Made by a program: the position numbers and the translations under genes. Shown here in pieces: positions 1 to 64,000 of a DNA stretch of 64,000 bases (its first letter is position 1; each line of letters begins with the position of its first letter). The notes under the pieces were generated by a model. It saw only the letters and a program-made list of their open reading frames with translations, was not told where the DNA came from and did no database searches. Source of the stretch: Selaginella tamariscina (Eukaryota > Streptophyta > Lycopodiopsida > Selaginellales > Selaginellaceae). The stretch spans positions 1-64,000 of the forward strand of contig PUQB01000540.1 of the NCBI GenBank assembly GCA_003024785.1, in the 5' to 3' direction.

Positions 1-961
1 TAGATCCCAAAAGAACACCCTTAGCCAAGTGCACTATTAGTACACCTAATTACGAGACCTAGCTCCCTTGAACCAATGCCCAAGACTTAGCACCCTAATG
101 TGAGTATAAGCATGTTTACTTGTTAGAGTATCCAACTCTTAGCGTTGAGCCCATGAGACAACCCCAAAAGACATGTCTCGAGCATTATATGCTATGCCAT
201 TTAGCCTAGTGTCACATCTTTATGTGACATTGTCTTCCACGATGTGGGTTATCATGCCATAACCCATTAGATTCAAGAGTTACACCAAGTGCCATAAACG
301 TGGCTCTATATGAACCCTCAAGAACTTAGTAAAGAAAACTTGTCAGCCAAGACCAAATTGGACAAGGACATGAATGTGCCTTGCTTAGTTATGAGTGCTA
401 CACTTAGCTTAACATGGAGGAAGAGGTTGGAGACATGCCTCAACCTTTGACCTTTGGAACGTGCAGCCGACAAGACTCCCATGCATGGAGTCACCAATGT
501 TAAGGGTAGGCTACCCCAAAGGTGGGACGTGTTCATATTATCTGGAAGTTGAGGTGGCACAACAGAGGGTTGTGCCTTAATGACACAAGCTACAGCTTGC
601 ACCAATAGAATAATAATGAGCTCAGTCATGAACCCAAGATCTCTCACTACATGTACTATTTAATATACGTGACAGATGCCCTCCTCCTTTATTTTCCTGT
701 TTTGTAAAGTGTGATAACACGGAATCTCATTTCCAAGGGATTATACTTGGTGAGTTTAACTTAGTGATCCATCAACCCCTAAACCCTAACTTGAGGGGTT
801 TATGGCGTAGGCCTAGGATCATTCAAATACTTAATGACACCCAACTGAACCATCACTAAATACCCAAGTGCACTAAGCGGTCCTATTTCCTACTACATCT
901 AGAGCTTAGTAACAATAGTCAACATTCAAAGTAAAGAGGATAATAATAAAACTATGATAGT
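1..961 (-). mobile_element. LTR fragment, same family as the 900-bp solo LTR at 55,064
   Basis: Read on the minus strand, this stretch follows the solo LTR at 55,064-55,963 in order. Shared blocks include the start around CATAGTTTT, the CTTAGTGCACTT block, a GTAGTGAG...GGGTTCA block and the CACAACCCTC...TTGTGCCACC block. The right edge is near 961 and the left edge runs off the window. Divergence from the solo LTR is high, so this is an older copy. No coding sequence of its own is recognisable. Confidence 0.6.
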
Positions 962-2519
962 AAGTGATCAACTAAGATGCCACGCCTCCATTCCACATAG
1001 AAACTTAATCAAACCCTATCTTGACTTGTAAACCTAAACTACACTAGGGTTTTCAAGTAAGGTGACACATGGCATACACATGCATTGGTTTTAATAAAGC
1101 AAAAAGATTCAAACTATGAACCAATATATCTTATAAAATAAATATATAAAAATTGTAAGAGGTTTGTGGAACACGCATACATGTATCGAAATAGTTACAT
1201 TTTTTTTTAAGCAGAATAAGATAGAAGAATATGATGAACTACTGGAATAAATTTCATGGCATTGGTGAAGAATATGATAATGATGAATTCATGTATAACA
1301 TAATTACTATATTAACAACCTCATGAGTGTTTTATTATTGATATATATACTACATTGTTATATTGGTAATAGCACTGATTAGCTTGTTGTTAGAGTCATG
1401 AATCATGTATGTTTTTTTGTTATGTAATGAACTTATAATTAAGTAAAACAACAATCCTAAATTGGTCATGGCACATAATTTAGGATAACTTTAAAAGAGT
1501 TGTTTAGGTACAATATAGTAGGAATTTCTCTTTCAATATGCATAGTGTTCATGAAAAATTATAAGAAAAACACACCTCAAAAATGGAATATTTTATCATC
1601 TTAATATAATTTGTGAGAAAAAATAAAAATTGTGTTACTCATTTGCCATTTTAATTATATATTTTAATAATGTGTTGTGTAAACAAATATATTTAAGTAG
1701 CATTTTAATTAAAAGACAAATTAACATCATAATTAACATTTTAAGTAAGGCCACAACAATTTGGAACATCTCGAGCCAATCAATAAGCTTTCCCATCCCA
1801 TTATAGAAGTACACCAAATGTACCAAGAGATTCTTCATTATGTGTCCAACTATAATGAAAAGTAATTAGAAAGGTTAAGTAGTTCATTGATGAACCTTAT
1901 ACATAGAAGATTAACAAGGTTGGGTGGCAGGCATGGGGTTTGGTAGCGAACCCCATACACAAGGAAGATCAATGAGGTTTATTAGCTGGTTTGAGGTTCA
2001 CTCGCAAACCCCACACAAATAAGTAACGTTATATTTAATTACTTAAACTGTTAAGTTATGTAATATATAATTAACTTCATGTGGAGCTTCACACTACCAA
2101 GTTGTCTCTTCTCTACCTTTGTAACTTTGGGCAAAAGCAGTTGTTCAAGTTATTGTCCTTTGCAAAACACAAAACTTATTACATTAATGTTTACAAGAAA
2201 CTAGCTTAACATTTCAGATGATGTTTTCATATGATGTAAGGAAACTAGCCTAATGTTTACATAATGATGTAAGAAACCTTTTCCTTGCCATTCCTATGCT
2301 TTGATATTGAAGGAATATCTAGCTGCCACAATTCTTCATCTTTAATAATGTGTACCTATTGGTCGATTGGACCTTGGACCTTTAAATTTACTAATTCTTG
2401 AGATCGACATTATTCATTTGAAATGATGAATGCATACCATGATAAAAGATTTCAAAGGACTACCAAAGGCTTGGTACATATGTTAAGAAGATTTGTAGTA
2501 AAATAGGCAGATGTTGACT
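962..2519. other. AT-rich intergenic DNA, no gene seen
   Basis: Only short chance reading frames are present. No repeat, RNA gene or recognisable protein was found. A short imperfect local repeat of the phrase GAACCCCATACACAA/CAAACCCCACACAAA occurs around 1,950-2,020. Confidence 0.5.
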
Positions 2520-2675
2520 TGCTAAACAAACTCCCCTTTTTAATGACACTTTGTCCAAGTGCAATGAACACATCACCCATGCACTATAACTTGTCAATGA
2601 TTATCTCAATTCCACCGGCATGCTTATGTTTATTCTTTCTGTGTCTCTGCATTTGAAGATCTTAGTACAAAGAAC

Positions 2676-3000
2676 TTGCCATACCAAAACGTTGTGGGTG
2701 GTTTGATGTATCTGATCACTATGTCAAGACTAGACATATCTGTGGCAGCTGTGCATCTTAACCAGAAGATGCAAAAGCCCACATGTACAGATTGGTATGT
2801 ATTGTGTAGACTAATCAGCTATCTTGCAGGAAAAAAAAGATTTTGGAATGTTATACAAAATCAGATACTAGTTGCAAACTAGTAGACTATGTTCATGCAG
2901 ACTTTGCTTCCAGCATGACTGATTGATCATCTAACACTGGTCGGTCCTTTACTTTGTTTGGAGTTGTGGTTAGCCGTAGAAGTGCTCTTTTTTTACACAC
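2676..3000 (+). mobile_element. Ty1/copia RT-RNase H fragment (fossil)
   Basis: The translated text has the copia junction between reverse transcriptase and RNase H: a PYQNVVGGLMYLITMSRLDI block (compare the family's VGSLMYL..TRPDI), then an RNase H-like VHADF..SMTD segment. It is a short broken piece with several breaks. No LTRs are seen around it, so it is old. Confidence 0.7.
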
Positions 3001-3569
3001 TCTGCTCCCTCTTGCACTTCCAGCAGAGTGTGTCCGGTAACCGTGACATGTCGAGGTTCTACGTGGAGAGGGTGGCGCCTGACTATATTGGTGGGGTTGA
3101 GATCCGGATGACACCGGATTGTTCGTCACAAGCGATGTTCAAATAGGTGACTTGTTGTTTGTACATAGCTGAAAGGTGCACCAGACGAGTACTTGTACAG
3201 GAACTTGTTTACAGGTATGATAGGAGCTTGCTAGTAAGTTTCTTATATCTTTGCAACTATTCTTTGTGTCTCAAAGTGGTAGGCCTCAATGAGAACAGGA
3301 GCTCCTGGCTGGATATGGACGTCAGAGGTTTATGAGGAACTATAAATCAAAGACATATTTTCTTTTGCTTTGTGTTTCCAGGTAGTATTTGTAGTATCTT
3401 TTGTGCACGTGAGTTTCATAACGTTTAAAGAATATTCTCTTAATTATATAGATAATATAGAAAGTTCTAGAAAAGCCAAAAACGTCGCCGCTTCTAGCAT
3501 CTTATTTAAAAAGAAAACCAAGGGTTTTGGGTTGTGTCTTGCGTCTTTTGTTTTGTTTGCATCGCGACA
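3001..3569 (+). promoter_or_regulatory. 5' flank and presumed promoter of GAPDH
   Basis: There is no convincing coding sequence between the copia scrap and the GAPDH start codon. An AT-rich TATTTAAAAAG element at about 3,503-3,513 lies some 60 bp upstream of the ATG at 3,570 and could serve as TATA box or 5' UTR. The rest is unassigned. Confidence 0.3.
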
Positions 3570-5403
<1,834 letters not shown>

Positions 5404-5921
5404 TTAAATTGATTGTTCGTTTTTCTAATAATATAGTTTAAGAAATAATATTTCTTATTAAGACAAATATTGTATAGAATATTGTCAAATTTAATATTAT
5501 AGAATAATAAAAGTGATTTTCAATAGAAAACATGAAAGGATATTATCTTAATTCTAACTAACATAAATTTAATACTACCTTAATTAAAGAAGCATGTTTT
5601 AAAAAAAAAAAGTATTTTCTAGTTTTTTTAATTGTTGACAATCTTCAACATTTTAAATATAATTTAAAAATAAAGCCTTTATAAGCAATAATAAAGTTAT
5701 TAATTTGTGAAATAAGTATAAATATAAATTTTATTATTGCATTTATATAAGAATATCACTTTAAAATTTACTTTTTCTTATATATTTTTATTAAGTTATT
5801 AGATCGGCAAAAACTAAACCTAACCCTGAGGCACACTTATGCACGGGTATACGCACGTGTACGGATGTATATATTATATACACATACATAATATATAATT
5901 TAATTTTTATATTTTCAGAGG
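5404..5921. other. AT-rich 3' flank of GAPDH
   Basis: Over most of its length the sequence is strongly AT-rich, with no open frame of note. It holds the GAPDH 3' UTR and ends in a TATATA/CACGTG-bearing stretch at about 5,850-5,890. Confidence 0.5.
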
Positions 5922-5940
5922 ATTGAATTTATTTAGGTGA
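5922..5940. repeat. Left copy of a 19-bp duplication flanking the gypsy element
   Basis: attgaatttatttaggtga occurs here directly before the left terminal repeat and again at 10,751-10,769 directly after the right terminal repeat. The two copies are identical. Confidence 0.8.
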
Positions 5941-6115
5941 CACTAAAAGAACAAATAAATATGCACAAAATGTAATACATTATTCATGTACAAAACTTTG
6001 CTTAGACCTTCTGCCACGTGGCACACATGCAACACGTGGCACTGACACATGGGGCTAGATCACCACCATGTGTCACTATGCATGTGTGTATATACACGTG
6101 TATATATAGTATACA
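5941..6115 (-). repeat. Left terminal direct repeat (putative LTR)
   Basis: About 175 bp, matching 10,561-10,751. This copy keeps two CACGTG G-box cores (near 6,016 and 6,035) and a TATATATAG stretch. On the minus strand it opens with TGTATAC. Confidence 0.7.
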
Positions 6116-9100
6116 ACATCTTACATTATCCTTCCCTTTGCGGCTGTGTAGATGGTGATGGATTTGATGTTCCTAAATCCGTGTGAGCTGGCTCATCTAA
6201 GGTATGACCGAATGTACTCAACGGGTCTCGAACGACAAACCGTTTCATTCAAACTACGTGAACTATCTCAACTTCATGAGATCCCATTAACTGTACTTGA
6301 AACACCTGAGGACCAACCTTTCGAAGTACTCGGTAGGGACCAAGCCACTTATGCAATAAGCTAGTTGCAAGCCCAGGTGCAGTCAGCTTGGGAAAACGTA
6401 TCACGACTAAGTCACCGTCAGCAAAATCTAGTGGAATTTAATGTCGTGCATTGTAAGAAAATTGTTGCCATATTTGAGCTCGACCAAGATGTTTAGTAGA
6501 CTCTGCACGTAAAAGAGGCAAAACAGCATCCAAATGTCGAGCCCACATCTTTGCATCCTCGGCATGTGGCAGATTCGATAATAACCTCAATTCACTACGC
6601 AACTTAGGATCATATCCATACAATGCCTTGAATGGAGAGATGTCAATTGAATTCTGAATGCATGTTACATAAGTAAATCTCAATCATCACAAATACCAAT
6701 CCCAATTAGTGTGATTGAAGTTCACATACTTCGAGATCATACCCTTGAAGGTCTGATTCAATTGCTCCACCAAACCGTCAATTTGTGGATGATATGGAGA
6801 GGCAAATAAGTGTTTTACCCCTAACCTCTCACACAACACTCGGAATACCTCTGCAATGAAAGCGGGCCATTATCTGATAACATCCGTTCTTGACAAAATG
6901 CTGCAAAACCACTTATCGAACAAAAACAAAGCTGTTGACATGGCAGTTGCATCCGGAAGGGCACCAACCTCCACCCAACGAGTTAAATAATCAGATACAC
7001 AATGATGTACTGATTACCTCGAGAAGAACACCCATTAAATCCACTGAATTAACTCAAAAGGGCGAGAGACATTGATGGATTCTAACATCCCCATGGCCCG
7101 AGTCGTAAGGAATTCTGAGTTTGACAAATGGGATAGCTTTGATATACCTGATCACATCACCACGCATTAGGCCAATAAAAGGATCGGTGAAGCTTCTCAA
7201 CACTCATTGGTGACCAAGATGACCTCCAACAATAGGTGAATCATGATATGCTCGAAGAAGGTGTGGAACATATGTAAGGGTACAGCCAAACGCTATCTAT
7301 CTTCTGGATTTGTCCCAATAAAATATAATAAACCATCATGAAGTCGAAACTGAGTATGATATTGTTAAAATCGAGGTTCGTAAGAAGGATTGCAAACGCA
7401 TCGTGTAATTGCCTCGTCCATGGTTCATGTTTTTGAGCATCCTACCACTGTTATAAGGATGGTAAATCGACATCGAATACTTAAGGGGCTTGTATCAAAT
7501 TGAATGCTGCAGTTAATGCATGAGTATGCAAAGTGGAATCGAAAAGGGGTGCTCAAGAAAGTGTATCTGCATCCACCATTGTTTGCCCAGGCTTGTGCAC
7601 CACCTTAAAGTTATATACCTAGAGACGTAATGCCCATCTGGCTACAACCCACTAAATTCTTCCGTTTTAATAAGGAAGTGACAGTAGCATGATCACACTT
7701 AAAAGTGTTTCACTCCTATGTAAGTAGGCATGAAGTCATTCAAAACCCCAAATAGCAGCAAGCTATTCTTTTTCAATAGTGAAATAATTTTGCTCAGCAG
7801 GCTCGAGTACTCGACTAATGTAAGCCACTGGGTGTGAATTGAAGGATCTGCAGCATCGGTTTGCATTAACACACCACCAATACCAATATCTGAGGCATCT
7901 ACTCGTAAAATGAACGGATGAGTAAAATCTGGGTATTGAAGCAATGGTGGAGTTGTCAGGAACTCTTTTAACTGGTCAAATGCCTGTAACACCTGCGAGT
8001 CCACCTGAAAGGTACCTGTGGATGAACTAACTTAAAAGGGGCAATTCAATCAGCAGATGATGATGAATCGACCCAAGTACTGCACCTTGCCCAAGAAACG
8101 CTGGACTTCCTGTACCATAAGGGACGAAGGAACTCTTTTGAACAGCTCGCAACTTTGTTGGATCCACATGTAAACCCTCTTGAGATATACGGTAATCCAA
8201 GTAAGTGGTGTCAATCGATTCGAACACACACTTCTTAAGTTTCAGCTTCAAGCCGACTTCTCAAATCGGTCAAGAACTCACCGTACATCACGAATGTGAT
8301 CCTCCCAAGAACTAGACCCATGAATTAGCACATCATCAATGAAATGAGTGATATCGAGCATATATGAAAGAAGCTCATCCATATGCGTTGAAAGTAGCAG
8401 GAGCTGAAGTCAATAAAGGCATGACCAAAAACTCGTAAAGACCAAATGGTGTCCGGAAGGCCGTTTTTGGAATATCCTCCTCAGCCATAGGAACCTGCCA
8501 ATATCTGATGCCAAATCCAACTTAGTAAACCATCGACTCTGACCCAAACGATTAATAGATCGGCAGAGTTCAGAAGTGGATAACATCTTTGATGGTAACA
8601 TCGTTGAGAGGTCGGTAATCCACACAAATCGGAGAGATCCATCAGGCTTGGGAACCAAATGAGGTTCACATGCCCATGGACTCCGTGATGGACGACACAC
8701 TCGCTTACCAATCATATCGTAACAGCTGTTCGCATGGCTGATAACTCTTTTGGTGACCTGCGTCGAACCGGGACTTTGAAAGGCTTTGCATTGCCGGTGG
8801 GTATACAGTGTCGAGTCTTCACACGTGCACCTTGGGACAGATCAAATTTGAATAAACTTGCATACTGCTGCTTAAGTTGTTTGATGCAATGTGCTTAATA
8901 CTCGGGTGACGGATTTAGCATTTGAACCTGTTGAAATAAACACCACCCCAAAACTGGAATCAAAGGAGCTGTATGCGTGATACAAACAACAAAAGCTTCT
9001 TTGGACGTAAAGGAATAAATTGTAGAGACACAGACTTCAAGCGTAATACGGGAGGAGAGAGTGAAAAATCACGCATACCTTTCGATTGCTTTAACCAATC

Positions 9101-10750
9101 ACATACTAGATAATGTCAAAAACCTAGGAAGGGACACACCCTAAGAGAACCAGAGGGAAACTTACACATTGGCACCCATAACCAGCGTAGTTGAAGTGGT
9201 GTACTGTGATACTGCACGAGACTGCCCATTACCATATAAAATGTGCAAGACCTTATCTGCACATCTTAAGGGTAATGAGCACCGATGCGCCAAAGAAGTA
9301 CTTATTGAAGACATACTAGATCCTGTATTCACAAGCACTATGATTGAAAACATCATTCACTCGTGCAGAAAATGTGAAAATTAGATGATTGCAACCCTTG
9401 ATATGCATAATGAAAAAGCATGGAGGTGGAGTTTCCATCACACGAATCCCTCCATTGCCCATACGATTACTTGTTTTTCCGAAACAGATCCACCCGCAAG
9501 AGAAGAGCGTCGTATCTGGAACTCATCAGACATAATGGCCGCCACAGGTACACCATCTAGAACATATGGTCACCAGCCTGGATGTGGTGGACACCAATCA
9601 GGATACACATCACATGCTCGCCAAGTATGTCTGGGTGCCCAACATGTCCAACAATGAACTTGATTGGGTTGACCTGCATTGTTTCGATTCCTCCAGTCAC
9701 GAATTCATAGATTTTGACCATCATGGGCAAGAACTAGAGTAGGTGCAAGATGATTTTGTGGAGGTAGTCCACGGGGTGGGCCCTGAGGTCGACCACGAAG
9801 GTCTTGTCACGCGAGTACATATGCAGCAACATCAACCTCCATTGGATTAGCACGTTGAATAGGAGGAGTAGGTAACCCAAGGGGACCACAACCCTCACCA
9901 GGTACCAACTCAAATCGTTGCGTTAGTGCAAAAGCTTCTTCTAATGTGGTAGTCACATAGTTAGCCATAACATACCGAGCTTAATGGGCTCAAACATGTT
10001 AAGATATGCACGTCGAGCTAAATCCCAAACCTAATATTGAATCGCATAATAGACTTACCATGATGTTGTCGTATCGCATGCAGTTGTTGGAAAGCATCAT
10101 TTGAATCCTCAACTTTGCTCGAACGTACGTTTGAGGCATTTTGTCAACTGATTATTATTGGCTTGAATCTCCGTAGCCAATCCATTATACCACTTAAGTG
10201 TAAGGCCTTCTAAACATGTAGGAAATTCTCTGAGAGCACGAGCCTCATCCCAACCATGGTAACAAACAATAACTTGGAAATGATCAAATCAGTGGTATAC
10301 ATCATCTCCCGGATCACCACAAAATGATTTGGGTCGAACCTTCGGATTTGTGGCATGTGAAGAAGACCAAGGAGTACTAGAAGCAGATCCCATGGTAGGA
10401 GGCTTGGGCAAGGAAGAGGAAATGAACCCTCAACAAAGCACCTTCAACAACTTTGTTTGTGCATAAATAGCAGTAGTAATAATGTTAAAAGCCGTTTCTA
10501 TATTCATTGTCATATAAATAAGAAAAAAAAGAGGCGGAAGAAAGGGATACCCAACTTCTCCACTAACGAAAGAACAGATAAATATGCACAGAATGTGATA
10601 CATTATTCATGTACAAAACCCTGCTTATACACAGGAGACCTTCTGTCACATGGCACACATGCAACACATGGTGCTGACACATGGGGGCCACATCACCACC
10701 CATGTGTCACTATGCATGTGTGTATATACACATGCGTATATACAGTATAC
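5941..10750 (-). mobile_element. Ty3/gypsy LTR retrotransposon copy (fossil)
   Basis: On the minus strand the parts appear in Ty3/gypsy order: gag-like text (about 10,400-9,500), an aspartic protease with VLVNTGSS (about 9,360-9,160), reverse transcriptase with SPWACEPHLVPKPDGSLRF and WFTKLDLAS (about 8,720-8,250), RNase H with LQYPDFTHPFILRVDASD (about 8,000-7,700), and integrase ending in an ALYGYDP block (about 7,400-6,440). Terminal direct repeats are 5,941-6,115 and 10,561-10,751, differing at roughly one site in ten by eye, so the insertion is old. A purine-rich tract (minus strand) lies just inside the left repeat near 6,126-6,142. The copy is broken in many places, at least ten. Confidence 0.85.
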
Positions 10751-10751
10751 A
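10561..10751 (-). repeat. Right terminal direct repeat, lying just upstream of F-box gene 1
   Basis: Matches 5,941-6,115 with a short extra block near 10,628-10,640. Both G-box cores of the left copy read CACATG here, the change expected from decay of a methylated CpG. It ends only 54 bp before the ATG of F-box gene 1, so it may supply promoter sequence to that gene. Confidence 0.65.
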
Positions 10752-11878
10752 TTGAATTTATTTAGGTGAAACATACACCACAAATAACTTGTTAATTTCT
10801 GGCTATGGCGCCTGATCCGTTCGAGTGCCTTCCGGACGAGATGCTGAGCACAATCCTGGAAAAGGCGGGCATGAGGAGCTGCCTGCTGGTGTGCAAGCGG
10901 TGGAGGCATGCCTGTGAATCCGCCACTTGGTTGAGCATCAGGGTCAAGGTGAGTACTAATCTGTCCCAAGTCCCTGCTCGCTATCGTGGAAAACTCAAAT
11001 CCCTCAAATTGGTCGCCAATTTCGATCTCCCTGTCTGGGAATGGGTTAAAGAATTCAAGGACGACCTCGAAGACTTGAGTATACAAGTCGGCACCTCCAA
11101 AGTAGGGCTCATCTTCGAGTGTCCCAATCTGAAGCGTCTCAGGATATGCAATTGGCGGGGGTTTTTTTTCAAGGAATCCTTCGAAAACACACCTACTTTG
11201 AAACATCTTACAGAGCTAGAGCTTGTGGCGCAAGAGTTTGATGTGTGTAAATTAAAGAGTATAATCAGGTTATGCCCCCAATTAAAACGCCTGATTGTGA
11301 ATACTATCACTTATTCTGGCCGCGGTTTTCCCGAAATATCATCTAAAACACTTGAGGAGCTCGATTATCGTGCAACCATTCTACACTTCAATGTTCCAAA
11401 TCTGAAGGATTACACTCTAGACTTAGATGCTCCAAATCTGAAGATCATGAAGCTCAAAACTCACAGCATCAGAGCAAAGGTTGGTCCGTGTTTACACACT
11501 CTAATACTCAACGATGGACTGGTTCATAGCGAAATATCGGACTTGCGTAGTGTTGATCGGCTGGTTTTTCCAAGGGCCAGGACCAGCTCACTTACGGACT
11601 GTAAGAGAATGTTGCAGATGTTTAAGGACATCGACGTCAGGAGCTTACAACTGCTTGCACGATTCAGGTGTCCCTCTACCTTCAAAGAGATTCTGACTGA
11701 TATTGGAGAGATTCTGACTGATATTGGAGACATTCTGGCAGCTTATGTTAAGTGTACAAGGCTTGAGATTACTAGTGATCTCTTCAAGGTACGCATGTGT
11801 ACATATATACCTATACGTTTCAATTTATAACCACATTTGGTTGTCCAGCCTTTTAAAGCAGCTAAGGTCGTGTCCAAT

Positions 11879-11942
11879 ATGCCCGGCCTGAAGAAGTTTG
11901 TTGTTCATGCATGCCCGGCCTGAAGAAGTTTGTTGTTCATGC
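11879..11942 (+). repeat. 32-bp tandem duplication inside F-box gene 1 exon 2
   Basis: Two perfect 32-bp units encode MPGLKKFVVHA. F-box gene 2 has a single unit at the same place, so the duplication is specific to gene 1. The unit starts with ATG and ends in ATGC, so the junction reads ATGCATG. Confidence 0.95.
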
Positions 11943-12106
11943 ATGCGATGAAAGTGCTTTATCCAAGCTAAAGGACTCTCGAAGGTGGCTTACTGAGTTA
12001 AAGAGAGGTGGGCAAGTTGAAGTGGTTGTTAAAATAGGAAAGAGGGTTCCTCAAGATCTACCTTTAGTTCGGGAATTACAGGAACGGGTGAATGTGCAAG
12101 CTTCAG

Positions 12107-12241
12107 GTACGTGTTCACACACAAATGTTTAGTGAAGATGGTTAGTTATATATATATAGAGAGAGAGAGAGAGAGTATATACATATATATATATATAGAG
12201 AGAGAGAAAATCATCTTTTTTATAAAACTTCGGTATTCCAG
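12107..12241 (+). repeat. F-box gene 1 intron with TA/GA microsatellites
   Basis: The intron contains (TA)n and (GA)n runs. Its phrase TTTAGTGAAGATGGTTAGTTAT (12,128-12,149) recurs inverted in the 3' flank near 12,358-12,379 and also in the 3' flank of gene 2 near 19,338-19,359. Confidence 0.6.
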
Positions 12242-12491
12242 AGCTTGAGGACTACAAATATGGTAAACAGGACGGGTCCGATGATTATTTTGGTATAGGG
12301 GGCTTCAGTAGTAAATCTCTAATCTAATAAGACGTTCCCATGTGTGTGTATGCATATAACTAGCCATCTTCACTAAAAATTTATATTTTATATCTCAAAT
12401 ACATACCCTATCTTCAGCAGAATCTGCAAATGAATCCCATATGAATATATGTATATATATATACATATTTGTAAATTGACAAGACACCAAC

Positions 12492-13827
12492 TTACCAATT
12501 AGTTAAGAGCTTAAGTCTGTCACCTTGATTCTCGGAAGCAAGTAGAGTCTGCAAATCACTTCCATTGGCGAGGCTGTTAAACTCCACAGACTTGGAAGGC
12601 AACGAAGGATAACGCCGCTGACAGAACGTCATTAGCCTCTTAATCGACTGCAAATACTTCCTCGTTGTCTCATCGTTCATTATGTGTGCCACACTGTTTG
12701 TGTAGATCTTCTCCCGTGCTGATCTCTCGTGAATACCGACCATAGTAACTCCAATTGGCCACGGTGCGTTTCCTATTGCCAGTTTTATGTACTGGTCCAT
12801 TGCTGCTAAATAGTCCCGTCTCATGCAGCATTCCACCACTATTACTAGTGCCTGCCTTATATCATCCGGAAGCAACTGCAAACCAGAGCCTTGTTGTGTT
12901 ACATAGAATGCTTGCAATGTAAATCTGATGCACTTTAAATGTTTCAAGCATATGTATCTTATATATATCATAGAAGCAACTAAGAGGTACCTTTTTGCGG
13001 CACATTTTGAACAGAGGCTTGAGATATCGGGAGCACTGCTTGAAAGTGGCAACAATCTTCTTCCCAGGAGCACTCCTCTTCTCTGCATCAGACCGAGCTT
13101 CAAGCTCTCCTTCCCACTCCTGGAGAAGCCTCTTGAAGAAAACGAGTATCTTATCTTCCTCACAGAGCTCATCAAAATTCCTGCTCATAAGCTCCTTATC
13201 ATTGTCACCACGACCAGGACCTTCACCCCCAGCGTCAGATCCCTCATTGTGATCATCGTCATCGTCATCCCCGTGCTTCCTCATCCTCGTCTTTTTCATT
13301 GTTCTTCTTCCTCGGCTCAATTCCATGCTTTTCACGCTTCTTGAGCTCGGACAAATCCCTACAATAACATAAATAAGTATACACACGTACATATATCCTT
13401 ATATATATATATATATATACCTGAGAAAATCGTTTCTTTGACCTTCCATGAGCTCGTTGTCATTGTCGCTGAAGGATTTGAGCCTTGTTTTGAGGCGCTC
13501 AAGCCGCATTTCATCGTCTTCACCAAAGAGGGTGATAGGCTCCTTGAGAAGCCGGAGGCGACGGATAACCTCCTCTTTGGGAAGAATCAGCCGATTTAGT
13601 TTCTCCTCTTCTGATGCGCCCACCTTGGATTGAGCCAATGTGGATGCTCGTTCACTGTTCTCGTGCCTGACCTCGTATTTCTTACTGCCCTTGGCTTGCT
13701 CTTCCTCCCTCCGCCTCTTCTCCAGCTCCTTCTGCTCCAATTCGGCTTGCTTGACATGCTTCCGTCCGCCGAAATCCTCCTGCATCTGCTTCCGCTTGCG
13801 CTCGATCTCCTTCCTCAGCGCATCCAT
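12492..13827 (-). CDS. PRP18: Pre-mRNA-splicing factor 18
   Basis: U5 snRNP-associated factor acting in the second step of splicing. Three exons: 13,827-13,421, 13,358-12,991 and 12,875-12,492 (about 385 aa; the human protein is about 342). The N-terminus is charged and coiled-coil-like. An SFM/PRP4-type motif (EEVIRRLRLLKEPITLFGE) lies near residues 77-95, DFLRDLSELKK spans the exon 1/2 junction, and ELCEEDKILVFFKRLLQEW opens the Prp18 domain. The hallmark NAPWPIGVTMVGIHERSARE and the C-terminal YLQSIKRLMTFCQRRYP follow. Within exon 2 a run of four G at about 13,272-13,275 puts the acidic GDDDDDD stretch one base out of frame with the conserved start of the exon; one G fewer would keep it in frame. 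This may be a homopolymer consensus error or a real lesion. The last bases lie inside the inverted duplication shared with F-box gene 2. Confidence 0.93.
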
Positions 13828-13934
13828 AGAACCCTACCTTTGGTATGAACCCTAATGGTACGGTCTCTGTATACATTTTGTGTGTTTAGTTTAAAAAACC
13901 CTAAAACAAACATAAGCCCTAAACAGTGGAGAGC
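13828..13934. promoter_or_regulatory. 107-bp divergent promoter between PRP18 and TAD2
   Basis: The two start codons point away from each other with 107 bp between them. The interval holds AACCCTAA at about 13,849-13,856 and AAACCCTAAA at about 13,895-13,904, plus GCCCTAAAC near 13,917. These are telo-box-like motifs known from plant promoters of RNA-processing and translation genes. No clear TATA box is seen. Confidence 0.6.
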
Positions 13935-15198
<1,264 letters not shown>

Positions 15199-15328
15199 TT
15201 ATGTCTTATTAGAATATCTTGAGAATCTATTCTACTGTCTCTCTCTCTCTCTCACACACACACAAGCCTTTCTAGCTATCATATAAAACTTAACAGCCAC
15301 TTCCACAACAAGCTTCTTGAGAGTATGT

Positions 15329-15370
<42 letters not shown>

Positions 15371-15575
15371 TAGATACATGTATATTCTGAATATGCTATA
15401 CATGTACTTGTAAATAGTAGCTTACGTAGCTGGCACGTTACCATCTCAAATTATTCATATAATATACTTCTCTTGCACGGTATGATATGACGTGGAGGGG
15501 AACCGGGTTCGAATCCGAGCCCCTTACCTTAATTCACTGTTTAAAGCCTTAGAGTAGATTTTGGGAGGTTTTTGG
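15199..15575. other. TAD2-SnRK1 beta intergenic region with (CT)n, (CA)n and (TG)n tracts
   Basis: Microsatellites (CT)n/(CA)n at about 15,238-15,264 and (TG)n at about 15,324-15,370 dominate. No open frame survives removal of the repeats. The stretch from about 15,450 must contain the 5' UTR and promoter of the next gene. Confidence 0.6.
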
Positions 15576-17731
15576 ATGGGAAACGCCAATGTGAGAGAAG
15601 GAGCAGGGCAAGGACAGGAGGAGCAAGATGGGCAGGATCCCATGCAGAGCTCCCATAGAATCCCCGCAGACGGAGGCCTCAGCCGTGCCGGATCCTCGGA
15701 ATCCCTCGGCCATCTCTCCGACAGCCCCAGTGGATCTGCTCGCTCCCCTCTCATGTTCACTCCTCAGGTATGTGCGCGTGTGTTTGTGTATGTATAACCA
15801 AATCAATTAAACTAATCGGTTTTCATAGATTGCACGCATCAGTATGTATTTATACCTCATATGCTATATATAATATGTATATAAATCCACTCTCGTTTCC
15901 TAATCAGACACACACGCACGTTAATGTGTTTTTGTCTGTATGTATGTGTGTGTGTGTTACGCTTTGTATGGAATACAATATAATACATATATACAATATA
16001 GATCAATACTCGGCGTATTATATACTCCAGTCATATACACATATATCCATGTAATTATACATATGTTGTTATGTCTCTATGTCTGTGAATTTATATATAA
16101 CGGATATATACATATGGTGTGTGTATGTAACTCATTAGACTCGTTCTTTTTATATATCAAAAGACAGTGTTCTGGATCGTGCATGCATATTTATGTCTCA
16201 CACACACACACATATTGTATGGATAACCATGAATACTCATTTTAATGAAATGATAGCTTATGCATACATGCATGTATGCATATCCGTACCTGGGATTGCG
16301 TATATGTTCACTCCTTGAGATGATAAACTACTTCGTCTTGATGGAATCCATGCTTACCGATTATAATTTGTTTGTTTTATAAACACCACGTATATATACA
16401 AATCGGAATGTATGTCTTTGAATACAGATTACATACAACCGATATATCTATATGATATCTATATTGAAAGAGATATGTGACTAGATATATGTGTTCTCGC
16501 TCACACACATCTAGCTATTTATAGGTTCTGTAGTAGCACTCTATATAGATATCTATTTATGTAGAGAGAGAGAGGTGTGTGTGTGTTTATCAATGAACAC
16601 ATACACCCTGATTTTTTCTTCCTTTACAGATACCGATGGCACCAATTAACAAGCCAAACGAGTACGTAGCTGGACCGTACCATGGCCGGCACGATCTATC
16701 GTACAACGAATCTCAGGGCGAAAAGGGGATTCCATGCATGATTGTGTGGATCCATGGAGGCAACAACGTTGCTGTTGAAGGTTCCTGGGACAATTGGACC
16801 ACAAGGTAAACACATAACGCACATACGCATGTATACATGTGTACACACATGAAGTTATACACAGTCTGGAAAGTGACCTGTAGAGCCATCCTAGGAATAT
16901 AGCAAATAGTCTTCACATAGATATACACGGGCAATACATTTGCACGTGTGTTTTGTGTATATGGAGACAGAGTTCCACACACACACACGACTTTTTCAGG
17001 CAATACATTTGCACGCGTGTTGCTTGTGTATCAGTAGTTCTCATATGTAGAAACACGATCACACACACACACGAACACACGACTTATTCCGTCTACAGGC
17101 AACCACTACAGAGGTCTGGGAAGGATTTCTCGATTCTCAAAGTATTTTCTGCGGGATTTTACCAGTATAGATTTATAGTGGATGGTGAGTGGAGATATGC
17201 ACCAGATCTTCCGTGCACTAAAGATGAAACTGGAGGCATACAAAACGTCATCGAAGTTCAGGTGCTTAAGTGTGTGTGTAGAGAGAGAATATACATACAG
17301 GTTTTCTGCATAGTTAAGTCATTATGTACGCACCTCTCCCAGTAGAGCCATATGCAAATACATGTAATATAGCACATAACTTGTAGCTCTATATATACAC
17401 AGGAGTATGTTCCGGAAAATCTAGACAACGTGGTGGGATTTGAACCCCCGTTGTCACCTGAATCCAGCTATTCAGACCCGTTCCCAGGCCCTGAAGAATA
17501 TGCAAAAGAACCGCCAGCTGTCCCTCCGCATTTACACCTCACCTTGCTGACGTACCTTCTGTCCCTGCTGAATACGCGAGCTCATCAATGCCACGTCCGC
17601 AGCACGTCATACTGAACCATCTATACGTGGAAAAGGGACGAAGCTCCAGATCAGTTTTAGCGCTGGGTGCAACTCACAGGTTTCGATCCAAATACGTGAC
17701 TGTTGTTATGTATAAACCTCTCAGGAAGTGA
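15576..17731 (+). CDS. KINB: SnRK1/AMPK complex beta subunit (AKIN-beta type)
   Basis: Scaffold and targeting subunit of the plant energy-sensing kinase SnRK1. The protein begins MGNANVREG, an N-myristoylation signal as in Arabidopsis AKINbeta1, followed by a Ser-rich region. Exons: 15,576-15,767, 16,630-16,805, 17,099-17,261 and 17,403-17,731. Exons 2-3 encode the glycogen-binding/CBM48 module ([10 protein letters not shown], the [12 protein letters not shown] strand pair, ending YAPDLP). Exon 4 encodes the ASC domain ([18 protein letters not shown], then [12 protein letters not shown] and [18 protein letters not shown]). Between the HLTLL and PRPQHV blocks the frame slips by one missing base near 17,551-17,553. 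Read literally, the product stops at 17,613-17,615 without most of the ASC domain, which normally contacts the kinase and gamma subunits. Consensus error or real lesion cannot be told apart here. Intron 1 is long (862 bp) and microsatellite-rich. Confidence 0.92.
15768..16629 (+). other. Long intron 1 of the SnRK1 beta gene
   Basis: 862 bp of TA-, CA- and TG-rich sequence with repeated TATGTATGTG and ACATATATAC phrases. Reading frames here are products of the dinucleotide repeats and not genes. Confidence 0.7.
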
Positions 17732-18099
17732 TGGGTTTTTATTAGTTGCTAAGTAGTTTGACTTAATATTTAACCAACTTGGTTAATTCTTATTGCACTA
17801 ATTATATATATCAAACATAGTTATATATAAACTTGGTTCAAGTTTGTATAACACACATGAATATGTCAGATATCGGTGTCAAGTTATTATTACTTTGATC
17901 ATTTATCTTTTTAATTTATTCTTTATTTAACTTCTCGAATTCTCATATTTCAAATCTTTAAAGCTTAATTTCTACAATGTTAGCTCATCATTTTTATCTA
18001 CGTTTGCCATATTTAGATTAAAATATTAAAGATCTAGAACGGTATATTCCTTTCAATTTGTGAATACCTTGACACGTATAAACATACCATGCATGGGTG

Positions 18100-18138
<39 letters not shown>

Positions 18139-19150
18139 TGCAGAGGACTGATGTTTAGTTTTGCATATAGCGACGGCTATGCATGTTCTTAATTTAACTT
18201 TAACCCTGATTAACTTAAATAAATTATATAATTAAAAGTAACAAGTTTCGTTACTGATATTTTACAAATAAGCATTTTTTTTTATTATAATGGAATAGTA
18301 AAATTATTAAATATGAAATATATATATACTTTTTTTTAGGTGAATTCTTTAATCAATATTTTCAGGAACTATATAAGTTGATCGCAAATTTTAGACGAAT
18401 CGTTTTAGCCATAGTTGACCATTCCTACTTTGATCATTTATTGATGTTTGAGTCCTTTGATACCACACAAGTAAATATATTAATATATTTAAATAGTTTA
18501 AATCATATTTCATATACAGTTTCAAACTTAAAAATAAATTATATCTTTCTATTTATAAACTTTTAACTTTAAATTTAATTTATTAATATATTATATTAAT
18601 TAGTATTATATACATGCATAAACAACATTCATTATATACACTTTCACCTATATTTTAATTTAAATATTACATTATTGTACCAGTATATTATAAATTATAA
18701 AAACACATTAATGAGTTTAGAATTAAAATTAAAATTTTAAAATGAGATTTTTTATTTTCAAATATAAATTTAAACTTAAAAATTAAGATTTATAAATTTA
18801 CATTTGAAATTATCATTGAATATTGGTGCCACGATTTAATTTAATGTGTTCCCTAATTAATTTGATTTATTGTTTTATGTTTGTTTATTGAAAGCAAACC
18901 ATAATCTAAGCGCTTTTATTTATTTATTTCTCAAATATATAGTAAATCAAATTATTGATATCCTACCACAATTACTATAAATTACAAAATATATCCCTCT
19001 AAAAAAGGGTGGTTGCCAGATTGTATAAGAATATACAAATATTTATTTTTAAACCTTATAAAATATTAACATACTTTATACTAGTAAAATCAAAAGAATT
19101 ATTTTTAACTATTCTTTAAGGATGTAGAACAATTAAGCTCATGCAAAACA
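17571..19150 (+). repeat. Direct segmental duplication, copy A (tail of SnRK1 beta gene plus 3' flank)
   Basis: The segment from GAGCTCATCAATGCC in exon 4 through the AT-rich 3' flank to about 19,150 recurs in the same orientation at about 21,530-22,995. Both copies share the gene's last coding stretch, the TTAGTTGCTAAGTA flank, the TTTATCTACGTTTGCCA phrase, the CATGCATAAACAACATT phrase and the ATGCAAAACATATG end. Confidence 0.85.
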
Positions 19151-19196
19151 TATGCAAGATGTAACATATATAACCTTGAACCCTAAACCACATTAG
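17732..19196. other. AT-rich 3' flank of the SnRK1 beta gene
   Basis: No coding sequence. A (TA)n tract lies at 18,101-18,134. The body is the non-coding part of duplication copy A. Confidence 0.7.
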
Positions 19197-19230
19197 TTAA
19201 GAGCTTACCTAATTGGTAAGTTGGTGCGTG

Positions 19231-19272
<42 letters not shown>

Positions 19273-20839
19273 TACGGGAATCATTTGCAGACAGATAGGA
19301 TGCTAGGGTATGTATTTGAGATATAAAATACAAAATGTTTAGTGAAGATGGCTAGTTATATATATAATATAGAGAGAGAGAGAGAGATGGGAACATCTTA
19401 TTAGATTAGAGACTTACTACTGAAGCGTCCTCATCGCCCATTCATCATGCTCCCATCCACCATCATAGCTAGCATAATCATCATAGATACCAAAATAATC
19501 ATCGGACCCTTCGAAATGATCGTCATCATATTTGTATTCCTCAAGCTCTGGAATACCCGAAGTATGATTCTCTCTCTATTTCTACACACACACACATATA
19601 TAACATTTGCGTGTGTGCAAGCAATGAACACATACCTGAAGCTTGTACATTGACCTGTTCCTGTAACTCCCGAACTAATAAAGGTATAACTTGATAAACC
19701 CTCCTTACTATTTTAACAACCACTTCAATTTGCCCACCTCTCTTGAGTTCAACAAGCCAGCTTCGACAGTGCTTTAGCTCAAATACAGCATTTAAATCGC
19801 ATGCATGAACAACAAACTTCTTGAGACCAGGCATCTTGGACGGGACCTCAGCCGCTTTGAAAGGCTGGACAACCAAATGTGATTATAAATTGAAACGTAT
19901 GTACACATGTGTACCTTGAAGAGATCACTAGTAATCTCAAGCCTTGCACACTTAACATAAGCTGCCAGAATATCTCCAAAACCAGTGAAGTTAGAGTGAC
20001 ACTCGAATCGTGCAAGCAGTTGTAAGCTCCTGACCTCGATGTCCTTAAACATCTGCAACAACATTCTCTTACAGTCCGTAAACGAGCAGCCCCTTGCAAA
20101 AACCAGCCGATCAACACACCGCAAGTCCGATATATCGCTATCAACCAGTCCGTTGTTGAGTACTAGAGTGTGTAAGCACGGATCAACCTTTGCTGTGACG
20201 CTGTGAGTGTTGAGCTTCATGATCTTTAGATTTGGAGCATCTAAGTGTAGAGTGGTTGCGTGGTACTCGAGCTCCTCAAGTGTTGTAGATGATATTTCGG
20301 GAGGCCCGCCAGAGTAAAAGACAGTATTCACTACCAAGCGTTTTAATCTGGGGCATAACCTGATCATACTCTCTAATCCGCACACATCACATGTCTGCGC
20401 CACAATCTCCAGCTCTGTGAGATGCTTCAAAGTAGGTGTGTGCTCGAAGGATTCGTTGAGCAGAAACTGCCACCAGCTGCATATTGTGAGACGCTTCAGA
20501 TTGGGACACTCGAAGATGAGCCCTACCTTGGAGATCAAGGTGCCGCCCTCTATACTCAAGTTTTCGAGGTTGTCCTTGAATTCTTCAAACCATTCCCAGA
20601 CAGGGACCTCGAAATCCGCAAGCAGTTTGAGGTATTTGAGTCTTCCACGGGTAGCGAGCAGAGATTGGGGACCTATTGGTACTCACCTTGACCCTGACGC
20701 TCAACCAAGTGGCGGATTCACAGACCTGCCGCCACCGCCTGCACACCAGCAGGCAGCTCCTCATGCACTCCGCCTTTTCCAGGATTATGCTCAGCACGGC
20801 ATCCGGAAGCCACTCGAACAGATCACTGGCAGGCGCCAT
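19197..20839 (-). repeat. Inverted duplication, arm B (F-box gene 2 with PRP18 tail)
   Basis: Read on the minus strand, this arm parallels 10,805-12,515: F-box gene, its two introns, the 3' flank phrase TAGTAAGTCTCTAATCTAATAAGA and finally CACCAACTTACCAATTAG (19,211-19,228). In arm A that last phrase holds the stop codon of PRP18. The shared PRP18 end indicates that this arm was copied from the arm A locus. A (TA)n tract at about 19,233-19,270 is specific to this arm. Confidence 0.85.
19417..20839 (-). pseudogene. F-box/LRR protein gene 2, one-base frame break in exon 1
   Basis: Paralogue of F-box gene 1. Exons by splice-site match: 20,839-19,915, 19,864-19,636 and 19,547-19,417. The F-box is LPDAVLSIILEKAECMRSC..VCRRW near residues 11-36. 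LRR blocks are CPNLKRLTIC, LKHLTELEI, CPRLKRLVVN, LEELEYH and LDAPNLKIMKL. Exon 2 encodes MPGLKKFVVHACD once only, without the duplication found in gene 1. The acidic, Tyr/Asp-rich tail (ELEEYKYDDD..DDYFGIYDDYASYDGGWEHDEW) is longer than in gene 1. One extra C near 20,654-20,656 shifts the frame after ARY, so the literal product is 84 aa. The remaining frames are open, so the lesion is either recent or a consensus error. Confidence 0.85.
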
Positions 20840-21161
20840 CGCCAGAGCCTCTTAGTAAGATTAGGTTTTAATACTCACTTTCCATTTAGTAGGTAATTAA
20901 ATAATTGCTTTAATTAATGGATTTTTAAAAAATTATTTACTAAAAAGTTTACATATGTATAAAAATATACATATTTAAAAAGAGAGAAAAGATTACCTTA
21001 CATGTATAATCAATAAACAATTGAAATAAACACCTCTTATGTATAAATATACATACATATATGCATTGCAGTATATAATTATATATGTATGTATTATACA
21101 TAAGCTAAGAAATCTCTACGCAACCATAATATACGTATGCATGTACAATGAACATATATTA

Positions 21162-21205
<44 letters not shown>

Positions 21206-21529
21206 ATAAAGAAAGACATTAGTGACTCCATATCAAAAAATAACAATGAAGAAATTAAAGAATTAAAATTTTAAAATTTTTTTTAATTTAAGATATTGAG
21301 TAGGTGCACCTTTATTACTTATGTATTTTGCAACATATATATGTTAAAAACCTCTTTAGTAACCAGATAAATAAAATTTGTATTAGTAATTTATTTTTTT
21401 ATTTAATAATCACTTTAATAAAAAATAATGGAAAACTATACTGGTAATTATTATTATCGATATGATTTTTTTTAATTACTAAGGGTAAAAAACCGTCAGC
21501 TAGTGGAAAGTGGGCTAGTTTTGGTATGA
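20840..21529. other. AT-rich 5' flank of F-box gene 2
   Basis: Includes a (TA)n tract at about 21,164-21,201 and no coding sequence. The 5' flank does not resemble the sequence upstream of F-box gene 1, so the inverted duplication ended close to the start codon. Confidence 0.6.
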
Positions 21530-22995
21530 ATATGTGAGCTCATCAATGCCACGTCCGCAGCACGTCATACTGAACCATCTAGAGTGCAATTCACAGGTTT
21601 CGATCCAATACGTGATTGTTGTTATGTATGGTTTTTATTAGTTGCTAAGTAATTTGACTTAATATTTAACTAACTTGGTTAATCAGTTATTATATATCTC
21701 AAACATACATGGTATACATGCATATATATAAACGTGGTTCATCAACATATAGCAATGTGTATATGTCAGATATCTATGTTTGTATACATGTCTATTATAT
21801 GGTTCAGTTTTCACAATGTGTGTATGTAAAACACATAATGGTAAAGATTTGAATCATTTTTATAAGTTATTACTTCCATCATTTATCTTTTTAATTGTTT
21901 CCTAGCTAACATTGTAGAAATTTAGTTTTAAATATTGAAATCTCAGAAGTTAAATAAATAATACTACATGTACCTATGCCCATACATATAAGTATTTTAT
22001 TTATCATTGTCTAAGAATGATAATAATATTTATCTACGTTTGCCAAGTTATTTAGTTAACCACAGTCCGCACTCACCTAGAAAGCTGGGTATATTCCTTT
22101 CAAAAAATTTGATTTATTAATTTATTAATTTCTGATTAATCTGTGATTATTTAGATTAAATCCTAAAAAAACTTTAAAGTTTAATTTAAAATATTAATTG
22201 GAACGAGCCTGATCTTATATATCATTTTTAAAGATTTCTCCCGTATGGCTTATCGTGATATGTCCCATAATTACAAAGTAGATAACTGTCATTAAAATTG
22301 TAGTGAAATGAAGGTTGAAACCATATATTAATATATTTTAATAGTTTAAATCATATGTCATATGTAATTTTAAACTTAAAAATAAATTATATTTTTCTAT
22401 TCATAAACTTTAACTTTATTTCTATTTATTAATATATCATATTAATTAGTATTATTAACATGCATAAACAACATTACACATTATATACACTTTTACTTAG
22501 ATTTTTTATTTAAATATTATCTTATTGTATCAGTATATTATAAAATGTAAAAACACATTAATGACTTTGGAGCTAGAATTTAAAATTATAGAATGAAAGG
22601 TTTCATCTTGGAATGTAAATGTTAATTTAAGATTTATAAATTACATTTGAAATTATCATTAATACCTATTATATATATTGATGAATTTACTATTGACAAT
22701 TTAATTTAACATGTTCCATAATTTTATTCAATTTATTGTTTTATTCTTGTTTGTTGAAAGCAATCCATAATCTATGCTTGTTTGTTAACATTGCTTTTAT
22801 TTATTTGTTTATCAAATATATATAAACAAAATCATAATTATTATAAATTACAAAATATAAATCATTATTTTTAAACCTTATAAAAATATTAACACAGGGA
22901 CTTTATATTAGTAAAAAAATCACAAAATAAGAATTATTTTCTCTTTCTTTTAAAGATTTGAAGAATAAATGAGCCTATGCAAAACATATGAAATG
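21530..22995 (+). repeat. Direct segmental duplication, copy B
   Basis: Copy of 17,571-19,150. Relative to copy A, a block of about 60 bp (21,900-21,958 against about 17,925-17,990) is in reverse orientation, reading GCTAACATTGTAGAAATT here and its reverse complement there. Confidence 0.8.
21533..21625 (+). pseudogene. Fragment of SnRK1 beta exon 4
   Basis: The stretch holds the codons for the ASC-domain [11 protein letters not shown] block, then jumps to HRFRS and continues VIVVMYG. It starts abruptly within exon 4 and lacks the rest of the gene. The segment corresponding to 17,626-17,665 is missing. It has no start codon and is not a functional gene. Confidence 0.85.
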
Positions 22996-24593
22996 CAAAA
23001 TGTTTTATTATGAATTTCATGTAAAGTGGCATTTTTGAAGGAGTGTTGAGTCATCATTTAAATGTAATGTCATGTTTCCTATGCATACATAGTATGATGT
23101 ATGTATGTATGGTATTCATGCATAGACATTATGCATGTAGAATACTCATAAATATATGTCCCTTTTTACATTGCTCACTTCATGAGAGAGTTGGTTCACA
23201 AAGTGAAATGCTGTATCACTTCATGACTATGTTGAATGGTGAAGCGAGATTCATTCTCACTTCATAAACCAACTTGTTCACAAAGTGAGTAGCTATTTCA
23301 CTTTGTAACCATTCGGATTAACGAAGTAAACATTTAAAAATGATTAGGTATGTATCAAAAATCCATTTGGATTTGAAAAAGATATTTTATGGTACAACTA
23401 TGTTTTTTGTTTTCATTATGTATTATAGTAGATTTGTAATTTATTCATTTATTTATTTCACAATGGCATATAGTAATGTGATTCTTAAAATTATTGTTCA
23501 AGAAATTGATAGTGTTTTGAAGAGTGTGATTAGTTAGTTTTAATGTTTATTCTTTGCAGGTACTGGTTGATTTATAAATTGAAAAGGGTTTCAATTTACT
23601 TTCTGTGAAAAATATTACATTTTTGCTGCTTACAAACTAATTGATTATTGTACATAGGACTTGGAAAATAAAAATGCCCTTTGTAACTTTACAGTAAGAA
23701 TAGTGTTATGATTATTTTTTGTTTTTATTAATAAGATAATATTGATAATGATGGCTACACATGATTATTTTGGGTTTTTGTTTACAGAAGATCTCTTCAA
23801 CTATGTGGGTTATTGTAGCTTGCAATATGTGATGAAAAACATTACAAAGTAGTTAGGAATCAACTAGTGATGGCTACACATGATTATTTTGGGTTTTTGT
23901 TTACAAAAGATCTCTTCAACTATGTGGGTTATTATAACTTGCAATATGTGATGAAGAACATTGCAGAGTAGTTAAAAACCAACCATGCAACTTTGTACCA
24001 TACTTTGTAGATTCATAGCTTGATTGTCCAAGAGTGTTGTTGATGTTGCAAAGATGCTTTCACGTTTGTTGTCATAAAGTAGTTTTGCACCAAGTTGGGG
24101 TTTTGTTATGGTCACGAGCATGTTATATAGAGTAGGACTTAAAGTGAGTATGTTGTTATACATGAGGCTTTAAGGATTTTAAATCCATATGCCACAAAGA
24201 TTCAGAGAAGAAATGGATTGAGAGAAGTAACCATTTTTAATGCTCAGCAATGGCAGTAATGCACATCAACAACAAGTGTCAAGTGTGTTGCTGGCCATGG
24301 AGTGTTTGTTGCATGAATTGGCCCCGCAATAAATGCTCCACTACATGATGTGATATGACCTAGTGATGTTTTTTTTAAAATTTGTTTTTAGGTCATTGTA
24401 AGTTTGAGCGTTATGGCATATATACACACGCTATTATTGTTAGAATTTTAACTCGAAGGACTAATACGTGATAACACATGGCTGTCAAGTAGTCATATGG
24501 CATCAACACCTTGTGTTAGCAACGCTAAGTCTTTCAAGATAACTTTGAAAGTCTAACTCAAATGTCTAAAGGTATGAGACTTAGGACCCTACC
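22996..24593. other. AT-rich region with no recognised gene
   Basis: Only short open frames are present. Short inverted motifs of the TTCACAAAGTGA type recur at about 23,190-23,325. I recognise no protein family. Confidence 0.4.
23750..23985 (+). repeat. Two-unit tandem repeat of about 119 bp
   Basis: Units at 23,750-23,868 and 23,869-about 23,985 both begin GATGGCTACACATGATTATT and differ at a handful of positions. Confidence 0.9.
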
Positions 24594-26557
24594 TTGAGCT
24601 TGAGAAACCCTTAAGTAAAATGATTTACCTATTTTTGTTCTCGCCTGCACAATTATCCATCTGTAAAAGCAAATGACGAAGAAGCTTATTTGATTGAGGA
24701 CACATGTACACTATTTGAGCTCCCTCCACTGAACTAGAACTCTCAACAGGGCCATCTGTTTTTTGTGCAGGCTGCTGACAATGCCTCTCATATTCCCAAG
24801 TAGCCTCAAGTGCAAACGTGTTCATGAGAGCATTATGTAAAGGTTGAAGGTGTTGTTTCTTCACTTTGAGATCACTAATAGGACTTGTCTGTGAGTGGGC
24901 TTCAAGGTTTCCGAAACACATGGCCAACGACCCAATAGTGAAATTGGAGTTGCTAGACCAATGTGGAAGTGAAAAGTGTGTCCATATGACTCACAACTGT
25001 GTCCATGTGTTAACACATATGTCAATGAAATCGGAAGTTTTATGACATTTCCAAGGCACTTTGGTGTTGTAACGAGCTTTGAATGCTGGTCTTTGAATGA
25101 TCCATCTTGTCATGGATCAAGCACAGGTACTTTGATGGGCATGACACAGAAAACATGCAGTGTGCATGGTATTGAGATCGGCAAGTTTGTTGTGCAATCA
25201 TGTGGGCCTCCATATTTTTGAATGGCAGTGATCTTCACCAAGGTTTTTGCACAAGCCTCTGCAGCCTTCAATGATGTATAAGTGTCACACTTGGCAAAGC
25301 TAGAGTGTTTTGCAATCTCTACATCCTTAAAATGAGTATTCCATATGTTGTTGAAGGTACCAAGGCAGATTGCTTGGAGCCCCATCAAACTGATGCACTT
25401 GTTCACATGTTCACACAGCTTCAATTGAGTGTAAATTGAAGGCAAAACCTTGAGATTTTCCCTGACCCCTGCATTTGTGGTTTGGCATTTGTGAGGCATC
25501 CTGTCTACATTTGCTTCCACAAAAGCCTTGAGTATCTCTATGGCTGCCATAATGTGAGAGCGGGTTTTAACCAAGCAAGTGTTCCCATGAACTGAGGTTC
25601 GCGCTCCATCAAGCCACTCATCCCTTCGATGGTAGAACGTGGTCTTTGGGATCCCGTATATACTGTACCAAGCTTTGAAGTAGATGGCCACCTTATTAAA
25701 TATCATGGATGTACTATGATAACCTGTGTCCGAGGCCATTCCATCAATACACCCAGTTAGTGTAGCATATACAAACTCATGTCTTTGCTTTTGGGTGAGC
25801 GTACAAAAGACATGTCTACATTGGGTAATTTTATTCCGGTCTGCCATCTGACAACACTTCTTCTTGCAGCAGTCAATCGTGGAAATGCTCGTAACACTTT
25901 CGGAAGATGTAGGATTCATCTTCACCCTGTTGCTGAAACTTGCAGGGGAAGATCTGCAACCCATGAATCGCCTTTTTCTTACAATAGAACTAATGCAAGG
26001 AACCTTTTCAAATATGAGTTGTTCTTCCGGGTTGTTATTATTAAAATCCAACCCAGAATGTGTTGAACCATCTTGCCGTCTTAATTCAGATGTTCGCCAC
26101 CTCATGAAGGATCCAGGATGCAATGTGCCATTAGGTGAAACCTCTGTCACAACTACACCCACGAAGTCGGACCCTAGTTTCTCTTCTGACATTGCTTCCA
26201 TTGTATTTATAACTGTGATGATGCCTCTTCCGACCTCAATCTCATGAAAAAGAGAATCACCTCATCCATCATAGCAGGCAAGCCATTATCTAATAAACTC
26301 GTGCTACTATTTATTTGTGACTCTACATATTCTGTGTCAGCCTTAATTTCATCTAAATTCCACAATACAGGAGAACCCTCCTCAAATTCCATTCCCGGAA
26401 CCTCAACATGCTTATAAATGGTGTTTACCCATACGTACACACAAGATCCTTGGGCAATATTGTGACATGATGCATTATCATTTCGAACTTCCACAGTTCT
26501 AGTGCCAACTATCTCGTTGTTCCGAAGAAGACATACTTTATCTCCAGTATTAAACAT
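24594..26557 (-). pseudogene. DUF7869-like transposase gene, copy 1, truncated
   Basis: The first methionine is MFNTGDKVCLL at 26,557, just after a possible splice acceptor (TGCAG). An N-terminal part with VEVPGMEFEEGSPVLWNLDE resembles promoter-side domains of plant transposase proteins. The next long frame (26,201-25,110) has a Cys-rich segment (CCKKKCCQM...QCRHVF), a helix-turn-helix-like stretch (YFKAWYSIYGIPKTTFYHRR) and the block FNNIWNTHFKDVEIAKHSSF followed by AKCDT, which is typical of this family. Downstream on the same strand LLQMDNCAGENKN (about 24,670-24,630) matches an acidic position of the RNase-H-like core. Copy 1 has one small frame break near 26,240 and further breaks before the DNC block. 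It lacks the GHTHENID end. The family assignment is from motif memory; I know of no biochemical activity. Confidence 0.65.
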
Positions 26558-26704
26558 ATTGTCCTGCACATAAATAATTGTGTTATTTATGATATCTGTT
26601 TATGCAATATTTCTAAGAAATCTGACTTGCGGTTGCTTAATAATATGCATGTGCAATAATACATAATTATATATAGAGATAATATCTCATGCTTGATTAA
26701 TACA

Positions 26705-27560
26705 ACTCCCGCCCACGACTCCCTCCGACGAGGAACGGTGGGCGGGATTAATCCGCCGCCGACTCTACCCTTTCAGAGAGAGTAGGCGGGATTAATCCCA
26801 CCGCCGACTCTACCCTTTCAGAGAGAGTAGGCGGGATTAATCCTGCGTCGATTCTCTCCGGTGAGGAAGAGTCAGCGGGATTAATCCCGCCGCCAACTCT
26901 ACCCCTTCGGAGAGAGTCGGCAGGATTAATCCAGCCGCGGACTCCCTCCAACGAGGAAGAAGCAGCGGGATTAATCCTGCCGTAATTTCCACCGACGAGG
27001 AAGAGGTGGTGGGATTAATCCTGCTGCCGGATCTTCCTCGTCGAAGAGAGGCGGCGGGATTAATCCCGCTATAACTCCCTCTGACGAGGAAGAGGCAGCA
27101 GGATTAATCGCGCCGCAACTCCCTCCAACGAAGAGAGGCGGCGGGATTAATCCCGCCCACAACTCTCTCCGAAGCTATGATTTCAAAAAGATCTCGGGAT
27201 AATCCTGCCCACAAATCTTTAAAACAAGGAAGTGATGGCGAGATTAATCCCGCCACCCCTTCTCTGCCTCCTAGAATGGTTGGCGGGATTAATCCCGCCA
27301 CCCCTCTCTGCCTCCTAGAATGGTTTGCGAGATTAATCCCGCTGACAACTCCTTTTAATAAATTTAGGTAACTCTTTATCAGTTGAGAGAGTTATCGGCG
27401 AGATTAATCCCGCCGCTCTTTTTCAGAGGCGGAGAAAGCATTACCCAAACTAATTTTGCCATGGCTATCAAAGAGATGGTGGTGGTGGAATTAATCCTGT
27501 CACCTCTTTGAAGAGGCAAAAAAGAAATGGTCGGATTAATCTCGCCACCTCGGCTAATTG
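26705..27560. repeat. Palindrome array 1
   Basis: About 17 copies (counted by eye) of a palindrome with consensus GGCGGGATTAATCCCGCC, with centres about 44-46 bp apart through 27,150 and wider beyond. Spacers are of the CTCCCTCCGACGAGGAAGAG type, with some reverse-complement versions. The palindrome is better kept than the spacers. It lies 5' of the copy 1 transposase-like gene. Confidence 0.92.
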
Positions 27561-27880
27561 AGAATATTAAGTTAGAAGGATATTTAAACGGGATAAATCC
27601 CTAACGGAATATATTGTAATCCTAATGCATTCCTAAACCCCTAAATTTTAATTTTAAGAGAGAATGTAAAAGAGTGAATCTTTATAAGTATATCTAAATT
27701 TGTTTATAATACTTACTTGTAAACAACACTAAAGGCGCCGTGCTTTCTTATAAACAATAGCACCCAATTTAATGTCGCCCATAAGCTGATCACTATGAAA
27801 AAAGAAGATTTGAAGAGTGAAAATACAAAAATAAAAAAACCCTTGCCGGAGAAAGAACCAGATCTGAATTTAAGTGGGAA

Positions 27881-28142
27881 ATTAAATGCATTTTTAAATT
27901 TACATATAAGACCGATAATACTTATGTCAGAAATTCAAATTTTTTGAAAAGAACAGAAAATAAAATTTAAGATGAGTTGACACAAATAACCGACTAATAT
28001 ATATATTGTATATATGTGTACTAATTCCAATGAGTGTTATAAAATTGCATTTAATGTTATTCAAGTGATTCAAGCTGTTTGATATTACGAAATTTTAGTA
28101 ATTATTCTACATTCTTAATATTCAAGGTATATTATTTAAGTT

Positions 28143-28186
<44 letters not shown>

Positions 28187-28879
28187 CTTATACAATAAAT
28201 AAATTGATATATTATTATGTATCATTTAAAATATATTCATAGTCTGTTTTAATATTATTTTCTTAATTACTCAAGTAATTAATTTACATTTCCTACTATT
28301 AATGAGATATTCTTTATTATTTTCTTATTATTCCAAGAATATTCCAATATTAAACATAATTTCATAATTAATTTAGTTAATTATTCAGTACTTGATCTAC
28401 ATTTGTATATATTAATGGGATTTTCTCAATTAATTTCTTATTATTTCAAGAATATTCCAATGTTAAACCTTATTATCAATATTAAATTAATATATTTATT
28501 AAAACTATATATGGCTATATTTAGATAAAATCATATATTATTATGTATAATTTTAAATATGTTCATAGTGTGTTTATTAATATTATTTTCTTAATTATTC
28601 GATGTTTGTTTTGCACACATATATAAACACAATCATAAATATATATATACATGTGCAAACACATTAAAAACACTTACAGAGACACATATGCACACACATG
28701 CACAAGCCCTAAACCAAACTGGAGAAATATGTTGCTTCTTTATTAAAAACATCATATTCAACAGATGTATGATCTATATGTACTCAGTTTGTGTATAACA
28801 CATTCAATTTACACATGTAATATGTATGTGTGTATACACATGTGTATGTATATATGTACTAATATATGCAATGTGTACA
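27881..28879. other. AT-rich DNA, no gene seen
   Basis: Includes a (TA)n tract at 28,144-28,187 and repeated ATTTTCTTAATTATTC/TTTCTTATTATTTCAAGAATATTCCAAT phrases between about 28,250 and 28,600, which suggests local duplication of about 130-190 bp units. No coding signal. Confidence 0.5.
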
Positions 28880-29460
28880 ATTTTAATTTGTTAACACTCT
28901 CTCTTTCTCTTATACATACACAGTGTCACCATGCATAATCCCTTCTCTCATACATACACACCATGCATGATCCATAATATGTACTATCTCTCTTCTCTCA
29001 TACATACCACCATGCATGATCCATAATATGTAGCCTGTCTCTCTTCTCTTATACATATACACCATGCATGATCCATAATATGTATTGATGTTACAATATT
29101 ATGTACTATGTATGTATATTTGTGTATAATATATGTATGTATATATGTGTACAAAATTAATTTTTTAACACTCTCTCTTCTCTCATACACACCATGCATG
29201 ATCCATCCTAAACCCTAAACCCTATGTAACATAATGAATTTACACAGGTAATTGTATGTAAGTTTGTGTGTATACATGTGTGTATGTATATATGTGTACT
29301 AATATATGCAATATGTATGAATTTAATTTGTTAACACTCTCTCTCTTCTCTCATACATACACACCATGCATGATCCATGTTAATATGTACTGTCTCTCTT
29401 CTCTCATACATACACACTATGCATGATACATAATATGTACTCTATCTCTCTATATATTAT
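28880..29460. repeat. Tandem array of an ACCATGCATGATCCATAATATG phrase
   Basis: At least six units of the pattern CTCTCTTCTCTCATACATAC followed by ACCATGCATGATCCATAAT recur with variable spacing, interrupted by longer repeats of the GTATGTATATATGTGTAC type. A CCTAAACCCTAAACCCTA telomere-like motif sits at about 29,209-29,225. Confidence 0.75.
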
Positions 29461-29779
29461 ATATTAATATGTATGTATGTTTATGTATATAATACTATGT
29501 GTGTATATATGTATTGCTACACGTGAAACTTTAACACTCTCATGGACACACATGTTAAACCCTTGCATGATTTATATTTTTGGGTGTATGTGATACACTC
29601 ACGCACACCACACGCTGATATATATAATAAAAGAATATTCGTTTAGGGTGAATCTATATTTTATTCTTTTTAGGGTTTAAGTATATTCTTAGAAGGAATA
29701 TTCGATTAAGGTTAATATATATTTTATTTCTTTAGGGTTTAGGTATATTCTTAGGGTTTCAAGAAGAAAGGCGGTGGAG

Positions 29780-29973
29780 GCAATGGCTGTGAAATCTCCC
29801 TTTTTCTCACACACAGGTGAGAGATCTCTCTCTCTCACACGCACACTCCTGAGTTTTTATTTATTTATTTTTATTCACATATACATTTATCTGTGTATAT
29901 ATCTTAATAATAAATTTATTTATCTATCTCTCGCATACACACGCACACTCCTATACATACATACATACCATAT

Positions 29974-30033
<60 letters not shown>

Positions 30034-30468
30034 TGTGTGTGTTGTGTATCTGATTAATTTATTAATTTTATCTCTCGCACACACACGCACACTCCTGTTT
30101 ATCTATATGATTTTATTTGTTTCGCTCACACACGCATACACATGATATACATATACACATATATATAACCTATATATGTGTGTGTGTATCTGTATAATTT
30201 TATTTATTATTAATTTTATCTCTCGCACACACACGCACATTCCTATATATATATATATATTATATAATATATATATATATGTGTTGTGTGTGTGTTTGTT
30301 TATCTGTATGATTTTATTTGTTTCACTCACACGTGCATACACACGATATACATATACACATATAATATACCTATGTACATATATACATACATATATTATG
30401 TGTACTAGTATCTGTATAATTTTATTTATTTATCTATCTCTCGCACACACACGCACACTCCTATACAT

Positions 30469-30502
<34 letters not shown>

Positions 30503-30800
30503 GTGTGTGTGTGTGTGTTTGTTTATCTGTATGATTTTATTTGTTTCGCTCACACACGCATACACACGATATACATATACACACATATATATACCTATGT
30601 ACATATATACATACATATATTATGTGTACCAATATCTGTATAATTTTATTTATTTATCTATCTCTCGCACACACATGCACACTCATGTATATACATATAC
30701 ATATATATACATATATATATATGTGTGTGTGTGTGTGTATCTGTATAATTTAATATTATTAGCACACACATACAATATACATATACATATACATATGTGT
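29780..30800. repeat. Compound microsatellite array, about 230-250-bp higher-order units
   Basis: Each unit is (CA)n-(TA)n-(TG)n followed by TTTATCTGTATGATTTTATTTGTTTCGCTCACACACGCATAC and then ATATACCTATGTACATATATAC. Four to five units are visible. The CA-TA-TG core is self-complementary and could fold back. Long reading frames across it are repeat artefacts. Confidence 0.8.
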
Positions 30801-30804
30801 GTGT

Positions 30805-32700
30805 GTATCGGTGGGATTAATCCGCCGCTATATGGTTAGCCCCGCAGGCGGCAGGATTAATCTCGCCGCTCATCCGTTTCCTCATGAGTGGCGGGATTAA
30901 TCCCGCTGCCAAGGCCCTTCATGCAGGTCATGAGCAGCGGGATTAATCCCGCCGCCCTTCATGCATGCTATTCGTTTAGCTTCATGAGTGGCAGGATTAA
31001 TTCCACTACCCATGAGGAGTGGCGGGATTAATCCCATTGCCCATGGCCTACGTGAAGGGCCTAAGCGGCGAGATTAATCCCGCCGCACGCCCATGCCCTG
31101 CGCAGAATGCGGCAGGATTTATTCCGCTGCCAATGGCCTGTGTGAAGGGCCTAAGCGGCGGGATTAATCCCGTCGCATTCTGCACAGGGCATGGGCGTGC
31201 AACATGATTAATCCCACCGCCCATGGCCTACGTGAAGGGCCTAGGCGGTGGGATTAATCCTGCTACCCATGGCCTGCGTGAAGGGCCTAAGCGGCGGGAT
31301 TAATCCCGTCGCACATGGCCTACGTGAAGGGCCTAGGCGGCGGGATTAATTCCGCTGCCCATGGCCTGCGTGAAGGGCCTAGGCGGCGGGATTAATCCCG
31401 TTGCCCATGGCCTGCGTGAAGGGCCTAGGCGGCGGGATTAATCCCGCGCACACCCATGCCCTGCGCAGAAGTCAGTGGGATTAATCTCGCCACTCATGTC
31501 CTGTGTGAAGGGCCTAGGCGGCGGGATTAATCCCGCTGCCCATGGCCTGCGTGAAGGGCCTAGGCGGCGGGATTAATCCCGCTGCCCATGGCCTGCGTGA
31601 AGGGCCTAGGCGGCGGGATTAATCCCGCCGCACACCCATGCCCTGCGCGAAAGCCGGTGGGATTAATCCGGCCACTCATGTCCTGCGTGAAGGGCCTGGG
31701 CGGCGGGATTAATCCAAACACACACCCATGCCCTGCGCGGAGTGCGGCGGGATTAATCCCGTCGCACGCCCATGCCCTGTGCGAAGTGCGGCAGGATTAA
31801 TCCCGCCGCATGCCCATGCCCTATGCGGAGGGCAGAGGGATTAATCCCGCCCCTCACCCATCCCTTCTCGGAGGGCGGGGGGATTAATCCTGCCACCCAT
31901 ATATGTGTGTGTGCGCATGATTTACGAGAGGGCGACGGGATTAATCTCGCCGACCCTTCTATGCCTGGTGGCGGGATGAATCCCACCACCCTTCTTTTTT
32001 CCTCCATTGGTGAGTCGAATCAATCCCGATCACCTCTATTTGAAACAAAAAAGGTTTACAGCATACTAATGGAGGGGACTGAGAAGGGTGGCGAGATTAA
32101 TTTCACCATCCCTTACATGGTGCGCAAGATTAATCTCACCGACCCTTTTATGCTTGGTGGCGGGATGAATCCCACCACCCTTTTTTTTTCCTCCATTGGT
32201 GAGTCGAATCAATCCCGATCATCTCTATTTGAAACAAAAAAGGTTTACAGCATACCAATGAGGGGACTGAGAAGGGTGGCGAGATTAATTTCACCATCCC
32301 TTACATGGTGCGCAAGATTAATCTCGCCGACCCTTCTATGCCTGGTGGTGGGATGAATCCCACCACCCTTCTTTTTTTTCTCCATTGGTGAGTCGAATAA
32401 ATCCCAATCACCTTTATTTGAAACAAAAAGGTTTACAACATACCAATGGAGGGGACTGAGAAGGGTGGTGAGATTAATTTCACCATTCCTTACATGGTGC
32501 GCAAGATTAATCCCGTCGCCTTTCTGGAGCCTCTAAAGGGGTGTGCCAAATAAATCTTACCCAGTTCTCTCTGAGACCGAGAAGGGTAGCGGGATTAATC
32601 CCGCACACCCATTTAGAGCCTCCAAAAAAGTGACGAGATTAATACCGCCGACCCTTTTAGGAGTATAGAAGGGGTGGCGAGATTAATCCTGCCCCACCTT
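30805..32700. repeat. Palindrome array 2, the largest
   Basis: Around 40 copies (by eye) of the GGCGGGATTAATCCCGCC-type palindrome at about 45-bp spacing. The spacers differ from arrays 1 and 3: in the core block (31,200-31,720) they read CATGGCCTGCGTGAAGGGCC followed by TAGG, nearly identical between units, which implies recent homogenisation. The array ends about 370 bp before the ATG of the ParB-like gene. Confidence 0.93.
31952..32516. repeat. Three 188/189-bp higher-order units inside array 2
   Basis: Units begin at 31,952, 32,141 and 32,329 with GACCCTTCTATGCCTGGTGG or a close variant and run through TTCCTCCATTGGTGAGTCGA and AAAGGTTTACA. Each unit contains several of the palindromes, some decayed (GGGATGAATCCC). 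Confidence 0.88.
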
Positions 32701-32809
32701 CCATGTGAATATATATGTGTATTAGTATATATAAGTTGTATATCTCATTTTATTTACTTTTATCATCTTATCATAATATTTTGAGTAAAAGCCAGTAAAC
32801 TATATGAAA

Positions 32810-32892
32810 CTGTCCAAAGCTCACATTTGTGGTGGTTCTAAAACCAAATGTTATCTGTCTTTTGCACTAGCACAAATGTGAGCTTTGGACAG
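32810..32892. repeat. Perfect 22-bp inverted repeat (hairpin) between array 2 and the ParB-like gene
   Basis: Arms 32,810-32,831 and 32,871-32,892 are exact reverse complements (core CCAAAGCTCACATTTG) around a 39-bp loop. No poly-T follows, so it does not look like a classical terminator. It could be a small foldback element or a regulatory hairpin. Confidence 0.9.
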
Positions 32893-33066
32893 TTAATCCC
32901 ATCCACTTCTTTCTGAGACAAGAGGGGTGTATGTGAATTTATCTGTGTATTAATTTTGTTTATTCAGGTTTATACAAGTGTGTGTGCGTTTTTATATGAA
33001 TTGTATTCATAGTGTATTATTTTGCAGAAGGACGATTTAATCAAACAAGGAGATTCAATCATTAGT

Positions 33067-36000
33067 ATGGAGTCGTCGTCAAATTCTGGGTAAGAATTAA
33101 AATAAAATCTGTTATATTCGGATATGTACTTGAAGAACTAATCATTTTTGTATTCAGTTGTGGAATTGAGGTAACATTGAAGACGAGAGCAGGAGAAGAG
33201 ATGGGCAGGGGTATTCTGGAATCAACTTGGCCATATTTCAAACTAAACGGGAAGCACATTGGAGCAACCATGGTATCACATCGCATGGATAATCAAAACA
33301 ATGGAAAGTAGATTCACTAGTCAAGCACCCGAAAGCAGTCTGCAAACCTAGATTGGACGATGTTCGACACATATGCTTGCTCCATCCAATGTCACGTTCT
33401 CGAATCCAGAGGTCACCAGTTACAACATTAATCTCGGGTGGTCTTGTCGACTTGTGGATAATGATGTTTACGTGTTCACTAATGATGTTGACCGTGGAGT
33501 TCTTCTTTAACTCAACGAAAGCCCATCTATGGAAGAGATCCAATTAAATGTCTACTTCGAAGATCTTCAGACTCATCGAGTAGGTATATTCTTAACAGAG
33601 ATTACTTCACAATACAGAACATCCACAAGTGGAGCAATCGTCCCACTTCACATTGAAGAAGAACACAACGACATCATTAGGAAGATTGAGAGGGTGGCTC
33701 GGTCCCAGGTTCTTTATAGATCACGTTCAATTTGCTTAGGAATCTTCGGAAGCTGAAAGAGTGTGCCGAGAACAGACAGCTGCAATCAAGGATCACACGT
33801 TGATTCAAATCGTAAAAGAAAATCATCAGTCATTTTGTCAGCTGCACCTATGGCATCCATGCTGCAATAAGCCACGAGGAAATGATGTTGAATGATAGGA
33901 TTTATGAGAGTAGGGTTAAGTATTGCAGCGTCAACTCAAACTTCAATTACAGGCCACTCAATTAGGAACGTGTAGCTGAGCTCATGGAGAAGATGAAGGA
34001 CGACAATTCTTACACCGTTTCACATAATGCTGTTTTGTGCCCATACTACAAAAGAAAGAAAGGCGCTGACAAAGTGTGAATCACAACATCAGAACAAATC
34101 ATGAAGATTCAGACGGAGAATAGAAAATCAATCAAGTACTACATCATTAGTGGCCAGTACACAATAACGGCAGCCCAACGACTTCTCGATGAACATAACA
34201 AAGGAACGATGGCAATAAAACTTTCTGAGCATACCCGTGAGAAGCTAACGAAAAGATCGGCATTTTTAGCTAAGCCGAATCTCACAATCGAGCAGTACCA
34301 TAAGTTATCGATGGAATGGGACGCTACTGACACCAACCACTACAACAAGCAAAATATGGGAAAAGTTCAAACACACGCGAGCCATGTGGGAATCTCTTCA
34401 GTGACCACAAAGAGCTATTGCAGGGAATACACAATGTGCGGACTACCGGGTAAGCAAATTGTCTGGGCGGGATTTATCTCGCCGGTATATTAATCTGTTC
34501 TTTTTTTCAGAGAGTTGAAGAAATTATAGCAGTTGATTTTGCCCTAGGTGGGCGGGAAGGAAATATCCTTTTTGATGATGTTGATTTCTTGTCCCGACGA
34601 TAGGATCTTTGCCAAATGGTTGGGGATTATGGAATCCTTTTCAAAAGGAACACTGAAGAAGAAGCAGACAAGTGAAGGGGAGCCCTCAAAAAGTCTGCAA
34701 AGAAACCCAGTAAGACGCCGAAGGCTAAGTCTGTTCAATCTACAAAGGATGTAACAACGATTTCAAGCTCACATGGTTGAAGCCTTTAAATGGAACAACG
34801 ATGGAGGAGATGGAAGTCTTGGCTGATTTGGTGATGATGGCAAACTACAAATTAAACAGCAGCCCCACCTCTCCTTTTCATCTCAAGGCAATGGAGTTGA
34901 AGACGGTCAGGCACTTCAAGGAGTGGTTGGGAATACACTGCCACAAACTGGGTTGGACCTCGCTTCAACATACGAAGAGGTCAGCAAATATTTGCATGTG
35001 ACAAACGATGATATGCTTGTCGAATGGGTGAACCAATCGGAAGATCTGGGCAAGAATCTATTGCACGCCAACGCCAAAAAGGAGAACATTGGGATGACGC
35101 CTTCTCTTATGGCAGTCCTTCAGCAGCGGAGAACCGAATTGAACCTTATAAAGGAGGATGCTACGAATCACGACAAGCCCTACAGATGTTTGTTGTTAGA
35201 TTCGGAGACTTTATGGGGTAACATCACTGCTTGTAGGAAACCGTTTCAATTGTTCGTGATGGATCGGCGGGTGTCAAAAAATCTTTCGACAGATAGGGCA
35301 CTAGAGGATTGGTGGAGAAACTTAGCCGTGCAAGCATATACAAGAAGGTATTTATTATTGAATTCATGCTTGCACTCTTCACTGATACCTACTTTTTCAG
35401 GTATTTATTTCTTGATTCTTGCTCATGTCACCGATACTTTTGCCTTCGCCTTCGCCAAGAAGAATAACATCGTTGGACAGGATTTTATATGAATGATGCT
35501 GATCCAAGTGCATTGATACGTTGTTCACTTGGTTGTTAGGAATGCGCCAAACAATTTCAAGCTTCCAAATGACTGGCCAGGCATCTGTTTGCACTCCAAC
35601 GGCCCTGAACCTCCATCCGATACACCGATAGTGAGAGTGACGTATTCGGCAATGTACGTTATCCAAACATTACAAGTCAAGCGGCACGGAGCATCGTCAA
35701 CTTGATCAGGGGTCCTCACAGTGATGCGTGGGTTTTTGACTACTGCACTAGGGGGTCCGTCTTGAAGGAGTGTTACCTTCGGCATACATGTGTGTTTGCC
35801 GTTGAAAAGGATAAGACCATGGTTGAGGACCTGAACAAGTGGATGATAGAGGTTCTCAACTGATACCCCAACAAACCCATAAAGGAGTATTTGAGAAAGT
35901 TCCCTCCGAGAAGTGCGATAGCTCTGAAGACGAATCTGGTTCAATGTCGGAGTCTGAGGACGAACTTCAATCAGATATTAGACCGGAAGTTATCTCGAGG

Positions 36001-36120
36001 AGTACAGAACATTCACACACTCCATTACCCATGGAAACATCAAAGAAGATACGAAAGATCATGAACCATCTCACAAGCGGCTTAGACCTTCTTCGCCTAC
36101 TCAGAAGGTAATAGCAAAGA
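33067..36120 (+). pseudogene. Decayed intron-bearing gene with ParB-like and possible methyltransferase-like parts
   Basis: The start is MESSSNSG at 33,067. Clear GT-AG introns are 33,090-33,157, 34,450-34,510 (which contains one GGCGGGATTTATCTCGCC palindrome) and 35,348-35,400. Frames change several times between exons, so no full-length product is encoded as read. At 34,101-34,400 the text YYIISGQYTITAAQRLLDEH, then a YHKLSMEWDATDTNHYNKQN segment, resembles the GQH box of ParB-like domains found in large plant and algal proteins. At 35,660-35,865 SDAWVFDYCTRGSVLKECYL then TCVFAVEKDKTMVEDLNKWM has the look of the SAM-binding end of DNA methyltransferases. The tail (35,890-36,105) is acidic, Ser/Glu-rich then Lys-rich. 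Both domain names are tentative; the ParB-like one is the better supported. Confidence 0.45.
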
Positions 36121-36299
36121 AGAATTGTTAATGAGTTCTTAGAGTTGAATAGTTGTAAATGAGTGTAACATAAGGCATTTTTGTATATTTCGTTTATATT
36201 TGTACAGAAAATAAATTCTCAAGGATTAATGAAGCTTTTAGTTCAAACATGGGTCACACATTAACAAGGTAAATAATATACCTGATAATTATAAGGACA

Positions 36300-37270
36300 G
36301 TTAATTATCATTTGCAGATGTAATGAAACAGTTGAGAACATAGATTTTCAACATTGCCATGAGTAAGAGAGGGGTTTGGCGAAAATTTCTTGTGCCACAT
36401 GTCAGAATGATAGAGTTCATGCAGGAAATGGATAATAATGCAGCTCAAAACATCGTTACCATGAGGACCATTTCAGTTTTTTCATCACCATTTCTATTGG
36501 CTTCAGTTCCTAAATCAATTTCTTCAGCACCTACAATATCTGAATCTTGTAAGGATGATGTACAATTAAATGATAAAGGTATAGACAACGAATAGTGTCA
36601 ACAGATAAATGTGAAAGGGAGCAAACAAGTGAGTTGCAAAGCATTCAAGAGGCAACGCTACCCCATGTTACGCATGGCCATTTTGTTGTTGGATGTCAAT
36701 GGTGTTTTGCTTCATCGACAAAGGCCCGAGGATAAAAAAAAAAGAAATCAAACAAGGAGATTACATTCCTGTCATGGTAAATTTCGATATATTATTTTTT
36801 GTCTAGGGTTGAACTGTCTCTTTCAAAAGCTTAGGAGTGGGTGCACTTGTGGGGATTTGGTCATGCATGCAGATTCACAACTTAACACGCTACTGAATTT
36901 GCTTAAGAAACATTGTAGTGTTGCAGAAGAGGTGATTCGTAAAGATTGGATTTTTGACTAGTGAATGTGTTATAAACCTCTTGAATTTCACAATATAAGA
37001 AAGGAAAGGCAAGCCATACTTCTATAATTGAAAGATTAATTGGGCTTCATGGGGAGATTAATCAGTTAAGGATAATGAAGAACACACTATCTTAGTGGTA
37101 TACGACTCTTCTCAGAAGGTTATGTTTAACCAAAACATTGCTTATATTCATCCAATCACTTTTGACCCATATTCTGATACCAACCATGGATGAGCTAGTA
37201 ACTACTTGGATACGTGCCTCAGAAAGAAGAATCTCGAAAACTTTTGTGAATAGTATCCACTGTATCAAAC
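36300..37270 (+). pseudogene. FCP1/NLI-type HAD phosphatase-like remnant
   Basis: AILLLDVNGVLLHRQRPEDK (about 36,676-36,740) matches the first motif of FCP1-like phosphatases in its plant LDLNGLLLHR form. An expected middle block (VGIWSC...HNL) follows near 36,830-36,890 in another frame. NTLLVVYDSSQKVMFNQN, AYIHPITFD, then LDTCLRKKNLENFC (about 37,080-37,250) match the family's C-terminal DDSPYK...NP...L..L block. The catalytic DxDx(T/V) reads DVNGV. The frames are broken and at least two second-motif residues are altered, so it is unlikely to be active. The preceding frame from 36,359 (MSKRGVWRKFLVPHV) may be its N-terminal part. Confidence 0.5.
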
Positions 37271-38430
37271 ATTTCCTGATGCTTTTCTTTTTCGTGATTT
37301 TGAATTTTATAAAATGAAGGATAGTAACCGGGCGCTTACAATATTATTCTTAAGGAACGTCATTTTTAGATGAGCCTTTATGCAGACCTTGTCTTATCAC
37401 ATCTTATGTATTAACAAGGATGACAACTCCTAATTGCATTCGTGAGAGTGTTAGGTGGTGGCAACAATATCAAAATATTGACCAAAATAATTCGATTAAT
37501 TTGGAGAGTGATGATTTAAACAAAATAAGGAGATTTCTCTGTATGGTTAGGAAGAAAGTATTTATAAAAATTAACATGTTGATAAGGAAATGATTTCATT
37601 TGTAATTATGTTTGATAGTATTTTTTTAATTATTGTAAACTAATTTTAGAATGAAGAATAATATGAATATTCTAAGTTTAGGAATATTCCTTACTAAGTA
37701 AGGTTATTGAAGGATTAATTTGTTTTAATTAATATTTAAGGCTTAATTACATATTAATTAAATAATTAATTAATAATTAAAACTTAAGTATTAATTAGCA
37801 ATTTATTTTATATTCTCATTTTCACGTATCATGCCCATTTTAATTACTACGTGCATATCCCTTCTTTATTGAAAGGATTTATGTTTCTTCTTTCTTCCCA
37901 ATTGTAAGTTTAGCCCCATAATAGAACTTCCTATTATGAGATGAGAATGTGGTAACAGAAGATTGTCTCATAGAAAGTTACATGTTATATTGGCCTTCCT
38001 TTCTTGCTTCATTTCTCCTTTATCTTTCCACACGTGCCACGTAGTCTACATTCATCCACAGTATGCTCAAGATTTTTAAACTTACCTTGGCATCCAATTC
38101 CTTATATATAAAGCTCCCTTTCAAATATTTAACCAATTGTAATAAATTAGCCTTATAGTCTCAAACTTTAATAAGTTCTTCTCATCATCTGAACTATTCA
38201 TCTTTCTCTTTAAGGACTTCATCTTTTCTTTTGCTATATTCTTTATTTCTCTCTTTTTTCATAATTTTTTCAAATGTTTACAAAATCTTTATGTTTATTT
38301 CTTGAATCATCATTATATAATGCCTATATAGTTCTATAATCCTTGTTGATACCATTGAAGTAAAGCATCTTTCTTAACATATAGTTTACATTTTTTTTTC
38401 ATGCTTCTTAAAACAATGTATATATTCTTC
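37271..38430. other. AT-rich region, no gene recognised
   Basis: Mostly TTAATTAA-type sequence and pyrimidine-rich stretches. A TATATATAAAGC element occurs at 38,103-38,114. No protein family is seen. Confidence 0.45.
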
Positions 38431-38439
38431 TATAGTTTC

Positions 38440-39183
38440 AGCTTTTCCTTGCAGGATATTTTGGAGCTTCTCTATGTACTCTTTCGACAACTCTTTCTTT
38501 TTAAAATATTCTTTAAAAGTTTCTGTAATAATCTTCTCTCACATCTTTCTCTAACTTATAATACTAATCAAATTCATTTCTTTTTAATATGTGAGGAAAT
38601 ACAAACAAATTATCTACATTGCTTAATTATACAATTTTATAACTTCCTCAATTATAACTAGTGTCTTTTAAGATTTTTCTTCTTTCTTGTAGAAAATATT
38701 GAATACATCAATGTTTATGGGAAAAGTGTCCTATTAGACATTCTTGGTGGGCTTTCTCTACCACCTTCCTCCACAGTATAACAGAAACTTTTAAGAGATC
38801 CTCATCCCGATCTACTAGGATATTCTATTCTTTGAGGAGTTCTTTTGTTGCAGTATGATAGTCTGTATCGTAGTGTATATCTTCAACACCTTTAGTGACA
38901 CTTTTTACTATTTGATCAATGAATCTTCTAAGAGCTTCTTGCCTATTGGCAATATATATTTGCTCTGCACGAGTAACCTCTCTCTCAGCTTGTATATTAT
39001 CTCTTTTCTTACTAGGGATGAATTAGAATTATGATACTTCCAAGGCTCCATCTATTATCATATATACACGCTTCTTTTTCCACTTAAGTTTTACTTCTTT
39101 CAAAGCTATTTCACATATATTGCTTCTTACTTAGGAATTACGAATTCCTACACAACAATGACAAAATCCCTCCATGGTCGCCA
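38440..39183 (-). pseudogene. Unrecognised broken coding region
   Basis: On the minus strand MATMEGFCHCCVGIRNS begins at 39,183. After breaks it is followed by a charged helical stretch (REVTRAEQIYIANRQEALRR, FIDQIVKSVTKGVEDIHYDT) that looks like real former coding sequence of coiled-coil character. I do not recognise the family. It stops short of the assembly gap. Confidence 0.3.
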
Positions 39184-39238
39184 TGTGTTAATATGAAAAA
39201 GCTTTCTTATGTGTAGAAATCACTATTCACATAGTATA

Positions 39239-40045
39239 NNNNNNNNNNNNNNNNNNNNNNNNNNNNNNNNNNNNNNNNNNNNNNNNNNNNNNNNNNNNNN
39301 NNNNNNNNNNNNNNNNNNNNNNNNNNNNNNNNNNNNNNNNNNNNNNNNNNNNNNNNNNNNNNNNNNNNNNNNNNNNNNNNNNNNNNNNNNNNNNNNNNNN
39401 NNNNNNNNNNNNNNNNNNNNNNNNNNNNNNNNNNNNNNNNNNNNNNNNNNNNNNNNNNNNNNNNNNNNNNNNNNNNNNNNNNNNNNNNNNNNNNNNNNNN
39501 NNNNNNNNNNNNNNNNNNNNNNNNNNNNNNNNNNNNNNNNNNNNNNNNNNNNNNNNNNNNNNNNNNNNNNNNNNNNNNNNNNNNNNNNNNNNNNNNNNNN
39601 NNNNNNNNNNNNNNNNNNNNNNNNNNNNNNNNNNNNNNNNNNNNNNNNNNNNNNNNNNNNNNNNNNNNNNNNNNNNNNNNNNNNNNNNNNNNNNNNNNNN
39701 NNNNNNNNNNNNNNNNNNNNNNNNNNNNNNNNNNNNNNNNNNNNNNNNNNNNNNNNNNNNNNNNNNNNNNNNNNNNNNNNNNNNNNNNNNNNNNNNNNNN
39801 NNNNNNNNNNNNNNNNNNNNNNNNNNNNNNNNNNNNNNNNNNNNNNNNNNNNNNNNNNNNNNNNNNNNNNNNNNNNNNNNNNNNNNNNNNNNNNNNNNNN
39901 NNNNNNNNNNNNNNNNNNNNNNNNNNNNNNNNNNNNNNNNNNNNNNNNNNNNNNNNNNNNNNNNNNNNNNNNNNNNNNNNNNNNNNNNNNNNNNNNNNNN
40001 NNNNNNNNNNNNNNNNNNNNNNNNNNNNNNNNNNNNNNNNNNNNN
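39239..40045. other. Assembly gap (807 N)
   Basis: Run of undetermined bases. The gap cuts the inner end of DUF7869-like copy 2, so the true inner boundary of the inverted pair cannot be read. Confidence 1.
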
Positions 40046-40339
40046 TCTAGTTCTTTCTCCGGCAAGGGTTTCTTCATTTTTGTAATTTTCACTCTTCAAA
40101 TCTTCTTTTTTCTTGATAATAATCAGCTCAGGAACGACATTAAATTGGGTGCTATTGTTTATAAGAAAGCACTGCGCCTTCATTGCAGTTTACAAGTAAG
40201 TATTATAAACAAATTTAGATATACTTATAAAGATTCACTCTTTTACATTCTCTTTTAAAATTAGAATTTAGGGGTTTAGGAATGTACATTATATTCTGTT
40301 AGGGATTTATCCCGTTTAAACATCCTTCTTACTTAATAT

Positions 40340-41065
40340 TCTCGGTTAGCCGGGGCAACGGATTAATCCGGCCATTTTTTTTCCCTTTTAGAAGAGGTGG
40401 CGGGATTAATCCCGCCACCATCTCTTTGATAGTCATGGCAGAATTAGTCCGGGTAATGCTCTCCGCCTTTTGAAAAAGAGTGGCGAGATTAATCCTGCCG
40501 ATAACTCTTTTAACTGATAAAGAATTATCTGAATTTATTAAAAAGAGTTGTCGACGAGATTAATCTCGCCAACCATTCTAAGAGGCAGAGAAGGGGCAGG
40601 ATTAATCTTGCCACCACTTCCCTGTTTTAAAGATTTATGGGCAGGATTTATCCCGAGATCTCTTTGAAATCATAACTTCGAGAGAGTTTGGGCGGGATTA
40701 ATCCTGCCAGCTATTCCCCATCATAAGAATTGTGGGCGGGATTAATCCCGCTGCCTCTTCCTTGTTGGAGGAGTTGTGGCGAGATTAATCCTGCCATTTC
40801 TTCTTCATCGGAGGGAGTTGTGGTGGGATTAATCCCACCGTCTTCCTCATCAGAGGGAGTCCGCATCGGGATTAATCCCACTGCCTCTCTCTGACGAGGA
40901 AGATTCTGCGGCGGGATTAATCCCGCCAATTCTTCCTCGCCGAAGGGAATCGGCGGTTAGATTGATCCTACCAACTCTCTCCGAAGGGTAGAGTCGGCGG
41001 CAGGATTAATCCCGCCCATCGTTCCTCGTCGAAGGGAGTCATGGGCGGGATTAATCCCGCCCATC
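40340..41065. repeat. Palindrome array 3
   Basis: About 16 copies (by eye) of the same palindrome at roughly 44-48-bp spacing, with CTCCCTCCGACGAGGAAGAG-type spacers as in array 1. It stands 5' of the copy 2 transposase-like gene and is homologous to array 1 in inverted orientation. Confidence 0.92.
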
Positions 41066-41217
41066 AGTTGTATTGATCAAGCATGAGATATTATCTCTAT
41101 ACATAATTATGTATTATTGCACATGCATATTATTAAGCAACTGCAGTCCAAATTTCTTAGAAATATTGCATAAACAAAATATTATAAATAACACAATTAT
41201 TTATGTGCATGACAATA

Positions 41218-42321
41218 TGTTTAATATTGGAGATAAAGTATGTCTTCTTCGAACAATGAGATAGTTGGCACTAGAACTGTGGAAGTTCGAGATGATAATA
41301 CATCATGTCACAATATTGCCCAAGGATCTTGTATGTACGTATGGGTGAACACTATTTACAAGCATGTTGAGGTTCCGGGAATGGAATTTGAGGAGGGTTC
41401 TCCTGTATTGTGGAATTTGGATGAAGTTAAGACTGACACAAAATATGCAGAGTAGCACGAGTTCACCAGATGATGGCTTGCCTATTGTGATGGATGAGGT
41501 GATTCTCGTTCTTCATGAGATTGAAGTTGGGAGAGGCATCATCACAGCTATAAATCCAATGGAAGCAGTGTTAGAAGAGAAACTAGGGCCGACTTTGTGG
41601 GTGTAGTTGTGACAGAGGTTTCACCTAATGGCACATTGCATCCTGGATCCCTTGTGAGGTGGCGAACATCTGAATTAAGACGGCAAGATGGTTCTACATA
41701 TTCTGGGTTGGATTTCAATAATAACAACTCGGAAGAACAACTCATATTTAAAAAGGTTCCTTACATTGGTTCTTTTCTAAGAAAAAGGTAATTCATGGGT
41801 TGTAGATCTTCCTCTGTAAGTTTCAGCAAGAGGGTAAAGATGGATCCTACATCTTTTGAAAGTGTTACGAGCATTTCCACGATTGACTGCTAAAAAAAGA
41901 AGTATTGTCAGATGGCAAACTGGAATGAAATTACCTAATGTAGACATGTCTTTTATACGCTCACCCAAAAGCAAAGGCATGAGTTTGTATATGCTGCACT
42001 AATTGGGTGTATTGATGGAATGGCCTCGAACACAGGTTATCAGAGTACATCCATGGTATTTAATAAGGTGGCCATCTGCTTCAAAGCTTGGTACAGTATA
42101 TACGGGATCCCAAAGACCACGTTCTACCGTCGGAGGGATGAGTGGCTAGATGGAGCGCGAACCTCAGTACATGGGAACACTCGCTTGGTCAAAACCCGCT
42201 TTCACATTATGGCAGCCATAGAGATATTCAAGGCTTTTGTGGAAGCAAATGCAAACAGGATGCCTCACAAATGTTGAACCACAAATGCAGGGGTCAGGGA
42301 AAATCTCAAGGTTTTGCCTTC
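41218..42321 (+). pseudogene. DUF7869-like transposase gene, copy 2, 5' part
   Basis: MFNIGDKVCLLR starts at 41,218, then NNEIVGTRTVEVRDDN, VEVPGMEFEEGSPVLWNLDE, GVVVTEVSPNGTLHPGS, and the helix-turn-helix-like CFKAWYSIYGIPKTTFYRRR. Copy 2 has several frame breaks in this part. Identity to copy 1 is high at both DNA and protein level, so the two copies diverged fairly recently. Confidence 0.65.
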
Positions 42322-45300
42322 TGTTGGCATACCTGGGTCGATATGGTTGCCGCTTGCAGGAACGGGACCTATGATTCCAGTCTCCCGAAGGGACCTTCTA
42401 CGGGGTTGATTATCCCCCTCCATCCTGCGGCCGTAACTCCTTTGGCCATCTGCACCCCTTCGGTCCGCTGCTCTACCATTAGTGCAGCCGCCTGTGGTAA
42501 CCTTTTGCTCAAGAGTTTGGCCAGTCAGTAATAATCGTCCGTGTTGTGAGACCCGCGGATGTTACATACCCGGCAATACTTGTCCCCGCGTGCGGTGTAT
42601 CCCATTTGAGCCAGTGTCGTGGATAAGTCTTCCTTTCATGTGGCCCTCGTTGGGTTTCCCCCCGCTGCAGCTACTTGTGTCCCTTGGTTCCCGACCATTT
42701 CTCTCTTCTGGCCAACTTTGGAGCATCATAGAGGTTTTCCTCATTCAAGGTGGTGTCGTTTGCCCCTTCTGCGTCTGATTTGTCCTGCGTCTTCCTTTCT
42801 TGGTGTCTTTCAACTTCCCGCTTCTCAGCCTTCTTGGCATACTGGAGTAGTTTGTCGAACGTCCTGTCGTCATATAAGCTGATCCACTTGCGGATCTCCG
42901 GCCGCAGTCCCTTTTGGTACCACATTTTCTTGGTCAGGTCAACTGGGGCGTCTCTCATCCGGGCAATGTACCCAACATGCGGACCATATATTCATCAATC
43001 GACTCTCCTGCTTTCTATTTCAAGCTCGTTAGCTTGTGGATCACCTTCCTTTCACTCTTTTCCTCTCGGAAGGTATCCAGAAACACCCTTCGTGCGGTTT
43101 CCCAGCGAGCTCCTTCGTTTGCCTCGTGGAATCGCATCCACCAGTGTGTGCCTTCTTATCCAGAGTGCATGCGAAGGCACTCAGCTTCTTGTGATTGTCG
43201 ATTACACTCCGAAGTTTGCGCACCTATTCAAACTTGTGTATGTGTTGGTCTGTGTCTTCCCCCTTCGCTCCACGGAATGAGGCTAAGGGCACTTTTATGG
43301 TGCTCTCTTGCATCCGATTGAGCGCGCGGGCTAGTAAGGTAACCGGGTCGGTTTCCATGGCATCCCGTTGCGCCTGAGAGGTGTTCCAATCCGAACCCTC
43401 CGCTTCGGACGTGGTGTAGTCCACGTCCAGGTATTATGCGGGTACCTTTCTCCTTCTTCGCGGCCCTGCCCTCCTGTTGAGGGTGGGTGACGAGGATGGG
43501 CTCCTCCCGGCTATCCCTCGGGAGCCCCCTCCGCGGGACCAACCTGATGGCTGGTGGCACGGCTTACGGTATTCCCTCCTCTAACGAGTAGTTTTGTAGG
43601 ACCGTGCGCGGAATCCCCCTGCGACGTCTAGACGGTCGTGATTGATGGGGCGATTCCTCCTCGCCTTGAGACGGTATCCCCTTGTCTAGTGATGGTTGCA
43701 ACTCTACCGTGTGCCCTGGTGGGATTTCCCTCGCGGGGACAATGCGATACTAGTCGCTCGGGTGAATCTTCTCCTGCCTTGGACGAATTCCTCTCATCCC
43801 TTGTCCAAAGTGGCCATTGTGCGCCCCTCTTTCTAGTACCTCCTCCTAGTCCATCAGCTCATCGATGTCCAGTCACCTTTGCACAGGTGGTCGTCTCATG
43901 TGAACCCGGCCTTCCGAAGCCTTGGGTTCTCATCCTGGTAACCACCCTGGCCTACTGCATTGTCCGATCGACTGAACTCCTGAGTGCAGAGGTTGCCTTG
44001 TTGGCAATCGATGTCCCTCCCTATAAGGGCCTTCCGGATGAGCTCTTCCTCCCCTCTTTCCGAACAGCCACGGGCCCCCTACATCACCCTGGTGGGTGAT
44101 GACGGCCCTGGGTTTCCTACCTTACATCCGTCATGGCGCTAGCCACGCTGGACTTCCGACTCACGTCCCCGTCGCTATCCATGTTGCTTTCGCCCCCTCG
44201 AGATTCATGCCTCCGTCGCAGGCCTACCCTTTCCTAGGTGTGCAAGGTTTCCTCCTGGGGTACTCGTCAAACACAAGTTTTGCTCTTTGGTGTGGGGGCT
44301 CATCATGGCCGTCACTTTCGCCTACATCGTGAGGTGGAGGGCTTTCATCGTCCTGCCATCCATCCCATTCTGCATCATAAGTTATTGTCAGGTGAAGTCG
44401 CCCATCCGAGTGCTGTTCATACCCACATGCTGTTGTACCTGGACTGACATTTGGATGTGCTGCGATTCCTTCATATCCTTCTTCGTTGATGGTGGCGTGC
44501 GACTGCCTCTACCGCTGGTGTGCTGGGTCTACCATTGCTCAAAGATTCGGCCATGCGGCATTTACTCGTTCCCTTGGGTAGTGAGGCAGGGTCGATTGCG
44601 GCAACTAAGGTGCCTCGCCGGCTTCCATCAACCTCCCTCGGCCAGCCCATCACATCCTTCTGGCCAACTGTTGCTCGTCAATCTTTATTTGTTTGAACGA
44701 GTTAATCCCAGCTCTCCTTCGAGCCGCAACTCTGCTTGCTACTATGAACTCCATCCGTGTGTACTATCTATCCCTTTGTGGTCTTCACAAATGGTCGTCA
44801 AGGGACTTCGCAGGGCCAAATGTGGTGCTTCTCAGGAAGCTTCAGTAGTTGCCATGACGTTGTGGAGAGCATCCAACTCTGGGGTCCGAACCAGCAAGCT
44901 GGCCTTACCTCAGAAGTGATGGAAGGTGTTGGATGGCCTCTACCTAGACACTGCGAGGGTCCATGTACAAGTAGGGGAGTTCTACTATGGTAGTTTTGGC
45001 AGAGAGCATTGCTCAGCCCAGGAGTGGATAAGCGGGGAACACCCGCTTGTAAGGTGAATAGAAGGAATATGGATAAATTATATTGCCTGTCCGAGTACAA
45101 ACTATCTCGACAGAGGAGCAAGATATAAACACAGACTTGACTCCTAAAAAGACCCCGACCCACTACCAGCCTTCTTGCTTATATAGTGGGTTACCTAGCG
45201 CTAGACCCTAGGTACATGTGGCGCCTTCCTACTGGTTTGCCGCCTTGTGATAAAGTCCTGTCTGTCACATTTATGCGCCTCCCTCCCGCGTGCTATCCTA

Positions 45301-45425
45301 CGCACCATGGGTAGTTGGTCTGGATGATTGGATCTACGCCTGGTTACGCCACCGCTTGACATCGGTCACCATCAGTTCGTACATGAGGTACCTTCCTTAT
45401 CCGGCGCTTTGTTCCGTTGCTCATC
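42322..45425 (-). mobile_element. Ty3/gypsy piece: terminal repeat, leader and gag (fossil)
   Basis: Read on the minus strand from 45,425: short internal 3' end, terminal repeat region (about 45,345-44,940, matching 63,580-64,000), leader, then gag-like text including MDYTTSEAEGSDWNTSQAQR (43,424 downward) and KMWYQKGLRPEIRKWISLYD (about 42,925-42,870). The piece is the same family as 56,396-64,000 and stops at 42,322 where the inversion begins. It is broken in many places. GC-rich plus-strand frames here are antisense shadows. Confidence 0.8.
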
Positions 45426-45744
45426 CGGGCCGTCTGGTCATTTGATGGTATCTGACCACCGTCAACCAATCCATCCTGTGTTCCATGTTTCTTTGTTGGA
45501 GCCTTGTGCCCATTTTGCATCATCGAGAACTCTTTAATGTAACGTTTCGTCTCGAGCTTCCACCAGCCATTCGGATCCATCCCGTGCCCATCTTGTTCAT
45601 ACTCCTGATCTTGTTACGAGTTTCATCATCGATATGCTCCTGATCTTGTTACTGAGTTTCATCATCAATATCCTACTCGATATCCTACAAAACCTGGCTA
45701 CATACTCGATATCCTAATAAAACTTGGCTACAAAACCTGAACTA

Positions 45745-46165
45745 GTGATGCGTGGTGCTCGTCATCAGTTGCTGGTGAACCTGAGTTCGAGGTTGGTTGC
45801 TGAAACCTGGCTACAAAACCTGGACCAGTGACGCATGGTGCTCGTCATCAGTTGCTGGTGAACCTGAGTTCGAGTTGGTTGCTGTAAATGCACTTGGGAG
45901 CATGCTGCTCATCATCAGTTGCTGGTGAACCTGAGTTCGAGGTTGCTGCAAATGCACCTTGGGAATGCTGCTGTCATCATTGCTGGTGAACCTGAGTTCG
46001 AGGTTGGTTGCTGTAAACGCACTTGGGAGCATGCTGCTTGTCATCAGTTTGCGAACCTGAGTTCGAGGTGCTGCAAATGCACCTTGGAGAATCCTGCTGC
46101 TCGTCATCAGTTGCTGGTGAACTTGAGTTCGAGGTTGCTGCAAACGCACTTAGGAGCATTCTACT
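45745..46165. repeat. Tandem repeat, about 65-70-bp units, in the gypsy 3' region
   Basis: Six or seven units contain CATCAGTTGCTGGTGAACCT then GAGTTCGAGGTTG, with a variable TGTAAATGCACTTGGGAGCA part. Confidence 0.85.
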
Positions 46166-46187
46166 CATCTTGTTCATGATCATGATC

Positions 46188-46432
46188 TTGTTACTGAGTT
46201 TCATCATCGATATCGGTGCTCGTCATCAAAGGGGGATAGTGTTACTGAGTTTCATCATCGATATCGGTGCTCGTCATCCAAGGGGGATTCATCATTGATA
46301 TCGGTGCTCGTCATCAAAGTGGGGATAGTGTTACTAAGTTTCATCATCGATATCGGTGCTCATCATCAAAGTGGGGGATAGTGTTACTAAGTTTCATCAT
46401 CGATATCGGTGCTCATCATCAAAGTGGGGGAT
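46188..46432. repeat. Tandem repeat, about 53-58-bp units, before the polypurine tract
   Basis: Four to five units of GTTTCATCATCGATATCGGT followed by GCTCATCATCAAAGTGGGGGATAGTGTTACTAA. The polypurine tract of the element is itself the end of the last unit. Confidence 0.88.
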
Positions 46433-46845
46433 AGTGTAAGGATCATGAATTATTTTTTATCTTTTACAAGACTTGAACTCGAGACCTTTCCACTAACACA
46501 CATATGTGTTAGCCAACTTGTCCGTATAATCATGAATATTAAATTACACCATCAATAGCAAGGCATATATTCATACGCATGTTCCATATCAGTTGTGGAC
46601 CACACAATCCTCAGGACCTCAGATATATAAACAGGGTTCCAGTTCCAGGTTTCTCAGAATCATTAACACTAGTCTTCGGCGTTGTGTTTCATTTTGTATT
46701 CATTTCTCTCTTGAATACAATCTCCTCTTTTCAACTCAAAGGTTTCGCCCTTGTTCTAAAGGTTTTTCCTTTGCACAAGGTCATGACAGGAACTGGAGGA
46801 AGAGGAGCTTGCGATGTCAAGACTAATATGTGAGAACACATTCTT

Positions 46846-48310
46846 TGCCAAGTCGTCTGTAGCCAATTACAAATAGATGCCCTGTAGAAGTGTTGAATTT
46901 GCTGGAGTAATGAACCTGTAATGCTGCAAGCCAAAATCAATTAGACCCAGCAACACTTGCTTTTGACAGTCATATGCAGAATCGCTCGGGGTCGGTGCAA
47001 GGTAAGAGTGCCTAAACAATGCATCGCTTTGCCATTTCCAAAAACCAGGCCTGTAGACAATGACAAAATCAAAACGTGATACGAATTCTGTCCACTTAGG
47101 CTGTCGCCGACTGAGAACTCGAGCCGTTTGAAAAAACTCCAGGTCTTGTAATTCGTAAGAACTTGTACAGGATGTGCAGCACCTTTTAAGAAATGCCGTC
47201 ACTCCTCAAACAAATCCACAATGGCCTTGAGTTCCTTGTCATGAATTTCGTAATTAATCTCCGCCAAAAGGAACTTACAAAAGTGAAAGGTTACAGGATG
47301 GAGTAACTTGTCTTTTCCAACTTGTGATAAGATAAAACCTACTGCAAAGTTCAAAGCATTTGCTTTAACGAAGAAGGAACAAGAAGGATTAGGATATGCT
47401 AAATCGAAGCTGTTATGAAGGCGTCATTGAGTGCTGTGAATGCATGATCTACCTTGTCGAATCAAGAGAAATCCCCTATGCACTTGGTGAGTTCCTTGAG
47501 TGGAAGTACACACTTGGAGAAGCCCTGTATGAATCACCTATAGAAATTTGCAAAGCCAAGGAAACATTGTACATTTCGTACAGACTTAAGCCTCTCCCAC
47601 TCCATGACAGTCTTCACTTTGTGCATGTCCATTGAAACGACAGCAGAAGAGACGATGTAATCCAAGAACTCCACAGTATCCCTGTTGAAAAAACACTTAT
47701 CCAACTTTGCATATAGGCCATGCTCACGAAGCTTCTGTAGAACTAGTTATACATGCTTGTCATGTGCCATCTGGTCCTTGGAAAAAATCATGATGTCATC
47801 GAGGTAGATCGCCACAAACTGGTCCAAAAAGTTGCGAAAGATGTCGTTCACTATGTATTGTAACACGGTTGGGCCATTTGTAATTCTAAAAGGCATTACT
47901 GTGTACTTGAAGTGTCCATACCTTGTACGAAAGGTAGTCTTCCACTCATCGCCTGGACAAATTTATATAAGATTGTAGGCCCCTCGTAAGTCGATCTTCA
48001 TAAACACCTTTGCTCCTTGTAGCTGATCGAGAAGTTCTGAAATTAATGGCAACGGGTATCGATTCTAGATGGTGACTTGATTCAAACCTTTATAGTCCAC
48101 AACCAAACGCAAATTTTCATTTTTCTTCTTGATAAAGAAGATAGGTGCTCCTGTAAGGATTTTGAGTGATGAATAAAGCTAGATGCCAAGTTGTCCTCAA
48201 TGTACTAACGAAAAACCTCCAATTCTATAGGTGACAGTGCATAAATCGGTCTAACAGTGGAGTCTTTCCCTCTGCAAAATCGATGGGACAGTTGTAGGAC
48301 CTATGAATAA
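46846..48310 (-). mobile_element. Ty3/gypsy RT-RNase H piece, third family (fossil)
   Basis: On the minus strand the text gives reverse transcriptase (FVAIYLDDIMIFSKDQMAHD near 47,825-47,750) and RNase H ending VLSRRQPKWTEFVSRFDFVI then VYRPGFWK (about 47,120-47,030). No LTRs of its own were found. It is broken in many places and old. Confidence 0.8.
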
Positions 48311-50454
48311 AAAGAACTGCAGCTTTGTGCTTATCAAAAATATCCTGAAAGAAGTAATATTTAAAGGCAAGGAAGAAGTAGGAGAAGGAGAAGGAGATTA
48401 AAAAACAAGAGAGTCAGATACATGAGAGGTAAAAGAGGATGTAGGAGTTACTTAAAAAGCAAAAAGATAAAAAAGAGCAAGGTCAGTGGCAAGTTCATGT
48501 ATAGTAGTGGTAAGAACACAGAGAGGAGAAAAAGGGAGTTGTGAACAAAAAAGAAGAAGGATCTTGGGGAATGGAACAAAAGCAGAGTAATGAAAAGAAA
48601 CAAAATTGGGAAAAACATGTGCTGATGTTGACAAGTGTACATGATTGGAAGAACTTTGTACAGAAGTCCGTGAATGCATAATAGTGAAGAGAGCTTGCGA
48701 ATGTGCTGACGAACTGACATGAGATGGATCTTGTCGAGGAGGAACCTTCAACACTGATATAGTGATCGTGGCATTGACACATATATTTAATTACAATTTA
48801 CAGTAACCTTGTAACAAAAAATGATTCCATATTTGAAGCATAGAACAAGCCTGCTTCCGCTAAATTCATTGCTTTTTTTTATATATGCTTAGTATGTGTC
48901 TATACTAACACAATTATATTATAGCTTAGGCAATATATGTAGCTAGAGAAGCAAAGAATAGTTGAATGGTGTTAGCATTCCTTTCTCCATACTTTACAAA
49001 GTTTGTAGATTATGGATTCATAGCGAAGATGGAAGAGTAGCTAGACTCTATTTCCTCTGGAGTGTTGAATGAAAAGACGTGTTAAGGCATTTTTGGCCAA
49101 ATTCCATGCTCCATGGGCCAAGCCTCCAACAAGCACGTTGCCCAAATGCTAGCTGAGGTGTGTGTGTGTGCGCATGTGGGCACGCTTATATAGATAGATA
49201 GATACATACGTAGATATAGAAACATACACACATGCACACCCAACAACAGGTTCTTAAAGAGTATCATTTCATTATCTTTCTAGGTATAAATGTTATAATT
49301 AATCTTTTTAATTCTTGTTTATCAAAATACTTATATATTAATATCAAATTTCATTTTGCTCCAAGATAAAGTTTTGATAAAAATAAATGATATAGAATAA
49401 ACAACTACATTAAATATTCTTACAATTAATACATTTATGTATTATACATAAATATACATGCCCATAACCGTAAGAATACAATAAACTTATAAACATGAAC
49501 CACTATATGCACACGCTTGTAGCGCCACTGCCCACAATAACTATACACTTTCCACAAACATTGTAGTGCCGGTGTGTGTGGAGAGTGTAAATAGTGATTG
49601 TGTGTGCACACACACTCACAAAACTTAAACCCTAAAATGCTTGAGCGCAGACACATTTGTATAAATATGTAGTGTCATTATCCACACATGAAACACCATT
49701 GTCCACACACACATACAATTCTAATGCGCCCACACACTTGAATTGTAGTTACACAATGTCCACACACACACACAATACACATAAGAAAATATAATATATA
49801 TTATTGATAATATATATATAAGCAGCATACAATTGCTATGTTTATATTCTCAAACAGGTGGATAGTGCATTTTTACAAGTGTGTGTTCACATGGGTATGG
49901 ACAGCTATATGTGTGTGGAGTGGTGCAACATCAAGTTACACTGAAAACATACACATGTCCATAATGTAGTCATCAATATCGAATATGCACTTGGTTTTCT
50001 ACATAGTTTTGATTACTTAATTTATTATAAAATTACCAAGGCAAATATTGTACTTCAGTTATTTCAAATAACCACTTGAATATATATATATATATAATAT
50101 AATATATATTATATAAATGCCAAATTACAGCAAATTAAATATATAAACCATTCACATATTTAGCCTATCACCTAATATCTATAAAATATCATTAAAATTT
50201 ATAATTTTATTTAAATTTAAAATCTTTTAAGTGTAATGAGATTGAGTAATTATAAATAGATAAAGCATATGGATATTTCGCCTAATTTACTAATATATTA
50301 TGGATTTAATAAACACTCAATATACTCATTTATTTAAATTTTAAGAAGGAAAAACTCAATCTTAAGAGACTCCACAAATGTATCGATTTCCAAGTTAAAA
50401 TCCAATATACCAAACTGACTATTTATACTCTTCACTTTTTATTTTAACATGTAG
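48311..50454. other. Low-complexity and AT-rich DNA, no gene recognised
   Basis: 48,340-48,780 is purine-rich on the plus strand and may be a tail of the neighbouring gypsy piece. From 48,800 the sequence is AT-rich with CA/TG microsatellites (49,155-49,175 and 49,690-49,780) and a (TA)n tract near 50,080-50,120. Confidence 0.45.
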
Positions 50455-51130
50455 TCAATATAATATAATTGTGTGCTCGGACTTGTAAATTTTATTCCAG
50501 ACAATCTTCTTTTGCACCCAATCCACCTCTCCTCTCCATAATTCCTTGCCATCTGTATCAGTACCATATATACATTCTCCACGCCCCAGCAAAGCAATCC
50601 GAGCATTACCGTTTAAAAGTTTAAATGAGCAAGCACAATCACATACTGCAATGGTACTCCTTTGCTGACATTGCATAGTAGGGATTAATACAGACTCTAG
50701 TTGGGTATGTTAATGCATCACCATGCACTACCCAATGTTTGGATCTCCAATCTAAAGTTGCCACACTCCATGCAAAATCCCCACTGTAGAAACAATTCCC
50801 GCAATGTTACTGCCATTGCAAATCATAGATATTATGCGCCCTTGCTCTTTGCACCCAATCCACTCATTCTTCATAGGATCGTATACTAGAACTGCATCCC
50901 AACAAGATGCTAGAACATCTCCTTTGAACGAGATTAAGGATAATTAATTTGACCATGTATGATTTAGGTGTAATTGGTTCTTCCATGGTAGAATTTTCCA
51001 TTCACGTTTAACACTACACAAGTCCATGTAACAATAACAAAATGGCTTAAATACCCAACAATGCCATTACAGTAGCCTATCTTTTGTAAATCCAATCGTT
51101 CCAGGCACAACAAAATCAAACTTCATACCA
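50455..51130 (-). pseudogene. Kelch-like coding remnant
   Basis: Minus-strand text includes ASCWDAVLVYDPMKNEWIGC, a kelch-like blade with the VYDP...W spacing, then the clean frame MQCQQRSTIAVCDCACSFKL continuing to GKELWRGEVDWVQKKIVW (50,676-50,455). The frames are interrupted. F-box/kelch is one possible origin; the family is uncertain. Confidence 0.3.
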
Positions 51131-51384
51131 TCTTCACTAAACTCGATAAATTGGTAGTGCTTTCTCTTTTATAAACTATAACCCCATGAGGAAGAGGCAA
51201 AGGAGGTAGTTGTTTAATGCTTCTTTGCCAATCTTTACATAGTGAACACGCAACACACCTGGATTTCCTAGACATGCGTGGTAGGATTTACCTCCACAAT
51301 GTGTTGTGGCAAACCAGGAAGAAGCTTGGAATATGCCATGAAAAAATGACAACAAATAATACCTAAGGCATAGGACATTCCTTA

Positions 51385-51495
51385 AATACCCACGATTCCA
51401 CGCAAGTATCCAGGATCCCAGGCACGCATCTAGGATTCCACGCACACATCCAGGATTCCATGCAGGCATCTAGGGTTCCATGCACGCATCCAAGA
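51385..51495. repeat. Tandem repeat of about 23 bp
   Basis: About five units of the pattern CGCATCTAGGATTCCATGCA. They extend the neighbouring minus-strand frame into a WNPGCVRGILDACLGSW-type repeat peptide that is unlikely to be functional. Confidence 0.8.
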
Positions 51496-51539
51496 TCGGA
51501 CGGACCAATGATGCTAAACCCTAACCCAATTTTACCCTT

Positions 51540-52360
51540 AAACCCAATTTGACATCCACACACCCATATTTTTGTGGTGTGTTGCAGTTCGCTTCCGCAT
51601 ATCACCGTGGACATGATATGGGTACTGCTGCACCTCTTCATACACAGCAACAATATGCTCCTGACACAAAGTCCAAGCATCATGCTCTAGAGCCTCACCA
51701 CTGTATGAAGTCGATCCAACACATGCACATGCCACCAACCTTCACATGAAGAGTAGTAATCCATCTTGATAACATTCCACTCCCTGGAAGTGTCTTATAA
51801 GAGAATCTCGGAGCAGAGCCTGCCTCACTCCACTTGCTATGGACATCTACGCCGTACCTCTGGCAAAACTTGAATATCTTTTCGTCTCCATTTGAGTACC
51901 TTAACCTAAATATCAACTGTGGATCTCTTCCCCTATACATCTTACACACCGTACTGTTGTCCAACTCCCGAGTGAAACGCTCCACCCTAAGGCCAAGATG
52001 CTTCACCACTTCGTTAGTTAAATACCAAGGCCAGGCAGTTGCATCGGCTCTTGCCTCATAAAACTCGCTGGACAAAACCCAAAGCACCTTGTAGAAATCT
52101 ACAAGGAACTTTATGGCAACGGGAATAGAAGACAAACTCTTGACAAATGCATCAGCTGCCCGTTATCCTCTAAGAATCGGAGAATATGCAAATATGGGTG
52201 AAAGGCTAGTAACCAGGACGTTCATGGCAGATAGCACCTCCCACTCTTATAGTCGCCCCAACAACTTCCGGTGCAACAAATCGGAGGAAGAAATGACCAA
52301 GTACTTGCAGCCATATCAAAGCACCGACAACAACAACTAGAAGAAGACATGTTGACTTTT
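51540..52360 (-). pseudogene. Protein-kinase-like remnant
   Basis: A continuous frame at 52,135-51,695 contains DPQLIFRLRYSNGDEKIFKF then CQRYGVDVHSKWSEAGSAPR, which resembles the beta-3/alpha-C part of a divergent kinase-like family (VVKF..RYG..VH..LAE.G.AP). In a neighbouring frame YHVHGDMR (about 51,620) resembles the catalytic-loop HGDLR of the same family. The two parts are in different frames and the end is missing, so it appears non-functional. Confidence 0.4.
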
Positions 52361-52989
52361 TCTTTCTTTAAGACAGAATTGAAAGACTATAAGAACACAC
52401 AACACCAACAATCTTCTTTCTTCTTATTTATATATGCAAACTAATGTTAAGTTAAATTTTACTTAATGTATATTGTCACACATTGCATTTAAGAATTTTT
52501 TATTTATATTCCACACATTAACTTTTATAAGTTAAAAAGGAGACTCTTTCTTATATGTGCCCTTGTTATTTATATACATCTTAAACCTCGTAGATGCTCT
52601 ATTTTAAGATTATTTTATAGTTAACTAGATATGTATGTGAAATGCAGTATTCACTCCGCTTCTTCATCCACCCATATCAAATGGATTTAACATTTATAAA
52701 ACATGCTGGGTCTTTTTGATTGGGAGACCATGTTTTCTTTAGGCATCCATTATATCTTTCGCTTTCCTTCTCGTGTCACCTTTTTTGTGGTTTGAACCAT
52801 GTAACCTTAACCATATTATTTTTTGTGATTACTTCAGGTGTGTCGATAATTTGACCCATCCAAATAGGCTGATTATATATACATTGGAGTAATGAGAACC
52901 ATCATTAGTTTTTGAAGATCCTTGTAACAATCAAAGTATACTTTAGGTTTTTGGTTCTTTGTCCAACAAAGTGTGGGGTTTGCACTTCC
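52361..52989. other. AT-rich DNA, no gene seen
   Basis: No open frame of note and no repeat recognised. It separates the kinase-like remnant from the end of the DUF7869-like gene. Confidence 0.5.
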
Positions 52990-54558
52990 ACATCACTACT
53001 GGCTTTTGTCGTCTGTGCTTAGTGATGTCATTTCAATCTCCTCTCGCCACCTTATTTTAGGCCAAAAAGGGTGTTGCAATTCTGTACTTGTGACAGTAAG
53101 CCCTTTAACTCTCGAACAACAGTCTCCCAATAGTCGACCACATGCTTATATAGTTCTTAGTAACTAGTTGCCTTATCAGAATTCTTTGGCATCGATTTTT
53201 GAACCCATGCCATATATTTTTTATGCCATCAATAATAACCTCTTGTTCCTTGAGCTGGGCACTCAATGGAATAAGGTCTGGTTGTCCTTCTGGGAGAAAT
53301 GGCTTTCCATCCTCTCCACTTTTGAAGAGCATTAAGCCCTCTTTTGGTAACCACTTGCTTGATGGCGTAACTTGTACTGCATAATAGGTATATCTCATAT
53401 GAGAAAAAGAATTGTAGCGGCACAAGGTGACCAACTAAAGAATCATCCCCTCTTTTATATACTCTTGAGAAATTTTTTGAAGTCTGGCACCTCAGTCACA
53501 AGCAAAGCACAACTTTTTTTGGAGATGCAATTTTCAAAAAGATTCATCATATGCGGTAAGGTAAGTGCACTTGTCCTTTTTGTAGAGTTGGAGACCTTGC
53601 TGAAGAACGCATCAATATTTTCATGAGTGTGACCAACCATAAGAAAACTGAGCGTGATTGTTTCAAACACACCTTTGGCAACAAGCATTGACAAGTATGC
53701 TAGCACATATCTAGAAAATAAAAGTAAGTATGAGCTTGAGAAACCCTTAAGTAAAATGATTTACTATTTTTGTTTCGCCTGCACAATTATCCATCTGTAA
53801 AAGCAAATGACAGGAAGCTTATTTGATGTTGAGGACACATGTACACTATTTGAGCTAGATCCCTCCACTGAACCAGAATCTCAAACAGGGCCATCTGTTT
53901 TTTGTGCAGTTGACAATGCCTCTCATATTCCCAAGTAGCTCAAGTGCAGACGTGTTCATGAGAGCATTATGTAAAGGTTGAAGGTGTTGTTTCTTCACTT
54001 TGAGATCACTGATAGGACTTGTTTGTGAGTGGGCTTCAAGGTTTCTAAACACATGGCCAACGACCCAATAGTGAAATTGGAGTCGTTAGACCAATGTGGA
54101 AGTGAAAAGTGTCCATATGACTCACAACCGTGTCTGTGTTAGCACACCTATCAATGAAATAGGAATTTTCATGACAAGATGGATCATTCAAATATCAGCA
54201 TTCCAATGTTGTTACAAACACCAAAGTGCCTTGAAAATGTCAAGCACAGGTACTCTAATGGGCGTGACACAGAAAGCATGCGCATAGTACTGAGACCGGC
54301 AAGTTTGTTGTGCAATCATGTGGGCCTCCATCTTTTTTGAATGGTAGTGATTTCCACCAAGGTTTTTGCACAAGCCCCTGTAGCCTTCAATGATGTACAA
54401 GTGTCACACTTGGAAAAGCTAAAGTGTTTTGCAATTTCCACATCCTTAAAATGAGTATTCCATATGTTGTTGAAGGTACCAGTGCAGATTACTTGGAGCC
54501 TCATCAAACTGAGGCATTTGTTCACATGTTTACACAGCTTCAATTGAGTGTAGATTGA
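52990..54558 (-). pseudogene. DUF7869-like transposase gene, 3' part, inverted
   Basis: Minus strand. It begins at 54,558 exactly where copy 2 stops at 42,321. It carries IYTQLKLCKHVN and FNNIWNTHFKDVEIAKHFSF. Then an intron (about 53,765-53,711) leads into the frame with YLSMLV, LSFLMVGHTHENIDAFFSKV and KKSCALLVTEVPDFKKFL (53,706-53,455). The C-terminal YYAVQVTPSSKWLPKEGLML (about 53,395-53,335) and a last helical part reach about 52,990. GHTHENID and the upstream DNCAGENKN are the conserved acidic/His blocks of the RNase-H-like core. Several breaks are present in the 54,300-53,800 part. Confidence 0.65.
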
Positions 54559-56395
54559 CAGCCGGAACGCAAGGAGGTGTTGTGCGCACTTTGCAGAGGC
54601 CCACACCTGCTCTACCGGTGTTCATGGGTATCATTAATCAAACCAATGCTAGAGGTGCAAGCAGCCGGCGTCGCAAGGGCAAGTAACGAGCAGATCCCCG
54701 CTAACCCAACTCCAACCCCCATACCGCAAGTAAACCAAGTAATGGTGGTACTGCCAAAACAGGATGATGGGACAAACATAGTACCGCATGCTCCCTTAGC
54801 AGACAAAACAAGGGAACTGCAAGGGCAGAGAACCAGGGAAGCGCAAAGGCGCGAAAAGAGGAAACAGGTAACAAAACCCCCAGTATTAAAGTAGTGGGTA
54901 AAGAAGCAAACTGAAGGACTGACCGTCTCGGGACCCGTGGAGCCCAACCAAGGCCAAAAATCGCTAAGAAAGGTAAGGAGACGGTGAAACCGCGCCTTCA
55001 GAAGGGGAGAGGCCCAAATGTTGTCAGAACAAGAAACACCGACGATTCCCACCACACGATGGGTGTCATAGTTTTTACTATGACTCGACCCTTTACTTTG
55101 GGGTTTGACTATTATTACCTACGAGTTGTGTGGTAAACCCTAGTTGTAGTGAGAAATAGCCCGCTTAGTGCACTTAGGTGTTTAAGGGTAGCCTGGCCGA
55201 CTGTCACTAGGTACCTCGAGAAACTCTAGGCAAAGGTAGTACTTACCCTCTAGAAAACTCTCCCCCAATTTAACGTTACAAAAGATAGGTTTTTCGTTAA
55301 ATATAGCTTGTCAAAAAGGGTTAGGGACACCCCTAGGGTTGACCTAACCCTAGGGTTGCTCTAACCCCATGCCCTAATACCCCCCCTAGGGGTTAGGTTT
55401 AGGGTTAGGTTAGGACAACCATTTTCTCTAAGGGCTGGCATTTCTGTGCCAGCCCACTTACTCATTTAGGTAAACAGGGGGGGGTCCGTCACATAAATAA
55501 GGTAGAGTATATGTAGTGAGGCTTCCTGGGTTCAAAAGAGAGGTTGTTAACCTCCTATCGTGTAAGCTAAGCTTGTGTCCTCAAGGTGCAACCCTCCATT
55601 GTGCCACCCTAACTTCCACACGACAGGGGTACAACCCACCCTAGGGTTAGACTATCCTTATCGTTGGTAGATCTTGCCTTTGAGATAGGGGCACGTCACT
55701 TCCAAGGAGTTAGTCAGATTCCTTGGTCCAAAAACTTGCTCGCAAGCTCAAAGGCATTGCCCGTTCACGTTCCGCAAAACTAAGTGGTTGACGCCTTGCT
55801 CAGCCGCCTCAACCATGCCAAGCTAGGAACGACACCTAAGGCTTGGCTAGTCCGTGTATCCCGATTCACAAGGTGAGTCTTGTTCGTGGACTTAGTTAGT
55901 TAGGGGTTTGAGTTCCTAAGGCTTGGGTTCCTAATACGGGTTTACTAGGTAAAAACTCTGACAATGGGGGAATCGGGTACGACCAGCAGCAAGGCCCCAC
56001 CAAGAGGCACTGCAACCACAGTGGACTATGTAAACAATGTACAACCATTCCGGTTCGCATGGCAGGTCACACAATCAACAAGGTGATTATAGATGGGGGG
56101 TCGACAGTCAATGTCATGTCAGCAGAGCTCCATAGGGAGCTGCGTATGCGAACTCCGGAGCCTACTCCCTTTCAGGTATGCATGGCAAATCAGGTTGAGG
56201 TGGCACCTAAGGGCATCTTGAGGGCAGTAGAAGTCGAGATCCAAATGGTCAATTTTGGATCAACGTTGTGGTCCTAGACATGCATGCCAGAGGGCGATTT
56301 GACCTACTCCTCGGTCGACCCTGGCTCAAGGGTGCAAAGGTGCAGCACGACTGGGAGCACCAACAGATACGATTCTAAACCAGACGGGTGATAAG
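54559..56395 (+). mobile_element. Ty3/gypsy gag end and protease piece (fossil), hosting a solo LTR
   Basis: Zinc-knuckle-like LCRGPHLLYRCSWVSLIKPM then a protease block VIIDGGSTVNVMSAELHREL (about 56,077-56,140). The same text recurs at 58,837-59,750. A solo LTR of another family interrupts it at 55,064-55,963. It is broken in several places. Confidence 0.75.
55064..55963 (+). mobile_element. 900-bp solo LTR with 5-bp target duplication
   Basis: Starts TGTCATAG, ends CTCTGACA, and is flanked by ATGGG on both sides (55,059-55,063 and 55,964-55,968). The uninterrupted site is seen at 59,318-59,330 in the sister gypsy copy. It contains TAACCCTAGGG/TTAGGGTT telomere-like runs at about 55,320-55,420. 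The clean edges suggest a younger age than the window-start copy. Confidence 0.93.
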
Positions 56396-59300
56396 GTCCG
56401 TACCTTGGTTGACGAAGGCCCGACACCGTCACACATCCAGCCTGGGATTAACTTATTCGAATAAATAGAGATTGATGAGCAACAGCTGGCCAGGAGGATG
56501 CGATGGGCCGCCAAGAGAGGTTGATGGAAGGCGGCAAGGCACCTTAGTTGTTGCAATTAGCCCCTGCACCTACCCAAGGGAACGATGGAAATGCCGCATG
56601 GCCGAATCTCTGAGCAGCGGTAAACCTGGCACACTAGTGGTAAAGGCGGCCGCATGCCGCCGACGACGAAGAAGGATATGAAGGAACTGCAGCACATCTG
56701 GACGACAGTCCAGGCACGGCAGCATGCGGGTATGAATAGCACCCGAACGGGCGACTTCACTCGACAGTAACCTATGATGCAGAGTGGGATAGATGGCAAG
56801 ACAACGAAAGCCCTCCGTAGGTGAAAGTGACGGCCACGAAGAGCCCCCACACCAAAGAGTAGAACCAGTGTTTGACGAGTACCCCGAAGGAGGAAACCTC
56901 GCACAGGACAACCCCAAGAAAGGGTAGGCCTGCAATGGAGGCAAGAATCTCGAGGGGGCGAAAGCAACGTGGATAGCAACAGGGAACGTGAGCGGAAAGC
57001 CCAGCGTGACCCGCCACAATGGACGTAAGGTAGGAAACCCAGGGCCGTCATCACCCACCAGGGTGATGCGGGGGCTCGTATCTTCCCGAAAGAGGGGAGG
57101 AAGAGCCTCATTCGGAAGGCCCCCGTAGGGAGGGGAATCGATTGCCAACAAGGCAACCTCTGCACCAGAAGTTCAGCTGATCGGACGATGCAGCAGGTTA
57201 GGGTAATTACCAGGATGAGAACCCAAGGCTTCGGAAGGCTGGGGTACACATGGGACAACCACCTGTGCAACGACTAGACGTCGACGAGCTGATGGACTGG
57301 GAGGAGGCACCAGAAAGAGGGCCACACAGTGGCCACTTTGGAGAAGGGACGAGAGGAATTCGTCCAAGGGCAGGAGAGATTTGCCAGAGTGACTAGTATT
57401 GCACCGGCCCCGTGAGGGAAATCCGCCAGGACACACAGTAGAGCCACAACCATCACCAGACGGGGGGATACCATCTTGGGGCGAGGAGGAATCACCCCAT
57501 CGATCACGACCATCTAGACGTCATGGGGAGATTCCGTGCACGGTCTTACAAAACTACTCGCTGGAGTAAGGAATACCGTCCAGCCAAGGTAAGCCGCGCC
57601 ACTAGCCGTCAGGTTGGTCCTGCAGCAGGGGCCCCCTAGGGACAGCCAGGAGGAGCCCGTCCTCGTCACCCACCCTTAACGGGAGGGCAGGGCCGTGAAG
57701 AAGGAGAAAGGTACCTGCAGAATACTGTGACATGGACTACACCACGTCTGAAGTGAAGGGTTTGGATCGAAACACTTCTCAGGCAACAACGGGACGCCAT
57801 GGGAACTGACCCGGTTACCTTATTAGCCCGCGCGCTCAATCGGATGCAGGAAAGCACCATAATAGTGCCCATAGCCACGTTCCGTGGAGCGAAGGGGGAA
57901 GACACAACCAACATGTACACAAGTTTGAACAGGTGTGCGAACTTTAGAGTGTAATCGACAATCACAAGAAGTTGAGTGCCTTCGCATGCACTCTGGACAA
58001 GAAAGCACACGTCGGGTGGATGCGATTCCATGAGGCAAACGAAGGAGCCTGCTGGGAAACCGCACGAAGGGCGTTTTTGAATACCTTCCGGGAGGAAAGA
58101 GTGAAGAGGAGGTGATTCACAAGCTAATGAGCTTGAAACAGAAAGCAGGAGAGTCGGTTGACGACTACATGGTCCGCATGCTGGGGTATATCGCTTGTTA
58201 AGAGACGCCCCAGTTGACTTGACCAAGAAAATGTGGTACCAAAAGGGACTGTGGCCGGAGATCCACTTAGATGACGACCGGACGTTCGACAAGTTACTCC
58301 AATACGCCAAGAAGGCTGAGAAGCGGGAAGTTGATAGACACTAAGAAAGGAAGGCGCAAAACAAATGAATGTAGAAGAGGCAAACGACACCACATCAGAT
58401 GAAGAAAACCTCTTTGATGATTCAAGGCCGACCAGAAGGGAGAAATGGTCGGGTACCAAGGGACACAGGCAGCTGCAGCGGATGGAGGGGCCACACGAAA
58501 GGAAGACTTATCCATGACACTGGCTCAAATGGGATACACTTCACGGGGGGACAAGTACTGTCAGGTATGTAACATCCGTGGGTCTCACAACACGGACGAT
58601 TGCTACCAGTTGGCCAAACTCCTGAGAAAAAGGTTACCATAGGCAGCCGCACTGACAGTAGAACGGGGACTGAAGGGGGGCAGATGGCCGAAGGAGTTAT
58701 GGCGCAGGATGGAGGGAGATAACCAACCCATAGGAGGTGCTATTCAGGAGACCGGAATTGTAGGTCCCGTTCCTGTGAGCGGCCATCGTATTGATCGAGG
58801 TATGGCGACAGAGAGAGACAACTGGAACGCAAGGAGGTGTTGTGCGCATTATGCGGAGGCCCACACCAGCTCTATCGGTGTTCATGGGTATCATTAATCA
58901 AACCAATGCTAGAGGCGCAAGCAGCTGGCGTCGCCAGGGCGAGTAACGGGCAAATCCTCGCTAACCCAACTCCAACCCCCGCACTGCAAGTGAACCAAGT
59001 AATGGTGGTACTGCCAGAACAGGATGGCAGGACAAACATAGTACCACAGGCTCCCTTAGCGGATGAAACAAGAGAACCACAAGTGTAGAGAACTAGGGGA
59101 GCGCGAAGGTGCGAAAAGAGGAGACAAGCAACAAAAACCCTGATATTAAAGCAGTGAGTAAAGAAGCAAACTCAAGGACTAACTGTCTGGGACCTGTGGA
59201 GCCCAGCCAAGGCCAAGAATTGCTAAGAAAGGTAAGGAGATGGCAAAATCGCGCATTCAGAAGGGGGGAGGCCCAAACGGGGTTAGAACAAGAAACTCCG

Positions 59301-60829
59301 CTGGTTCCCACCACACGATGAGGGAATCGGGCACGACCAGCAGCAAGACCCCCACCAAAGGCACTACAACCACAGTGGACTACGTAAACGAGTACCAACC
59401 ATCTCGGTTTGCATGGCGGGTCACACAGTCAGCGAGGCGATTATTGATGGGGGTCAGTAGTCAACCTCATGTCAGCAGAGCTCCACAAGAAGTTGCATAT
59501 GCCAACTCCGGAGCCCACTCTAGTTCAGGTACGCATGGCAAATCAGGCCGAGGTGGCACCCAAGGGCATCTTGAGGGTAGTAGAGGTTGAGATCCAAACA
59601 GTCAAATTTTGGATCAACGTTTTGGTCCTGGATATGCACACCAGGGGGGATTCGACCTACTCCTCGGTTGACCCTGGCTTAGAGGTGCAAAGGTACAGCA
59701 CGACTAGGAGCACCAACAAATACGATTCTGCACTAGACGGGCAATAAGGTTCATACCCACAAGCCAAACCCAGGCCCCCGCACGGAGATTCAGGGCATTG
59801 GAATATCAGGAGCCCAGCAGGCATAAAGGATGGAATGAGGGCACAATAGCGACCCCCACAGGTCGACCCTTGGGACTGGGTTGCGCCAGGTAGGAGGCCT
59901 ATCATCAGAGGCAGCCCAACATGAACAAACATAAGGATCATAGGGGAGCAATCGAAGCCCAAAACTATCCAGCACCAGAACATTGGTTCACCAACCACCA
60001 AGATGATTTTGGAGGGCCCATGTGGACATACCCACGTCGGGTGGCCGCTCCAATCAAGCAGAGCCACCCCAAAGCCAGTATCGATAGGGATCGCAGCCCT
60101 CTACCGGTCCTGGCCCCAACAGGAAGTACCCACTACCACGGCCGATCAGACATTGGCCGGAAGTGGGGGGGAAGAAGCTCCCATAGACTCTCCTTGGTAG
60201 AAGTAGGACACGAAACCCCAAACGGGGGACACACGGGGCCAATATGGGGAAGAAGCGACAAGAAGGGATCAACATGTAAGACTGTGCAGTTAGAGCCAGG
60301 ATGGGCCCCACCAGGTAGCATCAAAAACCACCACAGTCAACTGTAATGGACAAGTACCACGATGGGCGACCGATAGTAGCCGTGTTAGTCACCCAGATGG
60401 AGCATAGACCTGAGGAATCCCAGGGCAGAGCAATCGAACCACGGGGTGACGCAACAGAGAAGACGGAGCGATAGGAAGTAGGATCTCTACACGCATGTGT
60501 GGCCAGCTCAAGGATCACATGGTCCACGAGGTTTGGACTGCATGCGTGAGGCACACACTACGAAGGCAATGATGGTTGGGTGGCACCATCATTGCGTATC
60601 TAGGCGCAGGGATAGACGCGCCAGTCACCTTGGAGGACACCACAAGGACTGCCACGACACTTATACTCAGGAAGGAGGTGTACAATGCCACACTTTCACT
60701 ACCATGACCACATGGTGGATAGAGAGGAATCGGCCGGTGGTAATCAGAGAAATTCGTGTGCTCATCAAGGGCCAAAAACAATTAGCGGAGCTGGTGTACC
60801 CAGGCACTCCAAGTTCAAGGGATTAATCG

Positions 60830-61225
60830 GGCAACCCAACGTCCGACGAGTCAAGAGGCAATTGAGATTAGACGAATTCTTCGACCTTCTAGGGGGAGAA
60901 GTGGAGGACCCAGGATTCGCTAAAAAGGCCAGACAATTCCTCCAGTTAGCGGAACTAGTAGCTAGTCAAACCGGGCTTAGGGGAATACAATTCTGCACGG
61001 AGGAGCATAGTCTTCTGCATTATGTTTGACAGACTAGCGATAGTCTTCCGACTACCAGGGGACGCCTTAGCCCTTGGGGAATGCTCGGACACGGAGGTTC
61101 AATGGCCCGCCACCATAGGAACTCATGGACTACGAGGCATACAAGCAAAGGAGGAAGCAGCCGAGTTTGTAACGCTAGTGGCCTTCATGCTTATGGGAAG
61201 AATAGGGAGTCAAATCACTAGGTGA
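60830..61225 (+). other. Unassigned coding-like stretch in the gypsy element
   Basis: Frames carrying FKGLIGQPNVRRVKRQLRLD then EFFDLLGGEVEDPGFAKKAR, and RLPGDALALGECSDTEVQWP, look like former protein sequence between protease and terminal repeat. I do not recognise the family. The minus strand here has no better candidate. Confidence 0.35.
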
Positions 61226-61769
61226 CTGGCGAACGGTCTTTGCAGGGCCTGGGAAGGAGTCACGATAAATTGGGTTGACTACCTTAAGCAGTACCTGGTT
61301 CCAGCTCTAACTAGTAGAATTCACGGAGTTCAAACCGGCACTAAGCAAAGGCTCCCCACGGCCGGCCATATTGCTATTATGACCACAGGCTCGTTCGGCC
61401 GAACAGTAGTGAGAGCACCACCCCACTCCAAATGAGGGAACAGCCAGAACCCCGGAGTCAATAGAGGAACAGGATTCAACGGAGGAACTGGCGTCTATAG
61501 AAGAATAGGACTTAACAGAAGAACATGTGTCAATAGAGGAATAGGCGAAGGGTAGCCCCTTTCTGGACCAGGAATCAACATGGTATGGAACGCCGGAACC
61601 CATACACAAGATTCCCCTAGCCATAGGATCCCCACTACAGGAATCCCCGGTAGAAGCAATTGAGCAATCCACTAGACCCAGTCAGGGAGGAGAGAAGGAC
61701 AAGCCCAAGGACGAGTGCGAAAGTAACTACCAACATTTCCAAGGCGACGGATGATGGACCTCCACGGTC

Positions 61770-61960
61770 TACACCGAGCTCGCGGGGGCCTTCAACCAGC
61801 TAAAAGAAGCCATGGTGGTATATGACAACCTCGACCTCCCAGCGGTGGCGAAAGAACATGATGACATTGTGACGAAACTCACGGAGCAGCAGCGGGGAGC
61901 CCGGGAGGTTGCCCAAAGGGCTAAGGAGCTACTAAGTGGAGGGGTCGACTGTGTATATTA
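61770..61960 (+). other. Coiled-coil-like coding remnant, part 1
   Basis: VYTELAGAFNQLKEAMVVYD then NLDLPAVAKEHDDIVTKLTE and QQRGAREVAQRAKELLSGG has strong heptad character. A second helical stretch at about 62,930-63,010 (IQEHKSRLERRCEELAEAQA then ELTAVRRELL) and a third at about 63,200-63,340 (LEDQLK...EAKLQRVIALWE) lie beyond the minisatellites, so one helical region has been invaded by tandem repeats. Confidence 0.4.
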
Positions 61961-61964
61961 ACTG

Positions 61965-62475
61965 TCAAGCCACGATCCAGGAACAAGGAAGTGAGTAGGA
62001 TTCTGAGAACAAGGAGGCTTGACTCAGGAGCAGGACAAGGAGTAGGATAGGAACTTGGAACTCAGGAACAGAACAAGGAGTAGGACAAGGAGTAGGATAA
62101 GAACTTGGAACTCAGGAACAGAACAAGGAGTAGGACAAGGAACAGGATAGGAACCGGAGCATGATAGGAACTAGGAACTCAGGAGTAGGACAAGGAGTAG
62201 GATAGGAACTGGAGCAGAATAGCAGGATAAGGAGCTGAATAGGAACCGAAGCAGGATAGCAGGACAAGGAGCAGGATAACAAGATAAGGAGTTGGATAGG
62301 AACCGGAACAGGATAGCAGAACAGGGAGCAGGACAGGAACTGGGAACTTAGGAATCAGGAGTAGGATAGGATTTGAGAGCAAAACAAGAGCAGGATAGGA
62401 ACTAGGAGCAAGACAGGAACTAGGAACCAGGAGCAGGATGAGAACCAGGAACAAGAAAAGAACAAGACAAGACAA
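61965..62475. repeat. AGGA-rich minisatellite
   Basis: Irregular tandem units of the types GAGCAGGATAGGAACT, GGAACAAGGAGTAGGACAAG and CAGGATAGCAGGACAAGG fill about 500 bp, purine-rich on the plus strand. Confidence 0.9.
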
Positions 62476-62599
62476 GATTGATCGTAGAAAGACTGGTGTT
62501 GATAGTAACTGATTGTACAATAATTAGGTCGGAGCTTTTATGCTCACAACTCCAAACTAATCTGGTCATGAGTCTAATCTAGTCATGAGCTAAGAATAG

Positions 62600-62765
62600 T
62601 GACCCTTATCCTCTAGGCATATCTTGTAGCATATCCTATAGGCATATCCTGTAGGAATATCCTGCAGGCATATCCTGTAAGTATATCCTGTAACCCGTAT
62701 CCTGTATCTTGCATCCTGCATCCTATATCTTGTATCCAAAATCCTGTATCCTGTATCGGGTTGTG
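62600..62765. repeat. Short tandem repeat of the TATCCTGTA type
   Basis: Units of about 10-18 bp such as GGCATATCCTGTAGG and GTATCCTGTATC are repeated about a dozen times. Confidence 0.88.
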
Positions 62766-64000
62766 ACATTAACAATGAAGAGAATGAAGGACACCTGGGA
62801 AAGCTAGAGCGAGAGGAGAGGGGAATTCCGGAGAATATACAGTGAGTGCGAAACTCTTCTAGGGCTACTCAATGACGACCAGCATGCCCGCAGCAAGGTC
62901 ATAGTAGGTAAGGAACAACAGATACAAGAACACAAATCTCGGTTAGAACGAAGGTGTGAGGAGCTCGCGGAAGCACAAGCAGAATTGACGGCGGTCAGAC
63001 GGGAGTTACTGATGAAGACTCAACTCTCAAAAGCCAGTATCACACCTACAGCTAGCCAACCGGGACCCCTACTCAGGAAGCCAGAGGCGAGCGGTACAAG
63101 GCCATCAAGCACGGGATAGGAGCACGGCCCAACAAGGGAACCGGACACATCGTGAATCACCGTTTCCAAATAAAGGGGGCATGGCCGCCAACTAACCCAG
63201 CTCCTTGCGAAAAGGGAACAAGAGCTATAATACTCCCGAAAATGGATGCAGGACCTAGAGGATCAGCTCAAGTAGGTTCGAGAGCAACAGGTAGGGTCCG
63301 AGGCAAAGCTCCAGAGGGTGATCGCGCTATGGGAAGCGACCATCACCACACTAAAGACACGCTAGTTGCAACAAAGAACGAAATTGCCATGTACCAGGAG
63401 CTCCAAGGGGCAGATGCCTAGAGCACATGGCCCAAGGACGTGCCAACAAATAAGTCTGGGCATCTAGTTGACAATGGCCTGACATTGTCACACAGCTAGC
63501 CGGCGGGGACGCCAACCAGCGCGGATGAGCGATGGGACGAAGCGCCAAATAAGGGAGGTACTTCAGGTACGAACTGATAGCGACCAATGTCAGGTGGCGG
63601 CGTAACTAGGCGTAGATTCGATCATCCGGACCAACTACCCAGGTACAAAGAATAGCATGCATGAGGGAGGCGCATAAATGTGACAGGCAGGACTCTGTCA
63701 CCAGGTGGCAGACCAGTGGGAAGGCGCCACCTGTACCTAGGGTTTAGTGGTAGGTAACCCACTATATAAGCCAAAAGGCGGGTAGTGGGTCGGGGTCTTT
63801 TAGGAGTCAAGTCTGCGTCTTATATTTTGCTCCTCTGTCGAAGATAGGTTGTACTCGGACAAACAATATATATATGCATTTTCCTTCTATTCACCTCACA
63901 AGCGGGTGTTGCCCGCTTGCCCTACTTGGGGCCCAACAACACTCTTTGCCAAGTCACTGCAGTAGAACTTCCCCTACCTGTACACGGGCCCTCGCAGTGT

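Follow-up and report, generated by a model that had tools for sequence, protein, structure and literature searches.

Arrays of an 18-bp palindrome at both gene starts of an abundant transposon in Selaginella tamariscina: a possible binding platform for an element protein

Palindrome arrays and putative leader introns

The window considered here is a 64-kb stretch of the Selaginella tamariscina genome that carries two copies of a DUF7869 gene, a second gene that had been called "ParB-like", and three arrays of palindromic sites close to these genes. The genome encodes chlorophyll a/b-binding proteins, a CP24-like one among them, and CP24 is characteristic of land plants. When up to four mismatches to the 18-bp palindrome GGCGGGATTAATCCCGCC are allowed, 65 sites are found, 64 of them in the arrays and one in a putative mini-intron. 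The repeated palindrome described in an earlier note on this DNA is real and forms three arrays, but few of its copies are exact (6 in the window, with 42 sites at two mismatches or fewer).

Array 1 (D type; 26741-27546, minus strand; 16 sites at up to four mismatches) lies on the 5' side of DUF7869 copy 1 (24595-26599, minus strand), whose homology stops at 24595 and whose frame breaks. Array 2 (A type; 30810-32693, plus strand; 35 sites) precedes the second gene (33028-36958, plus strand), which is seen in the window as exon-like stretches with stops. Array 3 (D type; 40399-41061, plus strand; 13 sites) precedes the 5' half of DUF7869 copy 2 (41210-42321, plus strand); the 3' half of this gene, also with stops, has been displaced and inverted to 52657-54558 on the minus strand. 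At up to five mismatches the three arrays hold 16, 38, and 14 sites, with array 3 then starting at 40356, and these numbers are close to the approximately 17, 40, and 16 counted earlier. The only other site in the window at this threshold, at 50678, is a poor match. The spacing of about 45 bp given in the earlier note also holds, with a median of 45 and values of 43-46 in 60% of 314 intervals from 18 arrays (those of the window and of copies on contig C1). Helical phasing of the sites was examined and gave no lead.

Every array in the window is located 5' of a coding region, as had been claimed. Each probably lies not in a promoter but in a leader intron, downstream of a leader exon and ahead of the exon where coding begins, because splice-like sites on either side are conserved. 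The putative leader intron of DUF7869 copy 1 (26564-27716, minus strand) encloses array 1 and runs from a GTAAGT donor at 27716 to an acceptor ending at 26564, and that of copy 2 (40196-41210, plus strand) encloses array 3 and has a changed acceptor, GCAT, in the window. Across the ten copies aligned for the copy 1 intron, a donor-like sequence is present in all and an acceptor-like sequence is intact in eight. Array 2 is enclosed by the putative leader intron of the second gene (29817-33027, plus strand), with a GTGAGA donor at 29817 and the acceptor TTTTGCAG ending at 33027. Here all 8 aligned copies have the acceptor. The alignment reaches the donor in 6 copies, of which 5 read GGTGAGA, whereas Se and Sh do not align there.

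The single palindrome outside the arrays, GGCGGGATTTATCTCGCC (34466-34483, plus strand), has the variant centre ATTTAT and lies within the second gene, in 61 nt that resemble an intron (34450-34510); an intronic site in this gene had indeed been reported.

The carrier transposon and its proteins

The palindrome is carried by a DNA transposon that is very abundant, measures about 14 kb, and has two genes, inverted repeats, and 4-bp target duplications. Its DUF7869 gene and its second gene point away from each other on either side of a central spacer, and each has one array. One copy of the element (24595-37857) contains arrays 1 and 2; it retains the terminal inverted repeat of its second-gene end (37830-37857, minus strand) and lacks the terminus on the DUF7869 side. 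The earlier description of three arrays at three coding regions is confirmed, with the corrections that array 3 is part of a second, inverted copy and that the DUF7869 copies are broken. Terminal inverted repeats of the form ATGCA[C/A]GTTGTAACTAAA[G/A]TGGGCATG are found at both ends of several copies. Among five independent copies with both ends readable, three are flanked by 4-bp target duplications (ATGT, TTAT, and ATAA); the duplication of copy Se is mismatched, and that of copy Sa appears only if one end base has been lost. In copy Sh the left end is damaged.

Throughout the genome assembly (300.7 Mb, 1391 contigs) there are 27,128 exact palindrome sites, while the pattern read backwards and a control palindrome with the same arms around TAATTA each yield 0 exact sites. 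The 100 exact sites that were listed, all from contig C1, fall without exception in 17 clusters that are arrays of the element or its relatives: arrays of the main family account for 95 of them (15 arrays), a cluster next to a relative of the second gene for 4, and a related cluster with no gene of its own identified for 1. Furthermore, all six DUF7869 genes that were sampled from other contigs are accompanied by an array of 14-19 sites between donor-like and acceptor-like sequences. The suggestion that arrays recur next to such genes is thus borne out in this sample of the 27,128 sites, and an ordinary dispersed satellite, for which the motif might otherwise be mistaken, is rejected on the evidence of the 100 listed sites. 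Of the 29 second-gene markers listed, 18 lie no more than 15 kb from a DUF7869 marker in divergent orientation. The genome contains 1,474 occurrences of a 24-mer that marks the DUF7869 acceptor.

Searches of literature titles and the beginnings of abstracts, which test absence weakly and return best matches only, yielded no description of the element, and no paper was found under the name DUF7869. A viral or prokaryotic origin was considered and rejected: two DUF7869 pieces have no relative in viral contigs, searched with a method that picks up only close relatives, and an exact two-site pattern is absent from viral and prokaryote contigs. A plasmid relation was also rejected, with no near match in PLSDB.

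The DUF7869 protein, identified by its match to Pfam family PF25273 (E 1e-26), is presumably the transposase. Its D..D..D-like motifs were recognized by eye only, and no useful match to a PDB sequence was obtained. Near the end of the second protein is a NIF-like domain, and the corresponding NIF (FCP1-like) piece of the gene aligns at 36362-36958. The two proteins seem to have an N-terminal segment in common (12 of 37 residues identical, pairwise E 4e-4), a likeness that comes from one short alignment that was deliberately sought. In the ORF pieces searched, which cover part of the proteins, no Pfam DNA-binding domain reached the cut-off, the best being HTH_psq with an E of 0.038.

The name "ParB-like" has found no backing, as sequence searches of Pfam (E up to 10), PHROGs (E up to 1), and PDB (E up to 5) returned no ParB match; a single-sequence structure prediction for the ParB-like piece of the window was uninformative (pLDDT 37). 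An 18-bp palindrome together with a protein piece in which a ParB-like motif, ISGQHTITAAQ, can be seen by eye might bring to mind a parS-like site for partition or replication. Given those empty searches, and a chromosomal carrier with inverted repeats and target duplications, the probability of such a function is close to nil.

The position of the arrays bears on another possibility, namely that the palindromes are internal relatives of subterminal repeats on which the transposase assembles during transposition, or sites for its autoregulation. An array is present in every main-family copy for which the gene start was fetched, and an available account of Hermes describes a transposase that touches the transposon end through several BED domains (PMC10368747). 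However, in the copies measured the arrays adjoin the gene starts, about 3.8-5.2 kb from the nearer terminus, and the element ends carry no palindrome, which makes a role in transposase assembly or autoregulation quite improbable.

Conservation of the site and its possible role

Over 332 units, the palindromic core carries 1.5-1.6 bits of information versus 0.2-0.4 in its flanks. The A and D arrays have a common core (identity 0.85) embedded in spacers that are no more alike than chance would have it (similarity 0.415 versus 0.403 when shuffled), in agreement with the earlier remark that the spacers of array 2 are unrelated. Transversions are fewer in the core than in the spacers of both the D arrays (29/3903 versus 141/6203) and the A arrays (109/5976 versus 313/11536). 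The earlier note had proposed that the core is steadier than the spacers and that equal divergence of the two would speak against bound sites. When all pairs are taken together, the core diverges only moderately more slowly than the spacers, and in array 2 of the window the two diverge about equally in 7 of 7 alignments (for example, 0.149 versus 0.150), which neutral decay of a dead copy would fit. For this one array, the outcome is the one that the note had counted against its reading.

The equal divergence in array 2 and the number of units per array, which differs among copies, would also be expected if a neutral tandem repeat were carried along by the transposon. Such a repeat is hard to reconcile with one core occurring in two arrays with unrelated spacers, with the deficit of core transversions, or with sites in corresponding regions of three families; the single intronic site, which does not differ among the 8 copies compared (one segmental duplicate accounts for two of them), points the same way but is weak when taken alone. 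We regard hitch-hiking as very unlikely.

The same low probability attaches to RNA hairpins that act on the pre-mRNA from within the leader introns. The arrays and the single site do lie in putative introns, and each unit, when folded, forms a 7-bp stem capped by a UUAA loop (-12.6 kcal/mol). However, conservation is higher at the four loop positions (0.92-0.99) than in the outer part of the stem (positions 1-6 and 13-18; 0.82-0.95), although it reaches 0.99 at the closing pair A7/T12. Sense-strand C>T changes (128) do not exceed G>A changes (153; p 0.15), which gives no hint that G-U pairs are tolerated.

Because the site is conserved and dyad-symmetric, a homodimer would be expected to recognize it at the DNA level. 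Against this, covariation between the arms is weak, being near expectation at most pairs and above it at the first and fifth. A host transcription factor, for instance of a cell-cycle or homeodomain type, might be the binder if the transposon exploits enhancer or operator arrays for timed expression, and the conserved, symmetric core close to both genes would suit this arrangement. We take the arms GGCGGGA/TCCCGCC to resemble E2F-type half-sites and TAATCC to resemble a homeodomain site, though the palindrome presumably does not match the E2F consensus in full. Among the 100 exact sites listed from contig C1 there is no use of the full palindrome by a host gene, all being in element arrays. 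Furthermore, the centre varies between related families (ATTAAT and ATAAAT, the latter in the equivalent parts of a third family), as expected if it co-evolves with a protein of the element. A further related family has the symmetric double variant GGCCGG...CCGGCC. A host factor is unlikely on balance, albeit less so than the hairpin or neutral-repeat explanations.

The guess of the earlier note, that the arrays are a platform to which the element's own protein binds, is partly supported and constitutes the best-supported class of explanation. The binder of these putative operator arrays is probably dimeric and, by analogy with known transposon systems, encoded by the element, the first candidate being the N-terminal domain seemingly common to both proteins. 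Clustered binding over both leader introns might keep both genes open and expressed in the face of host silencing, as VANC proteins do on VANDAL transposons. That the palindromes are cis-regulatory arrays of the element, bound by a dimer and serving a VANC-like opening of both genes, is the best single explanation, and we consider its chances about even.

Comparison with known systems

Bacterial iterons and parS are also repeated palindromic protein sites, whereas the carrier here is a chromosomal transposon in which no replication or partition protein was identified. En/Spm (CACTA) transposons have many copies of a short subterminal site that is bound by the element protein TnpA; those sites are terminal, while the palindrome arrays are internal and located at both gene starts. 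The target duplications of Mutator transposons, the type that includes VANDAL, are 9-11 bp long, unlike the 4-bp duplications of this element. Pfam searches of ORF pieces that cover the proteins in part gave no match to DUF1985/DUF287 or to a Mutator transposase.

Another likeness is to Sola2-type transposons, which are reported to be large and to have short inverted repeats and AT-rich 4-bp target duplications (PMC3627910). The element resembles them in its large size, in its inverted repeats, and in the AT-rich duplications listed above. The portion of that description available to us does not mention palindrome arrays, which are present here.

For the arrays themselves, precedent is provided by the VANDAL transposons of Arabidopsis and their VANC anti-silencing proteins (PMC5735166; PMC10398659). 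According to the available parts of these reports, VANDAL elements likewise have arrays of an element-specific motif in their non-coding parts, the motif differs between related families, and the arrays change fast (PMC5735166; PMC10398659); the VANC21 motif has 9 bases, compared with the 18-bp palindrome in this element. More speculatively, a VANC-like self-recognition may have evolved independently in this apparently non-Mutator transposon, such that a dimeric protein, its DNA-binding part common with the transposase, coats the leader-intron arrays and opens many related copies at once, with site and protein co-evolving between families. We hold this fuller scheme to be possible, with the odds against it. 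If it were true, a transposon of another type would provide a second, independent case of an element marking its own genes with dedicated protein sites, and sequence-specific anti-silencing as a general strategy behind transposon bursts would become testable, in a single genome where the site itself, proteins that are candidates for binding it, and numerous natural variants of the arrays occur together.

The transposon that carries the arrays

The 18-bp palindrome GGCGGGATTAATCCCGCC occurs in the window 6 times exactly, 42 times with up to two mismatches and 65 times with up to four, and all 65 of these last sites lie inside array 1 (26741..27546, minus strand), array 2 (30810..32693, plus strand) or array 3 (40399..41061, plus strand), or at 34466. 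Tandem Repeats Finder yields array periods of 44-46 bp, among others, and the mismatch scan bears out, in essence, the array counts and positions of the earlier note. Across the 300.7-Mb genome there are 27,128 occurrences of the exact 18-mer. The pattern read backwards, used as a control, and the same arms placed around TAATTA each give 0 occurrences.

Exact sites among the matches listed, all on contig C1, fall mostly in paired clusters. When eleven 10-kb stretches and neighbouring pieces were compared, seven copies proved to have both ends. Six of these share a unit of 13.6-14.8 kb; the seventh, Sd, measures 11.9 kb and includes a masked gap. A second gene lies at one end and a DUF7869 gene at the other, transcribed divergently from a central spacer of simple repeats, and each has one array on its 5' side (A-type beside the second gene, D-type beside the DUF7869 gene). 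Because the copy ends coincide, carry inverted repeats (ATGCA[C/A]GTTGTAACTAAA[G/A]TGGGCATG) and show 4-bp duplications (Sd ATGT, Sf TTAT, Sg ATAA), the carrier of the arrays is a DNA transposon, and its anatomy as described is almost certain. For Sa a duplication can be read on the assumption that one terminal base is missing; the Se pair has a one-base mismatch, and Sh has a damaged left end. Partial copies lack the DUF7869 half (Sb) or the second gene (Sc). Sf1 and Sf2 form a 98% segmental duplicate and were counted once; C1:894826-933300 is a 20-kb tandem segmental duplication, 98% identical, with a whole element in each copy.

In the window, one element at 24595-37857 holds arrays 1 and 2 and is truncated at its DUF7869 end, and array 3 is the start of a second copy, inverted relative to the first. 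The two copies are 83% identical (25438-27862 vs 42321-40046), and their translated coding stretches contain stops or frame breaks. The second is broken at 42321, with the 3' half of its DUF7869 gene inverted at 52657-54558. An inverted 83% repeat (42320-44711 and 56442-58812) bounds the segment that cuts this gene, and 42320-58812 has the appearance of a nested insertion accompanied by an inversion. Elsewhere in the window, F-box/LRR-type genes form an inverted pair (10796-12117 and 19625-20846, 78% identical).

The array of each gene is probably located inside a leader intron, since conserved donor-like and acceptor-like sequences surround it. At the DUF7869 gene, donor-like ACAA|GTAAGT stands upstream of the array in all ten aligned copies, and acceptor-like TGTGCAG downstream is intact in eight of ten (Sc has lost it, and window copy 2 has it altered). 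All eight aligned copies of the second gene have acceptor-like TTTTGCAG, and five of the six that align at the donor have donor-like GGTGAGA (the window copy, Sf1, Sf2, Sa and Sc). The sequence there in Sg is AGTGAGA; no alignment covers this point in Se or Sh. The single palindrome that the earlier note placed inside an intron of the second gene was also found, at 34466 within a 61-nt intron-like stretch. It is identical in 8/8 copies, which alone is weak evidence, with 82% of the flanking columns invariant.

Association of the palindrome with element genes

The supposed bias of the motif toward DUF7869-like or ParB-like genes was examined from both directions. Among the matches listed, 100 exact sites of the 27,128, all on C1, were assigned to arrays of examined stretches, and all 100 fall in 17 clusters: 95 in 15 main-family arrays, four in one cluster adjoining a related second gene (stretch L009) and one in a related cluster whose neighbouring gene was not identified (L010). 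Since the stretches had been picked from the exact sites themselves, and the 100 sites, out of a genomic total of 27,128, came from a single contig, the association was also tested in reverse. DUF7869 genes were picked by an exon 24-mer, independently of the palindrome (6 of 100 places among the matches listed), and all six, on six other contigs, carry 14-19 palindromes in the interval bounded by a donor-like and an acceptor-like sequence.

The exon 24-mer occurs 1,474 times in the genome (692 + 782) and a second-gene 33-mer 440 times (232 + 208). For 18 of 29 listed second-gene markers (contigs up to C147) a divergent DUF7869 marker lies within 15 kb, for one a marker in the same orientation, and for ten none; one of these ten lies past the end of the DUF7869 matches listed, and allele differences may account for some of the others, as in Sa, where the gene is present and the exact marker absent. 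A Pfam search gave at least 300 matches, with 150 scored among 4,251 first-look candidates; some matches lie in stop-free open frames of 900-1,092 aa. Stretch L002 holds a lone A-type array with the DUF7869 half absent; pointing away from it is a gene with a DNA-methyltransferase-like piece (L002:1638-3938, minus strand; phrog_67, E 5e-5), with no counterpart in the other loci compared.

Related families carry related palindromes. The L009 second gene encodes a protein 43-68% identical to that of the main family over the pieces compared, and its DNA is 78% identical over 1.1 kb. The L009 and L010 clusters have the same palindrome within longer repeats, including a symmetric double variant, GGCCGGATTAATCCGGCC, that occurs 44 times genome-wide. 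At L009:3801-6200 and L010:3601-5020 the higher-order repeat is roughly 500-700 bp by eye, with CA/TG simple repeats. In a third family (L022; second gene 36-67% identical over pieces), the region matching the single-site intron contains palindromes centred on GATAAATC. One of these, TGTGGGATAAATCCCACT, differs in both arms from the core of the main family; a further two are close to the 5' exon. Under strict scanning L022 yielded 3 such sites vs 0.05 in block shuffles, the remaining sites being identified at a looser threshold or by eye. The main-family intronic site has the same centre type (ATTTAT/ATAAAT).

Constraint on the core and the level of recognition

Core information per position is 1.49 bits (A) and 1.58 bits (D) vs 0.20-0.37 in the 16-bp flanks of 332 aligned units, a contrast inflated by selection of the units for likeness to the core. 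In 228 units anchored on GGATTAATCC alone, complementarity stays at 73-90% in the four outer pairs and falls to 54% in the fifth and to at most 41% in pairs further out. The expectation that the core is more conserved than the spacers holds between array types, where A and D cores are 85% identical and spacer similarity is about equal to the shuffled level (0.415 vs 0.403; within type, A-A 0.49 and D-D 0.53; 118 A and 113 D spacers of 18-35 nt, duplicate Sf2 excluded). In pairwise array alignments (28/28 A pairs and the 17/45 D pairs that met length and identity limits, pairs not being independent), differences number 268/5976 (A) and 171/3903 (D) in cores vs 684/11536 and 377/6203 in spacers, and transversions 109/5976 and 29/3903 vs 313/11536 and 141/6203. 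The expectation fails in the seven pairs with window array 2, which show no clear difference (core 0.117-0.149, spacer 0.114-0.170) and count against a constrained core. We interpret array 2 as a dead copy in neutral drift and take constraint to act on the lineage that transposes. Transitions in the palindrome units are commonest at C14/G5 (CCG context), then at CG positions, which, with contexts by our own reading, suggests methylation of dead copies. The changes at G5 and C14 are G>A and C>T, commonest in CCG context, and may be a footprint of CHG methylation.

As RNA, the unit can fold into a hairpin of -12.6 kcal/mol. Tolerance of G-U pairs in an RNA stem would yield an excess of C>T. No such excess over G>A appears on the sense strand (128 vs 153, p 0.15; unique units only, 85 vs 92), and loop positions are better conserved than the outer stem (0.92-0.99 vs 0.82-0.95). 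For these reasons, recognition at the DNA level by a dimer appears to fit better than an RNA hairpin.

Element proteins and a possible mode of action

Two pieces of the DUF7869 protein, which we infer to be the transposase, match PF25273 (E 1e-10 and 1e-26). The label 'ParB-like' for the second protein gained no support from sequence searches of Pfam, PHROGs and PDB, none of which gave a ParB match; the end of this protein matches PF03031 (NIF; E 2.4e-7). The catalytic motif expected of NIF/FCP1-like proteins is DxDxT, and phosphatase activity seems doubtful because the copies read have DVNGV instead. In the window this region, with its degenerate DVNGV, occupies 36362-36958 in the 3' part of the gene and may represent a captured host gene. 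Both proteins have in their N-terminal parts a common segment (12/37 identical, E 4e-4), which suggests a shared domain. No DNA-binding domain reached the Pfam cut-off in the protein pieces searched. The genome also encodes chlorophyll a/b-binding proteins, one near Lhcb2-type and one near CP24 entries, which points to a land plant and probably to a vascular one.

In this high-copy transposon an array adjoins the start of each gene, and it is quite likely that the palindrome is a protein-binding site. A dimeric protein would bind it. The binder would be encoded by the element, since exact palindromes are seen in element families only, within the sample, and the palindrome centre changes with the family. 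Binding would open both leader regions or shield them from silencing, although an element protein with such an anti-silencing role is offered tentatively, by analogy.

Literature searches found no paper on 'DUF7869', and none of the best-ranked titles and abstracts describes this element. In two published reports (PMC5735166, PMC10398659), the target bound by VANC21 is a 9-base motif located in non-coding sequence of VANDAL21, introns included, with the motifs multiplied as tandem repeats. The arrays described here may work in the same mode as such known element-specific motif arrays. They differ in belonging to a transposon with no recognised Mutator transposase, in their 18-bp palindrome and in being paired within putative leader introns.
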